Assembly: GCF_000023225.1 (NCBI RefSeq) | Contig: NC_013173.1 | Span: 1,366,501 to 1,430,500 of the forward strand | Length of the DNA stretch: 64,000 nucleotides | Origin: Desulfomicrobium baculatum DSM 4028 | GTDB taxonomy: Bacteria; Desulfobacterota; Desulfovibrionia; Desulfovibrionales; Desulfomicrobiaceae | Direction: 5' to 3' | In this document: piece by piece, positions 1-64,000 of the stretch | Position numbering within the stretch: the stretch's first letter is position 1 | How the letters are laid out: every line of letters begins with the position of its first letter | Notes under the pieces: model-generated | Databases searched by the model: none | What the model was told of the DNA's origin: nothing | Seen by the model: the letters and a program-made list of their open reading frames with translations, nothing else | Translations under genes and position numbers: made by a program

Positions 1-85
1 GATTTGACCCCGGCAGAGTTCCTCATGAAATATTCACCCAAGGAAGTCTCTACTTTTGGATGGCACTAACTTGGGGAGGTTTACA
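1..85 (+). mobile_element. Right end of an IS3-family (IS407-like) element
   Basis: The first 86 bases are identical to the last bases of the complete element at 55575-56774 and part company right after the terminal TTTACAG. Bases 1-69 encode the last 22 residues and stop of the orfB transposase. The rest of the element lies outside the window. The bases just outside the end are GTAT, so a 4-bp target duplication, if any, would be that sequence on the far side. Confidence 0.93.
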
Positions 86-410
86 GTATGATCGTGATCG
101 AATCCTTCGGATTGTCCAGCAGATCTCATCTGATGCAAATGGGCAGCACGCGCTGATACGGGATCTTGGAAATGCACGTCTGCATGATGAAGGGCTTGAG
201 ATGGCTCTGATTAAGTTACTTGATGTTCAGGATTGTGCTGTTCTTGATGAAGTAGAATCAAGTGATACTATCAAATTGAGTGAGCACTTTGGAGTCTTAA
301 AGTTTGTTCTCGATACTCTCAGGAAGAAGATCGAGCTGAAGATTGCGGATAGTGAGTGGAGATATGAAGATGGCGAAAAGGATGACAGTAAAGAAGAAAC
401 TGTGCATTGA
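86..410 (+). pseudogene. Gene 3' fragment interrupted by the IS3 element
   Basis: An open frame of about 107 residues continues straight out of the insertion element end and stops at 408-410. It has no start with a ribosome binding site near the junction, so it is most simply the C-terminal part of a gene cut by the insertion. The product is charged and mostly helical, with an acidic/lysine-rich tail ending SKEETVH. I do not recognise the family. It is followed by a strong hairpin terminator, as expected for the true 3' end of a gene. Confidence 0.55.
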
Positions 411-431
411 TATGAAATAAATCAAAAATAT

Positions 432-469
432 AGATCGCTTTTACGGGAGTTTTTCTGTAAAAGCGATCT
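432..469. terminator. Bidirectional hairpin terminator between convergent genes
   Basis: A perfect 13-bp inverted repeat (AGATCGCTTTTAC and its complement, 432-444 and 457-469) encloses a 12-base loop and is followed by CTTTGTGT. It lies between the plus-strand gene fragment and the convergent Lon-like gene and can serve both. Confidence 0.8.
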
Positions 470-513
470 CTTTGTGTCTAAATCGTGAATGTTGTATATA
501 AAAATTATGACGC

Positions 514-2646
514 TTATCTATAAGTGAATGGGAATAAGGTTTGCTGGTTGTTTCGTACAGTTTCCAAGCATTTTATCAAATTATTTTCGTTTAATACTTG
601 AGAAAAATGCTCTTGATTTAATTTTGAGCTCTTGATGGAGTTGATTATGTCATCGGTCTCTGTTGCTAATTTGGAATGTTCAGATGGATGTGATAAATTT
701 ATGAGGTAGGCCAGTGAAAGCAGTCCCATGGCTTTGACTGTAGTTCCTCCAAAAATTTTGCAAATTTTTAAAGAACGATTTAAGCATTCTTTAGCGATGT
801 CTGGTTCTGATTTCAGAAAAATTCTTCCACTATTATAGAGCCAAAGCTGCCAAGGATGATGCTCATCAGTTTTTTGCCAATTGTGTCTTATCCAATTCTT
901 ATAAAGACAAACGTCTTCACCAGTTTCAGCTATAAAACGTGCCGTCGCGGCATGTTTAAATTTGTCTGTCACAGAATTCCAGTCAATTATGTCGTTTTTA
1001 TAATGAGGTTTAAGGTAATTTTGAAGATGTGTTTTAGCTTCTTGGAAATTTTGAGCATCTAGATGAGCGTATATAAGATAGTTTTCTATACGCATTACCT
1101 CGTCGATTTCTTCCGGAGAATCCCCAAATGCCTTATAAGCCTTGTTGCAGAAGTATAATACGTCCTTAATATAATTAGGGCCACAAAACGCGTAGTTTTG
1201 TATCAACGTGCCATAATATTGCCCAAGTCGTTTTAGCGGTGATCCAGGATGTTCGAGTTGATTATCATCATAAAACATCTCTAGAATCATAATCTTCTTT
1301 TGAAAAGAAGGTGGAGTGCGTGGATCAAATATGTACGAATCATGGTCTGTGACCATCATTAAATTGTGCTCATCAAATAACTCTGAGACATCTAGACCTA
1401 TTTCCTTCATGGCTGCTTTCTTTATTCTGTCTTTAATTGTCTTCCATTTATATATTTTTTCACATTCACCATTGTAACTGAGCCAATGAATCTGGCTAAT
1501 ACATATTTTAAATGCAAGAGATAGAGATTTTTTTTCAAAATTCAATATTTGATTCTCGTTCAAAGCTTCAAAAATTAACGGCAAAATTTTACTTTGAAGT
1601 TGTTTTGCATTCATTAAATTGTCAATGTCTTCCAATAAGGATTGGAATGTATTAACGTCGATTATGTCATTTTGAAGTGATTTTGAAATTTTTCTGCTTT
1701 CATTCTCCAGGTATATCGAGATTGATTCAGGTACTTTGCATAAGAGGCTTATGATTTCTTTAGGTGATTGGCTGCGCACAATTTGTGCAATAGAATTTGA
1801 AGACTGTGGTGTGTTAGATCGCCAGATTAGTTCTGCTTCGTCAAGGCTTTGAACTGCTACAGGTTTAATATTTTCTTTCTCTGTGAGTAGGGAGCATACT
1901 TGCTCTGGCTCAGGATAAATGAATATTGAAAATTTTGCTTCACGTGCTGCTTCAAGTTTCTCACAAAGCCCGTCTACTGGAAGTACTGCTTTATTAGAAT
2001 TGATTTCTCCGGTCGCAATTACTGAGTGTATGGATTGGTCAGAATCAAATGATTTAAAAGCCAGGTAGCTTGGAAGGCCCATGGACTTCCCAAATATCAA
2101 CCCGTTGTTATTTTCAAAAGATAGCATTGGCCAGAAAGCCGCCCCTGTTGAGCCTGTTTCTGCTAGTTTCCATGCAAGTCGAATGGATTCTTTAGTTTTG
2201 TTATCAATGTTTTGATTTGATGGAAATTGAATATCAACAGGCTTATTTCCTATCCCAACGAGGGTGCGGATAAGATGTCCCGTATATCCTTTGACGGTCA
2301 ATACGTGCGTATATTTCCATTTCCAATCGCTTGCTTCTGCAAGCGTGAGTTCAAGGCCAGCATTTATTAATACGTTAGGTTCTAAGCCATTAATCCAGTC
2401 AATTACCGGACCTGGCCTCCAGGGATCCAGAAGCCAGGCCGCTGCACAGCATGTGATAAATTGTTGTCGATTGTTATCTTCAAGCCCTTCTAATATGGTG
2501 TTGGCCACATCGGGAAAGGATGCAATTTCTGATGGCCATATTTCTGAGTGTGGGAATAGATAGTCTCCTTTATATCTATTAAGACCTTGCTTTGAGCTCC
2601 TCGCCCACGCCGCGTGTTCTTTAAGATTCCATTGATTTCTTTTCAT
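514..2646 (-). CDS. Lon-type Ser/Lys protease domain with C-terminal helical repeats
   Basis: The 710-residue product carries a Lon (S16-type) proteolytic core in its first third. GKSMG (186-190) sits where Lon has GPSAG, ATGEI (211-215) matches the conserved TGE, and VLPVDGLCEK ends in Lys230. The Ser188 to Lys230 distance of 42 residues is nearly that of E. coli Lon (679 to 722). There is no AAA+ ATPase domain. Residues from about 330 onward look like TPR-like helices. It starts 2 bases after the stop of the anti-sigma-like gene, so translation is probably coupled. The set recalls the CalpL-CalpT-CalpS arrangement (Lon protease, anti-sigma, sigma) of some type III CRISPR loci, but I see no SAVED or CARF sensor and no cas gene. 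The natural inference is that this protease cleaves the neighbouring zinc-finger protein to free the sigma-like protein. Family call is good, substrate is inferred. Confidence 0.7.
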   Translation of the reverse strand: MKRNQWNLKEHAAWARSSKQGLNRYKGDYLFPHSEIWPSEIASFPDVANTILEGLEDNNRQQFITCCAAAWLLDPWRPGPVIDWINGLEPNVLINAGLELTLAEASDWKWKYTHVLTVKGYTGHLIRTLVGIGNKPVDIQFPSNQNIDNKTKESIRLAWKLAETGSTGAAFWPMLSFENNNGLIFGKSMGLPSYLAFKSFDSDQSIHSVIATGEINSNKAVLPVDGLCEKLEAAREAKFSIFIYPEPEQVCSLLTEKENIKPVAVQSLDEAELIWRSNTPQSSNSIAQIVRSQSPKEIISLLCKVPESISIYLENESRKISKSLQNDIIDVNTFQSLLEDIDNLMNAKQLQSKILPLIFEALNENQILNFEKKSLSLAFKICISQIHWLSYNGECEKIYKWKTIKDRIKKAAMKEIGLDVSELFDEHNLMMVTDHDSYIFDPRTPPSFQKKIMILEMFYDDNQLEHPGSPLKRLGQYYGTLIQNYAFCGPNYIKDVLYFCNKAYKAFGDSPEEIDEVMRIENYLIYAHLDAQNFQEAKTHLQNYLKPHYKNDIIDWNSVTDKFKHAATARFIAETGEDVCLYKNWIRHNWQKTDEHHPWQLWLYNSGRIFLKSEPDIAKECLNRSLKICKIFGGTTVKAMGLLSLAYLINLSHPSEHSKLATETDDIINSIKSSKLNQEHFSQVLNENNLIKCLETVRNNQQTLFPFTYR

Positions 2647-2648
2647 AG

Positions 2649-3773
2649 CTAAACATATATGAGCATGCGAGGGTGACCAGCGGCTTTGTCTGGCTTGAGA
2701 CCTTTAAAAACAGCTTGGAAATAGTTGTCGGCAAGTACACATTCAGAGGCTTTGATTGGCTCGTTATCTTTTTCTGCCCACCAAGTTTGAACACGAACCG
2801 GTGTATCCAAGGGGTCTTCGGGTAATTCTCCTGCGATCAGAAATCCTTCATCGGTTGAGTCCATATGTGTGATTGTGACCGCGACTTGTCTGACGTCTCT
2901 GATCACGTCTGGCATACTCACATCTTCATGAAGAACAATGGCTAGGCATTGTCCCTCTGTCGCAGCGTTGGCAGGAGCAAGATCACCCGTAAACGACGCA
3001 AAGGCGAGATGTGGTTCAAAATCCCAGGTCCGAATATCAGGAAAATCGAATTTTTTTGATATTTCAGAAAGGGATAATTTGAATCGCTTTGCTAGTAATT
3101 CTAAGATATTGATTTTCTTTTCTGCAAGTTTTCTTTCCGCTGCTTCTGCGCGTTCTGTAAATATTGCGAGAACCTCTTGTTCCTGTTTGCGGAATTCGGC
3201 GATTAGCGGGTGAAGTTCTTGGATTGGGGTAAAGAGCTTGCTTTCTGCTAAACTGTTGATTTGATCGATAGCGCTTTTCGGGGCTTCAGACCAGAATCTG
3301 GCGAGTGCTCTAGTTGGAATTGAAGCTATATTCCAGGCTTCGCCGAATCCAGCTTCGTCGCTAAGAAAAATATCATCTGTCGTTGCTAGAGACTCTTCAG
3401 AGAATATTTGAGCAACTCGGACATGCCCGTTTTCAGGGTTTGAAAGCGTTATAACAAATGATGAGTTGATATACTTACCTGAGTTATCCCACCCTTCGAT
3501 ACTTTTACTGAAATCCCATATTTGGCCAAGCTGAATATCTGGGACCTCTTTGTTCTGCTTATCAAATTTCAGAATTTTAAATAAATCCTTCCAAGGCTCA
3601 AGATCCATTGATAGCCGCTCTTGGCACATAGTGCATTTTTCTATGTGTCCTTTTATCTCTTTATCGATATTTTTAGAAAATAGAATTGTGTCTGGTGGAC
3701 AAAATCTATTGATATATAAGGAAGAAAGTGACGATGACATGTTTTCTTCATCATATTTATTATTGTTTTTCAT
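2649..3773 (-). CDS. Zinc-finger anti-sigma-like protein
   Basis: The product has 374 residues. Near the N-terminus HIEKCTMC (43-50) gives the Hx3Cx2C signature of the zinc-binding anti-sigma (ZAS, zf-HC2) domain, with another Cys at 25. A charged probable coiled coil follows around 195-235, and the C-terminal third is rich in beta-strand-like segments and unrecognised. No membrane segment is evident, so if it is an anti-sigma factor it is cytoplasmic. GAGGA lies upstream of the ATG at 3773. It sits between the sigma-like gene and the Lon-like protease gene in one transcription unit, which fits a role as the protease-sensitive inhibitor. Confidence 0.6.
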   Translation of the reverse strand: MKNNNKYDEENMSSSLSSLYINRFCPPDTILFSKNIDKEIKGHIEKCTMCQERLSMDLEPWKDLFKILKFDKQNKEVPDIQLGQIWDFSKSIEGWDNSGKYINSSFVITLSNPENGHVRVAQIFSEESLATTDDIFLSDEAGFGEAWNIASIPTRALARFWSEAPKSAIDQINSLAESKLFTPIQELHPLIAEFRKQEQEVLAIFTERAEAAERKLAEKKINILELLAKRFKLSLSEISKKFDFPDIRTWDFEPHLAFASFTGDLAPANAATEGQCLAIVLHEDVSMPDVIRDVRQVAVTITHMDSTDEGFLIAGELPEDPLDTPVRVQTWWAEKDNEPIKASECVLADNYFQAVFKGLKPDKAAGHPRMLIYV

Positions 3774-3809
3774 TAATAATTCCTCGTTTTTTATATATAA
3801 AATTTTATT

Positions 3810-4772
3810 CTAATCTCTAAAAGTCGATGTTGATTTAATTCTTTCGAGCAATTTTGTTATTTGGTTGTGTGTGTATCCAGACTTTTTTTTGACTTCTTCC
3901 AGTGTGTCGCAGTCAATTAGTAGGTTAATTACACGTTTATCATCTGCATTAAAGCTTTCTAAGATGTGGTTGAATGCATCTTTTGGGTCTATTTCATTTT
4001 CGTACGTTGTTTCATATTTTTCAAGATCATATTCATTTTGAGAATATTGTAGGCTATTGCATGTGTCATGGTGTGTTTCTATGTATTGAGCAAAAAGTGA
4101 TATTGGTATAAAAAAAGCTCCACGTATTTCTTTAACTTTATCCCAAAAGAATAAAGATGATTGTTCAATAAATTTAGCCTTTCGAGTATCAACTTCTTTT
4201 CCCGTTGTTATAGAGGCGGGGATCGATTTGAGTTCTGTCTTCGTCAGTAAATTTTGAGGAGCATGTTTTATGTCAGAAGCAGTTTTTCTGGCGTATAAGC
4301 CGAAATCTCCAGTCGATATATAGGAGACTTGATTAAATTCTGATATCACTTCTCTGCATCTTTGGTAATAGTTTTTATTTTTATCTAATGTGCGTATTTT
4401 GTCTCTTAAGAAACGCTCAAACCCTTTTGTTAATAGTATGCATAATTTAGAATATTCTTTGTCTACATAGAGTTTTTTTAATTCTAAAGAACGCTCTGGT
4501 TTTCGACTGAAGAAGTATTCAGTCATATCGCTTGCAATTAAGCTGATGAAATCATCTTTGCTTGTATGATGAATTTTTGGTGATGAATTTGGGTATGAGT
4601 CTTGATTGTTTAGTTCTAAATATTGCTTAAAAATCTTATTTGAGTATTTATTGTCATATATTTGCGATGAGCATTGTCTAATTATTTGGTGTACAAAATT
4701 GATTGACTTATCCTCTATCTCTTTTTTCCATAATTGAAGTGAGAATTTTTCATCTTCTTTTTGGCTATCCAT
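3810..4772 (-). CDS. Putative sigma-factor-like DNA-binding protein
   Basis: The 320-residue product starts at 4772 behind AGGGGTG. Its last 50 residues resemble a sigma region 4 helix-turn-helix: a helix that 'counts' (ADDKRVINLL), then TLEEVKKKSGYTHNQITKLL. The region around 100-135 (GFERFLRDKIR) vaguely recalls ECF sigma region 2. The gene is very AT-rich compared with the Lon-like gene downstream. Position as first gene of a trio with an anti-sigma-like protein and a protease supports a sigma assignment, but sequence alone is weak. It could instead be a transcription factor or an adaptor. Confidence 0.45.
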   Translation of the reverse strand: MDSQKEDEKFSLQLWKKEIEDKSINFVHQIIRQCSSQIYDNKYSNKIFKQYLELNNQDSYPNSSPKIHHTSKDDFISLIASDMTEYFFSRKPERSLELKKLYVDKEYSKLCILLTKGFERFLRDKIRTLDKNKNYYQRCREVISEFNQVSYISTGDFGLYARKTASDIKHAPQNLLTKTELKSIPASITTGKEVDTRKAKFIEQSSLFFWDKVKEIRGAFFIPISLFAQYIETHHDTCNSLQYSQNEYDLEKYETTYENEIDPKDAFNHILESFNADDKRVINLLIDCDTLEEVKKKSGYTHNQITKLLERIKSTSTFRD

Positions 4773-5418
4773 CTTGCACCCCTTGTTTTTGCGATATTGA
4801 TCAATAAGTTGCTTATATTATCGATATAATCTTAGTATATTTGATTTTAAAAAGCACATTATTGTTGGTGATAAACGAGTATTCTTGTAATTTCTATTCT
4901 TCCATCAAATGAGGCATAGATTCTGATGTCCAGCCAGGTTCAATCAGAATTTTTGCAATCCAATCTGGAATCTTATCTCGTGTTTCTCTGAATCACTCAA
5001 TTCCATTTTTCTTCAGAAGCCATCGGAGTCTCTTGAATATCTGGTCCAATTCCAAATTTCATTTTTCCGGCAAGCAACCGTTAGAATCAAAGGTGTCTGG
5101 CTTTAACCAATTACTTTCGATTTGGTAGTTCGAGGTTCAAGCCAGCGTGTGGTGCTCAATATCTTAAAGATGCACAGCATTCAAGGTCATTACGAAGTCA
5201 GTTCGTAGGCTTCCGTTCTTATTGGTTACCTGGTTCTGCTCACGAGTCTTGCGCTCAGTATCAGGAAAATATCTTTCATACCCTCTCAGAATATTGTCAC
5301 TTTCCCCAGTTTCCCCAAGATAGAAAACGATCCGAAATTCGTTGGGCTGAAAAGGCTGGTGAGTCGTGTTCATGCGAGTCAGTTCATCCCAATTTTTGAA
5401 TTGAAGCTCACTGTGTAG

Positions 5419-5426
5419 TTACGGTG
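5419..5426 (-). promoter_or_regulatory. CACCGTAA element, site A
   Basis: TTACGGTG on the plus strand, read as CACCGTAA on the minus strand, preceded there by GAAAATCAT. It is oriented toward minus-strand DNA with only a weak 69-codon frame starting at 5373. Confidence 0.4.
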
Positions 5427-5490
5427 ATGATTTTCAATCTCTTTCAGGACGGTAAAAAAAATATCGCAAGTCTGAGAAATTTCGATTTGG

Positions 5491-5498
5491 CACCGTAA
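5491..5498 (+). promoter_or_regulatory. CACCGTAA element, site B
   Basis: CACCGTAA preceded by TTTCGATTTGG, 104 bases upstream of site C and oriented toward the envelope operon. Confidence 0.45.
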
Positions 5499-5594
5499 GC
5501 ATCGGCATGAGGCATGAGAAAAGTATTCCTTGTCGATGTGTCTTGAAATTTTCTTTCGAGTTTGAGGTCGGTCAGTCGAAAATTTGAAAAAAAT

Positions 5595-5602
5595 CACCGT
5601 AA
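5595..5602 (+). promoter_or_regulatory. CACCGTAA element upstream of the envelope operon, site C
   Basis: CACCGTAA preceded by the A-rich GAAAAAAAT, 83 bases before the GTG start of the lipoprotein gene. Candidate operator or promoter element for the operon at 5686-13324. Confidence 0.5.
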
Positions 5603-5685
5603 CAAGTCAGTGAGTCCGCGCAGACGCGCATGTGGGTTTGTCCGTCTGCATACTTGTCAACCGTTTGGACTGTAAGGAGGCCGAG

Positions 5686-6156
5686 GTGAGAATAGCGTAT
5701 AATGTCTTGCTGTTGCTTGTGGTGGTAGTGGCTGGGGGCTGTGCCCATAAAGTGTCTCAAAATGATCTGGAAAATCGAATTCAGGCGTCTGCACGTTCCA
5801 CTGGAATTGAAATGGATGTTCAGAGAGCCAACGATTTGCTGGAAGCAGGGGATCGCGAGCAGGCACTTCGCATTTATGAATCTGTTTTGGAGAGTGGATT
5901 TTCAAGCGCTTCGTTCACAACTTCTGTTTTGACGAACGCGGCCCTTGCAGCGCTTCAGCTTGGAGAGCGTGACCTTTTTTTTAGGTATTGTGCTCGAATT
6001 GAAAATTCGCTCTCGCATCAAAAGTTCATTTCAAACAATACTCAGTTCGTACTTGCTCTTTATTTTGTAATGCAAGGCAGAGATATTGAGTCTCAAAATA
6101 ATTATGTAAGTCGTCGCGTTCGTGAATCTGTAAAAAATGCTTTGATGATTCGTTAG
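5686..6156 (+). CDS. Small TPR-like outer or inner membrane lipoprotein
   Basis: The GTG at 5686 is chosen because AGGAGG (5675-5680) precedes it by 5 bases; it gives 156 residues starting VRIAYNVLLLL. The hydrophobic stretch ends in AGGC, a lipobox with Cys19 as the acylation site, so the protein should be exported and lipid-anchored. Residues about 40-130 contain helix pairs such as ANDLLEAGDREQALRIYESV that look like tetratricopeptide repeats. It is the first gene of a run of closely spaced genes encoding membrane and periplasmic proteins, so it may assemble or localise that apparatus. Confidence 0.7.
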   Translation: MRIAYNVLLLLVVVVAGGCAHKVSQNDLENRIQASARSTGIEMDVQRANDLLEAGDREQALRIYESVLESGFSSASFTTSVLTNAALAALQLGERDLFFRYCARIENSLSHQKFISNNTQFVLALYFVMQGRDIESQNNYVSRRVRESVKNALMIR

Positions 6157-6164
6157 GAGAATAT

Positions 6165-6716
6165 ATGAAGATTATTTACACAGCAGCTTTTATTTGCATC
6201 ATAATGTGGGGATTCAGTTTCATCGCCGGTACGAACGCAAATGTTTCGGAAATTCTGCGTCAAGGTGCGAAGACTGTCATTAATCATGTAGCTGATCAGC
6301 TTAACGAAGAAACAGGAGAGAATCCGGAAAAGTTTGCTTCTGAGGATGATGGGAACGTTTTGCCTCGCACTGAAGAAAGCAACGCAAGCGTTGAGGAGTG
6401 GGTCGTAAACGAGGGACATGAGCAGTCTTCGCTTAATTCGACAGCGCAGAGGGTGAACCCTGAGCCCGCTTCAAATTCAAGTTACCCGCATATTATGGAT
6501 GCACAAATCCCTCAGGAGGTAGTTAGTGGACTGCAAAAGGACGTGGTGCTTGAAGCGGGTCAGGAGGTGGATCAGGATGTCACTCATAAGGAATCAACGG
6601 ATTTCAGCCAGGAGCGCATTCGCCAAGACGAGGAGCGAATGGCCGAAGAAGGGGCTCGGGCCGGTTATGAGGCTCATAGAGTGTTGGACGATATAGCTAC
6701 GATGTTGGGGCGATAA
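6165..6716 (+). CDS. Exported low-complexity acidic protein
   Basis: The 183-residue product begins with a Sec-type signal or anchor (about 5-22, hydrophobic, then TNANVSE). The body is polar and rich in Glu, Asn, Ser and Gln, with no recognised domain, and probably extended or disordered up to about 140. The C-terminal 40 residues are a likely charged helix (RQDEERMAEEGARAGYEAH). It starts 8 bases after the lipoprotein gene and is 12 bases before the next, so it belongs to the same operon. Function unknown; a periplasmic spacer or partner is a guess. Confidence 0.6.
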   Translation: MKIIYTAAFICIIMWGFSFIAGTNANVSEILRQGAKTVINHVADQLNEETGENPEKFASEDDGNVLPRTEESNASVEEWVVNEGHEQSSLNSTAQRVNPEPASNSSYPHIMDAQIPQEVVSGLQKDVVLEAGQEVDQDVTHKESTDFSQERIRQDEERMAEEGARAGYEAHRVLDDIATMLGR

Positions 6717-6728
6717 GAGGAGGACATC

Positions 6729-7112
6729 ATGAGAGTAAAACAATGGGGCGTTACGTTGGTGGCAATCGCGTGTGTATGTATCCTTCAGTCGGATATCGTT
6801 CAAGCTGGAGGATCGCGAAATCTTATGCCGGTTTTTATGCAAAAGCAGCAGGAATCTATTGGCAAAATAATGGAATGTTTTGTTCAGGTTGCTAGTCCGT
6901 CTGAATGGGCTTTGCCGATCCGTGACCTACTGACAGCCGAGATGGGAATGATCAATTACGGAATTAGCTACCTTGATCCGAGAATGTATTCCAGGTTTGC
7001 TGAAGGGCTCGGTCCTTCCGAGTATCCTCTTTTCGGGTGGAGGGTATTTCAGAGCAGGTATGCGGATTTGGGTGGTGGAGTTGTACGGCCTCATGAATCA
7101 TTTGAAAAGTAA
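6729..7112 (+). CDS. Small exported protein of unknown function
   Basis: The 127-residue product has a clear signal peptide (about 6-27, ending VQA before GG), preceded by the ribosome binding site GAGGA. The mature part has one Cys, several Tyr and Pro, and a segment NLMPVFMQKQQESIGKIMEC that is probably helical. No family recognised. The predicted location is the periplasm, like its neighbours. Confidence 0.6.
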   Translation: MRVKQWGVTLVAIACVCILQSDIVQAGGSRNLMPVFMQKQQESIGKIMECFVQVASPSEWALPIRDLLTAEMGMINYGISYLDPRMYSRFAEGLGPSEYPLFGWRVFQSRYADLGGGVVRPHESFEK

Positions 7113-7127
7113 AAGAGGAGAATCGTC

Positions 7128-7997
7128 ATGAAACACGTCAGCATTTATCTTGTTATTATGATTTTCATCCATATTGGGTCGGTTTATGCCGCAGAAAGTT
7201 CTCTGATGGTTCAATTGCCACAGAAAATCCAGAACTCTCTTGCCACAATTGAAAAGGTTGGTCGTGAAAGTGATAAAGAAATTGCCACGATGGAGTCATC
7301 GATAAAGGAAATTGTCGAGAAAATCGAGCATGCCAATGGTTCGAATGAAATCGTAATGCTCCAAAAGCAATATTTGGAAGGGCGGGCAAGAGTTCTGCGG
7401 GCGCAAGCTTACAGGACAGTTGCCGTAGAGGATGAACTGGCAAGCATTGCTGACAACATGCAGCGTCTTGCACAAGCCAGCCGGGACAGCCGTTCGTTTG
7501 GTCTTGGGGCAGGAATAAATCCAGGGGATGAGGAGGCGAAGAAAGGCGTATCCTCCATGTTGAAGGGCTTCAAAGGACTTTTAGGTATGGTCCAGCAGTT
7601 GAACCCTGATAAAAATCTGAACAGCCAGTTCGAAGCGCTTACAACGATGAACGAGACTGCTCGATCGTTCTTTGCCAAGAGAAGTGACGGTTCTCTCGAA
7701 GAGCAACAGCGTTTCATCCTTGAGTCATTAGTCTTGGCAAGTTCTGTGAAGAAAATTCTTTCTGCGGAGTATGACTATCTGCTTCAGCAGATTTATTATG
7801 TCGATACAAAAAACATAGTTAATCAGCTTGGAACAGTTCAGATTGCTTTAAAGAATGGTGGTTCAGGAATTGTTGAGGGAATCATTGATTTGCATACTCA
7901 GGATGATAAAGTTCTTAGGCATGAAGATAATTCATTCAAAGAAGTATCTTATGTGAATTCTAAAAATTTAGAGCATGTTGGAGATTTGAACAACTAA
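7128..7997 (+). CDS. Exported coiled-coil protein
   Basis: The 289-residue product has a Sec signal (about 5-22, cleavage near YAAES) behind GAGGAG. The mature protein is almost entirely helical and charged, with coiled-coil potential around 25-110 and again 180-220, and a polar C-terminal tail. No enzyme motif is visible. It lies directly upstream of the TolQ/ExbB-like channel gene, so a periplasmic partner of that channel is plausible. Confidence 0.6.
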   Translation: MKHVSIYLVIMIFIHIGSVYAAESSLMVQLPQKIQNSLATIEKVGRESDKEIATMESSIKEIVEKIEHANGSNEIVMLQKQYLEGRARVLRAQAYRTVAVEDELASIADNMQRLAQASRDSRSFGLGAGINPGDEEAKKGVSSMLKGFKGLLGMVQQLNPDKNLNSQFEALTTMNETARSFFAKRSDGSLEEQQRFILESLVLASSVKKILSAEYDYLLQQIYYVDTKNIVNQLGTVQIALKNGGSGIVEGIIDLHTQDDKVLRHEDNSFKEVSYVNSKNLEHVGDLNN

Positions 7998-8007
7998 GGT
8001 GGTTGCC

Positions 8008-8757
8008 ATGTTTGTTGAAAAAAAATTGGTAAGTAAGGTCGCAATTGGAATCATTCTCCTGGGCTTCATCGTCGTAACATTCATGATTCTTGGCAGATCC
8101 ATTCCTGAGCTGTTTCGTTACTATAACGACCTGTTTGGCCCAGTGTTTATCGTCCTGGTTCTGCTTACGGTTGCTCTTGCCGGGTCTATCTTTACAGCGA
8201 TTACCAGCAGGGATGATCTGGATGCGCGCAGCGCCCTTGCTGCCTTGCTAAAGGAGTTGAACAGCGAGGTCGCAGAGAGAAGGATCAAGGCGCTCCAGGT
8301 ATTGGTCTCAACAGGGCACAAGCAGTCTGCCTCGATATTAAGCAAGCATCTGCTTGAGGACAAGGCGGCTCTTGTTCGAGTCGTTTCTGCTCGCGGTCTT
8401 GGGGAGGTGGGAGGAAGAAAGGCGCTGGATTCTTTGAACCAGGCATTGGATGACGCAGAACTCGATGTCCGCCTGGAGGCAGCGAAATCGGTTTTTCAGA
8501 TCAAGCAGGTGGCTCCCAAGTCTTTGAGCCTGATTCAGGATGTTAGTCCCTCGGTGGGCCTACTCGGCACGGTGATCGGATTGATGATGGGCTTTGCCGG
8601 GATGAATTTGGCCGAAACGGAACTGGAGGTTGCCATTCAGAATATCACCAGGACCATGGCGATGGCCTGTTCCACTACCGTGTATGGGATTATCCTCGGG
8701 CTCGGAGCGATGCTGGCGATTGCTGTTCTGACTCGACGAGGAAACTCTGCTCAGTAG
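8008..8757 (+). CDS. TolQ/ExbB/MotA-type channel protein with inserted HEAT-like repeats
   Basis: The ATG at 8008 is preferred over the GTG at 7999 because TAAGGTGG (7994-8001) sits 6 bases before it; the product has 249 residues. Two membrane segments (about 10-30 and 44-65) are followed by about 90 soluble residues containing HEAT-like helix pairs (ASILSKHLLEDKAALVRVVS, then SLNQALDDAELDVRLEAAKS). Then come the family's signature segments: SVGLLGTVIGLMMGFAG (about 182-198) and a last segment TMAMACSTTVYGIILGLG. These match the TolQ/ExbB pattern GLLGTV..G plus AL..TA.G. The usual cytoplasmic loop is thus replaced by a repeat domain that normally binds proteins. With the ExbD-like protein two genes on, it should form a proton-driven inner-membrane motor. 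Confidence 0.78.
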   Translation: MFVEKKLVSKVAIGIILLGFIVVTFMILGRSIPELFRYYNDLFGPVFIVLVLLTVALAGSIFTAITSRDDLDARSALAALLKELNSEVAERRIKALQVLVSTGHKQSASILSKHLLEDKAALVRVVSARGLGEVGGRKALDSLNQALDDAELDVRLEAAKSVFQIKQVAPKSLSLIQDVSPSVGLLGTVIGLMMGFAGMNLAETELEVAIQNITRTMAMACSTTVYGIILGLGAMLAIAVLTRRGNSAQ

Positions 8758-8783
8758 AATGATCAATTTGTTTGGGGGGAACC

Positions 8784-9482
8784 ATGAGTATTTTCCGCGG
8801 ACTGCGCAATCTGTTGATGACGGCTTTGGTCCCGGTTCTGCTGCTCACGGCTGGGTCGGTCGAGAAGGCAAGGGCGGAAACAGGCTTCATGCTCCCGGAT
8901 CACGGGAGCGCGGCTGAAGCGGCTGTCGCAATTCATCGTGAGCTCTATGAACTCGAACGATTTGAAATCATGGGCCGGCGCAATGTCGAGACGTTGGCTG
9001 AAATGGTCCGAATCACCCCGGAGGGTTTGGAAAGGCAGTTCGCGAAAGCGGAATACCTCGGTGCCCGTGTAGAGCATGTTCGAGCATTCTCAGGTCGCGT
9101 AATCCGGCTGCTTAATTTCCAGGTCGCATTGATACGTCAGAAAGAGCTGGATCGGAAGATGTGGGAGGAACGGTGCTCCAGCCCACAATATCAGGGACTT
9201 CAGCGTCTACTCAAGATGGTGCTTTGGCTCGAGGCTGGGGCTCCCACCCCAAACAGCAAATCTGTGGGTGCGGAAGTGCTCGTGGTGCAGCAAGTCAGCG
9301 CAGATACTCATGCCTTGATCATGAGCGCACTCTTCTACCCTGCAACCCAAAGCGCCCAGGATTTGGAAACACTGAGGATGACCAAGCGCAATCTAGTCGA
9401 CGGCTTGAAATCGTTGCGAAAAGAATTGGTGTATCTGAGCGCCCGTTTGGATGCAGTCGAGGCCCAAGGAGGGGAAAAATGA
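8784..9482 (+). CDS. Exported helical protein between ExbB-like and ExbD-like genes
   Basis: The ATG at 8784 is preceded by GGGGGGA. The 232-residue product has an N-terminal signal (about 8-30, ending KARAETG, a good signal-peptidase site). The mature part is helical and charged, with long probable coiled helices at 55-110 and 190-230. No domain recognised. It sits between the two halves of the proton-channel pair and overlaps the ExbD-like gene by 4 bases (ATGA), so it is likely made together with them. Confidence 0.6.
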   Translation: MSIFRGLRNLLMTALVPVLLLTAGSVEKARAETGFMLPDHGSAAEAAVAIHRELYELERFEIMGRRNVETLAEMVRITPEGLERQFAKAEYLGARVEHVRAFSGRVIRLLNFQVALIRQKELDRKMWEERCSSPQYQGLQRLLKMVLWLEAGAPTPNSKSVGAEVLVVQQVSADTHALIMSALFYPATQSAQDLETLRMTKRNLVDGLKSLRKELVYLSARLDAVEAQGGEK

Positions 9483-9907
9483 AAGGCATGCTTAGCTTTC
9501 TGGACATCATCGCGATCCTGCTGATTGTGTTCATGGCGATCTCGGCCTTGTTGGCCAAGAACGCCGGCGACAAGTACCGCAAGGAGTATCAGACCAAGGT
9601 CGAACTCCTGGAGAAGGCCAGGCAGCAGGAGGAGCAAAAGGGGCAGGATATCGGTGAGTCGGACCTCTTCATTTCAGTCACAGCTGAAGGGAAGATGGTC
9701 ATGGAGGGCAGTCCGCTGCCGTCGGCGAAAACAGTCGGGTCTGTTCTTGAAATGGGGGATGCTCTGAAGCTGCTTCGTCCAACCAAGGCATACCTGCGCG
9801 TGGACAAGTCCGTGCCCACAGGGACAACGCAGGAAATTTTGCTCATCTGTCAGGAGTTGGGCGTGCTCGGATATCTCGTTGCGGCAGAGCCTGCCGTAGG
9901 GCGGTAA
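9479..9907 (+). CDS. ExbD/TolR-like protein
   Basis: The ATG at 9479 overlaps the preceding stop as ATGA. The 142-residue product begins LSFLDIIAILLIVFMAISAL, a single membrane segment with an Asp at its edge in the place where ExbD/TolR carries its essential Asp. A Lys/Glu-rich linker follows, then a periplasmic domain of the ExbD type: ISVTAEGKMVMEGSPLP, a strand with AYLRVDKSVP, and a C-terminal QEILLICQELGVLGYLVA. The normal family length is about 140 residues, so it is complete. It is the partner of the ExbB-like protein at 8008-8757. Confidence 0.8.
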   Translation: MKGMLSFLDIIAILLIVFMAISALLAKNAGDKYRKEYQTKVELLEKARQQEEQKGQDIGESDLFISVTAEGKMVMEGSPLPSAKTVGSVLEMGDALKLLRPTKAYLRVDKSVPTGTTQEILLICQELGVLGYLVAAEPAVGR

Positions 9908-9910
9908 GAT

Positions 9911-10660
9911 ATGAATCGGATTTCCTATGCGTTGGTTGCTGTTTCAATCCTTCTAGGTTTGTTTCTTTCCTGGCAATTTCAGGATGTTGTGCGTCAAGCG
10001 AATAACAATAAGGGGCCAGCCCCTGTCGCCGAGCAGGTCGCTGCGGAAAGTGCGGTGAATGTGCCCGTTCAGGTGGTGCGAGTCGAATGGCCCGATCCCC
10101 CGAAGCCTGTTGAGGAGAAAGAAAAAAAGCCGGGGGCAAAAGCGGCAAAAAAGCAGACTGACACCGTAAAGAAGAGTGGAAAGGGTGGAGGCGGAAAAGG
10201 TGGGGGGCTTCAGGTGGTCGGCGTGTTTGAGTGCGAAATGGAGTTCTACCTTGAAGTTATGCGTAAACATGGTGCCAAAGTGATTGTGTTTGAACAATCG
10301 AAGAAACGTTTTTTTGAATTGGCGTACGGAGATGATGTTAGGCCCATGGAGAGACTTGGATCAGATTTTAGCCCCGTTTCGCGTCGAATCACGGACGATT
10401 ATCCGGATTCACAGAAGTTGCTTGAGCGGGTCAGGAAGACCTGGGGGCCGGGTCAATACGAAGTATTGCTACTCCTGCCCACTCATCTTTCTAGCAGGAT
10501 CCAGAGTGAAATTCACGATCAACTCTCAAAGGTCAATGCGAAGAACGCGCAAGCTGTGTTTGTCACTTATTCCAAGGTCAACAATAAGTTACACGTAATT
10601 ATAAATAAAGCTGTGATGGGTGGAAAAGAGATATTTATCAGATCTTCAATATATTTATAG
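9911..10660 (+). CDS. Membrane-anchored TolA/TonB-like linker protein
   Basis: The 249-residue product has one N-terminal membrane segment (about 6-24) followed by a Pro/Lys/Glu-rich stretch (PDPPKPVEEKEKKPGAKAA) and a Gly/Lys-rich linker (about 85-98). Such linkers are typical of TonB and TolA, which span the periplasm. The C-terminal globular part (about 100-249) is unrecognised. It follows the ExbD-like gene by 3 bases, so it is probably the energy-coupled component of the apparatus. Sequence similarity to TonB itself is not visible. Confidence 0.6.
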   Translation: MNRISYALVAVSILLGLFLSWQFQDVVRQANNNKGPAPVAEQVAAESAVNVPVQVVRVEWPDPPKPVEEKEKKPGAKAAKKQTDTVKKSGKGGGGKGGGLQVVGVFECEMEFYLEVMRKHGAKVIVFEQSKKRFFELAYGDDVRPMERLGSDFSPVSRRITDDYPDSQKLLERVRKTWGPGQYEVLLLLPTHLSSRIQSEIHDQLSKVNAKNAQAVFVTYSKVNNKLHVIINKAVMGGKEIFIRSSIYL

Positions 10661-10672
10661 GAGATTTATATC

Positions 10673-10936
10673 ATGGTCAGAGAAGTTTGTTTGTTGGTTT
10701 ACTTGGCTGTTGTCATTTCTTTGTTTTTTATTTTCAATCATGATAAAATATCCAGGCTAATTGAAAGAGATGATAGGCCAAAACAAGCTATCATCCTTGA
10801 ATTGAAGCCAGCGCCTCCTGTAACAAAGGAGTCTGTTTCGAATAAGATTGCTGAAGTGAGAACATCTATACGAAAAGGAGTTCGTGAAATTGATGTCGCA
10901 CTGCGTGACGCTGAGAATGCTGAAAATGTGCGTTGA
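10673..10936 (+). CDS. Small single-span membrane protein
   Basis: The 87-residue product has one membrane segment (about 5-21), then a basic and helical periplasmic or cytoplasmic tail with a short ELKPAPPVTKE linker. AGGAG precedes the ATG. It is unrecognised and belongs to the envelope operon by spacing (12 bases from the previous gene). Confidence 0.55.
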   Translation: MVREVCLLVYLAVVISLFFIFNHDKISRLIERDDRPKQAIILELKPAPPVTKESVSNKIAEVRTSIRKGVREIDVALRDAENAENVR

Positions 10937-10968
10937 TACCAATAGTCAAGACATAAAGGTTGGTCGTT

Positions 10969-11496
10969 ATGAAGAAAATCATCATCACTGCTTCGTTGAT
11001 TTTTTCCATCATTCCCTGTGCGGCGAATGCTGATTTTCTGGGAGCCTTCGACTCCCTTGTCGAGATGTTTCGTGTGAATACGTTCTCTGAAAAAAAATAT
11101 AAGCCACAAAGAAATAATAAAAACGTATATTGGAATATAATTGTCGATGCATCTAGGCACTATGACGTCGACCCTTATATCATTCATTGTGTGATCAAAC
11201 ACGAGTCGTATTTTGATAAGAATGCGGTTTCTCATAAGGGTGCTATCGGACTCATGCAGCTCATGCCTGGTACGGCGAAGTCACTTGGGGTTGTAGACCC
11301 GTATAATCCTGTTCAAAATATCTATGGCGGAACACTGTATCTCAGAAAGATGCTGTACATGTTCGATAATGACTTGCGTTATGCACTTATGGCATACAAC
11401 GCCGGCCCTGGACGGGTGAAAAGAAACTCCATTCCAAAAGTTTCTTATGCTTATGCAGACAGAATTATTCGCGATTACAACGCTATGAGGCGATAA
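10969..11496 (+). CDS. Lytic transglycosylase, SLT domain
   Basis: The ATG at 10969 is chosen over upstream non-ATG codons because AAAGG lies 9 bases before it. The 175-residue protein has a signal peptide (about 3-21) and a Slt70-type domain: IKHESYFDKNAVSHKGAIGL with Glu79 as the catalytic acid, GLMQLMPGTA, then ALMAYNAGPGRV. This enzyme class cleaves peptidoglycan glycan strands and often opens the wall for trans-envelope machines. The domain makes up almost the whole mature protein, as in the small transglycosylases of secretion and conjugation systems. Confidence 0.88.
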   Translation: MKKIIITASLIFSIIPCAANADFLGAFDSLVEMFRVNTFSEKKYKPQRNNKNVYWNIIVDASRHYDVDPYIIHCVIKHESYFDKNAVSHKGAIGLMQLMPGTAKSLGVVDPYNPVQNIYGGTLYLRKMLYMFDNDLRYALMAYNAGPGRVKRNSIPKVSYAYADRIIRDYNAMRR

Positions 11497-11517
11497 AGCG
11501 GCGTTCGGGGGGTAACC

Positions 11518-11898
11518 ATGACTGATTGGGGAATTTCACTGCAAGATGCTCATTTGACTGGCAGCGAGCAAGAGTACTTTCAGGGAAAGTGGGGCATCCG
11601 CACTTTGGAAGGGCTTGTGTCATTCCTTCGTACTGAAGGCGTCATGTTTGAGGTCATGGAAGATCTGGGGATGGATGCGGCACAGTTCGCCGATACGCGG
11701 CAGCGACTCGAATCTCAGCTGCCGCTGCAAACCTTGAAGCATATTGATGAGCAGGGAAAGTTCACGCCTTTTCTTGGGGCGCTTTTCGTCGAAAGCGTTG
11801 AATGTGAGAATCGGGCGGAAAGCCTTGAAACGGGCACAGAGGACATGGATCCGAGCCAAGCGCACGAATCTGATGCCGTGGAGACGGATGATGATTGA
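11518..11898 (+). CDS. Small protein sharing a helical domain with the downstream protease
   Basis: The 126-residue product has no signal peptide. Residues about 25-70 (WGIRTLEGLVSFLRTEGVMF, then a helix ending LESQLP) align with residues 22-66 of the next gene product (LGLKTVEGFLSLMQ, ending LREHLP). The shared pattern is G-x-[RK]-T-x-E-G-x-x-S. The C-terminal 40 residues are acidic and low complexity. It overlaps the protease gene by 11 bases. The shared domain suggests direct interaction between the two proteins; that is inference. Confidence 0.6.
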   Translation: MTDWGISLQDAHLTGSEQEYFQGKWGIRTLEGLVSFLRTEGVMFEVMEDLGMDAAQFADTRQRLESQLPLQTLKHIDEQGKFTPFLGALFVESVECENRAESLETGTEDMDPSQAHESDAVETDDD

Positions 11899-13324
11899 TA
11901 TTCGCTCACTACCGGGTGTTCCCAGTGATATCTTGATGGGCTTGGGGCTGCTTGGTTTAAAGACCGTGGAGGGGTTTCTTTCGCTCATGCAGATCCATGA
12001 AAGCCGCGAGGCTTTCAAGAAAATGGTCGGTTTGAGCGAAAGTGCACTGGGGCGCAGCATTCAGCAGCTTCGCGAGCATCTTCCGAAAAGCTGCGGGGCC
12101 ATGCACCCATCGCCTGTAATGCCGGTTCAGCTTGGTTTGAGCTGGGGCCATGTTGAGGCGTCATATCCTGCAAACTATTTTGGATCGATGGCCCATGATT
12201 CTTCCGAGGAAGAAGTCGATCTCATTCCTCAGTTGCCACCTGTTCGTAATCAGGGGCGGCGCGGAACTTGTGTCGCTTTTGCCGCTACGGCCGCCTTCGA
12301 ACATGAAATGCGCAGGAATGGCCTGTTCGGAATAGGAAATGTCCTCGCGTTCACGCGTACGAGAAGCGGGCGCAAAATTTTCCGTAGATTTGATGATGAA
12401 ACCAAGATGCTTTCGCCGCAGTTTTTGTACTGGGCCTGCAAAAGCGCGGACGGGGTTGATGGCCCAGGGACGATGATCTCAACAGCCATGGAATGCTTGC
12501 ATGATCGTGGATGTTGTCCGGAAAAAGACTGGCCATATTCCCCTGATTCGCAGTGGGGAAATGAAGGACAGGGGCCACCGCCGTTTGGCGCCGAGGAATC
12601 TGCGAGGAAGCGACGTATTGCGCAATATGATGAACTGACGAGCTTCGGCTCCGTCCCCCTTCAGCATATGAAGCGATTGCTGGCACAAGGTCATTTGCTG
12701 GTATTTGGCGTGCCCGTGTTTCCAAGCTGGGGAAATATCGAAACCCAGCAGACAGGACGAGTGATCATGCCCATCTCCGGAGAGCAATCTCTCGGTGGCC
12801 ATGCGCTGTGTCTCTGCGGGTATAGAGACGATGGTTCTTGCCCGGGAGGTGGGGTATTTTACTTCAGAAATTCATGGGGCGAAGAATGGGCTTCCCAGAA
12901 TATCAGAGGAAGAGGGTACGGCGAAATGCCATACGCATACATGCAGATGTATGCCAGGGATGTTTATTCGATGAGGTGCGAGGCAACAGGTCTGCTGAAT
13001 TTCCCTGTAGCTGCCGTCCGAGCGGCGATTGAGCCTGGAGTCGCTTTTATTAAGTCCGCGGCTATGGTCATGCTGACAGTGGCAATCATGAGCATGGGCT
13101 CCCTTGTTGCCTGGCAATTCGGTCGGGCGGTTCAGTTGCCGACGGCCGAACCTCAGATGGATACGCAGCAGCCCGTTGAGCAGGTATATTCAGCTGCTAT
13201 GGAGCCAAAGGAAGAAGGCACAAGTTCGGAAGATAGAGTGTTAGAAAACGAAGAAATGTTGTCAACGAACAATGTTTATATCCTTAATATTCTTGAAGAC
13301 GTAAAGAATATATTGAATAGGTGA
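11888..13324 (+). CDS. Membrane-anchored papain-like cysteine protease
   Basis: Start ATG 11888 or 11891, overlapping the previous gene; 478 residues from 11888. After the helical domain shared with the upstream protein (about 10-66) comes a C1A peptidase domain. NQGRRGTCVAFAA has Gln122 of the oxyanion hole and Cys128, GGHALCLCGY has His305, and FYFRNSWGEEW has Asn328, completing the papain triad. No signal peptide is seen. A single membrane segment (about 388-412) follows, with an acidic tail of about 65 residues. Papain-like proteins of this kind are uncommon in bacteria. Without a signal, the protease domain would face the cytoplasm and the tail the periplasm. It ends the envelope operon and precedes the pseudokinase gene. 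Confidence 0.82.
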   Translation: MMIDIRSLPGVPSDILMGLGLLGLKTVEGFLSLMQIHESREAFKKMVGLSESALGRSIQQLREHLPKSCGAMHPSPVMPVQLGLSWGHVEASYPANYFGSMAHDSSEEEVDLIPQLPPVRNQGRRGTCVAFAATAAFEHEMRRNGLFGIGNVLAFTRTRSGRKIFRRFDDETKMLSPQFLYWACKSADGVDGPGTMISTAMECLHDRGCCPEKDWPYSPDSQWGNEGQGPPPFGAEESARKRRIAQYDELTSFGSVPLQHMKRLLAQGHLLVFGVPVFPSWGNIETQQTGRVIMPISGEQSLGGHALCLCGYRDDGSCPGGGVFYFRNSWGEEWASQNIRGRGYGEMPYAYMQMYARDVYSMRCEATGLLNFPVAAVRAAIEPGVAFIKSAAMVMLTVAIMSMGSLVAWQFGRAVQLPTAEPQMDTQQPVEQVYSAAMEPKEEGTSSEDRVLENEEMLSTNNVYILNILEDVKNILNR

Positions 13325-13361
13325 ATTTTCTTTCACTTAAATTATTACGTGTGGGGTCGTT

Positions 13362-15029
13362 ATGGCACTATTTGCTGTTGGATCAAAAATTTTTAAAGAT
13401 TATACGTGTAAATTTTTTGTTGGGTCAGGAATTTATGGTGAATTATATCATGTCCTAAGCTCTTCTGGAGCTCCGTATGCGCTCAAAGTTTATTATGATG
13501 ATGTATTATTGATGAATGAGTGTGTAGCTGTTCAAGATTTATCTTTGTGCGTGAATAAGCATTTAGTAAAAATACATGATTTTGATTATACAGTAGATGG
13601 ATATTTTTGTGTATTAACTGAATTTATTGAGAAGAATTTTGTAAGCATTGTCAGTGATTCTCCTTGTGATGAAGGGGTTGCATTCGATTATTTTCAGCAA
13701 CTGATGGAGTGCTTAGATGTTTTAGATTTTTATAACATTCCACATGGTCATATAAAACCATCGAATATATTTATCAAAGATTCATTGATGATAGTTGGTG
13801 ATTATGGTACATCAAGATATTGTGCGCTGTATAATAATGAGTATTTGTCTTGTCTGCCTGAGTTTGGGTATATGTGCCCAAGTAGTATTGGGTGTCGCTG
13901 TGGGCGATGGTCCGACCGTTGGTCTGTCGCTGTAATTTTTTATAAATTACTGACGGGCCACTTTCCGTTCCATGCTGGATCTTTTGTTAATAATAAACTT
14001 TCTGATATAAATATTGATTATGTATTAAATAAAGTAACAAAAAAATACAGAGAAATATTTGAGCATTTTTTTAGATTTTATTCTGATATAGAATCACATT
14101 GTAAGAATGAATATGATGTAAAAAAAATTATTTCAGCACATAGTATGCGATTCAATAAAGAGCAGTGTCGTAACGTTAAAACAATTTATGAATACGATAG
14201 TCAATCAAATATTATTCTGGGCCGCATAAATCCTGAACTTGGAGAAAGTATTGTAGAGCCGATATTGGGAATGCGTTTTGTATGGATTCCTGCTGGGGCA
14301 TTCGTTATGGGCGGTAATGATGACCCGGAAAGTTGTGAATTCGAAGAACCTGTCCACCAAGTTGTTTTGAGTAAAGGTTTTTGGATGGGTATCTATGCGG
14401 TTACCCAGAAACAATGGAAGGGACTGGTGGCTTCTCATCCGTCTTTTGTTCAAGATGATATCCGACCGGTTACAAACATCTCGTGGTATGATGCTCAAGA
14501 GTTTGCGCGCACGTTTACTGAGTGCTCGAAAGGTGTGAAATTTGCTTTGCCTACTGAGGCGCAGTGGGAGTATGCATGTAGAGCAGGGACAATTACTCCA
14601 TACTATTGGGGCGATGAGGCGGAGTGCTGGCTAGCTAATTATGGTAATGGGCTTACTCAAGAGTGCAGAAATCGTAATCCTGGGGTATCTTCTCCCGTTG
14701 GGTGCTATCCGCCCAATCCTTGGAAGCTATATGATATGTGCGGAAATGTCTGGGAATGGTGCCAAGATTATGCTGGTCGCTATGGGGCTACAATACAGAT
14801 TGATCCCTGTCTTTTGCAACGCTCAGAAAGCGCTTTTCAGGTTCCCTCAAGGTATTCATCACTCTGGTTTCCAGAGCGATCCGTCATCCATGACCCGCGT
14901 ATATGTCGTGGAGGGTGCAATTTTGATTATTCTAATGCCTTGAGGTCCTCGGCACGTGGTGTCGCTTCAGCACAAGAAGGCAGAATCAATCTCGGATTTC
15001 GTTTGGTAATGACTGTTGACGAGAGTTAA
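13362..15029 (+). CDS. Pseudokinase fused to FGE/C-lectin-like domain
   Basis: The 555-residue product has a protein-kinase-like N-terminal half: glycine loop GSGIYG (21-26), Lys42 in YALKVYY, then HGHIKPSNIF (128-137) in place of HRDLKPxN, and DYG (147-149) for DFG. The catalytic Asp of HRD is His130, so it is probably inactive as a kinase. Residues about 300-550 form a formylglycine-generating-enzyme (sulfatase-modifying factor) domain: MRFVWIPAGAFVMGG, FALPTEAQWEYACRAGT, LYDMCGNVWEWCQDY, and the final GFRLV. The C-terminal region has no Cys pair where active FGE has its two redox cysteines. The kinase half is strongly AT-rich while the FGE half is not, suggesting domain shuffling. Both halves probably bind ligands or proteins. 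Confidence 0.8.
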   Translation: MALFAVGSKIFKDYTCKFFVGSGIYGELYHVLSSSGAPYALKVYYDDVLLMNECVAVQDLSLCVNKHLVKIHDFDYTVDGYFCVLTEFIEKNFVSIVSDSPCDEGVAFDYFQQLMECLDVLDFYNIPHGHIKPSNIFIKDSLMIVGDYGTSRYCALYNNEYLSCLPEFGYMCPSSIGCRCGRWSDRWSVAVIFYKLLTGHFPFHAGSFVNNKLSDINIDYVLNKVTKKYREIFEHFFRFYSDIESHCKNEYDVKKIISAHSMRFNKEQCRNVKTIYEYDSQSNIILGRINPELGESIVEPILGMRFVWIPAGAFVMGGNDDPESCEFEEPVHQVVLSKGFWMGIYAVTQKQWKGLVASHPSFVQDDIRPVTNISWYDAQEFARTFTECSKGVKFALPTEAQWEYACRAGTITPYYWGDEAECWLANYGNGLTQECRNRNPGVSSPVGCYPPNPWKLYDMCGNVWEWCQDYAGRYGATIQIDPCLLQRSESAFQVPSRYSSLWFPERSVIHDPRICRGGCNFDYSNALRSSARGVASAQEGRINLGFRLVMTVDES

Positions 15030-15348
15030 GAGGATGTTTGTTGGGTTTGTGTATATGGAACATGTTGATCGAGGCGCTGAGCGATAGTCAGTGGTAGAAA
15101 CATGTCTCCGTCAAGCCCAAGAGGCCCTGAAAGCGGTGCAACAGGTTCTAAATTTCAACCAGTTGCCTTATCAGTGTCGGGCCTTTTGGGCTTTTTGTCG
15201 TGAAGGAATTTAATAAATTGAAATTTCAGGTTTTTTTAAATATCACACGTCATCGAAAGACGTAGTGAAGTTTGTTGTGATGAGAATTAATGGCTTTGGA
15301 TAGTTCGTTTTGTACTTTGTTCAGTATATGCGAAAGAAAGAGGTTTTT
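15030..15348. other. Intergenic region with long-loop inverted repeat
   Basis: About 320 bases without a gene. It holds the terminator-like repeat at 15113-15193 and, after it, AT-rich DNA that should contain the promoter of the STAND gene. GAAAGAAAGAGG precedes its ATG by 5 bases. A short ACGTC/GACGT repeat lies near 15247-15263. Confidence 0.45.
15113..15196 (+). terminator. Long-loop hairpin terminator after the pseudokinase-FGE gene
   Basis: AAGCCCAAGAGGCCC (15113-15127) pairs with GGGCCTTTTGGGCTT (15179-15193) with one mismatch across a 51-base loop, and the second arm runs into a T tract. The T tract favours a terminator over a random repeat, though the loop is unusually long. Confidence 0.5.
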
Positions 15349-18300
15349 ATGTCTGATTCTGGTATATTCAAGTTTGATGATGAAAAGTATCGCTATATTC
15401 CTGGGCCACTATTCACTATAGTCAAGGAATTTCACATTGAAGAGAATGTTTTTAAAAAAGCTCATCGTCTTATAAATCTCTTTGAGTGGATATATAAATG
15501 GCATTCTGTATTGGTAGTATCAGATTTAATGCGTGGAAATAAAATTGCTGAAGATATGAAGTTGTTTTTATCTCAAGTTCTCAGAGAGCCTTCTATGGGT
15601 AATTGGTATTATATTTTCGACTATGCTCTCGAAGAAATGAGCGCATTTTCAATTGCTTGGGTCAATCTTGAAACCTTGAGAGCTAAACATAAGCGCCATA
15701 GTATTGTCAGCTTTCGTAATAAATACGCCCATGGAGCGATGCCTGACGATGATGAGTGTATTTTAGACTGCAAGGAGTATTATCCGGTTTTGCAGGACCT
15801 CTTAGATAGCAAAATGATGAAGGATCTAAGATTGCTGGTCGGTCATTCAGGATCAACCATTATGCTTTTGGGTCCTGATGAAATTTCCGTCGAAAAAGAT
15901 GTGCCCTCTGGCCAAGCCGCAGTCCTTCTGCCAGATGGACAGTTGCTCGATATATGGCCGTTAGGCGTGTACCAAGAAGATCCTCTAGGGATTAAAGGTA
16001 AAGGTTTTTACTTTTTCAATTCCATTCGCCAAAAAAAGGAGGCGATTGAGCAACTCAGCTACGAATTGCCTTCTCTTAGGAGAAACACAAATTTCTGGCG
16101 GCCATTTCTAAAGGTCTTTCCGCTGAAGGACTGGGGTCAGTTGCCTGGTTGGGATTTTGAGAATTTTCGATCAAACATCGAGCAACTCACAGAGAACTTC
16201 AAAGGAAGAGAGTTGGAGCAACGGGAGATCAAGGACTTCATGCTCAATGGCCATGGCACGTTCATGGTGTGGGGTGGTCCCGGCATAGGCAAAAGTGCCC
16301 TCGTTGCTAAGGCGTTAAAAGTTGTCCGCGCTGAAAGCTCTAAAACGTCATCGCCTAGCAACGTAATTATAATAGAGTATTTTATAGAGCGCTCAAGTTT
16401 TTACGCAAGTGTTACCGAATATTTGAGATATGTTAATAAAAAGCTTGATAAGTATTACAAAATAAAAGGGATCCCCATAGGAAATGATGAATCAGAAATG
16501 AGAATGAGATTAGAAGAGCGGTTGAATAGAATAGAAAATAAGATCAATAATGAAATGGTGCTTCTGGTAGTGGACGGATTGGATGAGTGCCCTGAAATCC
16601 GAAATTATATTCCTAAATCCCGTTATTGGCTCAATGTTTTGATTCTTTCAAGGGAGATAGTAGAGGTTAAAGATTGGTGGCGAACACACGACAGGGAAAA
16701 TAAGAGCGAAAAGAATTTAGAGAAATTATCAGATAATGAGATAATTTCACTTTTGTATGATGTTGTCGATAAATACCAGAAAGGGTTCAATAAAGAGTAC
16801 GTATTTGAGGTATGTCGTCGATCAGAAGGCAATCCTTTATATTTGAAACTGCTTTGTGATCAGATTTATGATCATGGAGGGATGGTTGAGTCGATAGATA
16901 AGATTCCAACAAGTTTGACAGATCTTTATGCTTCTACTTTAAAGCGGATAAGTCAGCAACAAGGGGGCGCAGTAGCGCTAAATGTTCTGCGGATTTTGGC
17001 TGTAGCTAAAGATGCACTTTCTGTAAACATGATTCGTTTGATTTTGAGTCATAATAATAAAATACATATTGACACACAGGAGATCATTAACGGAATTGAT
17101 TTGTGTCGTGAGTTGTTATTTGAAAAATTTGAGAAAAATATTAAAGAATATAAGTTTTTTCACGATTCATTGCGAAGTTGGATAGAAATAACTTATCATA
17201 ATGAAAAATTAATGTTTTCCGGGTTATTAGCATGGTTATGCAGAAATTGGAGAGAATTTTCTGATTATGAGGCTAAAGTTTATTGTTTTAAGTTTGCCGC
17301 CGAGCATTTGTATGATGTAGGTGATGAAGATGGAATGTGGGAACTAATAAATGATAAAGAGTATTTTTCTGAACAGTTAAAATATTGTGAAAATTTTAAT
17401 CTAGAGTCTATTACATTAAAAAATGCAGTCACATTATATGAAAATTCAAATAGAGCATTGTCTTTGTCAAGATTTCTCTATGCAGCGATGAGGCTTCGTC
17501 GAGTTATAAGAGATTCAGAGGGGAGATTGTTTAGCAAAGCAAAACAATATTTGTTTTTGAATTTATCTAATATAGATTTAGACGAAATAAAAAGTATTTT
17601 ATTTGATGACGATTATATAAATAATCCAGTTTTTTTAAATATATTTCTTCATGTTTTGGATAAAGAATGTAGTAATTATATTAACAAAATTGTTTTTGAT
17701 AATCATAAAATTATACTAATGATTGAAGAAGTGTTTAAAATATACAATGTTTCAACTATTGATCTCAGATTTATAAGTAATAATTTTTGTGTGTCTCTTA
17801 TAGATAAAATTTATTATATATTTAAAAGTAGTAATATAAATTTAGCTTTTGATTTTTCAGTTTTACTTATAAGAGCATATCCTTCATTAACAAAGAAGTT
17901 AATACGTATTACTATCAGCAAAAAAGATTCATGCTATTATGACTATTTTATTTTACTTTTAAAATTTGTTCAAGAACATGATTCAACTGAATTAAAAGAT
18001 GTTTTGTTTTTATTGGTTTTTAAGTGTGATATGGTGCATATTAAAAAACTAATTTTAAATAATATTTTAACAAAATATATATCATACTGCAAACAAGAGT
18101 ATGAAATTAATCATTTGTTAATTACTTTAGTTAAAAGGATGTCTCGTGAGGGAATGTTTAGAGAATCTTTATCAGTGATCTCTCATGTTCATGAAGAAGC
18201 ATTAATAAAAAAACTTGTATTTATTGTTCTTCAGAACATGATCATTGATGGGCGATTTGAAGAAAACAATTATTGTATCGAAAGTTATATGGAGTATTTG

Positions 18301-20409
18301 AGTGAAGATGATATTATTTCTTTGGAGTTTATGAATCTGTATTTTTCTAAATCTCCTAGATTAAACTTTAAAAAAATATATAATATTAAAAATTCAGCTG
18401 TATTAGCATTTACATTGGCAAATATTGCTATTTTAACTTTAGAAAATAATATAAATGATTTTTCACCTGATTTTGTCTTTAACATTGAAGATAGTAGTAT
18501 ACAATTTTGTGTTTTGAAGTGGTGTGTTATTACATGCTCTATGAACAATTTATTTCAAATGTCTATTTCGCTTATAGATCAATATAGTTCTTGTCAAAAA
18601 GGAAACAGTTCTTTTTTAGTGGAAATATTAAGCCATTGGATATCTCGATGCGACAATTTCTTAGAATTAGAAATATTTATTCAAACTATTGATCTTGCTT
18701 TAAGAAGTGTTGACAAAAATATATCAATAATAATGATTGATATAGCGTGTGGATTGTCTTTTTCTGGACACATAGATTACGTATCTAAATGTCTTGATGA
18801 GTTTTATTTAGGTTATAAATATGCCACTGATGATTGGATAAAAGTTAGTTTTTATAAAAAACTTTCATATATTGACACTTTATATCCAAATAATGATAAA
18901 GTTTTATATTGTATAAATCTTGTTAGAAATGATATAGAAACTTGGTCAATAATACATGGTATTTTATCTGATCATCATTATTTTAATCTTATGTATACGA
19001 ATATGAAGTTAGATGAGTATTGGGTTATTTTAGACTATTGCAGGAGAATTTCTTGGAATAGTGATGCTGAAGATATGTTTGTGAATGACTATTTATTTAA
19101 TATTTTGCCTGAGGATAGTCAGAAGTTATATTATATTGACAATATTTATAAGTTATTCAGGCTTGGTGAGGGATATCCTAGTCAGGACTGTTTAGTCGAA
19201 ATAGCAGGTCGTGTGTATGATCTAAATGATCATGATAAAGCAATTGAGTATATAAAAATGATTGAATGCCGTGATTTGGCGGTAGCTACGACTACTTCTT
19301 TGCTGTGGCAAACGCCTTTAGATCATAGTATTTATAATGAATTATTAAATTTATTAAGAGGTTTTATTTATAATAGAGATAGCGAGCGTGTGTTGCGAGG
19401 GTATTCTATATTACTTGATTCACTCGTCGAGAAAGGATTCTATCAAATTTCTGTTAAAATTTTTTTTAATTGTTTAAAGGTTATTAGTGATGAACGAGAT
19501 ATATATAAAATATATGATTTATTTTGTATAATTATAATTCCTTTTGTCAAGATGCATAAAAAGTATCAAAATCATTCTTTTAGTGGGCATTTTTTTAAAT
19601 TACTTTCAAATATTAAGACTTCTAATAATGTAAAATTTGATATATTTGCGTGCTTAATAATAAATTTCAAACAACTTAATATGTTAAGTTTAAATTTTTT
19701 TTCTTTTTTAGATGGTGTATTAAATTGTGATTTGTTTAAGACTTGGAATTATTTGCATTGTGCTATTTGGTGCGCTGATGTTAATTATAGATCGCTTTCG
19801 TTATATTACTTTAGAAAGGCTTACTCGAAAGAGTTTTTAATTTTATCTGAATATCGAAATGCCGTTGATATTTTTAACACTAAATGTATTATTGTTATTG
19901 AGATGGCAAGGTGTGGTTTTTATTACGAATCTAATAACTATTTTACATCATTATACTCTTGGTCTGTTTTGCATGGATACGAAAATTCTGTTTATTTTGG
20001 TTACTTGTCACATGTTTTCAGTACAGAAAATATTGCTTTTCATAATAAATTTGAATTTAGTTATGAAAATAAAAAATATAAATTTTTGTCCAGACTGACA
20101 TGTTCGTTAAATGAAGACAAGATATATTGTTTAAATAATATTTTAAAATTAGTTATTTTCAATAAACTTGATGAATTTTACATTGAATGCGATACTAATC
20201 AAAATAATTTAAAACAATTATTTGTGCGTAATCAAGAGCATGTAAATAATGAAGCAGAGATTTTTAGTTCATGCTCAAATTATTCCTATGATTATGATTT
20301 TATATTTGAAAAAATTTGTTTTTATGCATCTAAAATTATTATGAATGATAATATAGAAAGTATTTGTGATATTATTAAATTATTAAAAGATTATAAAACA
20401 TCTCTTTAG
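15349..20409 (+). CDS. Giant STAND-type NTPase with N-terminal RNxxAHG domain
   Basis: The ATG at 15349 follows AAAGAGG by 5 bases, giving 1686 residues. The N-terminal 200 residues include FRNKYAHGA (about 122-130), a pattern seen in N-terminal domains of bacterial STAND proteins and kinases. The NTPase core has Walker A GGPGIGKSAL (about 309-318) and Walker B MVLLVVDGLDECPE (about 401-414), followed by an Arg-containing helix and a winged-helix-like segment. That is the NACHT/STAND arrangement. The remaining roughly 1000 residues are helical, very rich in Ile, Asn, Lys, Tyr and Ser, probably repeats acting as a sensor arm. GC content falls sharply soon after the Walker A region (near 16.35 kb), as if a GC-rich front were joined to an AT-rich back. 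STAND proteins act as nucleotide-switched sensors, often in phage defence. Confidence 0.78.
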   Translation: MSDSGIFKFDDEKYRYIPGPLFTIVKEFHIEENVFKKAHRLINLFEWIYKWHSVLVVSDLMRGNKIAEDMKLFLSQVLREPSMGNWYYIFDYALEEMSAFSIAWVNLETLRAKHKRHSIVSFRNKYAHGAMPDDDECILDCKEYYPVLQDLLDSKMMKDLRLLVGHSGSTIMLLGPDEISVEKDVPSGQAAVLLPDGQLLDIWPLGVYQEDPLGIKGKGFYFFNSIRQKKEAIEQLSYELPSLRRNTNFWRPFLKVFPLKDWGQLPGWDFENFRSNIEQLTENFKGRELEQREIKDFMLNGHGTFMVWGGPGIGKSALVAKALKVVRAESSKTSSPSNVIIIEYFIERSSFYASVTEYLRYVNKKLDKYYKIKGIPIGNDESEMRMRLEERLNRIENKINNEMVLLVVDGLDECPEIRNYIPKSRYWLNVLILSREIVEVKDWWRTHDRENKSEKNLEKLSDNEIISLLYDVVDKYQKGFNKEYVFEVCRRSEGNPLYLKLLCDQIYDHGGMVESIDKIPTSLTDLYASTLKRISQQQGGAVALNVLRILAVAKDALSVNMIRLILSHNNKIHIDTQEIINGIDLCRELLFEKFEKNIKEYKFFHDSLRSWIEITYHNEKLMFSGLLAWLCRNWREFSDYEAKVYCFKFAAEHLYDVGDEDGMWELINDKEYFSEQLKYCENFNLESITLKNAVTLYENSNRALSLSRFLYAAMRLRRVIRDSEGRLFSKAKQYLFLNLSNIDLDEIKSILFDDDYINNPVFLNIFLHVLDKECSNYINKIVFDNHKIILMIEEVFKIYNVSTIDLRFISNNFCVSLIDKIYYIFKSSNINLAFDFSVLLIRAYPSLTKKLIRITISKKDSCYYDYFILLLKFVQEHDSTELKDVLFLLVFKCDMVHIKKLILNNILTKYISYCKQEYEINHLLITLVKRMSREGMFRESLSVISHVHEEALIKKLVFIVLQNMIIDGRFEENNYCIESYMEYLSEDDIISLEFMNLYFSKSPRLNFKKIYNIKNSAVLAFTLANIAILTLENNINDFSPDFVFNIEDSSIQFCVLKWCVITCSMNNLFQMSISLIDQYSSCQKGNSSFLVEILSHWISRCDNFLELEIFIQTIDLALRSVDKNISIIMIDIACGLSFSGHIDYVSKCLDEFYLGYKYATDDWIKVSFYKKLSYIDTLYPNNDKVLYCINLVRNDIETWSIIHGILSDHHYFNLMYTNMKLDEYWVILDYCRRISWNSDAEDMFVNDYLFNILPEDSQKLYYIDNIYKLFRLGEGYPSQDCLVEIAGRVYDLNDHDKAIEYIKMIECRDLAVATTTSLLWQTPLDHSIYNELLNLLRGFIYNRDSERVLRGYSILLDSLVEKGFYQISVKIFFNCLKVISDERDIYKIYDLFCIIIIPFVKMHKKYQNHSFSGHFFKLLSNIKTSNNVKFDIFACLIINFKQLNMLSLNFFSFLDGVLNCDLFKTWNYLHCAIWCADVNYRSLSLYYFRKAYSKEFLILSEYRNAVDIFNTKCIIVIEMARCGFYYESNNYFTSLYSWSVLHGYENSVYFGYLSHVFSTENIAFHNKFEFSYENKKYKFLSRLTCSLNEDKIYCLNNILKLVIFNKLDEFYIECDTNQNNLKQLFVRNQEHVNNEAEIFSSCSNYSYDYDFIFEKICFYASKIIMNDNIESICDIIKLLKDYKTSL

Positions 20410-20559
20410 GTATAATCATGTAAAATTTGATTTTATAAATTTTCTTAAAATTAATTACTGTTATTATTTTTTTTGATCCATTCCATAAGTGAAGTGCGAT
20501 TTCTCTTCTTATGGTGTCAATATATATCTTTAATAGCTCTGTAAAAACTGTCCGTTCGT

Positions 20560-20567
20560 CACCGTAT
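20560..20567 (+). promoter_or_regulatory. CACCGTAT element upstream of the RNA-repair cassette
   Basis: GTTCGTCACCGTAT, one base different from the common CACCGTAA, 98 bases before the nucleotidyltransferase start and in the same orientation. Confidence 0.4.
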
Positions 20568-20665
20568 ATACTCATCGAGACTCCTGTCACGGGTTTCTTT
20601 TTTCTGCTAGCGAACAAAATTTTGTCATCAACACCTACTATTTTTCAGACCAAGGTATCCAGACC

Positions 20666-22045
20666 ATGAACACAGTGCCTTTTTTCCTCGAACGTCTGAA
20701 CGAATCCTTCCAAAACAAGGCTTTCTTTGTCGGCGGATGCGTCCGCGACAAATTTTTTGGATATGATTCAAAGGATATCGATATTGAAGTCTATGGACAC
20801 GATTTTGATGCCATTTGTGAAGTGGTAAAAGGCATCCCTGTGGTTCAGGATGTTTTCGAGTGTGGGAAGAGCTTCAATGTCGTGAAGGTCCGGCTGATCT
20901 GTGGCGCTGATCTGGATATTGCGGTGCCTCGTCGAGAAGTTTCCACTGGTGGTGGTCATAAGGATTATGTGATTCTGCCGGATCCATCCATGAGCCCAGA
21001 AGAGGCTTCAGCTCGCAGGGATTTCAGCATGAATGCCTTGATGGAAACTTTTGATGGTGAGATCATCGATTTCCATAACGGCGTTCAGGACCTGAAAACG
21101 CAACGTCTTCGTGCTATCGGGAACTCATTTCTTGATGACCCGTTGCGTGTCCTCCGAGGCATGCAATTTGCCGGCAGGTTTGGCCTGAGAGTTGAGGAGC
21201 ATACTGCCTATCTTTGTGCGCTTATTTCAGGCCGCGTCCTTGCCATGTCCAAGGAGCGGATTTGGGGTGAGTGGGAGAAGCTGCTGTCGAAGTCAGATAA
21301 GCCGTCATTCGGCATCCAGTTTCTCGAGGATACGGGAGCTATCGTTCTCTATCCGGAATTGTCCGCTCTTGATGGTCTGCGTCAGGACCCGACACATCAT
21401 CCGGAAGGGTGTGTCCTTACTCATACGAAGATGGTGCTGGACGAAGGGGCGCGTATCGCGCTCAAAGAGAATCTCGAACATCAAAGCAGGGTGATTCTTC
21501 TTCTGGCATGCATTTGTCATGACTTCGGCAAGGCTCTGACCACTACCATGGTTGATGGCCGGATCTCGTGCCATGGGCATGCTGAAGCTGGATCAGAAAT
21601 GACCGCGGCCTTCCTGGATTCGATCGGGGCGCCAGCGGCCCTTCGTGAGCCTGTGAGTCAGCTTTGTCAGCACCACATGGATTTGATTTCTGGGGATGTC
21701 ACAGCAAAGCAGGTTCGCAAGCTTGCGAACAAGATCAATCGATCGAGCAGCCTTGGTCTACTTAAACATCTCATCGTTGCCGATAATCTGGGGCGAGGTA
21801 GCGCGTCCAGGTATCCAGCGGTTGTGGACGAGATGATGGAGTTGGCCAAGGCTGAAGATGTTACCAACACGGCTCCGAAACCGCTTCTCCAGGGTAGAGA
21901 CCTTGTCCGGATGGGACTGAAGCAGGGCCCAATGTTTGGCAGGATTCTCAACGATGTCTATGAGAAGCAGCTTGATGGGCAAATTTGCTCGCTTGATGAA
22001 GCTGTAGAGTATGTCGCAAAAGGTTTGGAAAATAATCAGTATTGA
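20666..22045 (+). CDS. CCA-adding-type tRNA nucleotidyltransferase with HD domain
   Basis: The 459-residue product has the class II poly(A) polymerase/CCA-transferase head: VGGCVRD (22-28) and the metal-binding DIDIEV (37-42), followed by the ARRDFSMNALM motif and DDPLRVLRGMQFAGRF. A C-terminal HD phosphohydrolase domain follows (CICHDFGKA around 281-289, with further His at HGHAE and QHHMD). E. coli Cca has this order at 412 residues. The enzyme adds or repairs the 3'-CCA of tRNA; the HD part can remove 2',3'-cyclic phosphates and 3' phosphates. Here it heads a cluster with an RNA ligase and a HD-kinase, so RNA repair rather than housekeeping tRNA maturation is likely. A strong terminator follows. 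Confidence 0.85.
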   Translation: MNTVPFFLERLNESFQNKAFFVGGCVRDKFFGYDSKDIDIEVYGHDFDAICEVVKGIPVVQDVFECGKSFNVVKVRLICGADLDIAVPRREVSTGGGHKDYVILPDPSMSPEEASARRDFSMNALMETFDGEIIDFHNGVQDLKTQRLRAIGNSFLDDPLRVLRGMQFAGRFGLRVEEHTAYLCALISGRVLAMSKERIWGEWEKLLSKSDKPSFGIQFLEDTGAIVLYPELSALDGLRQDPTHHPEGCVLTHTKMVLDEGARIALKENLEHQSRVILLLACICHDFGKALTTTMVDGRISCHGHAEAGSEMTAAFLDSIGAPAALREPVSQLCQHHMDLISGDVTAKQVRKLANKINRSSSLGLLKHLIVADNLGRGSASRYPAVVDEMMELAKAEDVTNTAPKPLLQGRDLVRMGLKQGPMFGRILNDVYEKQLDGQICSLDEAVEYVAKGLENNQY

Positions 22046-22050
22046 TACAT

Positions 22051-22092
22051 CCGCCATGGTTGAAGGATTTCAACCATGGCGGATTTCTTTTT
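22051..22092 (+). terminator. Strong intrinsic terminator after the nucleotidyltransferase gene
   Basis: A perfect 14-bp stem, CCGCCATGGTTGAA paired with its complement (22051-22064 and 22069-22082), has a 4-base loop and runs into ATTTCTTTTT. It separates the nucleotidyltransferase gene from the methyltransferase-ligase-kinase genes. Confidence 0.9.
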
Positions 22093-22128
22093 CGAATCAA
22101 GTCACAACAAGTGGGGCGTAGTGTTTAT

Positions 22129-22767
22129 ATGCATGAAGAAAAATATTATTGGGATTTTTTAAAAGCATATATCCTAGGAAAATTTCCTGAATCACAATTT
22201 TTTTCGGATGAACAGATTGTAAGTAAAGGACGCGATGAAGATTTAAAATTGTATCATTTCAAAAGAAAAGAAATTTTGCCGAGAGTGCACCATGTTATAG
22301 GAATGCTGAAAAGTATGTTTCCTGCAACACTGCTTGACGTAGGCTCTGGACGCGGAACTTTTCTTTGGCCTCTCCTAGAAGCGTTGCCTGATCTTGAAGT
22401 GACTTCTATCGATCTCAATGAAGATGCGATTCGTGTTTGCCAAGATGTTCATGCCGGAGGGATGAGGCGGTTGAGGGGGCGACTCATGGACGCACGCAGC
22501 CTCGATTTCGATTCCGGCTCATTCGATGGAGTGACACTTTTGGAGGTCCTGGAACATATGGAGAATCCTGAAGATGCCGTGGCTGAGGCCTGCCGTGTAT
22601 CCAGAAGTTTTGTTATAGTCAGTGTTCCATCAAAGCCCGATGACAATCCGGAGCATATTCATCTGTTTGACCAAGAGATGATTCGAAGCATGTTTGCTCG
22701 GTGCAGTGTCAGGAATATCCGGTTTGAACATATCCGGGAGCATATGATAGCCATGGTGACAAAATGA
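22129..22767 (+). CDS. Class I SAM-dependent methyltransferase in RNA-repair cluster
   Basis: Upstream in-frame codons run through the terminator hairpin, so the ATG at 22129 is the more likely start (212 residues). Motif I is LLDVGSGRGTF (about 69-79), an acidic motif II region TSIDLNED follows, then GVTLLEVLEHM and VIVSVPSKP. EVLEH followed later by HIHLF recalls the metal-binding layout of the Hen1 3'-terminal 2'-O-methyltransferase, but EVLEH also occurs in unrelated methyltransferases such as UbiG, so the substrate is open. It ends in an ATGA overlap with the RNA ligase gene, supporting a role in RNA repair or marking. Confidence 0.7.
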   Translation: MHEEKYYWDFLKAYILGKFPESQFFSDEQIVSKGRDEDLKLYHFKRKEILPRVHHVIGMLKSMFPATLLDVGSGRGTFLWPLLEALPDLEVTSIDLNEDAIRVCQDVHAGGMRRLRGRLMDARSLDFDSGSFDGVTLLEVLEHMENPEDAVAEACRVSRSFVIVSVPSKPDDNPEHIHLFDQEMIRSMFARCSVRNIRFEHIREHMIAMVTK

Positions 22768-23573
22768 GTGATATTCCACTGATAATAAAATATCCTCGTA
22801 CCAATCATCTGGAAGGTTCTCGATTTCAGGCCGGTGATGATGAATTGGAAACGATTCCTTTCGCACATATCGCTGGTAAAAATATGGTCATTGAAGAGAA
22901 GGTTGATGGCGCGAACGCAGCAATTCGATTCGCTGCTGACGGGACGCTGCTTTTGCAAAGCAGGGGGCATTTTTTATCGGGCGGTCCAAGAGAAAAACAA
23001 TTTTCGCTGTTTAAGAAGTGGGCTGTGTGCCACCAATATTCATTGTATGATATTTTAGGAAGTCGCTATATTCTTTATGGTGAGTGGTTATATGCTAAGC
23101 ATACTATATACTATGACTTGCTTCCGCACTACTTTCTAGAATTTGATATTTTTGACACTCAAGAAAGAATATTTCTATCTACTGATTTAAGAAGTAAGAT
23201 AACAGCGTCTTCAAAATTGTGCTCTGTGCCTGTTTTAAAAAGTGGTGTGATAGATTGTAAAAATGATCTTCTTGCTCTTGTAGGAGCGTCTCAATTCAGA
23301 AGTGGTTCCTATCAAAATTCAGATAGTGGCGGAAGAAAAGGCGGTAGCTCTGATTCAAGTCCTCATGGGTTAGCTGGAAAGCTTTGCTGCTCTGACAGGA
23401 TGATGGAGGGTATATACATAAAGATTGAAGAGAATGGCCAAGTAGTCGATCGATTAAAGTATGTTCGTGGTGAATTCTGTAATAATGTCGCAGTTTCAGA
23501 AAATAGTTGGGTCAAACAACCAATAATTCCTAATCAGCTCATGCCGGGGGTGGACATTTTTGCCCATGTTTAA
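22764..23573 (+). CDS. RNA ligase (nucleotidyltransferase superfamily, KxDG)
   Basis: The 269-residue product shows the ligase motifs in order: motif I EEKVDGANAAI with the adenylated Lys46, SRGHFL, motif III-like YILYGEWLYAKH with LEFDIFD, motif IV EGIYIKIE and motif V RLKYVRGEF. Size and motifs fit the compact RNA ligases such as T4 Rnl2 and Deinococcus DRB0094 rather than DNA ligases. The insert around 185-200 is Gly/Ser-rich. It overlaps both neighbours, so ligase, methyltransferase and HD-kinase should be made together as a sealing and healing unit. Confidence 0.85.
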   Translation: MSDIPLIIKYPRTNHLEGSRFQAGDDELETIPFAHIAGKNMVIEEKVDGANAAIRFAADGTLLLQSRGHFLSGGPREKQFSLFKKWAVCHQYSLYDILGSRYILYGEWLYAKHTIYYDLLPHYFLEFDIFDTQERIFLSTDLRSKITASSKLCSVPVLKSGVIDCKNDLLALVGASQFRSGSYQNSDSGGRKGGSSDSSPHGLAGKLCCSDRMMEGIYIKIEENGQVVDRLKYVRGEFCNNVAVSENSWVKQPIIPNQLMPGVDIFAHV

Positions 23574-24696
23574 TTTGAAAAAAGTGATTCCAGATCAGTC
23601 GGACTGGACTATTCGGTGGGATAAAGTGTGTTCCGAATTTCCTGAACTGTCTGCGCTGCGCGGTTGTCCTCAATCAGATCGGTATCATGGGGAAGGTGAT
23701 GTTTGGGAGCACACTAAGATGGTTTGCGAATCTTTGGTTGCTCTGAGCGAGTGGAGATCCCTCCGTCCGGATGACAGAGAGAATTTGTTTCTTGCTGCCC
23801 TGCTGCACGATATTGGGAAGCCTGGTACGACTAAAGATGATGATGGGGTTATTACCGCTCGAAAACATGCTCAACGTGGTGCGATTCTTGCGCGAAATTA
23901 CCTTTGGGAGCGTGACGTTCCTCTGACGCGGCGTGAGTTGATCGTGCAGCTCGTATTGTTTCATCAAGCACCATTGCATTTAATGAGGATGAATAATGCT
24001 GAAAAACTTGTGCTGAGAATCAGTTGCTCCGTTCGTTGTGACCACTTGGCGCTGCTCGCCCGGGCAGATTGTCTTGGGAGGATAGCAATGGATCGGGAAA
24101 AGATATTTGATGGTCTGGATATGTTCGTCGAGTATTGTTCTGACTTGAATTGCTTGAACTCCGCTTTCCCATTTCCTTCAGAGCACACCCGTTTTAAATA
24201 TTTCTCGGAAGAGAATAGATCGCCCGTTGTCGATGTTTTTAATGATACCTCGTTTGAGGTGACTTTGCTTTCCGGGTTGCCAGGGGCAGGTAAGGACTAC
24301 TGGATAAGGTATAATTCATGTGGACTGCCGGTGATTTCCCTGGATGAGATTCGGAAGGAACTGAAAATAGACCCGTCTGAATCTCAGGGGCGAGTTGTGA
24401 ATCATGCTCGTGATCTGGCAAAGATATTTCTTCGAAAAAAAGAACCATTCATCTGGAATGCGACAAATGTTACACGTGAAATGAGAAGCAGATGTATTAG
24501 TTTATTCTCTGCTTATAATGCTAGAATTCGTGTCGTATATATAGAATCAAGTTTTAAAAATATTTATTTGCAAAATGAATCTAGGGATGCTGTTGTTCCG
24601 AAACGTGTAATTGATAAATTGAGGATGAAATGGGAGTTACCAGAAATTGTTGAGTCACATCAGTTAGAATTTTTTGAAAACAAAAAGATGTCATGA
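23566..24696 (+). CDS. HD phosphohydrolase fused to polynucleotide kinase
   Basis: The ATG at 23566 lies within the end of the ligase gene; 376 residues. The N-terminal half is an HD domain: EHTKMV, then LLHDIGKPG (His81-Asp82) and a later FHQAP. From about 230 a P-loop kinase starts with LLSGLPGAGKDYW, then SLDEIRKEL and a C-terminal lid region rich in Arg. The same order is known in Deinococcus DRB0098, a bifunctional 3' phosphatase and 5' kinase encoded near the DRB0094 ligase. The protein would heal both RNA ends before sealing. The last 60 codons are more AT-rich. Confidence 0.85.
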   Translation: MFNLKKVIPDQSDWTIRWDKVCSEFPELSALRGCPQSDRYHGEGDVWEHTKMVCESLVALSEWRSLRPDDRENLFLAALLHDIGKPGTTKDDDGVITARKHAQRGAILARNYLWERDVPLTRRELIVQLVLFHQAPLHLMRMNNAEKLVLRISCSVRCDHLALLARADCLGRIAMDREKIFDGLDMFVEYCSDLNCLNSAFPFPSEHTRFKYFSEENRSPVVDVFNDTSFEVTLLSGLPGAGKDYWIRYNSCGLPVISLDEIRKELKIDPSESQGRVVNHARDLAKIFLRKKEPFIWNATNVTREMRSRCISLFSAYNARIRVVYIESSFKNIYLQNESRDAVVPKRVIDKLRMKWELPEIVESHQLEFFENKKMS

Positions 24697-24784
24697 TTTT
24701 TCAGATCAGATACTTCATACAACTGCATTGATCCAGTCATAAGTTCTACGAATTTTCCTTATCTTCTCAAATCTCCTCTTTCAT

Positions 24785-24792
24785 CACCGTAA
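24785..24792 (+). promoter_or_regulatory. CACCGTAA element upstream of the double AAA+ gene
   Basis: CTTTCATCACCGTAA, 56-71 bases before the two possible starts of the double AAA+ gene and in the same orientation. Confidence 0.5.
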
Positions 24793-24863
24793 TAATGACC
24801 TGAAGAGCCCGTTCATCATATGGGCCTTGCGCATGGACCTGTAGGTTTGTGCGGCCTCAGGAA

Positions 24864-27095
24864 ATGAGAACGAATCATCCCCATCTGCGAGGAGTTATGC
24901 AAGGTTTTTATCTTAATCAAAAGGGTGTTCGCCCAACAGACAATACTCCAGAGAGTCGATATGCCAGGTTGCAAGCTGCTCAATGGATAACGAGGCTATT
25001 GGACAGAAACATTGAACTCAGCGATGCATTTTTTGAATGCGTGGAGTGGTGCTGTGGTGGTTTGGATTTCTGTGTGCAGGCCCTCGGCAAAGAGATTCTC
25101 AAACCAGGAGGGACACGGAGTGCGGAAATACTATCTCGTCACTACGAAGAGCTGCTGGAAGTTACTCCTAGCAGGCGCAGCGGTGCGTTTGGAGATTTTG
25201 TCGACACGCATCCCGAATATTCGAGATTTCTATCCCACCTCATTCAAGACCAATGTCGAGCCATTTCTCGTGTTAGTAGAAAGAAACCTCGTGCCTTTGC
25301 ACGTGCCGCTGAGCATCTTCAGTATATTTTCGGTCTTGATGAAGAGAGTATCGATTTTTGCGAATTTTTGTTCATGAACAGGGCATTCAGGTCTGTTGAG
25401 CGGTATTTTGAAGATGACCTCAAGGTGTTCGGTTTTGGAGCCACGGATTTCATGGCCCATATGCTCGGCATGTCAACATCGAAATGTCGACAGATTATTC
25501 AGCAATTAATCAACCTTGGAGTTGCTGAAAACAGGAACGGTTGCGTGGTGCTCACCGATTCCATCAAGGATTTTTGGGATGAGGCCGATCCAAGAAAAAT
25601 ATCGGAGTCTTTTTGCGCCCCCTTGAAAGGAGAAGTCCTGCCCTTGGAGTGCTTCAATATTCCTGAAGAATATATTGCTCATGTGCAGGATCTTTTGCAG
25701 CAACCAGGCGACAGTCCCGTCCACATACTCCTTTACGGTGCTCCAGGGACAGGCAAAACCACTTTCGCGCGCAGTCTCGCCGCCGCTTCTGGGCTTTCTG
25801 CGTGGGCAGTGAACGCTCCGCAAAATGCAGACCACGACCGACGGGCTCAACTCATGGCGGGAGTTGGCGTCGTTTCACGGCATGAAAAAGCTTTCTTGCT
25901 GGTGGATGAAGCCGAGCGGCTTCTTGATTGTGACATGTTTGCTGCTTTCAGGCAGAATACAACGGATAAGGCCTGGTTGAACAGTTTTATGGAAAAGCCC
26001 GGCCAGCGCATCATCTGGATAACGAACCACGTGCACCATCTGGAAGAGGCGGTACTTCGACGCTTCCATTTTAGCATCCAGTTTGAACCGCTGGGACGAA
26101 AAGAACGTATCCGTATGTGGCGACAGATACTGGAGCGTTATGGGGTGCTGAACCGAGTTGATGAGAGTTCCCTTAAGGAGTTGGCGCGGACCTACGATGT
26201 TCCGGCATCGGTCATCGAGATGGCCGTCGACCAGGCGAAGAGCTTGTGTAAGCGCAAGCAAAAGGGCTTTGTCCAAGCTCTTAAGCGGGTTGTAGCGTCC
26301 TATGCACTTTTGAAAGCAGGTGGAGAAAAGCCGCGCAGGAAGAAAACCGTGGCTTCAAATTATGACCCTAAAGGCGTAACGCTGGAAGGCTCAGTCCAAG
26401 AACTCGAAAAGAAGCTCGTGCGAGGAGATTCGCTGCTGCGCCGGGGAGAGGATATTGGCGCGGGAGCGTTTACAATGCTGTTTTACGGGCCTCCAGGAAC
26501 TGGCAAAACCGCCCTTGCCAGATACCTGGCTGACAAGCTCGACCGTGAGTGCATGGTGGTCCGCGCCAGCGATCTCCTGGCTCCATATGTGGGCATGACC
26601 GAGAGGCTTATTGCCAAAGCTTTTGCTGACGCTGAGCGAGAGGGCGCGGTGCTTGTCATCGATGAAGCCGACAGTTTCCTGTTCTCGCGCGATATGGCGA
26701 CACACTCCTGGGAAACCACGCAAGTCAATGAATTCCTGACCGCACTTGAGGAGTGCCGGGGTATTTGCGTCTGCACGACGAACAGACGGGATCTGATGGA
26801 TCCGGCTGTAATGCGCAGGTTCAGCCATAAGGTCAGTTTTGGTTATGCCAAGTTTGAGCAGGCGAAAGCGCTGTATTCGTCGATGCTCGCTCCAATGGTT
26901 GGGACAACGCTACCGGCCACTCTCGAGGCCAGCCTCGCACTCATGAAGAAGCTTACCCCTGGAGATTTTCATGCTGTTCGAGCCCAGATGCGTCATGCGG
27001 AGGAGACCGTGACCCACGAGGATCTCATCCGCGCTTTGAAGCGGGAGCAGGAGTTGAAGCTAGACTCCCAGGGAGGAGGAATGGGGTTCATATAG
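24864..27095 (+). CDS. Tandem AAA+ ATPase (Cdc48-like double ring)
   Basis: The start is uncertain: ATG 24864 or GTG 24849, neither with a good ribosome binding site; 743 residues from the ATG. The N-terminal 260 residues are helical and include a possible winged helix (SKCRQIIQQLINLGVAENRN). AAA domain 1 has YGAPGTGKTTF (about 291-301), FLLVDEAER and LRRFHF. Domain 2 has YGPPGTGKTAL (about 541-551), VLVIDEADSF, CVCTTNRRDL and MRRFSH. Both have intact Walker A and B motifs and arginine fingers. Two AAA modules in one chain resemble Cdc48/p97, which unfolds or extracts proteins. Partners are probably encoded in the neighbouring FGE/VWA operon, which shares the CACCGTAA element. Confidence 0.82.
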   Translation: MRTNHPHLRGVMQGFYLNQKGVRPTDNTPESRYARLQAAQWITRLLDRNIELSDAFFECVEWCCGGLDFCVQALGKEILKPGGTRSAEILSRHYEELLEVTPSRRSGAFGDFVDTHPEYSRFLSHLIQDQCRAISRVSRKKPRAFARAAEHLQYIFGLDEESIDFCEFLFMNRAFRSVERYFEDDLKVFGFGATDFMAHMLGMSTSKCRQIIQQLINLGVAENRNGCVVLTDSIKDFWDEADPRKISESFCAPLKGEVLPLECFNIPEEYIAHVQDLLQQPGDSPVHILLYGAPGTGKTTFARSLAAASGLSAWAVNAPQNADHDRRAQLMAGVGVVSRHEKAFLLVDEAERLLDCDMFAAFRQNTTDKAWLNSFMEKPGQRIIWITNHVHHLEEAVLRRFHFSIQFEPLGRKERIRMWRQILERYGVLNRVDESSLKELARTYDVPASVIEMAVDQAKSLCKRKQKGFVQALKRVVASYALLKAGGEKPRRKKTVASNYDPKGVTLEGSVQELEKKLVRGDSLLRRGEDIGAGAFTMLFYGPPGTGKTALARYLADKLDRECMVVRASDLLAPYVGMTERLIAKAFADAEREGAVLVIDEADSFLFSRDMATHSWETTQVNEFLTALEECRGICVCTTNRRDLMDPAVMRRFSHKVSFGYAKFEQAKALYSSMLAPMVGTTLPATLEASLALMKKLTPGDFHAVRAQMRHAEETVTHEDLIRALKREQELKLDSQGGGMGFI

Positions 27096-27156
27096 GGTGT
27101 CAGGGCACGGAGAAATTTTCGTATTTTTTAGTTCATTGTCAGTTTTTGTCTTTCGT

Positions 27157-27164
27157 CACCGTAA
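27157..27164 (+). promoter_or_regulatory. CACCGTAA element upstream of the mini-gene
   Basis: CTTTCGTCACCGTAA, almost identical over 14 bases to the site at 24785 (CTTTCATCACCGTAA). It lies 142 bases before a 26-codon frame with a strong ribosome binding site. Confidence 0.5.
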
Positions 27165-27306
27165 TCCACTTTCAGAAAGGCTGAACATCGTCTCGATAAC
27201 TGGGAGGCTGCCGGCGAGGCAGTTTGGCAGACAGACCAGATTAGATCTTCGGTGCGAATTGGCTGGGTTGCATGATTGAAACTGAATGAACAAAGGAGAT
27301 TTTTCC

Positions 27307-27387
27307 ATGCAGATCTACAAAAGACAGATTGAGCTTTATGATATGCCGGTGCCCTGCCGGAAAACTTCGGATCACTCAATTCTTTAG
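27307..27387 (+). CDS. Possible 26-residue peptide or truncated gene
   Basis: ATG at 27307 follows AAAGGAGA (27292-27299) by 7 bases, one of the best ribosome binding sites in this part of the window. The peptide starts MQIYKRQIELYDMPVPC and stops at 27387; a hairpin terminator follows 60 bases on. It could be a short peptide, a leader, or the front of a decayed gene. No family recognised. Confidence 0.35.
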   Translation: MQIYKRQIELYDMPVPCRKTSDHSIL

Positions 27388-27448
27388 GGCTTGCCTTCAA
27401 GTCAGCGACTTCTCCCTGAATATCTTAAGAATCCCATAAAGCCATAAG

Positions 27449-27475
27449 AGCCCCAGCAGGAATGCCGGGGCTTTT
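27449..27475 (+). terminator. Hairpin terminator after the mini-gene
   Basis: AGCCCC (27449-27454) pairs with GGGGCT (27467-27472) across a 12-base loop, followed by TTT. Confidence 0.55.
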
Positions 27476-27870
27476 GTCATGGCCTTCTGGCCTGGGTTCG
27501 ACGGGCCGAATCGAAGCCGGTCGCCAATTGGCGCATCACCCACTTTTTCAAGAAGGCTGTCGAGTACACACCCTCTATTAGAAATCCTTGAGCGGAGCAT
27601 TGACCAGCATGGAGAGGCATTTGCCGTAAAACTTTCATCGTTGGCGACACACGCACACCAATGCGAGCCTTGAAGGTTTCAATAGCCTGTTCCAGGCAGC
27701 CAGAGCCAAGGATACCTGATCGTGGAGAAATTTCACCACCGTGGTCTACCTGAATGCACGATTCAGGTCGTGGTGACGTCATGAATTCCACATCAAACAA
27801 CGAAGACCCCTTCTTTCCTCCCACACTTTTCCACCAAAACTTCATTCGATTTCAAAAATAATCATTTTGC

Positions 27871-27878
27871 CACCGTAA
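27871..27878 (+). promoter_or_regulatory. CACCGTAA element upstream of the FGE/AAA/VWA operon
   Basis: CATTTTGCCACCGTAA, 70 bases before the ATG at 27949 and in the same orientation. Confidence 0.5.
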
Positions 27879-27948
27879 TCTCTCCTGTGAAGGCCATCAG
27901 CACCAACGCAATGTTGAAATGTCATGCGGCAAGCCGTCAGGAGGCACC

Positions 27949-28677
27949 ATGGAAGGAAGAGGGAATACCGAAACAATCTGGGCTCGCATCGAGTCCTGCG
28001 TCGAAAAGGCGTTTGACAGCAATGACGCGCTGGTCAGGCAGTGCCTGAAGCAGTGGCGTGATGATGCCGCGGATTTGCGGGAATACGTCCGGCTTTCGTC
28101 GATCGTCCACCATATTGAGTCAGATGAAGTTATCGAAGCTGTCATCGATTATTTCATTTCCGGTGTTCGTGAACGGATCCAATCATTGCGATTTCAAGCT
28201 GCGATGAATGAGCGTTTGGAGCGGCTTACCCTGATCAGGGTGAAACTCGGCGTTGTCGAGGGCTGCCTGCTCCGGGATACCGAGGAGCAACGTCTGGTGC
28301 CCGAAGCTCTGTCTGTGGTTCGGGTTACGAAATCGGCTAACGGTGCGGCTTATGCCAAATTGATCGATGCTGTGATGGAATTTGTCTGCCTCAGCGAATA
28401 TGAGCAACGGCATTTCGTCTGGCCTGTGGTCTTTGGAGAGGATCTTGCCGAGTTTCCGCAGGAGCTTTCAAAGTTTTTGCTTTGTCAGGGAAAATGCGGA
28501 CGGGATTTCGTCTTGAAGATTTGCAAAGAGCCCCGGGTCGCTCGGCTTGTCAGATCCGATGAGGACATGCCGCGACCTTTGCTGAGGCTGGCCGCCATGG
28601 TGCTCGATGTGGGCAATTCTGGCGCCATAGAGAATGAGTGGCAGTCCGATTTCGTAACCACACAGATCAGACAATAA
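27949..28677 (+). CDS. Helical protein of unknown function at head of FGE operon
   Basis: The ATG at 27949 follows CAGGAGG by 4 bases, giving 242 residues. The product has no signal or membrane segment and is predicted helical throughout, with charged stretches (LVRQCLKQWRDDAADLREYV, AMNERLERLTLIRVKL). No catalytic motif or known family is seen. It is the first gene downstream of the CACCGTAA element at 27871 and is followed after 36 bases by an FGE-like gene, so it likely acts with the FGE-like proteins, perhaps as an adaptor. Confidence 0.6.
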   Translation: MEGRGNTETIWARIESCVEKAFDSNDALVRQCLKQWRDDAADLREYVRLSSIVHHIESDEVIEAVIDYFISGVRERIQSLRFQAAMNERLERLTLIRVKLGVVEGCLLRDTEEQRLVPEALSVVRVTKSANGAAYAKLIDAVMEFVCLSEYEQRHFVWPVVFGEDLAEFPQELSKFLLCQGKCGRDFVLKICKEPRVARLVRSDEDMPRPLLRLAAMVLDVGNSGAIENEWQSDFVTTQIRQ

Positions 28678-28713
28678 CGCGCCAAGAAACTCGGCGTGTC
28701 ATCGAGGTACGCT

Positions 28714-29544
28714 ATGCATCCTGTTTCACTTCTTCCTACTCCGGGGATGGATTGGGTCGAACCCATGACGCGGATGGAGTTCGTCTGGATTGCTCCTGGA
28801 GCCTTCAATATGGGCGCCTCGCCGGGTGATCTCGCTGGGCCGGAATACGAGCGGCCTTGCCACACGGTATGCATCGACCACGGCTATTGGATCGGGCGCA
28901 ACCTGGTGACAAATCGCGCATACCGACTTTTCCGCCCCGGGCATGACGCGGTTGAGACGCTGCGTCGCCAGTACCCCGATTACGACCTGTCGCATCTGGA
29001 GCGCAAGGAGTTTGACAGACCCATGCAGCCCGTCGTGCGTGTCGATTGGGATGATGCCGAGGCCTTTCTGGATTGGCTGAGCCTTCTTCATGACATGCGC
29101 ATTCGCTTCGCTCTGCCGACGGAAGAGCAGTGGGAGTACGCCTGTCGAGCCGGCACGTCCTCGCCGTGGCCATGGGGATATGGAATTGAATGCTATCATG
29201 CAAATTTCGGAAATGGCGCCATAGAGGAGAGGTGCAAAGGATTCAATCCTGGCATGACGAGCGATGTCGGATCGTATGATCCTAATGCTTGGGGAATTTA
29301 TGACATGTGCGGCAACGTAGCGGAGATGTGCCGGGACATCTATGTGGATTACGCTGAAAAGGAACGTAGGAGCGATAGGATGTCCCTTGGCCTGGAGCTT
29401 GTTGACGCTACGAACACCTCGCGAGTTGTGCGGAACGGCGGATGGAATGCTTCAGGATCCAGGCTCAGAAGTTCTCACAGATTCAAGGCGTATTCGCATC
29501 TTTCCAGACTGGATCTTGGATTTCGAGCATGTATCAACTCTTGA
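28714..29544 (+). CDS. FGE/C-lectin-like domain protein, catalytic Cys pair absent
   Basis: The ATG at 28714 (behind CGAGG) gives 276 residues. The whole chain is one formylglycine-generating-enzyme-like domain: MEFVWIAPGAFNMGA near 25-40, PVVRVDWDDAEAFLDWLS, ALPTEEQWEYACRAGT, IYDMCGNVAEMC and LDLGFRAC at the end. Active FGE carries two cysteines in the stretch before GFR; here that stretch (RVVRNGGWNASGSRLRSSHR) has none, so oxidation of sulfatase Cys is unlikely. The fold is shared with C-type-lectin-like receptor proteins, so ligand binding is the better guess. No export signal. Confidence 0.8.
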   Translation: MHPVSLLPTPGMDWVEPMTRMEFVWIAPGAFNMGASPGDLAGPEYERPCHTVCIDHGYWIGRNLVTNRAYRLFRPGHDAVETLRRQYPDYDLSHLERKEFDRPMQPVVRVDWDDAEAFLDWLSLLHDMRIRFALPTEEQWEYACRAGTSSPWPWGYGIECYHANFGNGAIEERCKGFNPGMTSDVGSYDPNAWGIYDMCGNVAEMCRDIYVDYAEKERRSDRMSLGLELVDATNTSRVVRNGGWNASGSRLRSSHRFKAYSHLSRLDLGFRACINS

Positions 29545-29611
29545 TGTCATGTAGTGCAACTACAATAAATAATTTCAGTTTGCGAAATGATATGTGCAAA
29601 AGGATCCCTGC

Positions 29612-30376
29612 GTGAATGTAAATTCAAGAAAAAGAAACATCAGGAATGTCAAGTCATGGACTGAGCCAATTACAGGTATGGATTTCATTTGGGTCTCTGC
29701 CGGCAGTTTCTGGATGGGAGCGCAGCAGTCAGATGCTGACGCGACGTGGGTAGAGATGCCTCGTCACAAAGTGACGCTGACTAGGGAATACTGGATTGGA
29801 AAATATCCAGTCACTCAGTTTCAATGGAAGCGGATTATGGGCAGAAACCCTTCTTTTTTTAAAGGAGTCAGCCTGCCAGTGGAAAGAGTTTCCTGGGAAG
29901 ATTGTCAGGAATTTTTGGCAAAGCTCAATCGGCGAAGCTCAGGACAGTTTTTTTCTCTGCCAACCGAAGCCCAGTGGGAATATGCGTGCAGAGCCGGAAC
30001 ACAGACCAGGTATTCCTGGGGAGATGAAAGCGATTGCGAGAAAGCGAATTATGGCAAGTTCGAAGTAAGTTTTGAACTTCTTTTCTATGACTGTGGCGGC
30101 CAAAATCCCGGAAGAACATCTCCAGTTGGAAAGTACCCTCCCAATGCTTGGGAGATATGCGACATGCATGGGAATGTTTGGGAGTGGTGTGAAGACACGT
30201 TCGAAGAATACTCAACGCGGGAACTAGTTGATCCGGTCTATTCCGGAGGAACTGATCGAGTTTGCAGAGGAGGCGGGTGGGGTAGTTCGCAAAGCGCGGT
30301 ACGGTCTTCATTTCGAGACTGGGCAGAATGCGACCAGCGATCGGCGGATCTTGGATTTCGCATAGTTTTCCGATGA
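29612..30376 (+). CDS. FGE/C-lectin-like domain protein, second copy
   Basis: The GTG at 29612 is preferred because AAAGGA lies 7 bases upstream; 254 residues. Same single-domain layout as the preceding gene but clearly diverged: MDFIWVSAGSFWMGAQQ, PVERVSWEDCQEFLAKL, SLPTEAQWEYACRAGTQT, ICDMHGNVWEWCEDTF and ADLGFRIVF. The stretch before GFR (RVCRGGGWGSSQSAVRSSFR) again lacks the redox Cys pair. Tandem divergent copies suggest distinct ligands. It has lower GC than the copy before it. Confidence 0.8.
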   Translation: MNVNSRKRNIRNVKSWTEPITGMDFIWVSAGSFWMGAQQSDADATWVEMPRHKVTLTREYWIGKYPVTQFQWKRIMGRNPSFFKGVSLPVERVSWEDCQEFLAKLNRRSSGQFFSLPTEAQWEYACRAGTQTRYSWGDESDCEKANYGKFEVSFELLFYDCGGQNPGRTSPVGKYPPNAWEICDMHGNVWEWCEDTFEEYSTRELVDPVYSGGTDRVCRGGGWGSSQSAVRSSFRDWAECDQRSADLGFRIVFR

Positions 30377-30407
30377 CGTAGGCAATACTTTTTAAAGGAG
30401 TAAGGAA

Positions 30408-32975
30408 ATGAAGGTTTCACTTCATATTGATAGTCCCGCGATTCTGTTCGCGATTTCTGAAGATCTTCAGGCCACTTTGGCGGCCTCGGTCAGCATTGGT
30501 CAACACATGCCTGGCGAATCGTGTCTCATGACGCATTCAGAGGTGGACGCGGCGTTTGTCTCGCAATTCTACGGGGTGATTTCGCCGATGAAGGTGAAGC
30601 ATGTGGTCGATGACGGTCTTTCCCCCCTGGAGGTGCGACTCATCCTGAACGTGGAGGAAGGTCTCAGGCAAACGAGCTTGGGCATCAGTTCGGACAACCC
30701 TGCACTCATCGACGAATTGACCACTTCATGTCTTGGGCCTCTCGGCGTGGTCGCGGGTGCCCCATCGCTGCGCGTAGTCTCGGAGAACACGATTACGGCT
30801 CAGCATGACAATGTTGCGGTTCAGACCATCCAATGGTGGCTTAAACGCCGTGGCATAGTCACGCGACTTTCGCAGTCATTTTTCTCAGAATCTGGCCTGG
30901 CCATCAAGGAATATCGTCCCGAATACGCGGATATTCGCCCGCGCATGCCATTGACGATACACACTGACAACATGCTTGCGGGTCAGGCATTGCTGGAACT
31001 TCTGGAACAGTCCGGATTTCTTGTTGCAGGAGTCGTACACAAGGATTTCGGGGACCAGGGGGACGATCGGCTTGGAGTGAAAAGCCCCTGGTTCGGATTG
31101 GAGAGCTCGAGACGTGAAAAAGTGGATCTTGCCAACGTCATCAGCCAGTTCGCCCGGGACCACGGAATCCAGCTTGACGCCTACCCCGTTACGCTCGAGC
31201 ACGAATTATCGAGTAACACCATGTCGGACGTTTTTCTGCCTTTCGATGCATGCAGGGATCGGCGAATGTGCGCATACGGCGGACCGTATCCTGATCGCCT
31301 GAGCGCGCGTATCGAAACCGACAGTCCTGAAGCCGGCAAGCGGCTTGAAAGACGTCTGCAAGCTCTGGGGATAAGAAAAATCAAGGTTGCCAACATCGAT
31401 GAAGATGATCTGAAGAAGGGGCACTGCCTCTATGCGGGCGAACTTCCTCTTTTTTCGACAATCAAGGAGCAGATTTGTCTGGAAATCAGAGAAGAGCTGG
31501 ATTCCATGAGCGGCCATGCGTTTCCCATTCGTTCTCGGGACAATACTGTCAGCTCGGACGACATGGTGATTCGCTTTCCCGCCATTGGTATCGAGGACGG
31601 AACGCTGCTTGAATTCATGAGCTCTCCCAGACACTTCAACCTCACGGTCCGGTGTGAGGACAAGAATGGCTGGAAGGACTGCATCAATGAGCTGCAAGGG
31701 ATGGGCTTTGCGCAGTTTGGCGTCAAGACGGAAGAGAACTCGGAGAAACTGCTGAAATACGGCATGGCCTCAGAAGGGGTGCGCAAGCTGGTGGGCGAAG
31801 TGGTCGCCAGGCATGGAGTACCGGACCTTCGCGAAGAGAAGGCCTGGGACGATGACGATAATGACCTGTGGGTCTATTTGCCTATGAAGGCGGAAGGCGT
31901 CGAGGCAAAACAGCAGAAAGAGCTGGCGCTGCAAAAAAACGATACGCAATTGTATTGGGAACAGGAGCGTTTGGCGGGAGTCAGGGCGCTGGTCATCGGC
32001 CTGAGAGAGACGCGTGTCCCCTGCGATAGCCGTTGGGCGCATCTGGTACCGCATAAGGAGCAGTTTCGCCATTATTGCCTGACGAATCGCACCCTGGGGA
32101 TCATGCGTTACGTCCTGAAACGCGTGGAAATGGGGGAGCCCTGCCTGCTGGAGGGTGGCGCGGCAACCTCGAAGACGTCCGCAATTCTGTTCCTTGCGGC
32201 CATGCTCGGACAGCCGGTCGTCAGGATCAATCTTAACGGGCAGACGGATACGGGAGAGCTGATCGGAAAATTCGTCCCCGATACGGAAAGCAAGCAGGGT
32301 ATGGGATGGAAGTGGCAGGAAGGCATCTCCCTGGCCATGCGCCACGGGTTCTGGGTCGTACTCGACGAAATGAACCTTGCTGATCCGCAGGTGCTGGAGC
32401 GCCTGAATTCGGTTCTTGAAATGCCTCCGTCTTTGGTGATCAGCGAGTATGACAATTCGGTTGTCGGAGGGGGCGCTTGTCCCGTGCATCCGAACTTTCG
32501 GATACTGGCTACAATGAATCCTCCGAGTTTTGTCGGAAGAAACCAGCTCTCCAGGGCTTATGAGAGCAGATGGGTCGGGACACTCCGCATTCCTGACCCC
32601 GAGGAGGCCGAATACTGCCAGATCCTCAAGACCGCAATATTCGGTGGGTTGCGTTGGGGTTATGCCCATCTTGATGATGCGAGGAAAGCCCCTGCATGTG
32701 CATCACTGCAAGCTTTGCCGAACATCGAGCAAGTTTGCCATGACCTTGGGAAATTCCATCACTTGGTGGCGAGAGGGGAAAAGGATAAAGGAGCAGTCAG
32801 TCTGAGGAAGCTGCTGGCATTGGCTCATTATCTGGTGGGTGCCGACCCTGCGTCGTTTCGAAGCAGGATTCGCGATGGTATTTTCGACTATTATATCGGG
32901 TCCGCCCGGTCTCCGGAGGATTCGCAAGCCATAAGTCTGCTCGCGAAAAGCTGCAATTTGCAGGAGGTCGCATGA
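30408..32975 (+). CDS. CobS/MoxR/dynein-like AAA+ ATPase with long N-terminal extension
   Basis: AAAGGAGTAAGG precedes the ATG; 855 residues. The C-terminal third is an AAA_5-type ATPase: Walker A LLEGGAATSKTSAI (about 580-593), RINLNGQTDTGELIG, Walker B FWVVLDEMNLADPQVLERLN (about 647-666) and sensor ILATMNPPSFVGR. These are hallmarks of the CobS/MoxR/midasin group. The first 560 residues are mixed alpha/beta with no recognised domain and may bind substrates. It overlaps the VWA gene by 4 bases. AAA proteins of this group work with a VWA partner to remodel proteins or insert metals, as CobS with CobT. The Walker A Lys-Thr is present, so it should be active. Confidence 0.8.
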   Translation: MKVSLHIDSPAILFAISEDLQATLAASVSIGQHMPGESCLMTHSEVDAAFVSQFYGVISPMKVKHVVDDGLSPLEVRLILNVEEGLRQTSLGISSDNPALIDELTTSCLGPLGVVAGAPSLRVVSENTITAQHDNVAVQTIQWWLKRRGIVTRLSQSFFSESGLAIKEYRPEYADIRPRMPLTIHTDNMLAGQALLELLEQSGFLVAGVVHKDFGDQGDDRLGVKSPWFGLESSRREKVDLANVISQFARDHGIQLDAYPVTLEHELSSNTMSDVFLPFDACRDRRMCAYGGPYPDRLSARIETDSPEAGKRLERRLQALGIRKIKVANIDEDDLKKGHCLYAGELPLFSTIKEQICLEIREELDSMSGHAFPIRSRDNTVSSDDMVIRFPAIGIEDGTLLEFMSSPRHFNLTVRCEDKNGWKDCINELQGMGFAQFGVKTEENSEKLLKYGMASEGVRKLVGEVVARHGVPDLREEKAWDDDDNDLWVYLPMKAEGVEAKQQKELALQKNDTQLYWEQERLAGVRALVIGLRETRVPCDSRWAHLVPHKEQFRHYCLTNRTLGIMRYVLKRVEMGEPCLLEGGAATSKTSAILFLAAMLGQPVVRINLNGQTDTGELIGKFVPDTESKQGMGWKWQEGISLAMRHGFWVVLDEMNLADPQVLERLNSVLEMPPSLVISEYDNSVVGGGACPVHPNFRILATMNPPSFVGRNQLSRAYESRWVGTLRIPDPEEAEYCQILKTAIFGGLRWGYAHLDDARKAPACASLQALPNIEQVCHDLGKFHHLVARGEKDKGAVSLRKLLALAHYLVGADPASFRSRIRDGIFDYYIGSARSPEDSQAISLLAKSCNLQEVA

Positions 32976-34771
32976 CGGAAGACAATAGGCGATTTCGCAC
33001 TCTTCAGTTTCTCTTGCGGGCGGTCTGCGATGCTTTGGATATTTCATTAAAAATTGGAGATAATTGGCATTTCAGCCCAGATGATCGTTCCATTTATGTT
33101 TCTTCCAAAAGTATTATGCAGAATAATATTTTTGAAAACGCATGGATACTTATGCACGAAATCGGACATGTGGAGATATCAAGATATCATAAATTCTGTC
33201 CTAGTCTTGAACAAAAGTTTCCATGGCACAGATTTTTCAATAGCCTTGAAGAGGAAAGAGTCAATCGTTGGATGATCAATTTGTATCCACCAATGAAAGA
33301 CTGGTATGATCATGACTTGAAGTCGATGCATTCTGATGTGAGTGAAGCTTATCCTTTGCTGAGACAGTTTCATTATGGGTGTTTTGCATTTTGGGGAGGG
33401 ATGAGCTTGGACTCATTTTGTCCTGATGTTGCGCAAGCATTGATTGCTACGCAAGAGCCAAGAGCAAAATATATAACTACAGTTCCGAAAATATTCGCTG
33501 ATGTGTCGAAGAGTCGCGATAAAGTTGAGAATAATTCTCAGTTGATGGAGTCTGAAGTAATGTCTTCCGCGCGAAGCGCATTCGACTTGGCGCTGACTGA
33601 GATATTCCCTGCCGCGCTTAAACTGTTTTCGTTGGACTTGGCCAAGTTTCATACTTTTATGAGGTCTAGGGCTGGATTGTGGAACAAAAGGGAGCGGCTT
33701 TCGCAGGCCCTTTCTGCTCATGGAAGTCTGGGACTTGTTCGCAGAAGCAAAGACTCTGAAATTGACGAGAAGGTTCAACAAGGCAAGGAATGCGATCCGC
33801 ATGTGTTGCAAATATATCTCAAATCATTCGACATGAATTTGGGTCATGGCCTGAATGCAGGGGAAGCGCGTGGCCATGGCGGGTTGTCAAAGCCAATCTG
33901 GTCTTCAACAAGGGGCGTGCATCCCTTTGCCCGAAAGGCAGGGGATGTCCCGGATTACGTAAGAACCGTGCAGGCGCTGGAGCCGCAAATAGAATCGCTG
34001 AGACAGGATCTCGGAAAATTGATCCGGCGGAGCATGAATAAACTCTCAGGCCGTTTTTCCTCGGGGCCGAAGGTTGATCTGAGGGCGGCCATGCAGTTTG
34101 AAGCCGACGCGCGGAGTTATGACCGTCTTTGGAAGCGTAGGCGGGACATGGGCGGGAATACAAATTCGGCCTTCCTGCTTCTTGTGGATCTATCTGGGTC
34201 GATGGCCGGTTCGAAAATCGACGTCGCTTTCCAGGGCGCCATTCTGATGGTCGAAACCCTTGCGAGGATTGGGGTTCCCGTTGCGGTTTACGGGTTTCAG
34301 GACTGTCTGCTGAGATTTAAAGGCTTTGAAGATGGGGCTCGATCTACGATTTCTGAAATGTTCATCAAGATGTTTCAGGAGGTAGAGGGCAACTGCCCCG
34401 GCGGAAACAATAAGCCTATATACAATGATGACGGACCTTGTCTGCTGGATGCCGCCAAGCTCATCGGGGCGTTGCCCGTGCAGCAGAAGGTGCTGATTGT
34501 AATCAGTGATGGGCATCCCGAAGGCAGGCAATCGAATTCGGATGATCTGCACCGTGCAGTAAAGATGGTATCCAAGGATCCTTCGATCAATTTGATAGGC
34601 ATAGGTCTTGGGCCAAATACAGAGCATGTCCGGCAGTACTATCCTGACGCAGTGGCAAATGTCGAAACGGAGGAACTCTCCGCAGTGCTCGGGCGATGCC
34701 TGCGGCATCATTTGGGTGGGAGCAATGAGATTCAGAGTCGTGAAGTTGTCATAGAAGAAACACTTTTCTGA
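32972..34771 (+). CDS. CobT-like VWA protein with N-terminal HEXXH domain
   Basis: The 599-residue product has an N-terminal metallopeptidase-like segment: LMHEIGHVEI (His61, Glu62, His65) and, about 40 residues on, LEEERVNRWM, matching the pattern of CobT-type proteins and gluzincin-like relatives. The C-terminal VWA domain has an intact MIDAS: LLVDLSGSMAGS (Asp406, Ser408, Ser410) and VISDGHPEG, with a GIGLG strand between. It starts in the stop of the AAA gene. The pair is the usual AAA-VWA machine. The middle third is basic and AT-rich at the start, GC-rich later. Whether the HEXXH site cuts proteins is open. Confidence 0.78.
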   Translation: MTEDNRRFRTLQFLLRAVCDALDISLKIGDNWHFSPDDRSIYVSSKSIMQNNIFENAWILMHEIGHVEISRYHKFCPSLEQKFPWHRFFNSLEEERVNRWMINLYPPMKDWYDHDLKSMHSDVSEAYPLLRQFHYGCFAFWGGMSLDSFCPDVAQALIATQEPRAKYITTVPKIFADVSKSRDKVENNSQLMESEVMSSARSAFDLALTEIFPAALKLFSLDLAKFHTFMRSRAGLWNKRERLSQALSAHGSLGLVRRSKDSEIDEKVQQGKECDPHVLQIYLKSFDMNLGHGLNAGEARGHGGLSKPIWSSTRGVHPFARKAGDVPDYVRTVQALEPQIESLRQDLGKLIRRSMNKLSGRFSSGPKVDLRAAMQFEADARSYDRLWKRRRDMGGNTNSAFLLLVDLSGSMAGSKIDVAFQGAILMVETLARIGVPVAVYGFQDCLLRFKGFEDGARSTISEMFIKMFQEVEGNCPGGNNKPIYNDDGPCLLDAAKLIGALPVQQKVLIVISDGHPEGRQSNSDDLHRAVKMVSKDPSINLIGIGLGPNTEHVRQYYPDAVANVETEELSAVLGRCLRHHLGGSNEIQSREVVIEETLF

Positions 34772-34812
34772 TACTGGTGCTTCACAATATTGACGAGCTG
34801 GAGGAATTTAGA

Positions 34813-35055
34813 ATGACCGACGGCGATAAGGCGAAGATGGTAAATATTAAAGAAAAAATCCGGCAGCTTATCAGTGATCGGGATTATTTGCGGATGCTGC
34901 TGGATCAGGTGAGTCATTTGGACTTCGGGTTTGAAGACATTCAGAAGGCTTATGCTGAAGTCCTGGGTGAGATCATTCGACTTGACGAGCAGTTGCGGGG
35001 GATGTCCGGTCCTGACTCTGATGGGAGCCAGTTATCCGATGTCCGAAGGGAGTGA
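34813..35055 (+). CDS. Small coiled-coil protein
   Basis: The ATG at 34813 follows CTGGAGG by 8 bases and gives 80 residues. It is highly charged and helical (KMVNIKEKIRQLISDRDYL), probably a coiled coil, with a polar tail. It sits 41 bases after the VWA gene and its stop touches the next start, so it is in the same operon. No family recognised; an adaptor is plausible. Confidence 0.5.
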   Translation: MTDGDKAKMVNIKEKIRQLISDRDYLRMLLDQVSHLDFGFEDIQKAYAEVLGEIIRLDEQLRGMSGPDSDGSQLSDVRRE

Positions 35056-35489
35056 TGATAGATAGGATGGACGTGATCGCCTTGGATCTTGAGGGCACCC
35101 TCATCTCCGACGCAGAGAGCCAGCGCCCAAGGCCGGGGCTGCGGAAATTCTTGGTCGCTTGCAAGAAGATGGCAGGCAGGGTGGTCATGTTCACTGCCGT
35201 CAAGGAGGACCGGTTTCGGGCGGTAGCGCGTTCACTGGTCAACAGGAGATATGTCCCACCCTGGTTTGAAAACATGGAGTATATTTCATGGAGTGGTTTC
35301 AAGAAAGATTTGCGATTCATTCCTCGCGCAAATCCAGAGCTGGCTGTGTTGGTTGATGACTATCCTGATTTCGTGTTGTCCGAACAGGTGCATCGATGGA
35401 TCAAGGTTGAGTCATTTCAGTCACCGTATAGTTGTTATGATACAGAGTTAAGTCGGGTATTGAAAATTTTGGAGCAAATGAATGAGTAG
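35055..35489 (+). CDS. HAD-like protein with altered catalytic motif
   Basis: Taken from the ATG at 35055, which shares a base with the previous stop; GTG 35052 and ATG 35067 are alternatives. About 144 residues. IALDLEGTLIS near the N-terminus matches HAD motif I (DxDGT) except that the second Asp is Glu. VVMFTAV fits motif II, and AVLVDDYPDF fits the acidic motif IV. Length and layout recall the NLI-interacting-factor or phosphatase-like HAD group. Because the second Asp acts as acid/base in phosphatases, the activity may be lost or changed. Confidence 0.65.
   Translation: MIDRMDVIALDLEGTLISDAESQRPRPGLRKFLVACKKMAGRVVMFTAVKEDRFRAVARSLVNRRYVPPWFENMEYISWSGFKKDLRFIPRANPELAVLVDDYPDFVLSEQVHRWIKVESFQSPYSCYDTELSRVLKILEQMNE
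35422..35429 (+). promoter_or_regulatory. CACCGTAT element before the membrane protein and pseudokinase-FGE genes
   Basis: CATTTCAGTCACCGTAT lies inside the 3' part of the HAD-like gene, 52 bases before the start of the membrane protein gene, a spacing like that of the other sites. Confidence 0.35.
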
Positions 35490-35949
35490 ATATACGGAAT
35501 TTCTTCAAAGATATATTGTTGTCATAAACACGCTTATTTCATTTTTTTTGGCATTATTTGTTTATTATGTTTGCTATTTTAATGTTCCAAGTTTTTTTGA
35601 TTTTGTATTTGTTAATTATGGATCGTATATTAACAATATGTTTTTCATAATGGATAATTATTCCTCCATGTCTGCTGGAGAGGCTGTTGATGATCTTGCA
35701 ATAAATGTATCATCATCCTCCATATTGAATTGTATTATTACTTTGGCTGTGATTCATTTTTTCATAAAAAATAAAAATACCAAAAACGTTGTTTTGCTTA
35801 TGATTATGTCAATGTTTTTTGGATGCATTTATTTTTTATATAGATCGCATGGAACGGATTTGTATGTGACGTTATTCATATACTCCATATGCGCTTTTAT
35901 GCCCTCTGTATTTTTGTTTTGTCTCAGCCTTTTCTTCGTATCAGAATAA
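35482..35949 (+). CDS. AT-rich membrane protein with about four spans
   Basis: The 155-residue product is very hydrophobic, with segments near 9-29, 77-93, 102-118 and 130-152, and aromatic-rich loops (MFFIMDNYSSM). No family recognised. It overlaps the HAD-like gene by 8 bases and is 27 bases before the pseudokinase-FGE gene. Its AT content is far above that of both neighbours, so it is probably an insertion from another source. It may anchor or signal to the pseudokinase. Confidence 0.6.
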   Translation: MSRYTEFLQRYIVVINTLISFFLALFVYYVCYFNVPSFFDFVFVNYGSYINNMFFIMDNYSSMSAGEAVDDLAINVSSSSILNCIITLAVIHFFIKNKNTKNVVLLMIMSMFFGCIYFLYRSHGTDLYVTLFIYSICAFMPSVFLFCLSLFFVSE

Positions 35950-35976
35950 GTTTTTATGACTCAAGGAGTGGTGAAA

Positions 35977-37506
35977 ATGGTCTCATCGTGCCTGGATTGC
36001 TGGCAATACGACGCCCAGATCGGTGGCGGGGCATTTGGGGTGGTGTACCGAGTTCGAAATGATGTCGGCGTTCTCAAGGCCTTGAAAGAGTTTTGCGCCG
36101 AGACATGCGTCGAGTACAAAGAGAAGGAGATCGGTGAGTTCTTGAATCTCCTTTCTCCGCGTATCGTCAAGCCCGAGTGCTGGGGCATGGACGCGGAGGG
36201 GCGCTTGCGCGTGGTCACGGAATTTCTGCCAAATCCCTTGCGGTCGCTTCTGGGGCCTCTTCCTCTGGATGAGAAGAAAGTCATCTGGATTTTTGAAGAG
36301 ATTCTCAAAGGACTGGTGGAACTGGAGCGCCATGGGTTCGTGCACGGAAATCTGAAGCCGTCAGACATTTTCTTATGCGGAGAAAATGTGAAGATCGGAG
36401 ATGCCTGGATTCCGCTCTTTGTGCGTGGTTTGAGCCCGGTATCCGTGACTCCGAGCATGTATGACAATTATAGTGCGCCAGAAAGGTTCAAAAGAAAGTA
36501 CGGTTCTAGTGTTGACCGTTGGGCCGCTGCTGTGATTTTATACGAAATGCTTTCTGGAACAAGCCCGTTTCCCTCATTTCCTCTCTCGGATTTCATGCAG
36601 GCCATCATGAACGATGAACCTGACTTCTCGAATATTCCGGATAAATATTTTCCCTTTCTGTTTCGCTGTTTCATGAAGGATCCTGCTGAGCGTGAAGAGA
36701 ACCATCCGTCTGCTGAAGCCATGCTCGATGACTTCCGGTGGGCGTGTTCGAGAAAGGCAGTCGTTGCAAAGAAGCGCACAAGTCAATCTGTTACAGGCCC
36801 TGAGCCTGGAAATCCTTGGGCTGATTCTGCAACGGGAATGGAATTTGTATGGATTCCGCAAGGTGAATTCATGATGGGCTCGGCAGATAATGCTCAAAAT
36901 GCATTTGATGATGAGAAGCCAAGCCATCTTGTAGTGTTCAGTCAAGGATTCTGGATGAGCAAATACCCGGTTACGGCCTCCCAGTTTTATCGCCACGTAT
37001 TGGGCGGTGCACTCAGTAATGCACTGCACGAATTTAACCATCCAGTCAGAAATGTATCCTGGAAGCGGGCCCAGGACTTTGTTCGATGGCTCAACGACCA
37101 ACCACGGGAAGAAATTGTCAATTTTTCACTGCCGACAGAGGCGCAGTGGGAGTATGTTTGTAGGGCCGGGACGACGACACGGTTTTACTGGGGCGAGGAA
37201 TGCGAGCCCGAGAATGCCCCATTCGGATTGAATGCCTCAGTCCCAGTAGGCTCATTTCCTCCCAACCCGTGGGGGTTGCACGACATGCTTGGCAATGTTT
37301 GGGAATGGTGTCTCGATACTTATGATGGGAATGCATACTCGCGCCATGCTGAGATTGACCCGGTTCATGTAGGGGCTGGGGAGAATAAGGTGATCCGTGG
37401 TGGGGGTTGGGATACGCGTGTTGGGGCTGTTGGGGTGGCGCGGAGAGGGTGGTTTGGTTTGGATGGTGAAGGGGGGAGTCTTGGGTTTAGGGTGGTGGTT
37501 GTATAA
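35977..37506 (+). CDS. Second pseudokinase-FGE fusion
   Basis: The ATG at 35977 follows AAGGAG by 8 bases; 509 residues. The kinase half has IGGGAFGVVYRV (15-26) but HGNLKPSDIF (123-132) for HRDLKPxN and GDAW for DFG, so the catalytic Asp, the Asn and the metal-binding motif are all altered. The FGE half begins GMEFVWIPQGEFMMGS near 287-302 and runs through SLPTEAQWEYVCRAGT and LHDMLGNVWEWC to GSLGFRVVVV. No redox Cys pair precedes GFR. The last 120 bases are strikingly G/T-rich and poor in C. It has the same domain order as the 13362 gene but is much more GC-rich, so the two copies diverged long ago or arrived separately. Confidence 0.82.
   Translation: MVSSCLDCWQYDAQIGGGAFGVVYRVRNDVGVLKALKEFCAETCVEYKEKEIGEFLNLLSPRIVKPECWGMDAEGRLRVVTEFLPNPLRSLLGPLPLDEKKVIWIFEEILKGLVELERHGFVHGNLKPSDIFLCGENVKIGDAWIPLFVRGLSPVSVTPSMYDNYSAPERFKRKYGSSVDRWAAAVILYEMLSGTSPFPSFPLSDFMQAIMNDEPDFSNIPDKYFPFLFRCFMKDPAEREENHPSAEAMLDDFRWACSRKAVVAKKRTSQSVTGPEPGNPWADSATGMEFVWIPQGEFMMGSADNAQNAFDDEKPSHLVVFSQGFWMSKYPVTASQFYRHVLGGALSNALHEFNHPVRNVSWKRAQDFVRWLNDQPREEIVNFSLPTEAQWEYVCRAGTTTRFYWGEECEPENAPFGLNASVPVGSFPPNPWGLHDMLGNVWEWCLDTYDGNAYSRHAEIDPVHVGAGENKVIRGGGWDTRVGAVGVARRGWFGLDGEGGSLGFRVVVV
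37383..37506 (+). other. G-tract-rich coding end, possible G-quadruplex
   Basis: The end of the gene has GGTGGGGGTTGGG, GTTGGGGCTGTTGGGG and later GGGGGG runs, with very few C. Four G runs within about 40 bases (37397-37437) meet the usual pattern for an intramolecular quadruplex on the plus strand. Confidence 0.4.
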
Positions 37507-37903
37507 TTTGAGCTATCTTCACTTTGAGCTACGTTGTTTCATTCGTTTCACTTGATACCGGTGATGAGCATTGCAAACTCCTGTCGCACCCAATGGGGGC
37601 AATAACTCATTCAGGAGAAGCAAGTTCAATATGCCGATATCATAGATTTATTTAAAGAGGAGAATGTTTCAATATTGTATATTCAATGCAATTTTTTCAC
37701 GGATTTAGGTTTGAAGGATATCCTCAGGCTGGAGTTGTGGTCACTGGCGAAGATGGCGCGCAAGAGAAGTTGAAATTGGATGCCTAGGATGCTGGGCCTG
37801 CTCGCTTGATCATGGATGTGCAAAGGTGTTTTATCAGTGAGTCCCACTAGAAATAATTTCTAGCCTAAAATGCAAATTTTTTTTTAAGTAAAATTATTAC
37901 TGT
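37507..37903. other. Gap before the glycosyltransferase/radical SAM cluster
   Basis: About 400 bases. The only candidate is a 33-codon frame at 37686-37787 (starting MQFFHGFRFEGYPQAG) without an adjacent ribosome binding site; the AGAGGAG at 37656-37662 is too far away for it. The last 60 bases are AT-rich and should hold the promoter of the cluster. I see no peptide-precursor gene for the radical SAM enzymes. Confidence 0.4.
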
Positions 37904-38830
37904 ATGAATATGTCGTTTATAGTGAATGTTATTATTCCTAGCTTTAATGCATTTGATGTATTAAGATTGACACTAGTTGCATTAAATAATCAGACATTGC
38001 AAAGGGATAAATATGCAATTATAGTCGTTGACGATAGCTCTTCCAGTTCTCCTCCAAAAAATGTTGTCAACGATGTTGATATCTGGGTTTCCATGCCAAG
38101 GCATGGTGGACCCTCAGTCTGTCGCAATAAAGCACTCAGCATAGCGCCTGAGAGCTATGCGACTTGTTTTTTGGGACAAGACACAGTGCCTAAGCCTGAT
38201 TTTTTGGAAAACCATCTGAATGCGATTTCTGAAAAAACACTTTGCGCGTCTCTGGGGGGGATTTATTTTCCTGATAAATATATTGAAGAGTCACCCTTCA
38301 TGGACTGGCTTGAACAACAGTCGTATCAATTCGATTATCCTAACATAGCCAGTGCCGGTCCTAAGTGGTTTCATGCCTATACTTCCAATTTGATGGTGCC
38401 AAACAAGGCTATCTCTCAGGAACCGTTTGATTGGGAAACTTTTCCTTATCTGTTCGAAGACGTTGATTTTGGTTTCCAACTGGCTCAACGTGGGGTCGAA
38501 ATAGTGTACACACACTCATCAAGTGTCCTACATTATCATCGGCGTACTCTCTCAGAGTTTATAAAACGACAGTACTTAGCTGGTATGGCTGCTTATCGAT
38601 TTTACAAAAAATATAATGGCGTTGTGGATGGCGATATTTTTGCTGTTAAATCTATATTATCAAGTTATCTTCCTGCCTTGAGAGATTGCCTTAATTTTAA
38701 TCAAATACAACAAATTGAAAAATCTAAATTTATTGACTCAAAGATGAAATACAATTTAATAAGTGCTTACGATAAATTGCTTAGGCATCAATATGCTAAG
38801 GGTGTTATTCATGAACGTAAGCAAGATTAA
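37904..38830 (+). CDS. Family 2 glycosyltransferase
   Basis: The 308-residue product opens with VNVIIPSFNAFDVLRLTL and IIVVDDSSSS, the GT-A nucleotide-sugar fold start, followed by GGPSVCRNKAL. The usual DxD position reads FLGQDTV. Near 190 LFEDVDFGFQL fits the acceptor-side ED motif, followed by VLHYHRRTLSEFIKRQYLAG. No clear ribosome binding site is seen, and the gene opens the cluster behind an AT-rich stretch. It overlaps the following radical SAM gene by 20 bases. The sugar and acceptor cannot be read from the sequence. Confidence 0.75.
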   Translation: MNMSFIVNVIIPSFNAFDVLRLTLVALNNQTLQRDKYAIIVVDDSSSSSPPKNVVNDVDIWVSMPRHGGPSVCRNKALSIAPESYATCFLGQDTVPKPDFLENHLNAISEKTLCASLGGIYFPDKYIEESPFMDWLEQQSYQFDYPNIASAGPKWFHAYTSNLMVPNKAISQEPFDWETFPYLFEDVDFGFQLAQRGVEIVYTHSSSVLHYHRRTLSEFIKRQYLAGMAAYRFYKKYNGVVDGDIFAVKSILSSYLPALRDCLNFNQIQQIEKSKFIDSKMKYNLISAYDKLLRHQYAKGVIHERKQD

Positions 38831-39755
38831 AGAGTTGCATATTGTCCCGACATATAAATGCAATAGCCGATGTTTGCACTGCTTAAATCATATTCGAAAA
38901 GATGAAGTTAATCTTGATTTGTCAATGTTGGATTCATTTTTTAGTAAAAATAAATTTTGTGATTTAGACACTGTTGTTCTTACAGGGGGACAAATAGATT
39001 TACATCCTAATATAATTGATTTGTGTGAAATTATCGGAAGCAGAGTGCCAGCTGCAACAGTGGTATTTACGGCTAATTATATAGATATAGGTGAGACAGC
39101 TTCACTCATAGAGAAGGTTCGAGCAAAGATTTCATCATCAAATTTGCTCTATGTTTCTCTTCCTTTGGAGGGCCCCCCATATCTGCATAAACAAATTCGT
39201 GGGGTCGATTCGAGCCTTCCAAAACTCGTTGAGCATTTGAGGTCGATGGCGTTGCATAATTCAATGCTTGGAACGAGTTTTACGATCACTCCTTTTAACT
39301 ACCATGCCCTCTATTGGGCATACGCGTTCTCTAAGGCGAACAGTTTAGATTTCTGGGCTTCTCCATATAGTAAGTCATATTTTTACAACAACTTAGGGCA
39401 GCGCGCTCAGTTTAAGGCGCTTGATAAGCACCATCTCAAATTGCAAATCGACAAGATACTTTTTGATCTCTCTCAGGAGCGTGACGAAACCAAGCATATC
39501 TATTTTTCAGGATTGCGGCAATTTATGTGCAGCAATGAGCCATTTCCAATGCCTACATGTCATGCCGGGGAAGAGTTTGTGGTCATTGACAGCCAGGGTA
39601 ATTTGAAGCCTTGTATCCTTATCGACAAGATAATAGGGACAATTGACACTGATTGCCCTATTGTATCCCCTGACGAGATAAGGAAACAGTATAATTGTTC
39701 TTGCTGGACAGTGTGCCATGCCTACAAAATGGCCAAGGAGCACAGGGATGGCTAA
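38811..39755 (+). CDS. Radical SAM enzyme with C-terminal Cys cluster
   Basis: The ATG at 38811 gives 314 residues. TYKCNSRCLHCLNH (about 13-26) is the CxxxCxxC 4Fe-4S site and VVLTGGQIDLHP replaces the usual GGEP motif. At the C-terminus a Cys in MPTCHAGEEFV, one in LKPC and then YNCSCWTVC suggest a SPASM or twitch auxiliary cluster, as in enzymes that modify peptides or sugars bound to proteins. Translation is coupled to both flanking glycosyltransferase genes. Confidence 0.75.
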   Translation: MNVSKIKELHIVPTYKCNSRCLHCLNHIRKDEVNLDLSMLDSFFSKNKFCDLDTVVLTGGQIDLHPNIIDLCEIIGSRVPAATVVFTANYIDIGETASLIEKVRAKISSSNLLYVSLPLEGPPYLHKQIRGVDSSLPKLVEHLRSMALHNSMLGTSFTITPFNYHALYWAYAFSKANSLDFWASPYSKSYFYNNLGQRAQFKALDKHHLKLQIDKILFDLSQERDETKHIYFSGLRQFMCSNEPFPMPTCHAGEEFVVIDSQGNLKPCILIDKIIGTIDTDCPIVSPDEIRKQYNCSCWTVCHAYKMAKEHRDG

Positions 39756-40788
39756 TGTGGTAGCGTACAATCCGTATTTGTATGTGATGGGCGGTGGGGA
39801 ATATTATTTCCTTGTCGCACTTCAAGAAATCGCTCGAAGACATTCTGTCACGATAATTCTCCCCGATACGATTTCTGACAACGGCTTTTGGAAAGTCGTT
39901 CAGGATGTGTTTGCAATAGACCAATTCCCAGCTATTTTATCAAGAGAAAGACTCGTTACTGATCATTTTGACTTATGTATTGTTGTGAACAATGCAGAGA
40001 TTAAAAGGCTATTCGCATGTTCTCAGATTAACATAGTTCAATTACCAGGAAGCTACAATGTTTGCGATGCTGTTGAACTTATTGTTTATAACTCAATGTA
40101 TACTTCGTCAGCATGCATGGGTATCTCTTCTCAATGCGTGACAGAAGTAGTGACGCCACCCGTTCCTCATCCTACACAGAGAAGCAGAAAAAAAAAGAGA
40201 AGCATTCTTTCCGTAGGACGGTTTGGCGAGAGTGTGCATGCAAAAAATGAACTGGATTTGCTGTGGGCTGCAAAGACAATTTTGAAGCATCGCTCAAATG
40301 GTGATGTGACATTTCATCTAGTCGGAAAGACTACCCTGGCCTCTCCCGAATATATCGGCAAGTTATCTCAGGAATCCTGTGATCGAATCCATATACATCT
40401 AGATATCAACCGGATAGAGCTCACAAAATTGTATCAGCAGTCTCAACTGTTTTGGTCAGGTACCGGGTTTGGCTTTGATTTACAATTGAACCCAGAGCGA
40501 GCTGAGCATTATGGAATAGCCGTCGCCGAAGCCGCTTTGCATCATGCTATCCCGCTGGTCCAACCTCTGGGTGGTTATCTTGATTTTCTTGAGCCAGGTA
40601 AAACTTGTCAGCCCTGGATATCCCTGGATGACTTAGTTTTTGAGAGCCACCGCTTGTTAAACGACCCAGTTGCATACACAAAGATGGTGTCCAACCTTAA
40701 GGAAAATCAATGGGTTAAAAGAATATTGTCTCCGTCCAAGTTCGCTGAAAAGTGGCTATCCATTGCCGAGGGCATACTTAAATGTTGA
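39748..40788 (+). CDS. GT-B glycosyltransferase (group 1-like)
   Basis: The ATG at 39748 follows AAGGAG and overlaps the radical SAM gene by 8 bases; 346 residues. The N-terminus has YLYVMGGGEYYFLVALQEIA, a donor-side glycine loop of GT-B enzymes, and the C-terminal half has RSILSVGRFGESVHAKNE and, near 258, RAEHYGIAVAEAALHHAIPL, matching the E-x7-E motif of GT4-type retaining enzymes. It follows the same overlap pattern as the rest of the cluster. Confidence 0.75.
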   Translation: MANVVAYNPYLYVMGGGEYYFLVALQEIARRHSVTIILPDTISDNGFWKVVQDVFAIDQFPAILSRERLVTDHFDLCIVVNNAEIKRLFACSQINIVQLPGSYNVCDAVELIVYNSMYTSSACMGISSQCVTEVVTPPVPHPTQRSRKKKRSILSVGRFGESVHAKNELDLLWAAKTILKHRSNGDVTFHLVGKTTLASPEYIGKLSQESCDRIHIHLDINRIELTKLYQQSQLFWSGTGFGFDLQLNPERAEHYGIAVAEAALHHAIPLVQPLGGYLDFLEPGKTCQPWISLDDLVFESHRLLNDPVAYTKMVSNLKENQWVKRILSPSKFAEKWLSIAEGILKC

Positions 40789-41702
40789 TTTCAGTCGTAA
40801 TTCCAAGCCATAAAAGACCGAATTTGCTAGATAATTGCCTTGATTCAATCAGAGAATCTCTGTCCATTCTAGGCCCTCGTCAGGCTTGTCTGGTTGAAGT
40901 TCATGTCGTTTTTGATGGCTGTTTTTACCCGGAACTCGAACAAAAGTGGCGCGATGTTCCTCGGTTTTATTTATGGAGCATCGACAAAGCAGGAGCCGCC
41001 GCAGCCAGAAACTACGGTGCAGGCAAAGCTCAAGGCGATTTTATAGCTTTCATTGATGACGATTGTATTGCACGATTTGATTGGTTGCCGACCATCCTAA
41101 AGGAAGTTGGTAAGCTGGGAGGCGGGACAGTTGCCTTAGGAGGTGGGGTTAAGGCTTACCCAGGCAAGCAGACTTTAGCCGGTAGCTATCTACGAAACAT
41201 AGCTCATCTGGATGGGCCCATCTGTGAAGGTGGAGTTATCGTAAATATGGCTACTGCGAATATGCTCGTAAGAAAAAAGTCATTTTGGAGTGTCGGAGGA
41301 TTCGATCAGGCATTTGACGTTGCTTCCGAAGACGAAAACCTTTGCTCTCGTTTAAGGCAGGTTGGTGATCTGACTTTTTCAGAGCACATCATTGTTTTTC
41401 ACCACCATGACATTTCGCTTGTAAAACTAATCAGAAAGTTTTTTAGATACGGTTATGGCGTGGCCCAACATGCTAATTTGGTTGAAAATGATGCCAGAGA
41501 GGCATTGTCTCCTTACTATCCACTATGGAGGGCATTTCGTGATATTTTTTCTACGTTTCCAGTTCTTTTACAGAGAATTCGTAGAACAAAAGAAAAATTT
41601 AATAATCCATACAGCGCGCCTCTTTCATGTTTAGCAGTAGTTTGTGAGTTGGCCTTTCAGGCTGGTGTATACAAATACAACAGCAATACGAGACATAAAT
41701 AA
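40782..41702 (+). CDS. Family 2 glycosyltransferase, mycofactocin-GT-like
   Basis: The 306-residue product begins MLISVVIPSHKRPNLLDNCL and has AAAARNYGAGKAQGDFIAFIDDDC with the metal-binding DDD, then FDVASEDENLCSRL. Near the C-terminus LIRKFFRYGYGVAQH resembles the segment after the catalytic core in mycofactocin-type glycosyltransferases (MftF). It starts inside the stop of the previous gene and shares one base with the next start. Confidence 0.75.
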   Translation: MLISVVIPSHKRPNLLDNCLDSIRESLSILGPRQACLVEVHVVFDGCFYPELEQKWRDVPRFYLWSIDKAGAAAARNYGAGKAQGDFIAFIDDDCIARFDWLPTILKEVGKLGGGTVALGGGVKAYPGKQTLAGSYLRNIAHLDGPICEGGVIVNMATANMLVRKKSFWSVGGFDQAFDVASEDENLCSRLRQVGDLTFSEHIIVFHHHDISLVKLIRKFFRYGYGVAQHANLVENDAREALSPYYPLWRAFRDIFSTFPVLLQRIRRTKEKFNNPYSAPLSCLAVVCELAFQAGVYKYNSNTRHK

Positions 41703-42664
41703 TGAAATATGATTTTTGGATAGAGCCAACTACGCAATGCAACTTAAAATGTAAAATGTGTACTCTTGGTCATGAAAATTCTGTGATGTCTGAGAAATTG
41801 CAGAATATTGTCGCTCAATACGCTCATAAAGCATGTAAAAACATGCATCTGTATTTGAGGGGCGAGCCTCTTCTTGCAGGTCTAAAATGGTTTTCTAATT
41901 TTTTTAAACTTAATAATGACGGTGATGTTTATTATAAAGTTATAACCAACGGAATGTTGCTAGATCAGAGCTTCGCACACCTTTTTTCACAGTACAATGT
42001 TGATTTGATATTTTCAATTGACTCAGCAGATCCCAGTACTTTTTCTAGAATTCGCCGTGGAGCGTCTCTTGACACGATTGAATTTTCTTTAAAGCTGGCG
42101 CATGAAATGGGAATCAAGACATCAATTTACTGTACAGTACAAAAATATAACGTAGAGTCATTCAAAGATATATTAAATTTTGCCATATCTCACAATGTCC
42201 ATAGTGTTGGCTTGGGGTTCGTTGTAGAGCCACGTTCTTGCAGTTTTACTTGGACCCCCCAAATAGTTCAAAGCTTTCTTGAATTTCCAAGTCAACTGCA
42301 AGGTGCAGGACTTTCTTCTTGTGGCTTGCCTCAATTTATCCCTGGTCATAAATTGACAAATGGGAAATACTACCGTTTTGATGAGCCTACGCAACTATCG
42401 TGCGATCAGTGTAGGCGAACACTTTGTGTTACGAGTTCCGGAGAAGTGTCAGTGTGCTTTAAATTGCCTAGAATTATAGGAAACTTAGAAAAAATAAGCC
42501 TTGCAGAATTGCTTAAGTCGGAAAAGTTGCGTTGTTTGCAAATGAAAATAAATAGCGATAACCCTCCAGATATGTGCAAGGTATGTACATGGTCTGGATA
42601 TGGGCTAACTTCCTTGCCGGGGTGGAGGATGTCTAGTGCAAGTTTCAATCATCATACCCTCTAG
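41702..42664 (+). CDS. Radical SAM/SPASM-like enzyme
   Basis: The 320-residue product begins MKYDFWIEPTTQCNLKCKMC, with the CxxxCxxC cluster at 13-20. LYLRGEPLL stands for the GGEP motif. The C-terminal part has SCDQCRRTLCVTSSGEVSVC and later MCKVCTW, a Cys set of the SPASM type that binds extra Fe-S clusters. SPASM enzymes commonly modify ribosomally made peptides; no precursor gene was found nearby, so the substrate is open. Confidence 0.8.
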   Translation: MKYDFWIEPTTQCNLKCKMCTLGHENSVMSEKLQNIVAQYAHKACKNMHLYLRGEPLLAGLKWFSNFFKLNNDGDVYYKVITNGMLLDQSFAHLFSQYNVDLIFSIDSADPSTFSRIRRGASLDTIEFSLKLAHEMGIKTSIYCTVQKYNVESFKDILNFAISHNVHSVGLGFVVEPRSCSFTWTPQIVQSFLEFPSQLQGAGLSSCGLPQFIPGHKLTNGKYYRFDEPTQLSCDQCRRTLCVTSSGEVSVCFKLPRIIGNLEKISLAELLKSEKLRCLQMKINSDNPPDMCKVCTWSGYGLTSLPGWRMSSASFNHHTL

Positions 42665-43547
42665 GAGGCGAGAGCATAGCCTGTATAGGCTTTTGCATTC
42701 ATTTATTAAACAAACTCCGGTATCCATGGAATGGAATGTGGTTGTAGTTGGAGATCGTCAGTCGTGTTGGACTCCAGAGTTTGTAGGAATGCAGTTTCAT
42801 TGGCTTTCATTCTATACATGCACTGCTGGTGGACCAGCGTCAGCGAGAAACTTGGGCGCGATGCAATCCACGGCTGATTGGTTGATATTTGTCGACGATG
42901 ATTGTGTACTTCCACCACAGTGGCTGCAACACTGGGAAAACGTTTTTAATTCCGTGCCAAAAGATGTGGTCCAGATCGGTGGTCCCGGTCGTCCACTTTC
43001 AAAACCTGCTCAGTACTCAGCATTCTGGTATCTCGTCGAGAGCGGATTTTTGACCAAGCCTGTGCGACTTAACGATAGAATTGAGTGCATTCCTACTTTA
43101 AATGCAGCTATCCGAAGAGATGTTTTTCAAAAGATCGGTGGATTTGATTCGTCTTTTAAATTTGCAGGAGGAGAGGATTCTGATTTGACATACCGACTGT
43201 ATCAACATGGAAAAGTCGAGTATAGTGATTCTACATATTTATACCATGATCATGACAGAAGCTTTCTAAATATTTTAGAGATGTATTTTCGTTATGGGAG
43301 AGGTGTGGCTCATCACATCAAAATTCGAAACCGTCCATTTCAGGAGGGAATGTTTATTGCCGGTAACCCTTTCAAGATTTTTTTACTTCTTCCACTTGTT
43401 GTCCGATCTGGGTGGCAATTGTCTAAAGGAATACTATGTAAAAATTATTTACAGATAAGCATTGTTTTAATTTGTGCAGTAGGACAGTCTTTGGCATACC
43501 AAATAGGAGGTGCTTATGAGATGATAAGGAGAAAAGTAATTGGATAA
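42636..43547 (+). CDS. Family 2 glycosyltransferase
   Basis: The GTG at 42636 follows GGTGGAGG by 6 bases; 303 residues. VSIIIPSRRREHSLYRLL, PASARNLGAM and LIFVDDDCVLPPQW give the GT-A core with the DDD metal site; KFAGGEDSDLTYRL is the ED motif. MYFRYGRGVAHH near the end parallels the FFRYGYGVAQH of the glycosyltransferase at 40782, so these two are likely related copies. It overlaps the radical SAM gene before it by 29 bases. Confidence 0.78.
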   Translation: MQVSIIIPSRRREHSLYRLLHSFIKQTPVSMEWNVVVVGDRQSCWTPEFVGMQFHWLSFYTCTAGGPASARNLGAMQSTADWLIFVDDDCVLPPQWLQHWENVFNSVPKDVVQIGGPGRPLSKPAQYSAFWYLVESGFLTKPVRLNDRIECIPTLNAAIRRDVFQKIGGFDSSFKFAGGEDSDLTYRLYQHGKVEYSDSTYLYHDHDRSFLNILEMYFRYGRGVAHHIKIRNRPFQEGMFIAGNPFKIFLLLPLVVRSGWQLSKGILCKNYLQISIVLICAVGQSLAYQIGGAYEMIRRKVIG

Positions 43548-44274
43548 TGAAATAAAAAACATTTGTTATCGGATTACAAGACGTTGTAATTGGAAATGTC
43601 ATTTCTGCCAAGCGCCTCCAGATGCTAAAGAGCTGTCTACAGTTGAGCATCTGAAAATATTGCGTAGACTGGCTCAGCAAAGAATTTTATCTTTAAAAAT
43701 TACAGGCGGAGAGCCACTTCTTCGAAATGATTTAGAGGCTTTCATTGATGAATCTTCTGGATTAGGGTTTAATATAACGCTTTGCAGTAATGGTTCCATG
43801 TTCCGACCTTCGGTTTTAAGCCGAATTGCTGATAGCCAATACAAAATCAAAATTAGCCTGCACTCCCTAGTGGGGAATTCATTGATGGAATTTCGTCACG
43901 TGCAGCAAGCTATAAAAGGAATTGAGCGCGCAAGGACGTGCGGTATACATACATCTATTCATTGTATCACAACCAGTGAAAATCGTCGCGAACTAAACAG
44001 CATACTCTATTTTGCTACACAGCTTGGCGTATCGAAAGTTACATTAATACCGCTTGTCCCTAGAGGAAGGTCTTTCTTAATTGATTCACAAAATTTCCTT
44101 CACTGGCAGCATGTTGCAAAAATTGCTGAGCAAAAAAAAGATTTTTTTCCCGAGTTAAAAGTTAGCTTTTTAGATTTGTACCGTAAAAAGTATTACGTAC
44201 TAGAAACTGATGGATGTTTGTATCTTCAGGCAGAATCAGAAAATCAAGATGTGATTTTACACAAGTATGTGTAA
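43540..44274 (+). CDS. Radical SAM enzyme without SPASM tail
   Basis: A TTG start at 43540 behind AAGGAGA is required because the nearest ATG is out of frame; 244 residues. YRITRRCNWKCHFCQAP holds CxxxCxxC (16-23), and LKITGGEPLLRNDL is a perfect GGEP motif. The chain ends without the second Cys set seen in the other two radical SAM proteins here, so it binds only the SAM cluster. It overlaps both neighbours by 8 bases. Confidence 0.8.
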   Translation: MDNEIKNICYRITRRCNWKCHFCQAPPDAKELSTVEHLKILRRLAQQRILSLKITGGEPLLRNDLEAFIDESSGLGFNITLCSNGSMFRPSVLSRIADSQYKIKISLHSLVGNSLMEFRHVQQAIKGIERARTCGIHTSIHCITTSENRRELNSILYFATQLGVSKVTLIPLVPRGRSFLIDSQNFLHWQHVAKIAEQKKDFFPELKVSFLDLYRKKYYVLETDGCLYLQAESENQDVILHKYV

Positions 44275-44803
44275 GTATAATCAAGAACTATGTCGTTTAG
44301 TCGTAAAAACTATAGATATTATCAGTGGTATAGTAACTATCAGTATAGGGTTTCACAGCATTTTCCATTCTTTGTATGTTGCGTATTCTTACTGGAAGTG
44401 GGGTGGGCGTAATTGGAGGCGAATTCTTTCATTGTTACTACATGACATTGGATATATCTGGGTGGGAACATGGCAAAGGGGAGATTTGTATAAGCATGCC
44501 ATTGTTAGCGGTAGAATTATATCCTTTTTACTCGGAAGAAAGTACGGCGTGTGGTGCATGCGTCACAGCAGGAAAGCTTGTGCGCACATGAATGTTCGGC
44601 CTTCTTTGGCGTGTCACTTTGACAAGAAGGCCCGTTGTTATCATTCGAAGGTTGGTTTTGGGTTGATGGTTTTATTAGATGTCGGATTTTGGACTTCTGG
44701 GGTTCACCCTCTGGCGTTCGGCCAAGTGAGCAGGTTGTATCAATCTATGGTTATTGATACAGGTGACGATTTGCCTGTTCGCAAACCTGTAACAATCTAT
44801 TAA
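44267..44803 (+). CDS. HD-domain-like protein
   Basis: The 178-residue product has LSLLLHDIGYIWVG (about 56-69) with the His-Asp pair of the HD superfamily, a later YKHAIVSGRI, and CMRHSRKACAHMN followed by PSLACHFDKKA, an arrangement also found in small predicted HD phosphohydrolases. Hydrophobic N-terminal stretches suggest membrane contact. It overlaps the end of the convergent glycosyltransferase gene by 53 bases. The substrate is unknown; a lipid-linked or nucleotide intermediate would suit the cluster. Confidence 0.5.
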   Translation: MCKYNQELCRLVVKTIDIISGIVTISIGFHSIFHSLYVAYSYWKWGGRNWRRILSLLLHDIGYIWVGTWQRGDLYKHAIVSGRIISFLLGRKYGVWCMRHSRKACAHMNVRPSLACHFDKKARCYHSKVGFGLMVLLDVGFWTSGVHPLAFGQVSRLYQSMVIDTGDDLPVRKPVTIY

Positions 44804-45545
44804 TTTGTAGGTTTAATTTTTTTAGGGACATACCTCCGTAAAGGTGGGAAATCTGTTCCATTTTCTCCCTAGAAATCGGTCGAGTGCCATTGCCTAAAGA
44901 GCTCAGTTCTGAATTGATATTAGTTACAGTGTTATCTAATTCATTATACCAAGAATGTGTATTAATATTCTCCTTTACCCCTTTGATAGCTACATTAAAA
45001 TGCATTATTACTGAAGGTATGAAGACGAATGGTGGCAGAAGGTTTTCTTTTTTATCAACTATGAAAGGATGAACTTTTCTTGTGAAATGATAGTTTTTAG
45101 AATTTAAATTGAAAAATCTTGCTAAAATAAACTCATTCTTGGTTATTACTTGCTGCTCAGAGAAATACTCAACTTCTTTCCCGTTGTTGATGCAACATAT
45201 TCGATCGCGAATCGCAGCATATTTATCTACCCAAGCGTAATTTCGCAAGTCTGGACCACAATAAATCTCATCTGCATCAAGCATGAATGCTGATGTAAAA
45301 CCCTGATTCCGCAGAAAACTTAGAGACATGTTGTACAACAAAGCCCAATTTTGAATTTTACCGTTCTCGTCTAGTGCTTTGGAAAACAGCTTTCCCGGAA
45401 CAACTTGTATTGAATTATTATTTTTGAATTGAAGTAATCCCATGTCAAACAAAATAATCTTATCGCATTTCTTTTCAACTGACCTAACCGCATAGTCTAG
45501 CAAGGGTTGAAACCCGTTTGCAAAAAGGAATGTGCAAGCGCTCAT
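44751..45545 (-). CDS. Glycosyltransferase family 2-like protein, convergent
   Basis: The 264-residue product starts MSACTFLFANGFQPLLDYAV and has SAFMLDADEIYCGP, a DxD-type metal site of the glycosyltransferase family that includes LPS core enzymes. A second half with HFTRKVHPFIVD and MHFNVAIKGVKEN is less clear. It runs against the cluster and overlaps it at the 3' end, so it has its own promoter to the right. Confidence 0.6.
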   Translation of the reverse strand: MSACTFLFANGFQPLLDYAVRSVEKKCDKIILFDMGLLQFKNNNSIQVVPGKLFSKALDENGKIQNWALLYNMSLSFLRNQGFTSAFMLDADEIYCGPDLRNYAWVDKYAAIRDRICCINNGKEVEYFSEQQVITKNEFILARFFNLNSKNYHFTRKVHPFIVDKKENLLPPFVFIPSVIMHFNVAIKGVKENINTHSWYNELDNTVTNINSELSSLGNGTRPISREKMEQISHLYGGMSLKKLNLQINRLLQVCEQANRHLYQ

Positions 45546-45649
45546 TTATGAATACTTCCTCTGACTCTAATGTGGAATTGCAGGTTTCGCTTGTTCGTCG
45601 AGTTCGCTGAGAATTGGTATTACTCCGAGCACTAAACAGTTAACATTTT

Positions 45650-46335
45650 AGGCCGCGTATACAATATGGTACCCGTGGAAATATTCTGATCAATCGAGGG
45701 CCTGCTCTGGCGGCTCGGTAGGTTGTCCTTGTTCAGCAGTTCGTCGGAATTCAATTCGGGGCTGTACCTAGGCACAAAAAACAGCCGGATGGAATCCTTT
45801 CGCTCTGCGACCCCAGGTTGCTAATAGCCGAAATCATGTTGCAGCCAAAACGCTTGCCCGGAACTTTGACAACCGGGGTCTCGCCTTTGACTCCCTAAGT
45901 GCGGCCCACGGGGTGGTCGCTGCGCAGTCCCATTTCATCGCCCAGTAAATTTGGGCTCCTGCCTTCTTGGCTTGCTGCTTGATGTCTGAAAACTTGGTTT
46001 TCTGCCAGTACTGAACTTACATCCGATTCTGTTCATATGCTCTGAACACAGGCTCTTGCGGACTGAAGCCCCAGCTTCGCAGATATCGGCTGATTGTTCT
46101 CAATGCCAAGGACACACTGAATTTTCTTTCAATGATTGCTCCGACAGCCTCGCGAGTCCTGAGAGCAAACGGCAAGCGCAATTGGTCTAGATTTTTGCCA
46201 AGGACCAACCGAGCAGCCCAGGCTGCTTGAAAACCCTTGAGCTTGCCGCCATCAGTAGGCCGACCCAGGGGTTTGGCTTGGAGAGTTTGCTCCCCGTCCT
46301 GCTGGTAAGCTTTCAGCCATTTCCAGATGTCTACT
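45650..46335 (-). pseudogene. IS630-family transposase remnant
   Basis: Reading leftward from 46335 in the minus strand, an N-terminal helix-turn-helix region (WLKAYQQDGEQTLQAKPLGR, then PFALRTREAVGAIIERKFSV and LRSWGFSPQEPVFRAYEQ) is typical of IS630 transposases. A stop interrupts it near 46017. A short piece with AQIYWAMKWD marks the first catalytic Asp region. After a frame change and an internal deletion a fragment with RLFFVPRYSPELNSDELLN matches the C-terminal catalytic part. It is inactive. Confidence 0.75.
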
Positions 46336-46349
46336 GTAATTCATGTCAG

Positions 46350-46556
46350 CTATCTCTCTTCCGCATTCTTGACCAAGTCCAGAATCATATTAATGATTTC
46401 TTCCTTATCAAATTGACACATAAAATCAACGTATTCTTTTCGTTCTTCTGCGGTGCTGAAACAAGAGAATTCGTATTCTTCAATTGAAATTCTGCAACCA
46501 CAGTATCCTAAAAAGATGTTGACGTATTTACCGCGTATCGTGGTTTCGCTTTCTGC
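46350..46556 (-). pseudogene. Fragment of an unrecognised gene
   Basis: An open minus-strand frame of about 69 codons (including KYVNIFLGYCGCRISIEEYE and FDKEEIINMILDLVKNAEER) begins just after an in-frame stop and has no start codon until its middle. It abuts the IS630 remnant, so it is most likely a truncated gene. Function unknown. Confidence 0.35.
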
Positions 46557-46618
46557 ACATATAAATTATGACTCACTTGTAATGATAGTATATTTCGTTT
46601 CGTTATATTTGGCTACAT

Positions 46619-47737
46619 TTAGCCCTTAATATTGATGATCGGACGTACACGGGCTACAGTCTCAACCATGTTTTCTTGCTGCCGCATCACCTCGAAAATC
46701 GACTTGTAGGCAAACGGTGATTCATCGAGAGTATCCTTGGACACTTTGGCGATAACGCCATTCATGGTTTCGGCAAATTGCTGCACATCCAAGGTATTCT
46801 TTGCCTGCTTGCGGCCAAGAACCCGGCCCGCGCCATGAGAGCTGGACCACAGGGCTTCCGGATTTCCCTTTCCGCGAACGATAAAACTGCCGTCCCTCAT
46901 GTTGCCCGGTATCACGCCCATCATGCCGGCTTCGGCATGGGTTGCTCCCTTACGATGAATCCACATTCCATCTTTCAGCTCTGCGTGATTATGGTTTCGA
47001 TTGATGAGCTGCGACCAATCCGCCGGGGATACACCTAGTACGACAGAATCAATAACGTCGAGAATCCGTCTCATCATTTCGCGGCGATTAGCCAGCGCAA
47101 ATTCCAGGCAAAAGGCCAAGTCGTCTATGTAATTCTTTCCAGCTTCGCTTGAGACTGACAAGGCAAAGTGTCCTTCTTTGGCCTTGTTTCCTTCACTTGC
47201 CAGACGCATGTAATGTGAGGCGGTGGCATGACCAATGCCCCTGCTGCCGGAATGCAGCACAATCCACACTTTTCCCGTTTCGTCTTCGCCTATCTCGGCG
47301 AAATGGTTGCCACCACCAAGGCTTCCAAGTTGCTTGAGTCCGTTTCTTGAAAAAATCTCCTGCATCTGGTCGCTACGAGGCAAGTCGTCCCCTTCAGGCC
47401 ACGCAGTTTCTTTGGTATTGTGGGCAAAACCTACAGGTACAGCCTTGTAGATCCTTTCGAAAATCTCGCGCCCTTGGGCACGAATTTCATCCGCGCTATG
47501 GTTTGTTGGCAAAGCGCACATACCGCATCCGATATCATATCCGACCCAGGCTGGCACAATCACCCCTTCTGTGGCCACAACGGCGCCGATCGGGAGAGAG
47601 TATCCAGTGTGCGCATCGGGCATCAGCGCTCCGCGGATAGTGAAGGGCTGGTTCATCGCGCTTTCAAATTGGAGCAGCGCTTCCTGCTCCAGAACTTCGG
47701 CGTAGATCCGGTAGGGTTTTTCGGTAGTGATGTTCAT
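46619..47737 (-). CDS. rtcB: RtcB-type RNA ligase
   Basis: The 372-residue product shows the RtcB signature set: MPDAHTGYSLPIGAVVA, VGYDIGCGMCAL (Cys and Asp metal ligands), GSLGGGNHFAEI, VLHSGSRGIG and, near the end, WSSSHGAGRVLGR, whose His is the guanylylated residue. RtcB joins 2',3'-cyclic phosphate or 3' phosphate ends to 5'-OH RNA using GTP and Mn. It lies 24 bases downstream of a zinc-finger gene that carries a CACCGTAA element, and no RtcA or RtcR gene is visible. It is a second, mechanistically different sealing enzyme beside the KxDG ligase at 22.8 kb. Confidence 0.92.
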   Translation of the reverse strand: MNITTEKPYRIYAEVLEQEALLQFESAMNQPFTIRGALMPDAHTGYSLPIGAVVATEGVIVPAWVGYDIGCGMCALPTNHSADEIRAQGREIFERIYKAVPVGFAHNTKETAWPEGDDLPRSDQMQEIFSRNGLKQLGSLGGGNHFAEIGEDETGKVWIVLHSGSRGIGHATASHYMRLASEGNKAKEGHFALSVSSEAGKNYIDDLAFCLEFALANRREMMRRILDVIDSVVLGVSPADWSQLINRNHNHAELKDGMWIHRKGATHAEAGMMGVIPGNMRDGSFIVRGKGNPEALWSSSHGAGRVLGRKQAKNTLDVQQFAETMNGVIAKVSKDTLDESPFAYKSIFEVMRQQENMVETVARVRPIINIKG

Positions 47738-47761
47738 AAGATTCTCGCAAGTCTTTTATTG

Positions 47762-48001
47762 TTAGAATTCCCTGATGCTTCCCCAGAAAACAACACCTGC
47801 ACCATGGCAGACCGGGCAAACGGGATCTCGACCGTCCTGGTCCCGAGTTCCGTCTCCTTTGCATCGACCGCAGACGGTGTACGGGATAGGAAAGAAAATC
47901 TGCCCTACACCGCCACAGACGGTGCACTTCGGATCTCTTCCGTCTCTGTCTCGCGTTCCCGTGCCTTGACATCTTCCACATGCGATGAGTTCTTTCGTCA
48001 T
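47762..48001 (-). CDS. DnaJ-type zinc-finger mini-protein
   Basis: GGAGG precedes the ATG at 48001. The 79-residue protein consists of four CxxC units in the DnaJ pattern: ACGRCQGTGTRD, KCTVCGGVGQ, VCGRCKGDGTRD and VCPVCHGAGV. This is a free-standing cysteine-rich zinc domain with no J domain. It is followed after 24 bases by rtcB, so the two form an operon. It could act as a redox-sensitive or nucleic-acid-binding accessory to RtcB. Confidence 0.75.
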   Translation of the reverse strand: MTKELIACGRCQGTGTRDRDGRDPKCTVCGGVGQIFFPIPYTVCGRCKGDGTRDQDGRDPVCPVCHGAGVVFWGSIREF

Positions 48002-48074
48002 GATTGCCTCCGAATTTCGTCTGATCTAGGAACGCGCATTCTTGAAAGAAAGATTCTCTGCGTTCAAACCGGAT

Positions 48075-48082
48075 TTACGGTG
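48075..48082 (-). promoter_or_regulatory. CACCGTAA element upstream of the zinc finger-rtcB operon
   Basis: TTACGGTG on the plus strand, so CACCGTAA on the minus strand preceded by GCTTTCAA, 73 bases before the zinc-finger start and oriented toward it. Confidence 0.5.
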
Positions 48083-48322
48083 TTGAAAGCGACTTTTTTC
48101 GCATTGTCTCGACAAAAAAGGAAAGCATTTTTTGCATCTGTGGATATTGGGTTGCGGTGGGGCGGCATGAAATGGATAGACCTTTGTCGAAAAACTTAGG
48201 CTCGATCTCGTTTGGCCTTGGCGGTTGCCAACGGGAGAGGAGCATGCCACTGGCTTCGGCAATCATGGGGGGGCGGCGAAGAGTTAGCTCTTTCTTGTAT
48301 GGAAGACGGGGGGTGAACTGTA

Positions 48323-48538
48323 ATGATCTTGATTAATTGCAGAAAATCAAGACTTGATCGGCATGAGCAGCTCCGTAAGGTCGTTGCTCGTGTTGTTGAC
48401 TTTGGTTCTCACCAAATAGCTGGCAAATTCATCGCATTCAATCGGACAATATTCGGAAGTTTTGAAACGGCTGTTTCGTCCTGGGCGAAAAATCGTGCTC
48501 AAATAGCTGCCTTGCGCGATTGGGTTCAACGAAGGTGA
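48323..48538 (+). CDS. Doubtful 71-residue protein
   Basis: ATG at 48323 follows GGGGGGTGA by about 7 bases. The product is basic, with the end WAKNRAQIAALRDWVQRR predicted helical. No family recognised and no operon partner, so it may be a chance frame. Confidence 0.25.
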   Translation: MILINCRKSRLDRHEQLRKVVARVVDFGSHQIAGKFIAFNRTIFGSFETAVSSWAKNRAQIAALRDWVQRR

Positions 48539-48573
48539 AGCCCGAATAGATATTCAAGAAAAGAATAACCAAG

Positions 48574-48607
48574 AGGCCGACCTCCATTGCAGATGTAAGG
48601 CCGGCCT
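48574..48607. terminator. Weak hairpin beside the MucR gene end
   Basis: AGGCCG and CGGCCT pair across a 22-base loop; the minus-strand side runs into TTGGTTATTCTTTTC. It would end the MucR-type gene at 48619. Confidence 0.35.
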
Positions 48608-48618
48608 GTATTTACTTG

Positions 48619-49020
48619 TCATTTGGCTTTGGGAGCCTTTTTACGCTTTTCCCACAACTTCATGTCCTGCATCGTCTTGCGGCGACTTCGGGCCAGAGAT
48701 TTTGCTACAAGAGAAGTACCCTTCTTGTAGCCGTATTTTTCCTTGTACTGTTCGGGAGTGAGTCCGTGGGTTATTAGATGGCGCTTGGTCAAAACTTTGA
48801 ATGACTTTCCGCATTCGCAGCAGATGACACTTTTCTCTCTGATGGCATTTTTGGGGTCGACAGCCGGTTCGGTTTCGACAACTGGCGCAACACCTTCAGC
48901 GACTCCACGAATGCTGCCAGCCAAGGCTTTGATCATGGATGTGATCTCGTCCTCGTTCATGTTGCGTACAGATGCTTGGGCTTTTACGATCTCGATTGCT
49001 TGCTTAAGAGAATCTTCCAT
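48619..49020 (-). CDS. MucR/Ros-family transcriptional regulator
   Basis: The ATG at 49020 is chosen because AAAGGAGA lies 5 bases before it; 133 residues. The C-terminal half has VICCECGKSFKVLTKRHLITH followed by GLTPEQYKEKYGY, the Cys2-His2 zinc-finger core of MucR/Ros proteins, with a basic tail. The N-terminal half is helical, as in oligomerising MucR proteins. These proteins bind AT-rich DNA and silence acquired genes, which suits its position beside AT-rich islands. Confidence 0.82.
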   Translation of the reverse strand: MEDSLKQAIEIVKAQASVRNMNEDEITSMIKALAGSIRGVAEGVAPVVETEPAVDPKNAIREKSVICCECGKSFKVLTKRHLITHGLTPEQYKEKYGYKKGTSLVAKSLARSRRKTMQDMKLWEKRKKAPKAK

Positions 49021-49175
49021 GTTGTCTCCTTTAGAATATTTGGGGATTTGATTGTAGGCTATTGCACACATTGTGCCTATTCTGAATTACACACACTATT
49101 GGACAACCTACACCCAAGTTACAGGAAGGTAAATATCGGCTGGATGCTGCGACTGATAAGTGAAGTTGATCTTGT

Positions 49176-49318
49176 TTACTGTGCTTCCCCGTAGATAGAG
49201 CGCACGACGCTGGATGGGCTATATCCGAGTTGCCCTGCGATCTTCCGAAATGAGAAGTCTTGCTCTTGATATGCGCGAACACTTACGGTCCAAACTTTTA
49301 TTCTGTCAGTCCTGCCAT
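49176..49318 (-). pseudogene. Frameshifted small helix-turn-helix gene
   Basis: A ribosome binding site (GGAGAA) precedes ATG at 49318, but the frame stops after six codons (MAGLTE). In the next frame the chain continues KVWTVSVRAYQEQDFSFRK and IAGQLGYSPSSVVRSIYGE, a clear helix-turn-helix of the transposase or regulator type. The total of 143 bases is not a multiple of three, so a single-base frameshift has probably broken a gene of about 47 codons. Confidence 0.45.
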
Positions 49319-49727
49319 GATCCTATTCTCCGGCACCTGGGCTTTTCGAGTTCATCACGCTGACAACTAGGCTGCTGACAGTTCTGCAGACAACGAAAAT
49401 ATAGGCTACTCCATAATTCATTTGCTCCCGCCGGCAGTTGTGGTCGTGCACGGGGTGCCGTAACTCTTTTTCGCGATCGCTTCCTGGGCACTTGTAAGCG
49501 TTCTGTTTTGGAAGAAATTGTTCTGTGAGTGGGTGACGGCAACTGGGCGAATCAGAAAGAAAGTTCCAGATCGTGCTCTGCGGGGATTCTTATGAAGCCA
49601 TTTTTTTCTAAAGGGGCAAGGTGCTCGCAAAAAAAAGCTTTTCCGACAACTAGCTTTAATGAAGAGAGAAATTACACGACTAGGCTCCGTTTTTGGACAT
49701 TTGAGTAGGCTGGATCGAAAATTTTGC

Positions 49728-49755
49728 TTGCATTTTTTTTCGAGCGGGCTATAGT
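49728..49755 (+). promoter_or_regulatory. Sigma70-like promoter followed by a start-stop
   Basis: TTGCAT, a 16-base spacer and TATAGT. About 40 bases on, AGGAGG (49793-49798) leads to ATG TAA (49802-49807), a start codon followed at once by a stop. Confidence 0.45.
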
Positions 49756-50043
49756 GGGAATTTCTGTGGTGTTGAACTTTTTCTTAAGAGTGAGGAGGCC
49801 TATGTAAATTTTCTCTTGTAAGAATTTATTTGTCTGTCATGATGTATATTTTTCGATATATATCATGTCTATATATGAATAATATCGAGTATTATATTTG
49901 ATATGAGGGTTTTTATTGCCTTTTTTCGATTTATAAAATTAAAAAAAGTATATTAATATTTTTAATTAATTTTTGATGTTTGAGCAAGCTAAAATTTTGT
50001 TGTGTTTTGTAATTTTTTCAAGACAGAAGAGAGGAGAATAGTG

Positions 50044-50436
50044 ATGACTGTACATGTTCCGTCGCGGCGTAGAGATGAAAAGCGGACTGAAGAGATTTCC
50101 TTTAAGGTCAGCCGCGATGAAAAAGCTATGATTACAGCTGCTGCAAAATCAAAGAGTACGAAAGTTGCGACTTTGATCAGAAAAGTTCTTTTTGAATATG
50201 GGGTTGAAGTGGAGGTTCCGGAGGAAGAACCCAAAGCTCCCGAACGGCCTGCTCCGCAAGTAAACCGAGAGTTGATGCTTGAAGTTGCCAAGATGAGTAA
50301 CAGATTGAGCCAACTTGCCAATTGGGTGACCAAGTACAAAACAGAGGAAGATGTAGTGCCCGTGGTGTTCACGCTCGTTGCGCTCGACCAAACGCTTAGC
50401 GAGTTGGTTCACGGACTTCCAACGTATAAAAAGTAG
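50044..50436 (+). CDS. MobC-like mobilization accessory protein
   Basis: The ATG at 50044 follows AGGAGAATAGTG; 130 residues. RTEEISFKVSRDEKAMITAA followed by KSTKVATLIRKVLFEYG is the ribbon-helix-helix-like pattern of MobC proteins, which bind the origin of transfer and help the relaxase. The relaxase gene follows after 7 bases. Confidence 0.7.
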   Translation: MTVHVPSRRRDEKRTEEISFKVSRDEKAMITAAAKSKSTKVATLIRKVLFEYGVEVEVPEEEPKAPERPAPQVNRELMLEVAKMSNRLSQLANWVTKYKTEEDVVPVVFTLVALDQTLSELVHGLPTYKK

Positions 50437-50443
50437 AAAAACT

Positions 50444-51925
50444 ATGCTTATAAAGTATTTGAATAAAGGCCGTGGGGATGCGCAGAAAGCGGTTGATTAT
50501 CTTATGGGTGATTATGACTGCAATGGTGAGAAAAGAAAAGAGGTTTCTGTTTTGTACGGTTCGCCAAACCTTGTCGCCAAAGTTGCAAATTCACTGACAA
50601 ACCCGAACGTTTACACAAGTGGCGTAGTCGCCTGGGCCGTAACTGACAAGCCGACGGATCAGCAAATACTTGAAGCAATGTATCTGTGGCGACTTCTTGC
50701 ATTCGCGGGCCTTGATATTGAACGATTTTGTCACTGTGAAATTTTGCACCGTGACTTTGATGGAGGTGTTCACGTTCATATGCTCATCGCGCGCGTAGAC
50801 TTGGAAACAGGGAAATGCTTCAATCCTGCTCCTCCCCGTTGGGAACGGAAATTTGGGACTATGCAGGATCTGCTCAATCATAAGTATGGTTGGGCAGATC
50901 CTAATGATCCCACGCGAGTCAGGCTTTTACAACCGGGTCCTCGCGCAAATGTCGGTACGTCGCGGCAGCGAGGAGGTCATAAATTTAAACCAAATCAGCG
51001 AGGCAAGATTCACGACAAAGTGCTCAATGCTATTAAGAAAGGTGAAGTCACTAATCGGTCATCAATGGTTGGTTACATTGAAAATTGTGGTTATGAAGTT
51101 GTGCGGACAGGTAAGGATTATATCAGTATTAAGAATCCAGATGGCGGTTATAATATTCGCCTGAAGGGATCTTTGTACTTAACAGGTCGAGTATTTGACA
51201 GAATAATTGAAGAAGATTTCCGTACTGATGCTGATTCAGTTCGCCATCCGGACGAAAGAGCAGCTTATGAAGCATTTGAAAGATTCGAAGATGTTCGTGA
51301 AAAGCGTTCAATATATAATATAAAAAATTTTCCTATTAAAAATGAAGATTATTTTAATTCAATACAGCAAGGTTTTGGCTCGGAATGTATTGAAAAATGG
51401 GCGCATGACTTTTTGTCAAAAAGACCTAAGGATTCTTATGTTGGCAGAGCTGATGCGTATCTTAATACACTATTTTATAAATATGTAGAAATTCATACAA
51501 TTGTCAAAAAAAATAACAAAGAAGAAATCAGGTTAAATAACAGATCGCAAATTTCGGATTGCAGTAAAAACAATGATTCAAATAATTGTTGTTTTGATGA
51601 TTTTTATGGTCATGTTTTTGAAAAATATAAAAAATTTTACGAATATATAGAACTGTATAATTGTGATTTTTTGAACGAATTTCGGGCAATAATGAGTAAA
51701 GTTATATATTATATTTACGATATGGATATAAAAAATCGGATTTTATCCGACATAATATTTGATTTTTATAAAGTTAATAGTGAGTATTATATAAATTTTA
51801 TAAAAATTGACAATAAATATGTAGAAAATTTCAAAATGTCTATTTCAAATGAAGATGATTTCATTGTTTGCAATGATATTCCGGAATACCAAAGCAAAAA
51901 AAATCAGTTTAGTCTGAAGATGTAG
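50444..51925 (+). CDS. Relaxase (MobA/VirD2-type), AT-rich C-terminus
   Basis: The ATG at 50444 gives 493 residues. The N-terminal region has GRGDAQKAVDYLMG and, near 100-112, HRDFDGGVHVHMLIARV, which supplies the His residues of the relaxase metal site. Later, GYEVVRTGKDYISIKNPDGG resembles the family's second conserved region. The enzyme would nick the origin of transfer and lead single-stranded DNA into a recipient. From about residue 285 the gene becomes strongly AT-rich and the protein Asn/Lys/Tyr-rich, unlike the front. No coupling protein or secretion genes are here, so it depends on a helper element. Confidence 0.75.
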   Translation: MLIKYLNKGRGDAQKAVDYLMGDYDCNGEKRKEVSVLYGSPNLVAKVANSLTNPNVYTSGVVAWAVTDKPTDQQILEAMYLWRLLAFAGLDIERFCHCEILHRDFDGGVHVHMLIARVDLETGKCFNPAPPRWERKFGTMQDLLNHKYGWADPNDPTRVRLLQPGPRANVGTSRQRGGHKFKPNQRGKIHDKVLNAIKKGEVTNRSSMVGYIENCGYEVVRTGKDYISIKNPDGGYNIRLKGSLYLTGRVFDRIIEEDFRTDADSVRHPDERAAYEAFERFEDVREKRSIYNIKNFPIKNEDYFNSIQQGFGSECIEKWAHDFLSKRPKDSYVGRADAYLNTLFYKYVEIHTIVKKNNKEEIRLNNRSQISDCSKNNDSNNCCFDDFYGHVFEKYKKFYEYIELYNCDFLNEFRAIMSKVIYYIYDMDIKNRILSDIIFDFYKVNSEYYINFIKIDNKYVENFKMSISNEDDFIVCNDIPEYQSKKNQFSLKM

Positions 51926-51973
51926 TTTGTGACAGACTGATCAACTCAGTAATTAATTAAGAGGTACATGGTA

Positions 51974-52168
51974 ATGCTCAGTAACGAAGTAAAGCTTTTC
52001 TGTGAAAAAGAAGCTGCTGATTTTTTATCGATTAGTGTCAAAACTCTTCAGCAGTGGAGGTATCTGAAAAAGCCTCCTGTATATATAAAATTTGGGAGAA
52101 ATGTTCGTTATAATTATCATGATTTGGTAAAATATATGAAAGCGTGTACCGTCGAACCAATGAACTGA
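51974..52168 (+). CDS. AlpA/excisionase-type helix-turn-helix protein
   Basis: The ATG at 51974 lies 9 bases after AGAGG (51968 is also possible); 64 residues. EAADFLSISVKTLQQWRYLK followed by YIKFGRNVRYNYHDLVKYM is the MerR-like excisionase pattern (DNA-binding domain of Xis/AlpA). Next to mobC and relaxase it suggests an integrated mobilizable element, though no integrase gene is seen in the window. Confidence 0.7.
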   Translation: MLSNEVKLFCEKEAADFLSISVKTLQQWRYLKKPPVYIKFGRNVRYNYHDLVKYMKACTVEPMN

Positions 52169-52279
52169 GGTCTTATAAAAAAATATTACCATTGTTGTTT
52201 ACGAATATTGCATTGATTTTATTGTGATAATTAATATTCTGTCATGCAGCGACAATAAAGAAATCTCAATTCTTGTAAT

Positions 52280-53558
52280 ATGGCATCCATCAGGATGAGA
52301 CGTTCTGGACCCCGCCCGGCAATCCGTATATCTCCTGTCGGCATGCAGCAGCAGGACATCATCTTTAAACTGAGTAGCCTCGCCAACCGCTTTCCGCGTG
52401 GGCTCGAGCTTTCCAAGCAGGATTTGCTTTTCGTCGGCTGGCTGTATTTTCGTGAGTTGGCCACGGAGGCGGCGAGGATCTCGGACCGTGAGTTGCGGCA
52501 GCAGCTTTCCCATGCCGCCGCTCAACTCGGTATGGAGGATGACGTCTCTCAGCCGGCGCAGGTCATTGACCGGCTGGTGCGTTTCAGGATGGTGCGCACG
52601 TCGGTCACTGATTCGCGGGCGCAGGAGTACTGTCTGACTCGGCTTGGGCGTAGTCTGGCCCGGGATCTTTTGGAAGATGCGGACTTTGGCAGCGAGGATT
52701 TGTGCACACTCCTGAATCAGGCGCATTCTTCGCTGCGCCAGGAGATGACGCAGGGCGATCATGCGGAGCTTGCCAAGTGGCTGACTCATTTCTTTCATGG
52801 CACCATTCGAGAAAAGATCGAGTACAAGCTCCTGTCCATAGAAGAGGGGCTCCTCGATCAGGAGCAGACCGCCAAGCGGCTGGGCAGTGGGCAGGACGAA
52901 CAGGCTTTCGAGGAGGCCTTGGCTGCGGAGCGCAAGGGGCGCGAGTATCTGGACGAGCTGCTTGATGCGGTCCAAGACGGGTCGGCCTACATGCCGCTCA
53001 TGGCTGCGCTGTCGGAATGCCATGACCGTTTTTCCCAGCCCAAGCTGCGCACCGCCATCGGGCGGGCGCTGGATTTTCTGGAGGGGATGCGCCATCGCAT
53101 TGAGCGCATGCTCGCAAAACTCATCCGGTTCGTGCGGCAGTGCGTCTCTTATAAATCTCTCTCCCCTTCTGGAACTCATCCTTCCTACAGGAATCCTCAT
53201 CTACACGGGTGGCTACGCCTCACGAGGGGTGGCCGCTTGGCTCAAATCGGCACCTGTCTCATGCCGCTGGATTCACTTCGGAGACTTCGATCCTGACGGG
53301 CTGGCCATATTCGACAGGCTGTCCGCCGCATCGGGACGTGACGGGGAGTTCTTTCCGAATCAGGAAACATTGGAACTCCTGCACTCCGACTTGACTGCAT
53401 GGCAGGGTGTCAGGTCATTCCGCGAGGACGCGTTGCGTGGCGATCAGTTGAAGGCTTTGGCGAGGTGGGGTGCGGATCATAAACTGCAGGCCGAACAGGA
53501 GCAGGTGCTTTATCAGCTCAGGAAGCGCGGGGTGAACCTGGTCGCGCTGCTTTTCTGA
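52280..53558 (+). pseudogene. Wadjet (Jet/Mks) relic: kleisin-like front joined to JetD-like end
   Basis: The first part (52280 to about 53140) encodes a GC-rich helical protein resembling MukF/MksF/JetA-type kleisins: a winged-helix start (LSSLANRFPRGLELSKQDLL), a second DNA-binding-like part with VIDRLVRFRMVRTS, and long helices to LIRFVRQC. The frame then changes, and from about 53140 to 53558 another frame reads a JetD-type TOPRIM/DUF2220-like end: YTGGYASRGVAAWL, IHFGDFDPDGLAIFDRL and LKALARWGADHKLQAEQEQV. The usual JetA-JetB-JetC-JetD order would be missing all of B and C and the start of D. A deletion between the two ends is the simplest account. Confidence 0.55.
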
Positions 53559-53563
53559 AACGA

Positions 53564-53623
53564 CACTGCGCAGCTGCGTGCAATTTTGATATGCACGCAG
53601 CGGCGCAGTGCTGATTTTTAAAT
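53564..53623. terminator. Long hairpin terminator between convergent genes
   Basis: CACTGCGCAGCTGCGTGCA pairs with its near-complement ending at 53610, with one mismatch and a short AT-rich loop. CTGATTTTTAAA follows. It serves the relic and the convergent nuclease gene. Confidence 0.85.
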
Positions 53624-53626
53624 TGA

Positions 53627-54865
53627 CTAGAATCCTGATGCGCGATTGTTCTTGTCTGCAAAACATTCATCCGTACTGCGGATTGTTTTTTTCATAGAAT
53701 CAAGGATGTTAAAAATTTCAATCAAAGCAGGGAGTTCAGAATGACTGATTCTGAAATCGCTTTCGATCTTCGGCAGTTTAACGTTTTCGATGTCCTTTTC
53801 CAGCACAACATCAATTTCTTCGCTCTTGAAGATGCTCTTGACATTTTCAAAGCTAACGCCTGTTCCATCGTAGGCGCCGATAACAAGAATATATTTCACG
53901 GACTGTGATTTTTTCTGCTTGAAATGCATCTTATTCATTTCCCTGCGTTTCGAAATCTGGTTCAAAACCGTGTGATAGTCATCGCCAATGCTTGGTTTGA
54001 GTTCGACATAATACAGTTCACTGGTTTTTTTTGGGTTTGCATATCTCCATTCTGCAAGCAAGAAGTCCGGGTAATTAAGCTGTTCGTTATTGCCAACGGA
54101 GTATCTGTGCAAAGCGCGCTCGAAAAAATTTTCGACACGCGATGAGAATTTCGGGTTAATTTCTTCATGGTGTTTGATTTCAATGGTTACATCATTGAAC
54201 TTTTTTTCGAACGAAGTTTTGCAAGGGCTGATCTGCTTGAAGTGTGATTCAGCCAAGTATATTCTGAATTCTTCAAAAAACGCATGGAACAATTCAAAGT
54301 CCAGGACGGTGTTTCTGTAAAGTTCTTCCGGATTGCTTACGATCAAGCTTGCAGGACTGCTGAACAAGTATTCTTCCTGCTTTCTTCCGTCCGTATATTT
54401 TTTGAACGGAGAAACAGGGATAATGAATGATTTTTTTTCGCGCATATTCCAATTTTCCGATATTGAATTTACTTCATCAGCCATTTTTTTGATTTCAGAA
54501 ATTCTGCTACTTACGCTTTCGCACACGTTCTTGACGATTGACATCTTGTCAGTGAAATAATCATCAAGATTGCGTTCATAATATTTTTTGTCGTGAGAGA
54601 ATATTTCCGGGTTGACCAAGTAGAACAGTTTCAACATCGTGTCTTTGGTCAAATATTCTGCCTGCATTCTGTTATGGCTAGGCGTTTTGATATCGTTTTC
54701 AGGATCATTGAGTACCAAATTGTACAGATATGGGTACTGTTCGCGAATGGTGGCCTGGCCAACCAGCCAGGCGCAATAGGACTTGTCGGCCAAAAGGACT
54801 TCGAGGGGCTGTCCCTCGTACTTTCCAAAGGGGACCAAGTTTTTGTCTTTTTTGTTCTTGCTCAT
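53627..54865 (-). CDS. Putative PD-(D/E)XK nuclease with DUF3820-like N-terminus
   Basis: The 412-residue product begins with LVPFGKYEGQPLEVLL and YCAWLVGQ, the small domain also found at the end of exonuclease X-type proteins (GKYxG with a Trp). Near 264-289 NYPDFLLAEWRYANPKK followed by YYVELKPS gives the PD...ExK spacing of the restriction-like nuclease fold. After it, ILVIGAYDGTG and a Lys/Glu-rich tail. The gene is divergent from a CI-like repressor with a palindromic operator between them, as in controlled defence genes. No methyltransferase is present, so it is not a classic restriction system. Confidence 0.6.
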   Translation of the reverse strand: MSKNKKDKNLVPFGKYEGQPLEVLLADKSYCAWLVGQATIREQYPYLYNLVLNDPENDIKTPSHNRMQAEYLTKDTMLKLFYLVNPEIFSHDKKYYERNLDDYFTDKMSIVKNVCESVSSRISEIKKMADEVNSISENWNMREKKSFIIPVSPFKKYTDGRKQEEYLFSSPASLIVSNPEELYRNTVLDFELFHAFFEEFRIYLAESHFKQISPCKTSFEKKFNDVTIEIKHHEEINPKFSSRVENFFERALHRYSVGNNEQLNYPDFLLAEWRYANPKKTSELYYVELKPSIGDDYHTVLNQISKRREMNKMHFKQKKSQSVKYILVIGAYDGTGVSFENVKSIFKSEEIDVVLEKDIENVKLPKIESDFRISHSELPALIEIFNILDSMKKTIRSTDECFADKNNRASGF

Positions 54866-55008
54866 AAGAAATCTCCTGTTTGTTTTTGGTTAAAAAAGTT
54901 GACTTATGAGATGGGTATATATAACTTTAGGCTAGTTTTGTCAATATGTATTTAAAAATAAATGCGTTTAATCGAAATATTTGTCATAATATCGTTAAAT
55001 TATTTAGA

Positions 55009-55034
55009 TTTTTCCTAAATTGATTTAGGAAAAA
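55009..55034. promoter_or_regulatory. Palindromic operator before the CI-like repressor gene
   Basis: TTTTTCCTAAAT and its exact complement ATTTAGGAAAAA are separated by TG, a perfect 12-bp inverted repeat ending 23 bases before the repressor ATG, within the divergent region shared with the nuclease gene. It suits binding by a dimeric helix-turn-helix protein. Confidence 0.7.
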
Positions 55035-55057
55035 AGATGAAGAATTTGGAGGACTAG

Positions 55058-55444
55058 ATGAGTCGTGCGGGAATGGATTTGGAGTTCGAAGACGTTTTCC
55101 GGCGCATATCCGAGCAAACGGATCTCAAGACGTCCACGAACCTTGCAGAGTTTTTGGGGATATCGAGTGCTTCAGTGTCGAAGCAAAAAACCGGGAACAC
55201 GTTTCCGGCAGGGTGGGCTATTTTGATTGCAAAACAATATAATCTGGATCTAAATTATATTGTTTTTGGGGAAAAATATGCGGATAAAATGAGGAAAAAT
55301 GATGAAGATATGAATGTCTTAATTAAAAATTATGTAGAAAAAAAACATAATTTTGAATTAAAAGATGGTGATTATGTTTTGAAAGCGCTTTCTGGTGAAA
55401 TAGTATTTATAATCGAAAGATTTTTAGATTATATGAGAAAGTAA
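55058..55444 (+). CDS. CI-type helix-turn-helix repressor
   Basis: GGAGG precedes the ATG by 5 bases; 128 residues. The N-terminal half (STNLAEFLGISSASVSKQKT, then FPAGWAILIAKQYNLDLNYI) is the phage CI-repressor helix-turn-helix fold. The C-terminal half is short, AT-rich and lacks a LexA-type autocleavage Ser/Lys domain. It is divergent to the nuclease gene and probably represses both itself and that gene through the operator at 55009-55034. Confidence 0.72.
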   Translation: MSRAGMDLEFEDVFRRISEQTDLKTSTNLAEFLGISSASVSKQKTGNTFPAGWAILIAKQYNLDLNYIVFGEKYADKMRKNDEDMNVLIKNYVEKKHNFELKDGDYVLKALSGEIVFIIERFLDYMRK

Positions 55445-55646
55445 TTTTTATATTTTGAAATTCCTTGCAAAGAAAAATAAACTATCATCGAAAATTACGA
55501 CAAGGGTTTGATAGCAATTTGAACAATCGAAAACGGACCGGTTGGGCACCTTCGAGCCTTAGCTTATCAAGAGCTGTAGCCTTCCCGTAAAACCGGGCCA
55601 TTGAAAAATAGAGATTTCTGGTAAAGATTGCCTCACGGAGGGCAAG

Positions 55647-55913
55647 ATGAAGAAGTCTCGATTTTCGGAAAGCCAGATCATTCGGATTTTGAAAGAAGCC
55701 GATGGCGGTCGCAAGGTTGTTGATATTTGTCGTGAACACGGCGTGAGCCAAGCCACCTACTACCAGTGGAAGGCCAAGTTTGGCGGCATGGAAGCCTCGG
55801 ATATCCGCAGGCTCAAGGAGCTTGAAGAAGAGAACAGCAAGCTCAAGCGCATGTTCGCCAATCTCAGCCTCGAAAACGAGGCATTGAAGGATGTCATCAC
55901 AAAAAAGCTCTGA
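55647..55913 (+). CDS. IS3 transposase orfA
   Basis: The 88-residue product begins MKKSRFSESQIIRILKEADG, with the helix-turn-helix (VDICREHGVSQATYYQWKAK) and a leucine-zipper-like helix ending LKDVITKKL of IS3 orfA proteins. AAAAAAG at 55901-55907 just before the stop permits a -1 frameshift into orfB to make the fused transposase. Confidence 0.92.
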   Translation: MKKSRFSESQIIRILKEADGGRKVVDICREHGVSQATYYQWKAKFGGMEASDIRRLKELEEENSKLKRMFANLSLENEALKDVITKKL

Positions 55914-55945
55914 GGCCAGCCGAGAAGCGCGATTTAGCGGATTTC

Positions 55946-56758
55946 ATGCACAGCGAGCATGGCATCAGTGAGCGGCAGGCATGCGCTGCGCTGGGCCTTA
56001 GCCGGACTGTGTACCGGTATGAGCCCAAACCGAAAGATGATTCGCCGATCATTGAAGCGCTTCTGGGACTGGTCGACCGGTATCCTCGTTACGGTTTCGG
56101 CAAGCTGTTCGCGGTATTGCGCAGACACGGTTTTCGCTGGAACCATAAACGCGTCTACCGGGTATATTGTCTTTTGAAGATGAATCTCCGGCGCAAAGGC
56201 AAGAAGCGCCTGCCCTCGCGAAACCCGCAACCACTGGCGGTTCCGCCATGCGCGAATGTCTGCTGGTCCATTGACTTCATGCATGACGCGCTGGCCAGCG
56301 GTCAGAGGTTTAGGACTTTCAACGTGCTGGACGACTTCAGTCGTGAGTGTTTGGGGATTGAGGTGGATACGAATCTGCCAGCGGCAAGGATATTGCGGGT
56401 TTTGGATCGGATTGTGGCTTGGCGCGGGCTTCCTGCCAAGCTGAGAATGGACAACGGGCCGGAGCTGATTTCCGTGCTGCTGGCCGACTGGGCCGAAAAG
56501 AACGGCGTGGCATTGGAGTTCATCCAGCCAGGCAAGCCCACGCAGAATTCGTACATTGAGCGGTTCAACAAGACCTACAGGGAAGAGGTCCTAGACTTCT
56601 ACTTTTTCAAATCACTCACGGAAGTGAAGGAAATTACGGAGAATTGGCAGAGGCAGTACAACGAGGAGCGGCCCCATGAGTCTCTTGGCGATTTGACCCC
56701 GGCAGAGTTCCTCATGAAATATTCACCCAAGGAAGTCTCTACTTTTGGATGGCACTAA
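55946..56758 (+). CDS. IS3 transposase orfB (DDE integrase)
   Basis: Taken from the ATG at 55946; the frame is open back to the slippery run near 55901, so an OrfAB fusion is possible. The 270-residue product has CWSIDFMHDALASGQRFR (first Asp), KLRMDNGPELIS (second Asp) and NSYIERFNKTYREEV (Glu), the D-D-E set of the retroviral-integrase-like fold. Full length for the family. Confidence 0.92.
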   Translation: MHSEHGISERQACAALGLSRTVYRYEPKPKDDSPIIEALLGLVDRYPRYGFGKLFAVLRRHGFRWNHKRVYRVYCLLKMNLRRKGKKRLPSRNPQPLAVPPCANVCWSIDFMHDALASGQRFRTFNVLDDFSRECLGIEVDTNLPAARILRVLDRIVAWRGLPAKLRMDNGPELISVLLADWAEKNGVALEFIQPGKPTQNSYIERFNKTYREEVLDFYFFKSLTEVKEITENWQRQYNEERPHESLGDLTPAEFLMKYSPKEVSTFGWH

Positions 56759-56774
56759 CTTGGGGAGGTTTACA

Positions 56775-57020
56775 GAGCCATCAACGCTATTGAATAGATC
56801 AGTATGAGAGTGTGCAAGATGACCAAGAACCGGGGCTCGTTCCCGATTGACGCCTCCCTTGCCAAGCTCTTCTATCTGGCCCTACAGAACATCAGCCGGA
56901 AATGGACTATTCCGATTGGAAATTGGGAGGCTGCGCTGACTGATTCAGCATCCAATTCGAAGACAGGATGATCAACCTCTAACACAGCCGTTAACGCAAA
57001 ATTCAGGACATCCTCTACCC
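56775..57020 (+). pseudogene. IS256-family transposase C-terminal remnant
   Basis: Directly after the IS3 element the plus strand reads AINAIE, an in-frame stop, then MTKNRGSFPIDASLAKLFYL and ISRKWTIPIGNWEAAL, which match the C-terminal end of IS256-type (Mutator-like) transposases. A frameshift breaks the last residues. The following TTAACGCAAAATTCAGGACA resembles the usual right terminus. DNA left of the IS3 element does not look like IS256, so that part was lost. Confidence 0.65.
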
Positions 57021-57078
57021 ATGAAAAACATTACTAAAAAAATACACCTCAGATATCGGATGTGCTCCCTGTTCATTG
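57021..57078. other. Short AT-rich gap after the IS relics
   Basis: Separates the IS256 relic from the convergent end of the helicase operon. No terminator hairpin is evident. Confidence 0.3.
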
Positions 57079-60000
57079 CTATGTAATGTTAGATGTTTCT
57101 AAGTAATCTATAATTTTTTTGAAAAGATTGACTTCTGTAGTCTCTGTTTTTGCATTATAAAAGAAGTTTTTATTCCCAATAAAAAATAGATTTTCTTTTG
57201 TCCTAGAGATAGCAACATTAAGCCTTTTTCTATCTAATAAAAATGAAATATTTCCATATGTTTTAACTGTAGAGTAAATTACTATATCAGCTTCTTCACC
57301 TTGAAAACTATCCACAGTGTCTGTTTTAATATTCAACTTACTAAATAAATTTAGTGCTTTAATTTTATTCTTTAATCTTAATTTTTGAGCAGAATATGGA
57401 GTGATAATGCCTACAGATTTTATAAGTCCCTTTTTTTCTAAAAAGCTATTTATGAGTCCAAGTAATGTCACGATCTCGTCTATTTCCATATTATTGTAAC
57501 TACTTGTTCCATCTTTTTTATGAAATCCATTTACATCTATCCATTTAATAATATTTTTAGGGCATATAAAGTCATTTGTTTCTTTAATATGTCCATTGCG
57601 TAGCTTTTCATCATAAAATAAACTACTAGTTAAACTTCCTATTTGTTGAGGCATTCTGAATTGTTCATTTAACATTGCTTTATTACTTAAAGGTATCTTT
57701 TCAAATAGTTCCTCAAAAAAACTTTTTTTCAGAATTTCTAAATCTTCAAAACTCAAATCATTTTCATCATCACTGTCTAATTTCTCTAACAATTTTCTAT
57801 CTATCGTAGGTGGCAATTGATTGTGATCACCAATTAAAATGACTTTTTTTGCACGCAATATCGGAATCAATAGTTCAGGAGCAGTTGCTCGCCCAGCCTC
57901 ATCAATGATAGCTGTATCAAACTCAACCAAGTCTAAACCCAAGGATTTATTTGCAAGTCCGACGCATGTAGCACCCAATATCTGATGTTTACTGATCAGT
58001 AACTCTTTTATCTCATTATCCACATCTCTAAAATCAGGTTTATAAATTAAATTCAGCCATTTGACAGCAAATTCGTAAAGTTTGATATTTTGTTCATTAA
58101 TTTCTCTAAAAGAAGTCGACAATTTAGAATTGAAAGAATTTTTATTATCATTCTTATTTTGTTCTAAATGTATAAAATTAATTATTACTGCTTCTTTATA
58201 TTTTACAAACCAATTTTCAACAGTATATTTTTTAATGTTTTCATATTGAATTTTATCCTCATTCGGCGCAACCCTTATAATGCTATAACCTTCTTGTGCA
58301 AACCACTCTCTATTTTCTCTGTCAATACCATCTAAAACATTATCTACGGCTACATTTTGCTGAGATACAATAAGTATTTTTGAATATTTATCATGCTTAA
58401 TTGTCTGATAAATTAATTCTTTGATTATAGTTGTTTTTCCTGTCCCAGGAGGTCCCTGCACTAAAAAAATATTTTTTTCATTAAAGACTTTTTTGATAAT
58501 TTCTTGTTGATTTTCAGTTAGATTTTTATTTTTAAAGGTCAGTTGACAATCACAGTTAAGAGGTTTGTGTTGAGTTAAAGATGGTGAAATGAGTAGTTGT
58601 TTTATGTCATTATTGACTATTTTAGAAGATGCAAAATCTTTTAATGCTTTTTTTTGCTTTTGCAAAACAGGTTGGTGAGTTTTAACTTTTATAAGCAGTG
58701 TACCACATTTTGGAATATCGCTCAGTTGATCTATAAATTCTATTTTAGATTTTAAAAGACCTTCATTTAAAGAATAATCGTCTAAAAATCCAATATTTAT
58801 GCTGTTTAATTCAAGTGTAACCTCTTTCGGTTTTTTGTCTTTAATTTTTATTTCATGCTCTTTTAAAGTATGACTATCAATATAAAAAATGAGTATTAGA
58901 TCATCTCTATCATATTTTATATATTGTATTTTGAATATTTCAAAAGAGTTATTTTCAATTTGATATTCAATAATCCTTTGCCATTTTCTGAAAAAATCAA
59001 AATCTTTATGCTCAGTTTTAGATGAGTAATCTATATAGGAAAACTGATCATTCAAAAAAGATATAAATTCATTAAAAAGCACTTCTTGATTGAGTGAAAA
59101 ATTTTTATATCTATCATAATATAAGCTATTTTCTATCAGTAAAATTTCATGAGGTATTGTGAACGAACTAGAAGTCAATCTAGATGTGTCAATGCTTACT
59201 ATTTTATGCAGCACTAATAAATGATTATTTTTGTCTATTTCAAAAAAAAGTTCATATTTGTCTAACATTAAGGTTAAATGATTTTGGCTTGAACTTACAG
59301 CTTGAAAGCTATTGCTTTGAAGTGAAATTTCAATTTTCTCAATACAATCAATTGGTATGTTTTCATTAATTTGAAATATACATGGGATAGTTCCACCAGA
59401 AATTTCTTTAATAATTTCATTGTATTTCTCTGTTACGAAGACTTCTTTTAGCAGTAGATCAAACTCTTTAATTTTTACTTCAAAACTGTCATATTCTTTG
59501 TACCGCTTAAAGGGGTATAATTTGTCATCTCTTTTTAATAAAAGCCTTATATCTTTATATACAACATTAATTCGTTCTTGATTTTGTCTTTCATTACGTA
59601 CTGGATGTACCTCAAAACTCATATTCTCTAAAATATGTTGGTACAGTATTCCTTTAATTGCTGATGCATTAAAATGTTTATTATTTTTTGTAAAATCAAT
59701 CAAAATCATAAATTCTTGACTATCATCGAAGCTATTTAGCACATCGACTTCAGTCTTATTGTGATAATCATTAAGCTGTAACTTTTGATCGTATTTGTTC
59801 CAACCTATTGACTGATCTCCATTGACAGAAATTTCATTTTTTATGATATATGCTAATTTTCCAATATAAAGATACTCTTCTGGTAAAAGCGGTTGTGGAA
59901 GTTCTAGTCTCAAAATATCTTCATACTTTTCATATTGTGCTAAATTATCTAATTTATGTTTAAACCAATCTAAATAGCGCCAATAAGCATCAAGCCTATT

Positions 60001-60378
60001 TTTTGCATCTTCAATACGGTTTCTATTCTCAAGTAATGATTGTCTTTGGTATGGTGATATAGCTTCATTCTTGAGCTCTCGCTCTATCGCTATTGCCAAC
60101 TTATCCAAATCATTTTTAATCTCTTTTTTTTCTTCCTTGAAAAATGCAACTTCTTCTAAAAATTTTCTTTTGATTGTATTGAAGTTATTTCGAGCAAGCT
60201 CATTTAAATTTTCATTATGTTGATTTTGTCTAATATCAAACTTGTTTTTTAAGTCATTTAAATCGTTTTGTAATCCTACTTGTCTTCCTTTTTCCTTTTC
60301 TGTCATGTTGTTATAAATCCAACTTGCAGCAGTAGCGGTAATACTTATACCAGCAAGTATAGCAGCTAATGGAAGCAT
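57079..60378 (-). CDS. Membrane-anchored superfamily 1 (Upf1/Dna2-like) helicase
   Basis: The 1099-residue product starts with one membrane segment (LPLAAILAGISITATAASWI), then a long coiled coil (about 25-150). A roughly 450-residue middle part is unrecognised. The helicase core follows: FLVQGPPGTGKTTIIKELI (about 637-655), AVDNVLDGI, FDTAIIDEAGRA (about 820-831), KVILIGDHNQLPPTI, SVGIITPYSAQK, TVDSFQGEEADIVI and LNVAISRTKENLFFIGN, which are motifs I to VI of the Upf1-like SF1 group. No nuclease domain is attached, unlike Mokosh-type defence proteins. Its start overlaps the stop of the upstream coiled-coil gene. A tethered helicase that senses or unwinds invading nucleic acid at the membrane is inference. 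Confidence 0.82.
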   Translation of the reverse strand: MLPLAAILAGISITATAASWIYNNMTEKEKGRQVGLQNDLNDLKNKFDIRQNQHNENLNELARNNFNTIKRKFLEEVAFFKEEKKEIKNDLDKLAIAIERELKNEAISPYQRQSLLENRNRIEDAKNRLDAYWRYLDWFKHKLDNLAQYEKYEDILRLELPQPLLPEEYLYIGKLAYIIKNEISVNGDQSIGWNKYDQKLQLNDYHNKTEVDVLNSFDDSQEFMILIDFTKNNKHFNASAIKGILYQHILENMSFEVHPVRNERQNQERINVVYKDIRLLLKRDDKLYPFKRYKEYDSFEVKIKEFDLLLKEVFVTEKYNEIIKEISGGTIPCIFQINENIPIDCIEKIEISLQSNSFQAVSSSQNHLTLMLDKYELFFEIDKNNHLLVLHKIVSIDTSRLTSSSFTIPHEILLIENSLYYDRYKNFSLNQEVLFNEFISFLNDQFSYIDYSSKTEHKDFDFFRKWQRIIEYQIENNSFEIFKIQYIKYDRDDLILIFYIDSHTLKEHEIKIKDKKPKEVTLELNSINIGFLDDYSLNEGLLKSKIEFIDQLSDIPKCGTLLIKVKTHQPVLQKQKKALKDFASSKIVNNDIKQLLISPSLTQHKPLNCDCQLTFKNKNLTENQQEIIKKVFNEKNIFLVQGPPGTGKTTIIKELIYQTIKHDKYSKILIVSQQNVAVDNVLDGIDRENREWFAQEGYSIIRVAPNEDKIQYENIKKYTVENWFVKYKEAVIINFIHLEQNKNDNKNSFNSKLSTSFREINEQNIKLYEFAVKWLNLIYKPDFRDVDNEIKELLISKHQILGATCVGLANKSLGLDLVEFDTAIIDEAGRATAPELLIPILRAKKVILIGDHNQLPPTIDRKLLEKLDSDDENDLSFEDLEILKKSFFEELFEKIPLSNKAMLNEQFRMPQQIGSLTSSLFYDEKLRNGHIKETNDFICPKNIIKWIDVNGFHKKDGTSSYNNMEIDEIVTLLGLINSFLEKKGLIKSVGIITPYSAQKLRLKNKIKALNLFSKLNIKTDTVDSFQGEEADIVIYSTVKTYGNISFLLDRKRLNVAISRTKENLFFIGNKNFFYNAKTETTEVNLFKKIIDYLETSNIT

Positions 60379-60866
60379 TATCTTTGACCTAAAGTAACTA
60401 AATTATTCATATAAGCTAATTTTTGTTGATGCAGTTGTTCAAACAATGTCATAACGATTGAAGAAGTTAGGCCATCAACTTTTTGATATACTTTGATCTC
60501 TATTTCAATTTTGTCAATTTTATCTATTATTTTTTCTATCAAATCCAATTGCCTCATTTTCAATATGTGTTTATCATCTAATTTTTTATATTCTAACTCA
60601 AATTCTCTTTGAATTTTTAGTATATCTTTTTCAAATTGAACCAATTCAGAAGATAATCTGTTATTTGATTCCATAATTCTAGCATTTGCTTCAATCGCTA
60701 TCTGCTTAGTTTTTTCAATTTCATTCAACCAATCAAGGCCACTTTTAATAACATCAGCACCTGTATTTAGTAAATCAATATATTGATTGCTTGATAAATC
60801 AAATTTTGCACTACCATTTTCTTGTTTTGTTCTATTTTTTTTCGAACTTCTCATTTTAACCTCCAA
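60378..60866 (-). CDS. Coiled-coil protein in the helicase operon
   Basis: The 162-residue product is soluble, highly charged and helical, with long coiled-coil stretches (LVQFEKDILKIQREFELEYK, LDLIEKIIDKIDKIEIEI). No enzyme motif. It overlaps its upstream gene by 11 bases and its downstream gene by one, so expression is coupled. Likely a partner of the coiled coil in the helicase N-terminus. Confidence 0.6.
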   Translation of the reverse strand: MEVKMRSSKKNRTKQENGSAKFDLSSNQYIDLLNTGADVIKSGLDWLNEIEKTKQIAIEANARIMESNNRLSSELVQFEKDILKIQREFELEYKKLDDKHILKMRQLDLIEKIIDKIDKIEIEIKVYQKVDGLTSSIVMTLFEQLHQQKLAYMNNLVTLGQR

Positions 60867-61380
60867 TGTAATCTAATGATATTTCAGCATAAGCCGTCAC
60901 TGCTTCATAATATTGTCTTTCAATTTGTTGTGTTTCTTTGCTAAAAGGATATTCTTTTTTATATTTTTCGACTTCCACTCTCATTAAATAAAAATATTCT
61001 TGAGCTGTTTTATACGCTACTTTCAATATTATTTTATTTTGCTCATTGGCTTTGAGTCTATTTTCTATGAGCTTGCTATTATTTTTCAATTCAAATTTAA
61101 ACTTATCTTCTTCTATTTGTAATCGTTTTTTTAAATTATTAAATTCTTTCTTCAATGTTTCAATCTGTATTTCTAATTGTATATTTTGCTCTTTGACTTT
61201 TTTATATTGAGAATATGATATGAAAAGTTCACCAAGAGATATAGCAGCATCTATAAAAATTAATGTAGGATTTATTTTGTAAAATCCTTTTGACCCATAT
61301 TTTGCAAACTGATAAATAACTTTTGAGTTTCTATAAACTCTGTTTGCTTGTTTTGTATTAAATCTATCTACAGTTCTCAT
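60856..61380 (-). CDS. Second coiled-coil protein in the helicase operon
   Basis: The 174-residue product has a weakly hydrophobic segment (INPTLIFIDAAISLGELFIS, about 38-57) and then a long coiled coil (VKEQNIQLEIQIETLKKEFN and on to about 130). Unrecognised. It overlaps both neighbours by a few bases. The weak hydrophobic segment may dip into the membrane, which would match the membrane-anchored helicase. Confidence 0.58.
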   Translation of the reverse strand: MRTVDRFNTKQANRVYRNSKVIYQFAKYGSKGFYKINPTLIFIDAAISLGELFISYSQYKKVKEQNIQLEIQIETLKKEFNNLKKRLQIEEDKFKFELKNNSKLIENRLKANEQNKIILKVAYKTAQEYFYLMRVEVEKYKKEYPFSKETQQIERQYYEAVTAYAEISLDYIGG

Positions 61381-62330
61381 ATATCTCTAAAAATGTCTGT
61401 GATATTAAAAAATTTTGTTTCTTTCAGATCTTTGATATCTGTTTTCAGATCAACAAATAAAAGATTGTTGATTGATATACTTTCTAAACTTTGCATTTTT
61501 GCAATATTATTTTTTTTTAATTTAGATTCAATGCTCAAATTGGTACTATTTGAAATTTTGTTTAGGCACGATATGGGTTTTCCGTTAATCATATTAAAGT
61601 ATTTATATTCATCAAATTTTTCTTGAATCGAATCTACTGTTTCTTTGTCTAAAATGTTACTCTTTACTATTTTTTTTATCTCTACAACTGGAATTTCAAT
61701 AGTGATATAGTTTTTGTTTTGTAATTTACTATCTTCAAGCATATCAATAAAAGCATCTTCTGTAATTGAATGATTATAAAAAATTTCCTCATTGATTTTT
61801 AAAATTCTAAAAATAAAAGAGTCTATATGTTTATCGACAATGTTTTTATGGTTTGGAAACCTGTCAGTTAAAAAAAATTTGATCTTATTTTTATCATTTT
61901 CAATCATTTCGTCGAATTTTGTTTGAAGTTTATAGTCAAAAAAATTGTTTTTAATTAAATATCCTTGTTGTTTTTTTTCAAAATTAGAATTATCTATAGA
62001 AAATATTTTTTTTAAATCATTTTCTACATACTGTTCTAGTGCGATCTTCACTTCATCTTGATTGAATATGTTTATGAATTGTAGTAATTCGATAATTTCT
62101 CTGCCTTTTTGAGACAAGTTGTAGTCGCTATTTAAATATTTTCTTGATATTAAAAAAGTTAATTGTTTTTTTATAAGTTCTTCCTCGAGTTGGATAATAT
62201 TTGATATGTTAGGTAAAGAAATATTTTCATTTATTGCTTGCATGCAAAAAACTGTAAACTCTCCCAGTTCTTTTAATATTTGATGCTCTATGTTTAGATT
62301 GAAAATCGAAAATTTAAAAGTGATAATCAA
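61377..62330 (-). CDS. Winged-helix-like first protein of the helicase operon
   Basis: The 317-residue product is AT-rich, Asn/Lys/Ile-rich and soluble. The segment ISLPNISNIIQLEEELIKKQ followed by LTFLISRKYLNSDYNLSQKG looks like a winged-helix fold, as found in MarR-like and sensor proteins. The rest is unrecognised. It is first in the operon, so it may sense or regulate. Only 4 bases overlap with the next gene. Confidence 0.5.
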   Translation of the reverse strand: MIITFKFSIFNLNIEHQILKELGEFTVFCMQAINENISLPNISNIIQLEEELIKKQLTFLISRKYLNSDYNLSQKGREIIELLQFINIFNQDEVKIALEQYVENDLKKIFSIDNSNFEKKQQGYLIKNNFFDYKLQTKFDEMIENDKNKIKFFLTDRFPNHKNIVDKHIDSFIFRILKINEEIFYNHSITEDAFIDMLEDSKLQNKNYITIEIPVVEIKKIVKSNILDKETVDSIQEKFDEYKYFNMINGKPISCLNKISNSTNLSIESKLKKNNIAKMQSLESISINNLLFVDLKTDIKDLKETKFFNITDIFRDI

Positions 62331-62704
62331 TTAATGCCTCTCTTTTTATATGTGCAGTCTAGTTTCCGTCATCTCAATTCCCATTAGTCTCCAATTTTCG
62401 ATCTCCTCTAACGTACAATTCTCTTGTCCTTTTTACATGGTTTCATGAACTTCTGCTGATAACACTCCGAGCCCTATTTTGTTAACATTTTGTGGTTAAA
62501 GCCTTCGATCCGTAAGCGTTAGCGTGCAGTAGACGCTAACTATTTCCTCGTCGAAGTAATAAGCGGGCTATTGCTTCAACCGCACCATTAGCAAATAGGA
62601 ATCTGACCAAAATTTTGTTCTTCATGATCCTTTTTATGTCAAGAGAATATTGTGTATGACGTTTGTTCATTGTGTTAAGGATATTAGTAGTTGTCATACA
62701 TGTG
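62331..62704. other. Intergenic region with a perfect 8-bp hairpin
   Basis: About 370 bases. GTTAGCGT and ACGCTAAC form a perfect stem (62518-62525 and 62533-62540) with a 7-base loop. Neither side has a T run in a useful position, so it may be a protein site or recombination remnant rather than a terminator. The promoter of the helicase operon should lie near 62340-62450. Confidence 0.4.
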
Positions 62705-63055
62705 TTATTTGACTTCATATAACTCTTTGAAATGATGTATTTCATTTTTTAGCGTAGCGATCACCGTTCCCAAAACAAATGCATCATCAAGCCAACCCAG
62801 CATCGGGATAAAATCTGGAATCACATCTAGAGGAAAAACGACATAAGCCAGAGCCCCAGCAATCACGGCCCAGGTTGATGGACTCAGGCTGTAACCATCC
62901 GTGGTGAGCATGCGCAGCAGCGTGGCAAAGTCCGAGAACCACTCCTTGTCCTCATGCTTCAATAAGAACGCCTCTGCCTTTTCTGGATCAAAATCGTCGG
63001 CCATTCCTGCAGCCCTCGACAGTGTTTCTGTCTTCTTTTGCTCGCTCATTGACAT
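62705..63055 (-). CDS. YkvA/DUF1232 family membrane protein
   Basis: The 116-residue product ends with the YkvA-type core: TWAVIAGALAYVVFPLDVIP followed by DFIPMLGWLDDAFVLGTVIA, a hydrophobic hairpin with PLDxIPDFIPxxGxLDD, followed by a charged tail. The N-terminal half is polar and helical. The family is widespread and of unknown function, possibly in envelope or metal stress. Its GC content is higher than the helicase operon, so it looks like core DNA. Confidence 0.8.
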   Translation of the reverse strand: MSMSEQKKTETLSRAAGMADDFDPEKAEAFLLKHEDKEWFSDFATLLRMLTTDGYSLSPSTWAVIAGALAYVVFPLDVIPDFIPMLGWLDDAFVLGTVIATLKNEIHHFKELYEVK

Positions 63056-63190
63056 AATGCTGACCTCCGTGATTGTTGCTTTTGTTGAATCGTGTATTGC
63101 TTATCTGCGACATGCGTTGACCTTTCTCAGATTCCCTCGCACCATATGTTTCCATATTATGGAATGTTCCGCGTAATTTTTGGAGGATGA

Positions 63191-64000
63191 ATGCCCCGTA
63201 AGAAACACGAGTCCACGGCTACGGAAAAGGCTCTCAAGCTTCTATATCTTCTGTTGTTTACCGGTCGGGCCTATTCGCTTGGCGATCTTGCCGAGACGCT
63301 TGAGTGTTCTCGCCAGACGGTCTTGCGGCTCATCGACCAGCTTGAAGCGATTCCTGGAGCCAAGTTTCAGCGCCGAACCGAAAACCGGCAGTCCTACTAT
63401 CAGATTCAGGTGCTGTGCGACCGGCCCAAGGTGAGCCTGACCGACACGGAGTTGTCGCAGCTCGTGCTGTGCAGGGAATGGATGTGTCATTTGCTTCCCG
63501 AAGGCATGAGGGCCAACCTTGAGAAAACGGCGGAGAAGGCTGCGGTGCTTCTGGATGACTATGAGACGCGCAGCCATGCCCTGACTCCACTTGGGCAGGG
63601 CGTTGCCAAAGGCCGCATCGACTATTCAGCATTCGAGAAGATCCTTGAGCGTCTCATGGTTGCCATCCGGGAGCGGCAGGTGGTGGAGGCTGTCTATCTT
63701 TCTCCGCACCGTGACACACCAAAAACGCATGTTTTTGTGCCTGTGCGGGTAATGGCTTTTCATGAAGCGTTATATGTGCGCGGGTGGAAAGTCGCCGAAA
63801 GGGGAATCCCGGAAGTGCAGCAGGAGATCACCTTGGCCATTCACAGGCTGCAGGTGCTGCAACCGACGCGTCGAATAGTACCTGAAGGCGCGTTGCGAAT
63901 TTTGCCTCCCGTTGATGAAAACGGGCATTTCGGAATGTCGCGCCAGACAGCTCCGTTCGAAGTGTCGGCTAAATTCAGCTCAGGCGGTGCCAGGTATGTC
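63191..64000 (+). CDS. WYL-domain transcriptional regulator, 3' end outside the window
   Basis: GGAGGA precedes the ATG at 63191 by 3 bases. The 270 visible residues start with a basic tail and a winged helix-turn-helix (EKALKLLYLLLFTGRAYSLG, LAETLECSRQTVLRLIDQLE). A linker follows, then a WYL-type region from about 155: VVEAVYLSPHR, FVPVRVMAFHEALYVRGWKV and ITLAIHRLQVL. WYL regulators often control phage-defence islands (BrxR/CapW type) by sensing nucleotides. It is divergent to the YkvA gene and may control genes to its right. Confidence 0.82.
   Translation, partial: MPRKKHESTATEKALKLLYLLLFTGRAYSLGDLAETLECSRQTVLRLIDQLEAIPGAKFQRRTENRQSYYQIQVLCDRPKVSLTDTELSQLVLCREWMCHLLPEGMRANLEKTAEKAAVLLDDYETRSHALTPLGQGVAKGRIDYSAFEKILERLMVAIRERQVVEAVYLSPHRDTPKTHVFVPVRVMAFHEALYVRGWKVAERGIPEVQQEITLAIHRLQVLQPTRRIVPEGALRILPPVDENGHFGMSRQTAPFEVSAKFSSGGARYV

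What the first reader, a model, noticed from the sequence alone, without database searches (positions are those of the whole stretch)
5686..15029. Candidate undescribed trans-envelope machine: TolQ/TolR pair, transglycosylase, papain-like protease and pseudokinase-FGE
A run of tightly spaced genes encodes a lipoprotein, exported helical proteins, an ExbB/TolQ-like channel, an ExbD/TolR-like partner, a TolA/TonB-like linker protein, a Slt-type transglycosylase and a papain-like protease with a C-terminal membrane anchor, then a pseudokinase-FGE gene. Proton-driven pairs drive Tol, Ton, flagella and Zorya defence, but I know of no described system with this gene set. There is no OmpA/MotB-type wall anchor and no Zorya helicase.
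Basis: partly seen in the sequence, partly recalled or inferred. Interest (0 to 1): 0.85.

Follow-up and report, generated by a model that had tools for sequence, protein, structure and literature searches.

The report
Envelope motor operon with immune-type protease
One bacterial operon joins an ion-driven envelope motor to a protease-and-sensor set of a kind thought to trigger immune or cell-death responses; the protease part recurs in a few distant bacteria, but its link to the motor was seen only here and its function is untested.

Summary
Thirteen same-strand genes (5686-15029) form one tight run: gaps of at most 37 bp, two overlaps. They encode a lipoprotein, exported proteins, a TolQ/ExbB channel with a cytoplasmic HEAT insert, a TolR/ExbD partner, two anchored linker proteins, an exported SLT transglycosylase, a small helical protein, a membrane-anchored papain-like protease and a pseudokinase-FGE protein.
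The last three genes are a recurring module. The papain protein carries an N-terminal adaptor domain, and the gene before it encodes the same domain alone (hhalign E 3e-12). That gene pair recurs in 5 of 6 non-Chloroflexota loci (0 of 11 Chloroflexota loci tested); FGE proteins, mostly fused to caspase or kinase, lie nearby in 4 of those 6. This resembles the adaptor-peptidase-FGE logic of published bacterial conflict systems.
No locus examined puts TolQ/R or SLT genes beside this protease, so the motor-protease link rests on one operon. It is not Zorya: no ZorA tail, no OmpA domain.
Best reading: an ion-motor envelope sensor wired to a cytosolic protease alarm (0.45). Main rival: two independent modules side by side in an FGE-rich island.

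The parts
5686..6156 (+). g1: lipoprotein (lipobox VVAGGC), weak TPR; GTG start with AGGAGG upstream
   Evidence: sequence; TPR_16 E 0.0034, below cut-off
6165..6716 (+). g2: N-terminal TM or signal, low-complexity acidic exported region
   Evidence: hydropathy; no family
6729..7112 (+). g3: small protein with signal-like N-terminus
   Evidence: hydropathy; no family
7128..7997 (+). g4: exported, coiled-coil-like
   Evidence: hydropathy; only insignificant family matches
8008..8757 (+). g5: TolQ/ExbB-type channel with HEAT repeats in the cytoplasmic loop; 4 TM-like segments (11-29, 47-65, 179-197, 223-241)
   Evidence: HEAT_2 1.2e-14, MotA_ExbB 9.7e-13; TolQ 1.1e-7, below cut-off; hydropathy
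8784..9482 (+). g6: exported helical protein between the two channel genes
   Evidence: hydropathy; no family
9479..9907 (+). g7: TolR/ExbD-type partner with the TM aspartate (FLDIIAILLIVFM); no OmpA domain
   Evidence: ExbD 1.3e-7; start and 4-bp overlap
9911..10660 (+). g8: N-terminal TM, Pro/Lys/Gly linker, C-terminal globular-looking region (linker or force-transducer architecture)
   Evidence: sequence and hydropathy; no significant family
10673..10936 (+). g9: 87-aa protein, one N-terminal TM, short periplasmic part
   Evidence: hydropathy; no significant Pfam family
10969..11496 (+). g10: exported SLT lytic transglycosylase; catalytic Glu in KHESYF...GLMQLMP (motif recalled)
   Evidence: SLT 8.8e-28; sequence
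11518..11898 (+). g11: standalone small helical adaptor domain plus acidic tail
   Evidence: hhalign to papain N-domains 97.6%, E 3.2e-12; AF2 block pLDDT 90-94 over residues 11-70
11891..13324 (+). g12: adaptor domain (1-65), papain-like C1 protease with Q121/C127/H304/N327, C-terminal TM (~385-410), tail of about 65-70 aa
   Evidence: Peptidase_C1 2.1e-9; catalytic residues in 19 of 19 rows; model, nearest PDB 3ois xylellain
13362..15029 (+). g13: pseudokinase (HGHIKPSN for HRDLKPxN) fused to an FGE/C-type-lectin-fold domain
   Evidence: Pkinase 2.7e-18, FGE 5.9e-43; alignment
35956..37506 (+). related part outside the operon: second pseudokinase-FGE, 30% identical to g13 over 540 aa, in a MoxR-vWA-type FGE cluster

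Best explanation
The operon is a composite alarm system spanning the envelope. Shown from sequence: a TolQ/TolR-like ion channel (g5, g7) with its own HEAT platform; linker proteins, exported proteins and a lipoprotein (g1-g4, g6, g8, g9); a peptidoglycan-cutting SLT enzyme (g10); a small adaptor (g11); a papain protease with a membrane anchor carrying the same adaptor (g12); and a pseudokinase-FGE protein (g13). Inferred: the channel complex uses ion flow to probe or remodel the envelope, with SLT opening the wall locally. A disturbance such as phage entry or an envelope breach changes the HEAT platform on the cytoplasmic side. The FGE domain binds a foreign or damage-related ligand and the dead kinase acts as a scaffold. 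Homotypic g11-g12 adaptor contacts then cluster and activate the papain protease at the membrane, which cleaves cellular targets and stops or kills the cell. It works like Zorya in outline (motor senses, cytosolic effector acts) but with a protease effector of the adaptor/FGE conflict-system kind.
For: Single tight operon. Channel and partner families with the TM Asp and the GTVxG/TT residues intact (residue roles recalled). C1 catalytic residues in 19 of 19 rows and a confident papain fold. g11 and the g12 N-domain are one family (hhalign 97.6%, E 3.2e-12; 89.7%, E 1.8e-6 for g12 alone), and the adaptor gene directly precedes the papain gene in 5 of 17 loci tested, all five among the 6 non-Chloroflexota loci L044-L049. 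FGE proteins near it in 4 of those 6. Four of the genome's five FGE genes lie in this window, and g13 is homologous over its length to the pseudokinase-FGE of the MoxR-vWA-type cluster. In PADLOC the g13 kinase matches defence kinases (mad6 2.7e-20, PD-T4-6 9.3e-13), though any kinase may do so. Published logic: FGE as invader sensor and adaptor domains recruiting protease effectors (PMC8195603 section 7; PMC10907252 passages); ZorAB as a sensing motor that recruits its effector to the membrane (PMC11890865 passages).
Against: No other locus seen joins the motor genes to the protease module. Base composition is mosaic (g5-g7 0.52-0.56 GC, g9-g10 0.39-0.42, kinase half of g13 0.32), as expected of parts brought together recently. 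In the published systems one adaptor copy usually sits on the NTPase/FGE protein; g13 shows no adaptor domain. The FGE, pseudokinase and STAND parts may belong functionally to neighbouring systems. No phage or stress phenotype is known; in PADLOC the channel shows only ZorA-core similarity (2.2e-6) and a HEAT-repeat match (6.1e-9) and g12 none.
Confidence: 0.45

Rival explanations
1. Two independent modules. g1-g10 is a stand-alone Tol-like envelope machine and g11-g13 is a separate adaptor-papain-pseudokinase-FGE conflict cassette that landed behind it in a mobile, FGE-rich island; they share a promoter but not a mechanism.
For: The g11-g12 pair with FGE neighbours recurs without detected TolQ/R or SLT genes in other phyla. 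Composition changes along the operon. The region holds other FGE systems, a relaxase and two IS copies.
Against: Gaps of 21 and 37 bp with no break between the modules. The papain protein is itself anchored in a membrane by its predicted TM.
Confidence: 0.33
2. A Ton/Tol-type uptake, secretion or surface-assembly machine. The SLT enzyme makes room in the wall, the papain protease processes or quality-controls a passenger from the cytoplasmic side, and the FGE protein regulates it.
For: TolQ 1.1e-7, ExbD 1.3e-7, exported proteins, lipoprotein and SLT together. SLT genes commonly serve trans-envelope machines (established knowledge).
Against: No outer-membrane receptor or channel family among the 13 gene products in Pfam. 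The FGE and adaptor parts resemble conflict systems, not secretion. The papain should face the cytoplasm.
Confidence: 0.15
3. A degenerate or recently shuffled neighbourhood without joint function.
For: No relative of the whole set was found; the composition is mosaic.
Against: All 13 frames are open, ribosome-binding-like sites precede most of them, catalytic residues of the protease are kept.
Confidence: 0.07

Closest known systems
Zorya (ZorA/ZorB plus effectors)
   Same: Ion-channel pair of the MotA/TolQ superfamily; a proposed sense-at-envelope, act-in-cytosol logic
   Different: No long C-terminal ZorA tail (g5 ends about 8 residues after its last TM), no OmpA/peptidoglycan-binding domain on g7, no Zorya effector seen; protease and SLT instead; HEAT repeats in the loop
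Tol-Pal / Ton (TolQRA, ExbBD-TonB)
   Same: Family matches of g5 (TolQ 1.1e-7) and g7 (ExbD 1.3e-7); linker-type partners; lipoprotein
   Different: No TolA, TonB, TolB, Pal or receptor family match; an extra N-terminal TM and HEAT insert; SLT and protease in the operon; the genome has four other MotA/ExbB-family genes
FGS (FGE)-centred conflict systems with effector-associated domains (PMC8195603, PMC10907252)
   Same: FGE domain as putative sensor; a small helical adaptor present both alone and fused to a peptidase; kinase or caspase fusions and a STAND-like gene nearby
   Different: Here the peptidase is papain-like C1 and the adaptor resembles HhH/SAM folds only weakly; it was not compared with their EAD set; no reverse transcriptase; linked to a TolQ/R motor
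MoxR-vWA ternary systems (PMC7159879)
   Same: An AAA_5 plus vWA (CobT_C) pair with FGE and pseudokinase-FGE genes lies downstream in the window (28696-37506); catalytically dead kinases are a stated feature
   Different: The operon in question has no MoxR, vWA or third component of its own
Xylellain (PDB 3ois), bacterial C1 protease
   Same: Closest solved structure of the protease domain
   Different: 24% identity; by sequence the match covers the protease domain only (residues 176-352)

Membership tests
Zorya | ZorA with elongated C-terminal cytoplasmic tail | tested here: not met
   g5 ends about 8 residues after TM4; ZorA models match the channel core only, best E 2.2e-6
Zorya | ZorB with peptidoglycan-binding OmpA-type domain | tested here: not met
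   g7 matches ExbD over 3-134 of 141, no OmpA in Pfam; ZorB E 0.036
Zorya | ZorC/D, ZorE or ZorF/G effectors | tested here: inconclusive
   PADLOC was run on g5, g7, g12, g13 and three left-hand genes: no such effector match (best 25 of 27 families shown for g13); the other operon proteins were not run against PADLOC
Tol-Pal / Ton | TolQ/ExbB and TolR/ExbD pair | tested here: met
   MotA_ExbB 9.7e-13, ExbD 1.3e-7; TolQ 1.1e-7 but far below the equivalog cut-off
Tol-Pal / Ton | TolA/TonB, TolB, Pal or TonB-dependent receptor | tested here: not met
   No such family in g1-g13 in Pfam; g1-g8, g11, g12 also in NCBIfam
FGS/EAD conflict systems | FGE (C-type-lectin-fold) domain fused to signalling domain | tested here: met
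   g13 Pkinase plus FGE
FGS/EAD conflict systems | Small adaptor shared by two genes, one fused to an effector peptidase | tested here: met
   g11 and g12 N-domain, hhalign E 3.2e-12; in the published cases one copy is usually on the NTPase/FGE protein, which g13 lacks
FGS/EAD conflict systems | Adaptor belongs to one of the described EAD families | not tested
   no EAD profiles were at hand; no Pfam family matched g11
FGS/EAD conflict systems | Central NTPase (STAND and others) | tested here: inconclusive
   A STAND-like gene (NPHP3_N 6.4e-6) follows at 15310-20409, 280 bp downstream; whether it belongs is unknown
FGS/EAD conflict systems | Diversity-generating retroelement (often, not always) | tested here: not met
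   No RVT_1 match in the genome
Papain (C1) peptidases | Gln, Cys, His, Asn catalytic residues in papain fold | tested here: met
   19 of 19 rows; 276 PDB chains at Foldseek E <= 0.001, the 50 listed mostly papain-like proteases
Immune function | Protection from phage or regulated cell death | not testable with these tools
   needs experiments

The most novel reading that the evidence does not exclude
A second, unrecognised class of ion-motor immunity: a TolQ/R-type motor with a cytoplasmic HEAT sensor platform and a wall-cutting enzyme that, on envelope breach, switches on a membrane-anchored papain protease through homotypic adaptor contacts, with a pseudokinase-FGE sensor adding specificity.
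Probability: 0.28. Interest if true: 0.87.

Novelty: new variant of a known kind. Interest (0 to 1): 0.6.

Why it matters
If the two halves work together, this would be, as far as I know, a second case besides Zorya in which an ion-driven envelope motor controls a cytosolic defence effector, and the first with a protease, linking envelope sensing to a caspase-like alarm. Apart from that, the conserved adaptor-papain gene pair with FGE neighbours is a testable effector module; I found no description of it in the literature searched (listings; passages and one section of PMC8195603, passages of PMC7159879; most subscription papers are not held).

Tried and rejected
Composite transposon: two identical 1201-bp IS copies (IS3-family by recalled features and rve/HTH_21 Pfam matches) flank most of the window in the same orientation, but each has its own 3-bp repeat at its ends (TAT; AGC), so they look like independent insertions. 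DGR diversification: no reverse transcriptase in the genome. Zorya: see the membership test. Plasmid-borne spread: no hit for g5 (1e-5), g8, g6 or g4 (1e-2) in 72,556 plasmids; 21 plasmid records hit by g12 are C1 proteases or unannotated places, the 20 listed matched over 51-60% of the query, and the neighbourhoods of 5 of the 21 showed nothing alike. Viral contigs: nothing for g5, g8 or A4. No Rfam match.

Adaptor fold: Foldseek gave no match at E <= 0.001; VIA-align put HhH N-domains of RAD51 and its paralogues (Z up to 7.0) and a SAM domain (Z 5.2) on top. This is suggestive only, since Z under 8 can mean a common arrangement.

Relatives of g5: 51 of 395 genomes matched at 1e-4. Of 14 loci translated, 13 read as ordinary ExbB/TolQ/MotA proteins; L001 was printed in a wrong frame. 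Checked afresh, 28 of 57 fetched loci hold an ExbB-type ORF, and only the window's own locus holds HEAT and ExbB in one ORF. In 76 loci (308 kb) none held g5 together with any other operon gene, but most of these loci are about 3 kb long, so this is a weak test. In the phylum sample 25 of 26 A4 hits start after the adaptor part of the profile (the earliest at position 62 and 68; at most 5 candidates per genome were scored). Matches in two other phyla (11 of 129; 1 of 125) are partial; the two regions fetched held no second operon gene. One search gave 29 loci; 18 with the adaptor domain went into A4, and 11 were dropped (L068 truncated, ten without the domain seen). Papers on Tol/Ton evolution (PMC12204202, PMC12505986) were seen as passages only: no HEAT-ExbB or papain link in those passages.
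Full report
WHAT IS THERE. The window lies at 1366501-1430500 of a 3.94-Mb single-contig genome; no call names the organism. Thirteen same-strand genes run from 5686 to 15029. Gaps are 8, 12, 15, 10, 26, -4, 3, 12, 32, 21, -8 and 37 bp; the next listed ORF begins at 15310, 280 bp on. Most genes carry a purine-rich ribosome-site-like stretch just upstream. Pfam finds HEAT_2 (1.2e-14) and MotA_ExbB (9.7e-13) in g5, ExbD (1.3e-7) in g7, SLT (8.8e-28) in g10, Peptidase_C1 (2.1e-9) in g12, and Pkinase (2.7e-18) plus FGE-sulfatase (5.9e-43) in g13. g2, g3, g4, g6, g8 and g11 have no significant match in Pfam, NCBIfam or PHROGs; g9 was run against Pfam only and g1 not against PHROGs.

TOPOLOGY (hydropathy; inference). 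g5 has four TM-like segments, with the HEAT repeats between the second and third, that is in the cytoplasmic loop of a TolQ/ExbB protein, plus one extra N-terminal TM. It keeps the GTVxG and TT residues of the channel, and g7 keeps the TM aspartate (residue roles recalled). g7, g8 and g9 each have one N-terminal TM; g1 has a lipobox; g10 has a signal-like N-terminus. g12 has no evident signal peptide but a TM after its protease domain, so the protease should be cytoplasmic. g11 and g13 look soluble and cytosolic.

THE PROTEASE MODULE. A profile of g12 and a distant plasmid C1 protease found 29 loci in the collection of 84,980 species genomes (a pattern scan, so not exhaustive). Eighteen of them (twelve Chloroflexota, six others: Phycisphaerae, Verrucomicrobia and an unclassified bacterium, by record title) share the N-terminal domain as well and are 29-36% identical to g12 in the alignment. 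Gln, Cys, His and Asn of the active site are present in 19 of 19 rows. The model of g12 residues 1-417 has mean pLDDT 80.6, with about 90 over the first 60 residues, and its closest solved structure is xylellain, 3ois, E 4.7e-19.

THE ADAPTOR PAIR. g11 and the g12 N-domain are the same small helical domain: profile comparison of six standalone copies with ten papain-fused copies gives 97.6% probability, E 3.2e-12; against g12 alone, 89.7%, E 1.8e-6. A gene for the standalone copy sits directly before the papain gene in L044, L045, L046, L047 and L049, that is in 5 of 17 loci tested, all five among the six non-Chloroflexota loci; three of the five overlap the papain gene, as in the window. It was not seen before L048 or in the 11 Chloroflexota loci tested (only the two longest upstream ORFs per locus were shown; L055 not tested). 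In 9 of 12 Chloroflexota loci the papain is instead the front part of a protein of 967-1055 aa (L043, L054 and the contig-cut L055 are shorter). FGE domains lie in the held flanks of L044, L047, L049 (caspase-FGE) and L045 (kinase-FGE): 4 of 18 loci, 4 of the 6 non-Chloroflexota ones. L046 has a caspase-Sel1 protein instead. A later family member, L104, showed no g13/FGE match in its 20 kb. Flanks are cut by contig ends in several MAGs, so these counts are lower bounds. Four of the six non-Chloroflexota papain proteins also have TM-like segments near the C-terminus.

RARITY. Full-length members of this papain family were found in 1 of 395 genomes of the window's phylum sample (only the window's own genome), 3 of 294 of the Phycisphaerae locus's phylum (two already known) and 1 of 240 of the Verrucomicrobia locus's phylum (already known). 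g5 has no counterpart at 1e-8 in 246 other genomes of the class sample. Among 57 fetched loci with channel or HEAT matches, only the window's own has both in one ORF; hits without a fetched locus were not read.

THE LINK BETWEEN THE HALVES. No ExbB match (HMM, E < 1) and no match to g1-g4 or g6-g11 (phmmer, E <= 0.01) occurs among 2,736 ORFs of the 29 loci plus L104; the one g5 phmmer hit, in L048, is an ORF that looks rich in HEAT-like repeats. The HMM recovered 10 of 10 control loci, three of which had served to build it. ExbD and SLT were sought only with the single sequences g7 and g10 there, so divergent ones could be missed. In 76 other loci, mostly about 3 kb long, no g5 match coincides with a match to another operon gene. 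So the motor-protease pairing is documented in one genome only. In its favour stand the tight operon, the predicted membrane anchor of the protease, and the HEAT platform that a cytosolic effector could dock on.

NEIGHBOURHOOD. The window is rich in related systems. Four of the five FGE genes of the genome are here, within 24 kb. g13 is 30% identical over 540 aa (E 4e-69) to another pseudokinase-FGE at 35956-37506, which lies with an AAA_5 (MoxR-type, my label) protein (30408-32975), a vWA/CobT_C protein (32972-34771), two standalone FGE genes and a double AAA protein. Both kinases lack the HRD aspartate (HGH and HGN). Kaur et al. 2020 (PMC7159879, passages) describe MoxR-vWA systems with FGE effectors and mostly dead kinases. 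PMC8195603 (section 7 read) proposes FGE domains as invader sensors with STAND, kinase and peptidase partners. PMC10907252 (passages) describes an adaptor (EAD8) shared by an FGE protein and a nearby trypsin-like protease. g11-g12-g13 fit that grammar loosely, with a papain protease and with the second adaptor copy on its own rather than on the FGE protein. There is no reverse transcriptase, so no diversity-generating element.

MECHANISM PROPOSED. Shown: the parts, their order, the intact catalytic residues of the protease, the shared adaptor, the recurrence of the adaptor-papain pair with FGE neighbours. Inferred: topology, ion flow, the HEAT platform as the signal relay, FGE as sensor, homotypic activation of the protease, and cell arrest or death as output. 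Zorya (PMC11890865, abstract and passages) offers the working precedent: ion flow, peptidoglycan binding and the cytoplasmic tail matter there, and the effector goes to the membrane on infection. Here the tail and the wall-binding domain are absent, so the resemblance is of logic, not of membership.

VERDICT. The sequence observation is right. The operon is not a known Tol, Ton, MotAB or Zorya system by the tests made. Its last three genes are a recurring variant of adaptor-peptidase-FGE conflict modules, not described in the literature I could search. Whether the TolQ/R-SLT genes form one machine with them is open: 0.45 joint, 0.33 two modules, 0.15 transport or secretion, 0.07 no joint function.

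Noticed in passing
window 20666-24696 and 46619-47737: A nucleotidyltransferase-like gene, a methyltransferase and an RNA-ligase-like gene (named by eye), an HD plus AAA_33 kinase and RtcB: looks like an RNA-repair set near the MoxR-vWA-type cluster.
   Followed up: partly
window 24849-37506: Double AAA protein, two FGE genes, AAA_5 (MoxR-type), vWA (CobT_C) and pseudokinase-FGE, with a HAD-like gene by eye: a MoxR-vWA/FGE-type system.
   Followed up: partly
window 37904-45545: Run of glycosyltransferase and radical-SAM genes (one with SPASM).
   Followed up: no
window 15310-20409: 1699-aa STAND-like protein (NPHP3_N 6.4e-6), 30% GC, after the operon.
   Followed up: no
genome 1365386-1366586 and window 55575-56775: Two identical 1201-bp IS copies, same orientation, each with its own 3-bp repeat at its ends; the left one seems to interrupt the gene at 60-410.
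   Followed up: yes
window 50378-51925: Relaxase (3e-6); suggests a mobilisable element.
   Followed up: no
window 514-4772, - strand: Three-gene set: a protein with a weak Lon_C protease match (1.8e-3), a protein with a zinc-finger-like N-terminus, and one with a sigma-like C-terminus by eye.
   Followed up: no
L045 2921-13536: Papain-adaptor locus also encodes two coiled proteins that look ESCRT-III-like by eye (no Pfam hit for the one tested), an AAA protein with AAA_lid_3 and two kinase-FGE proteins.
   Followed up: partly
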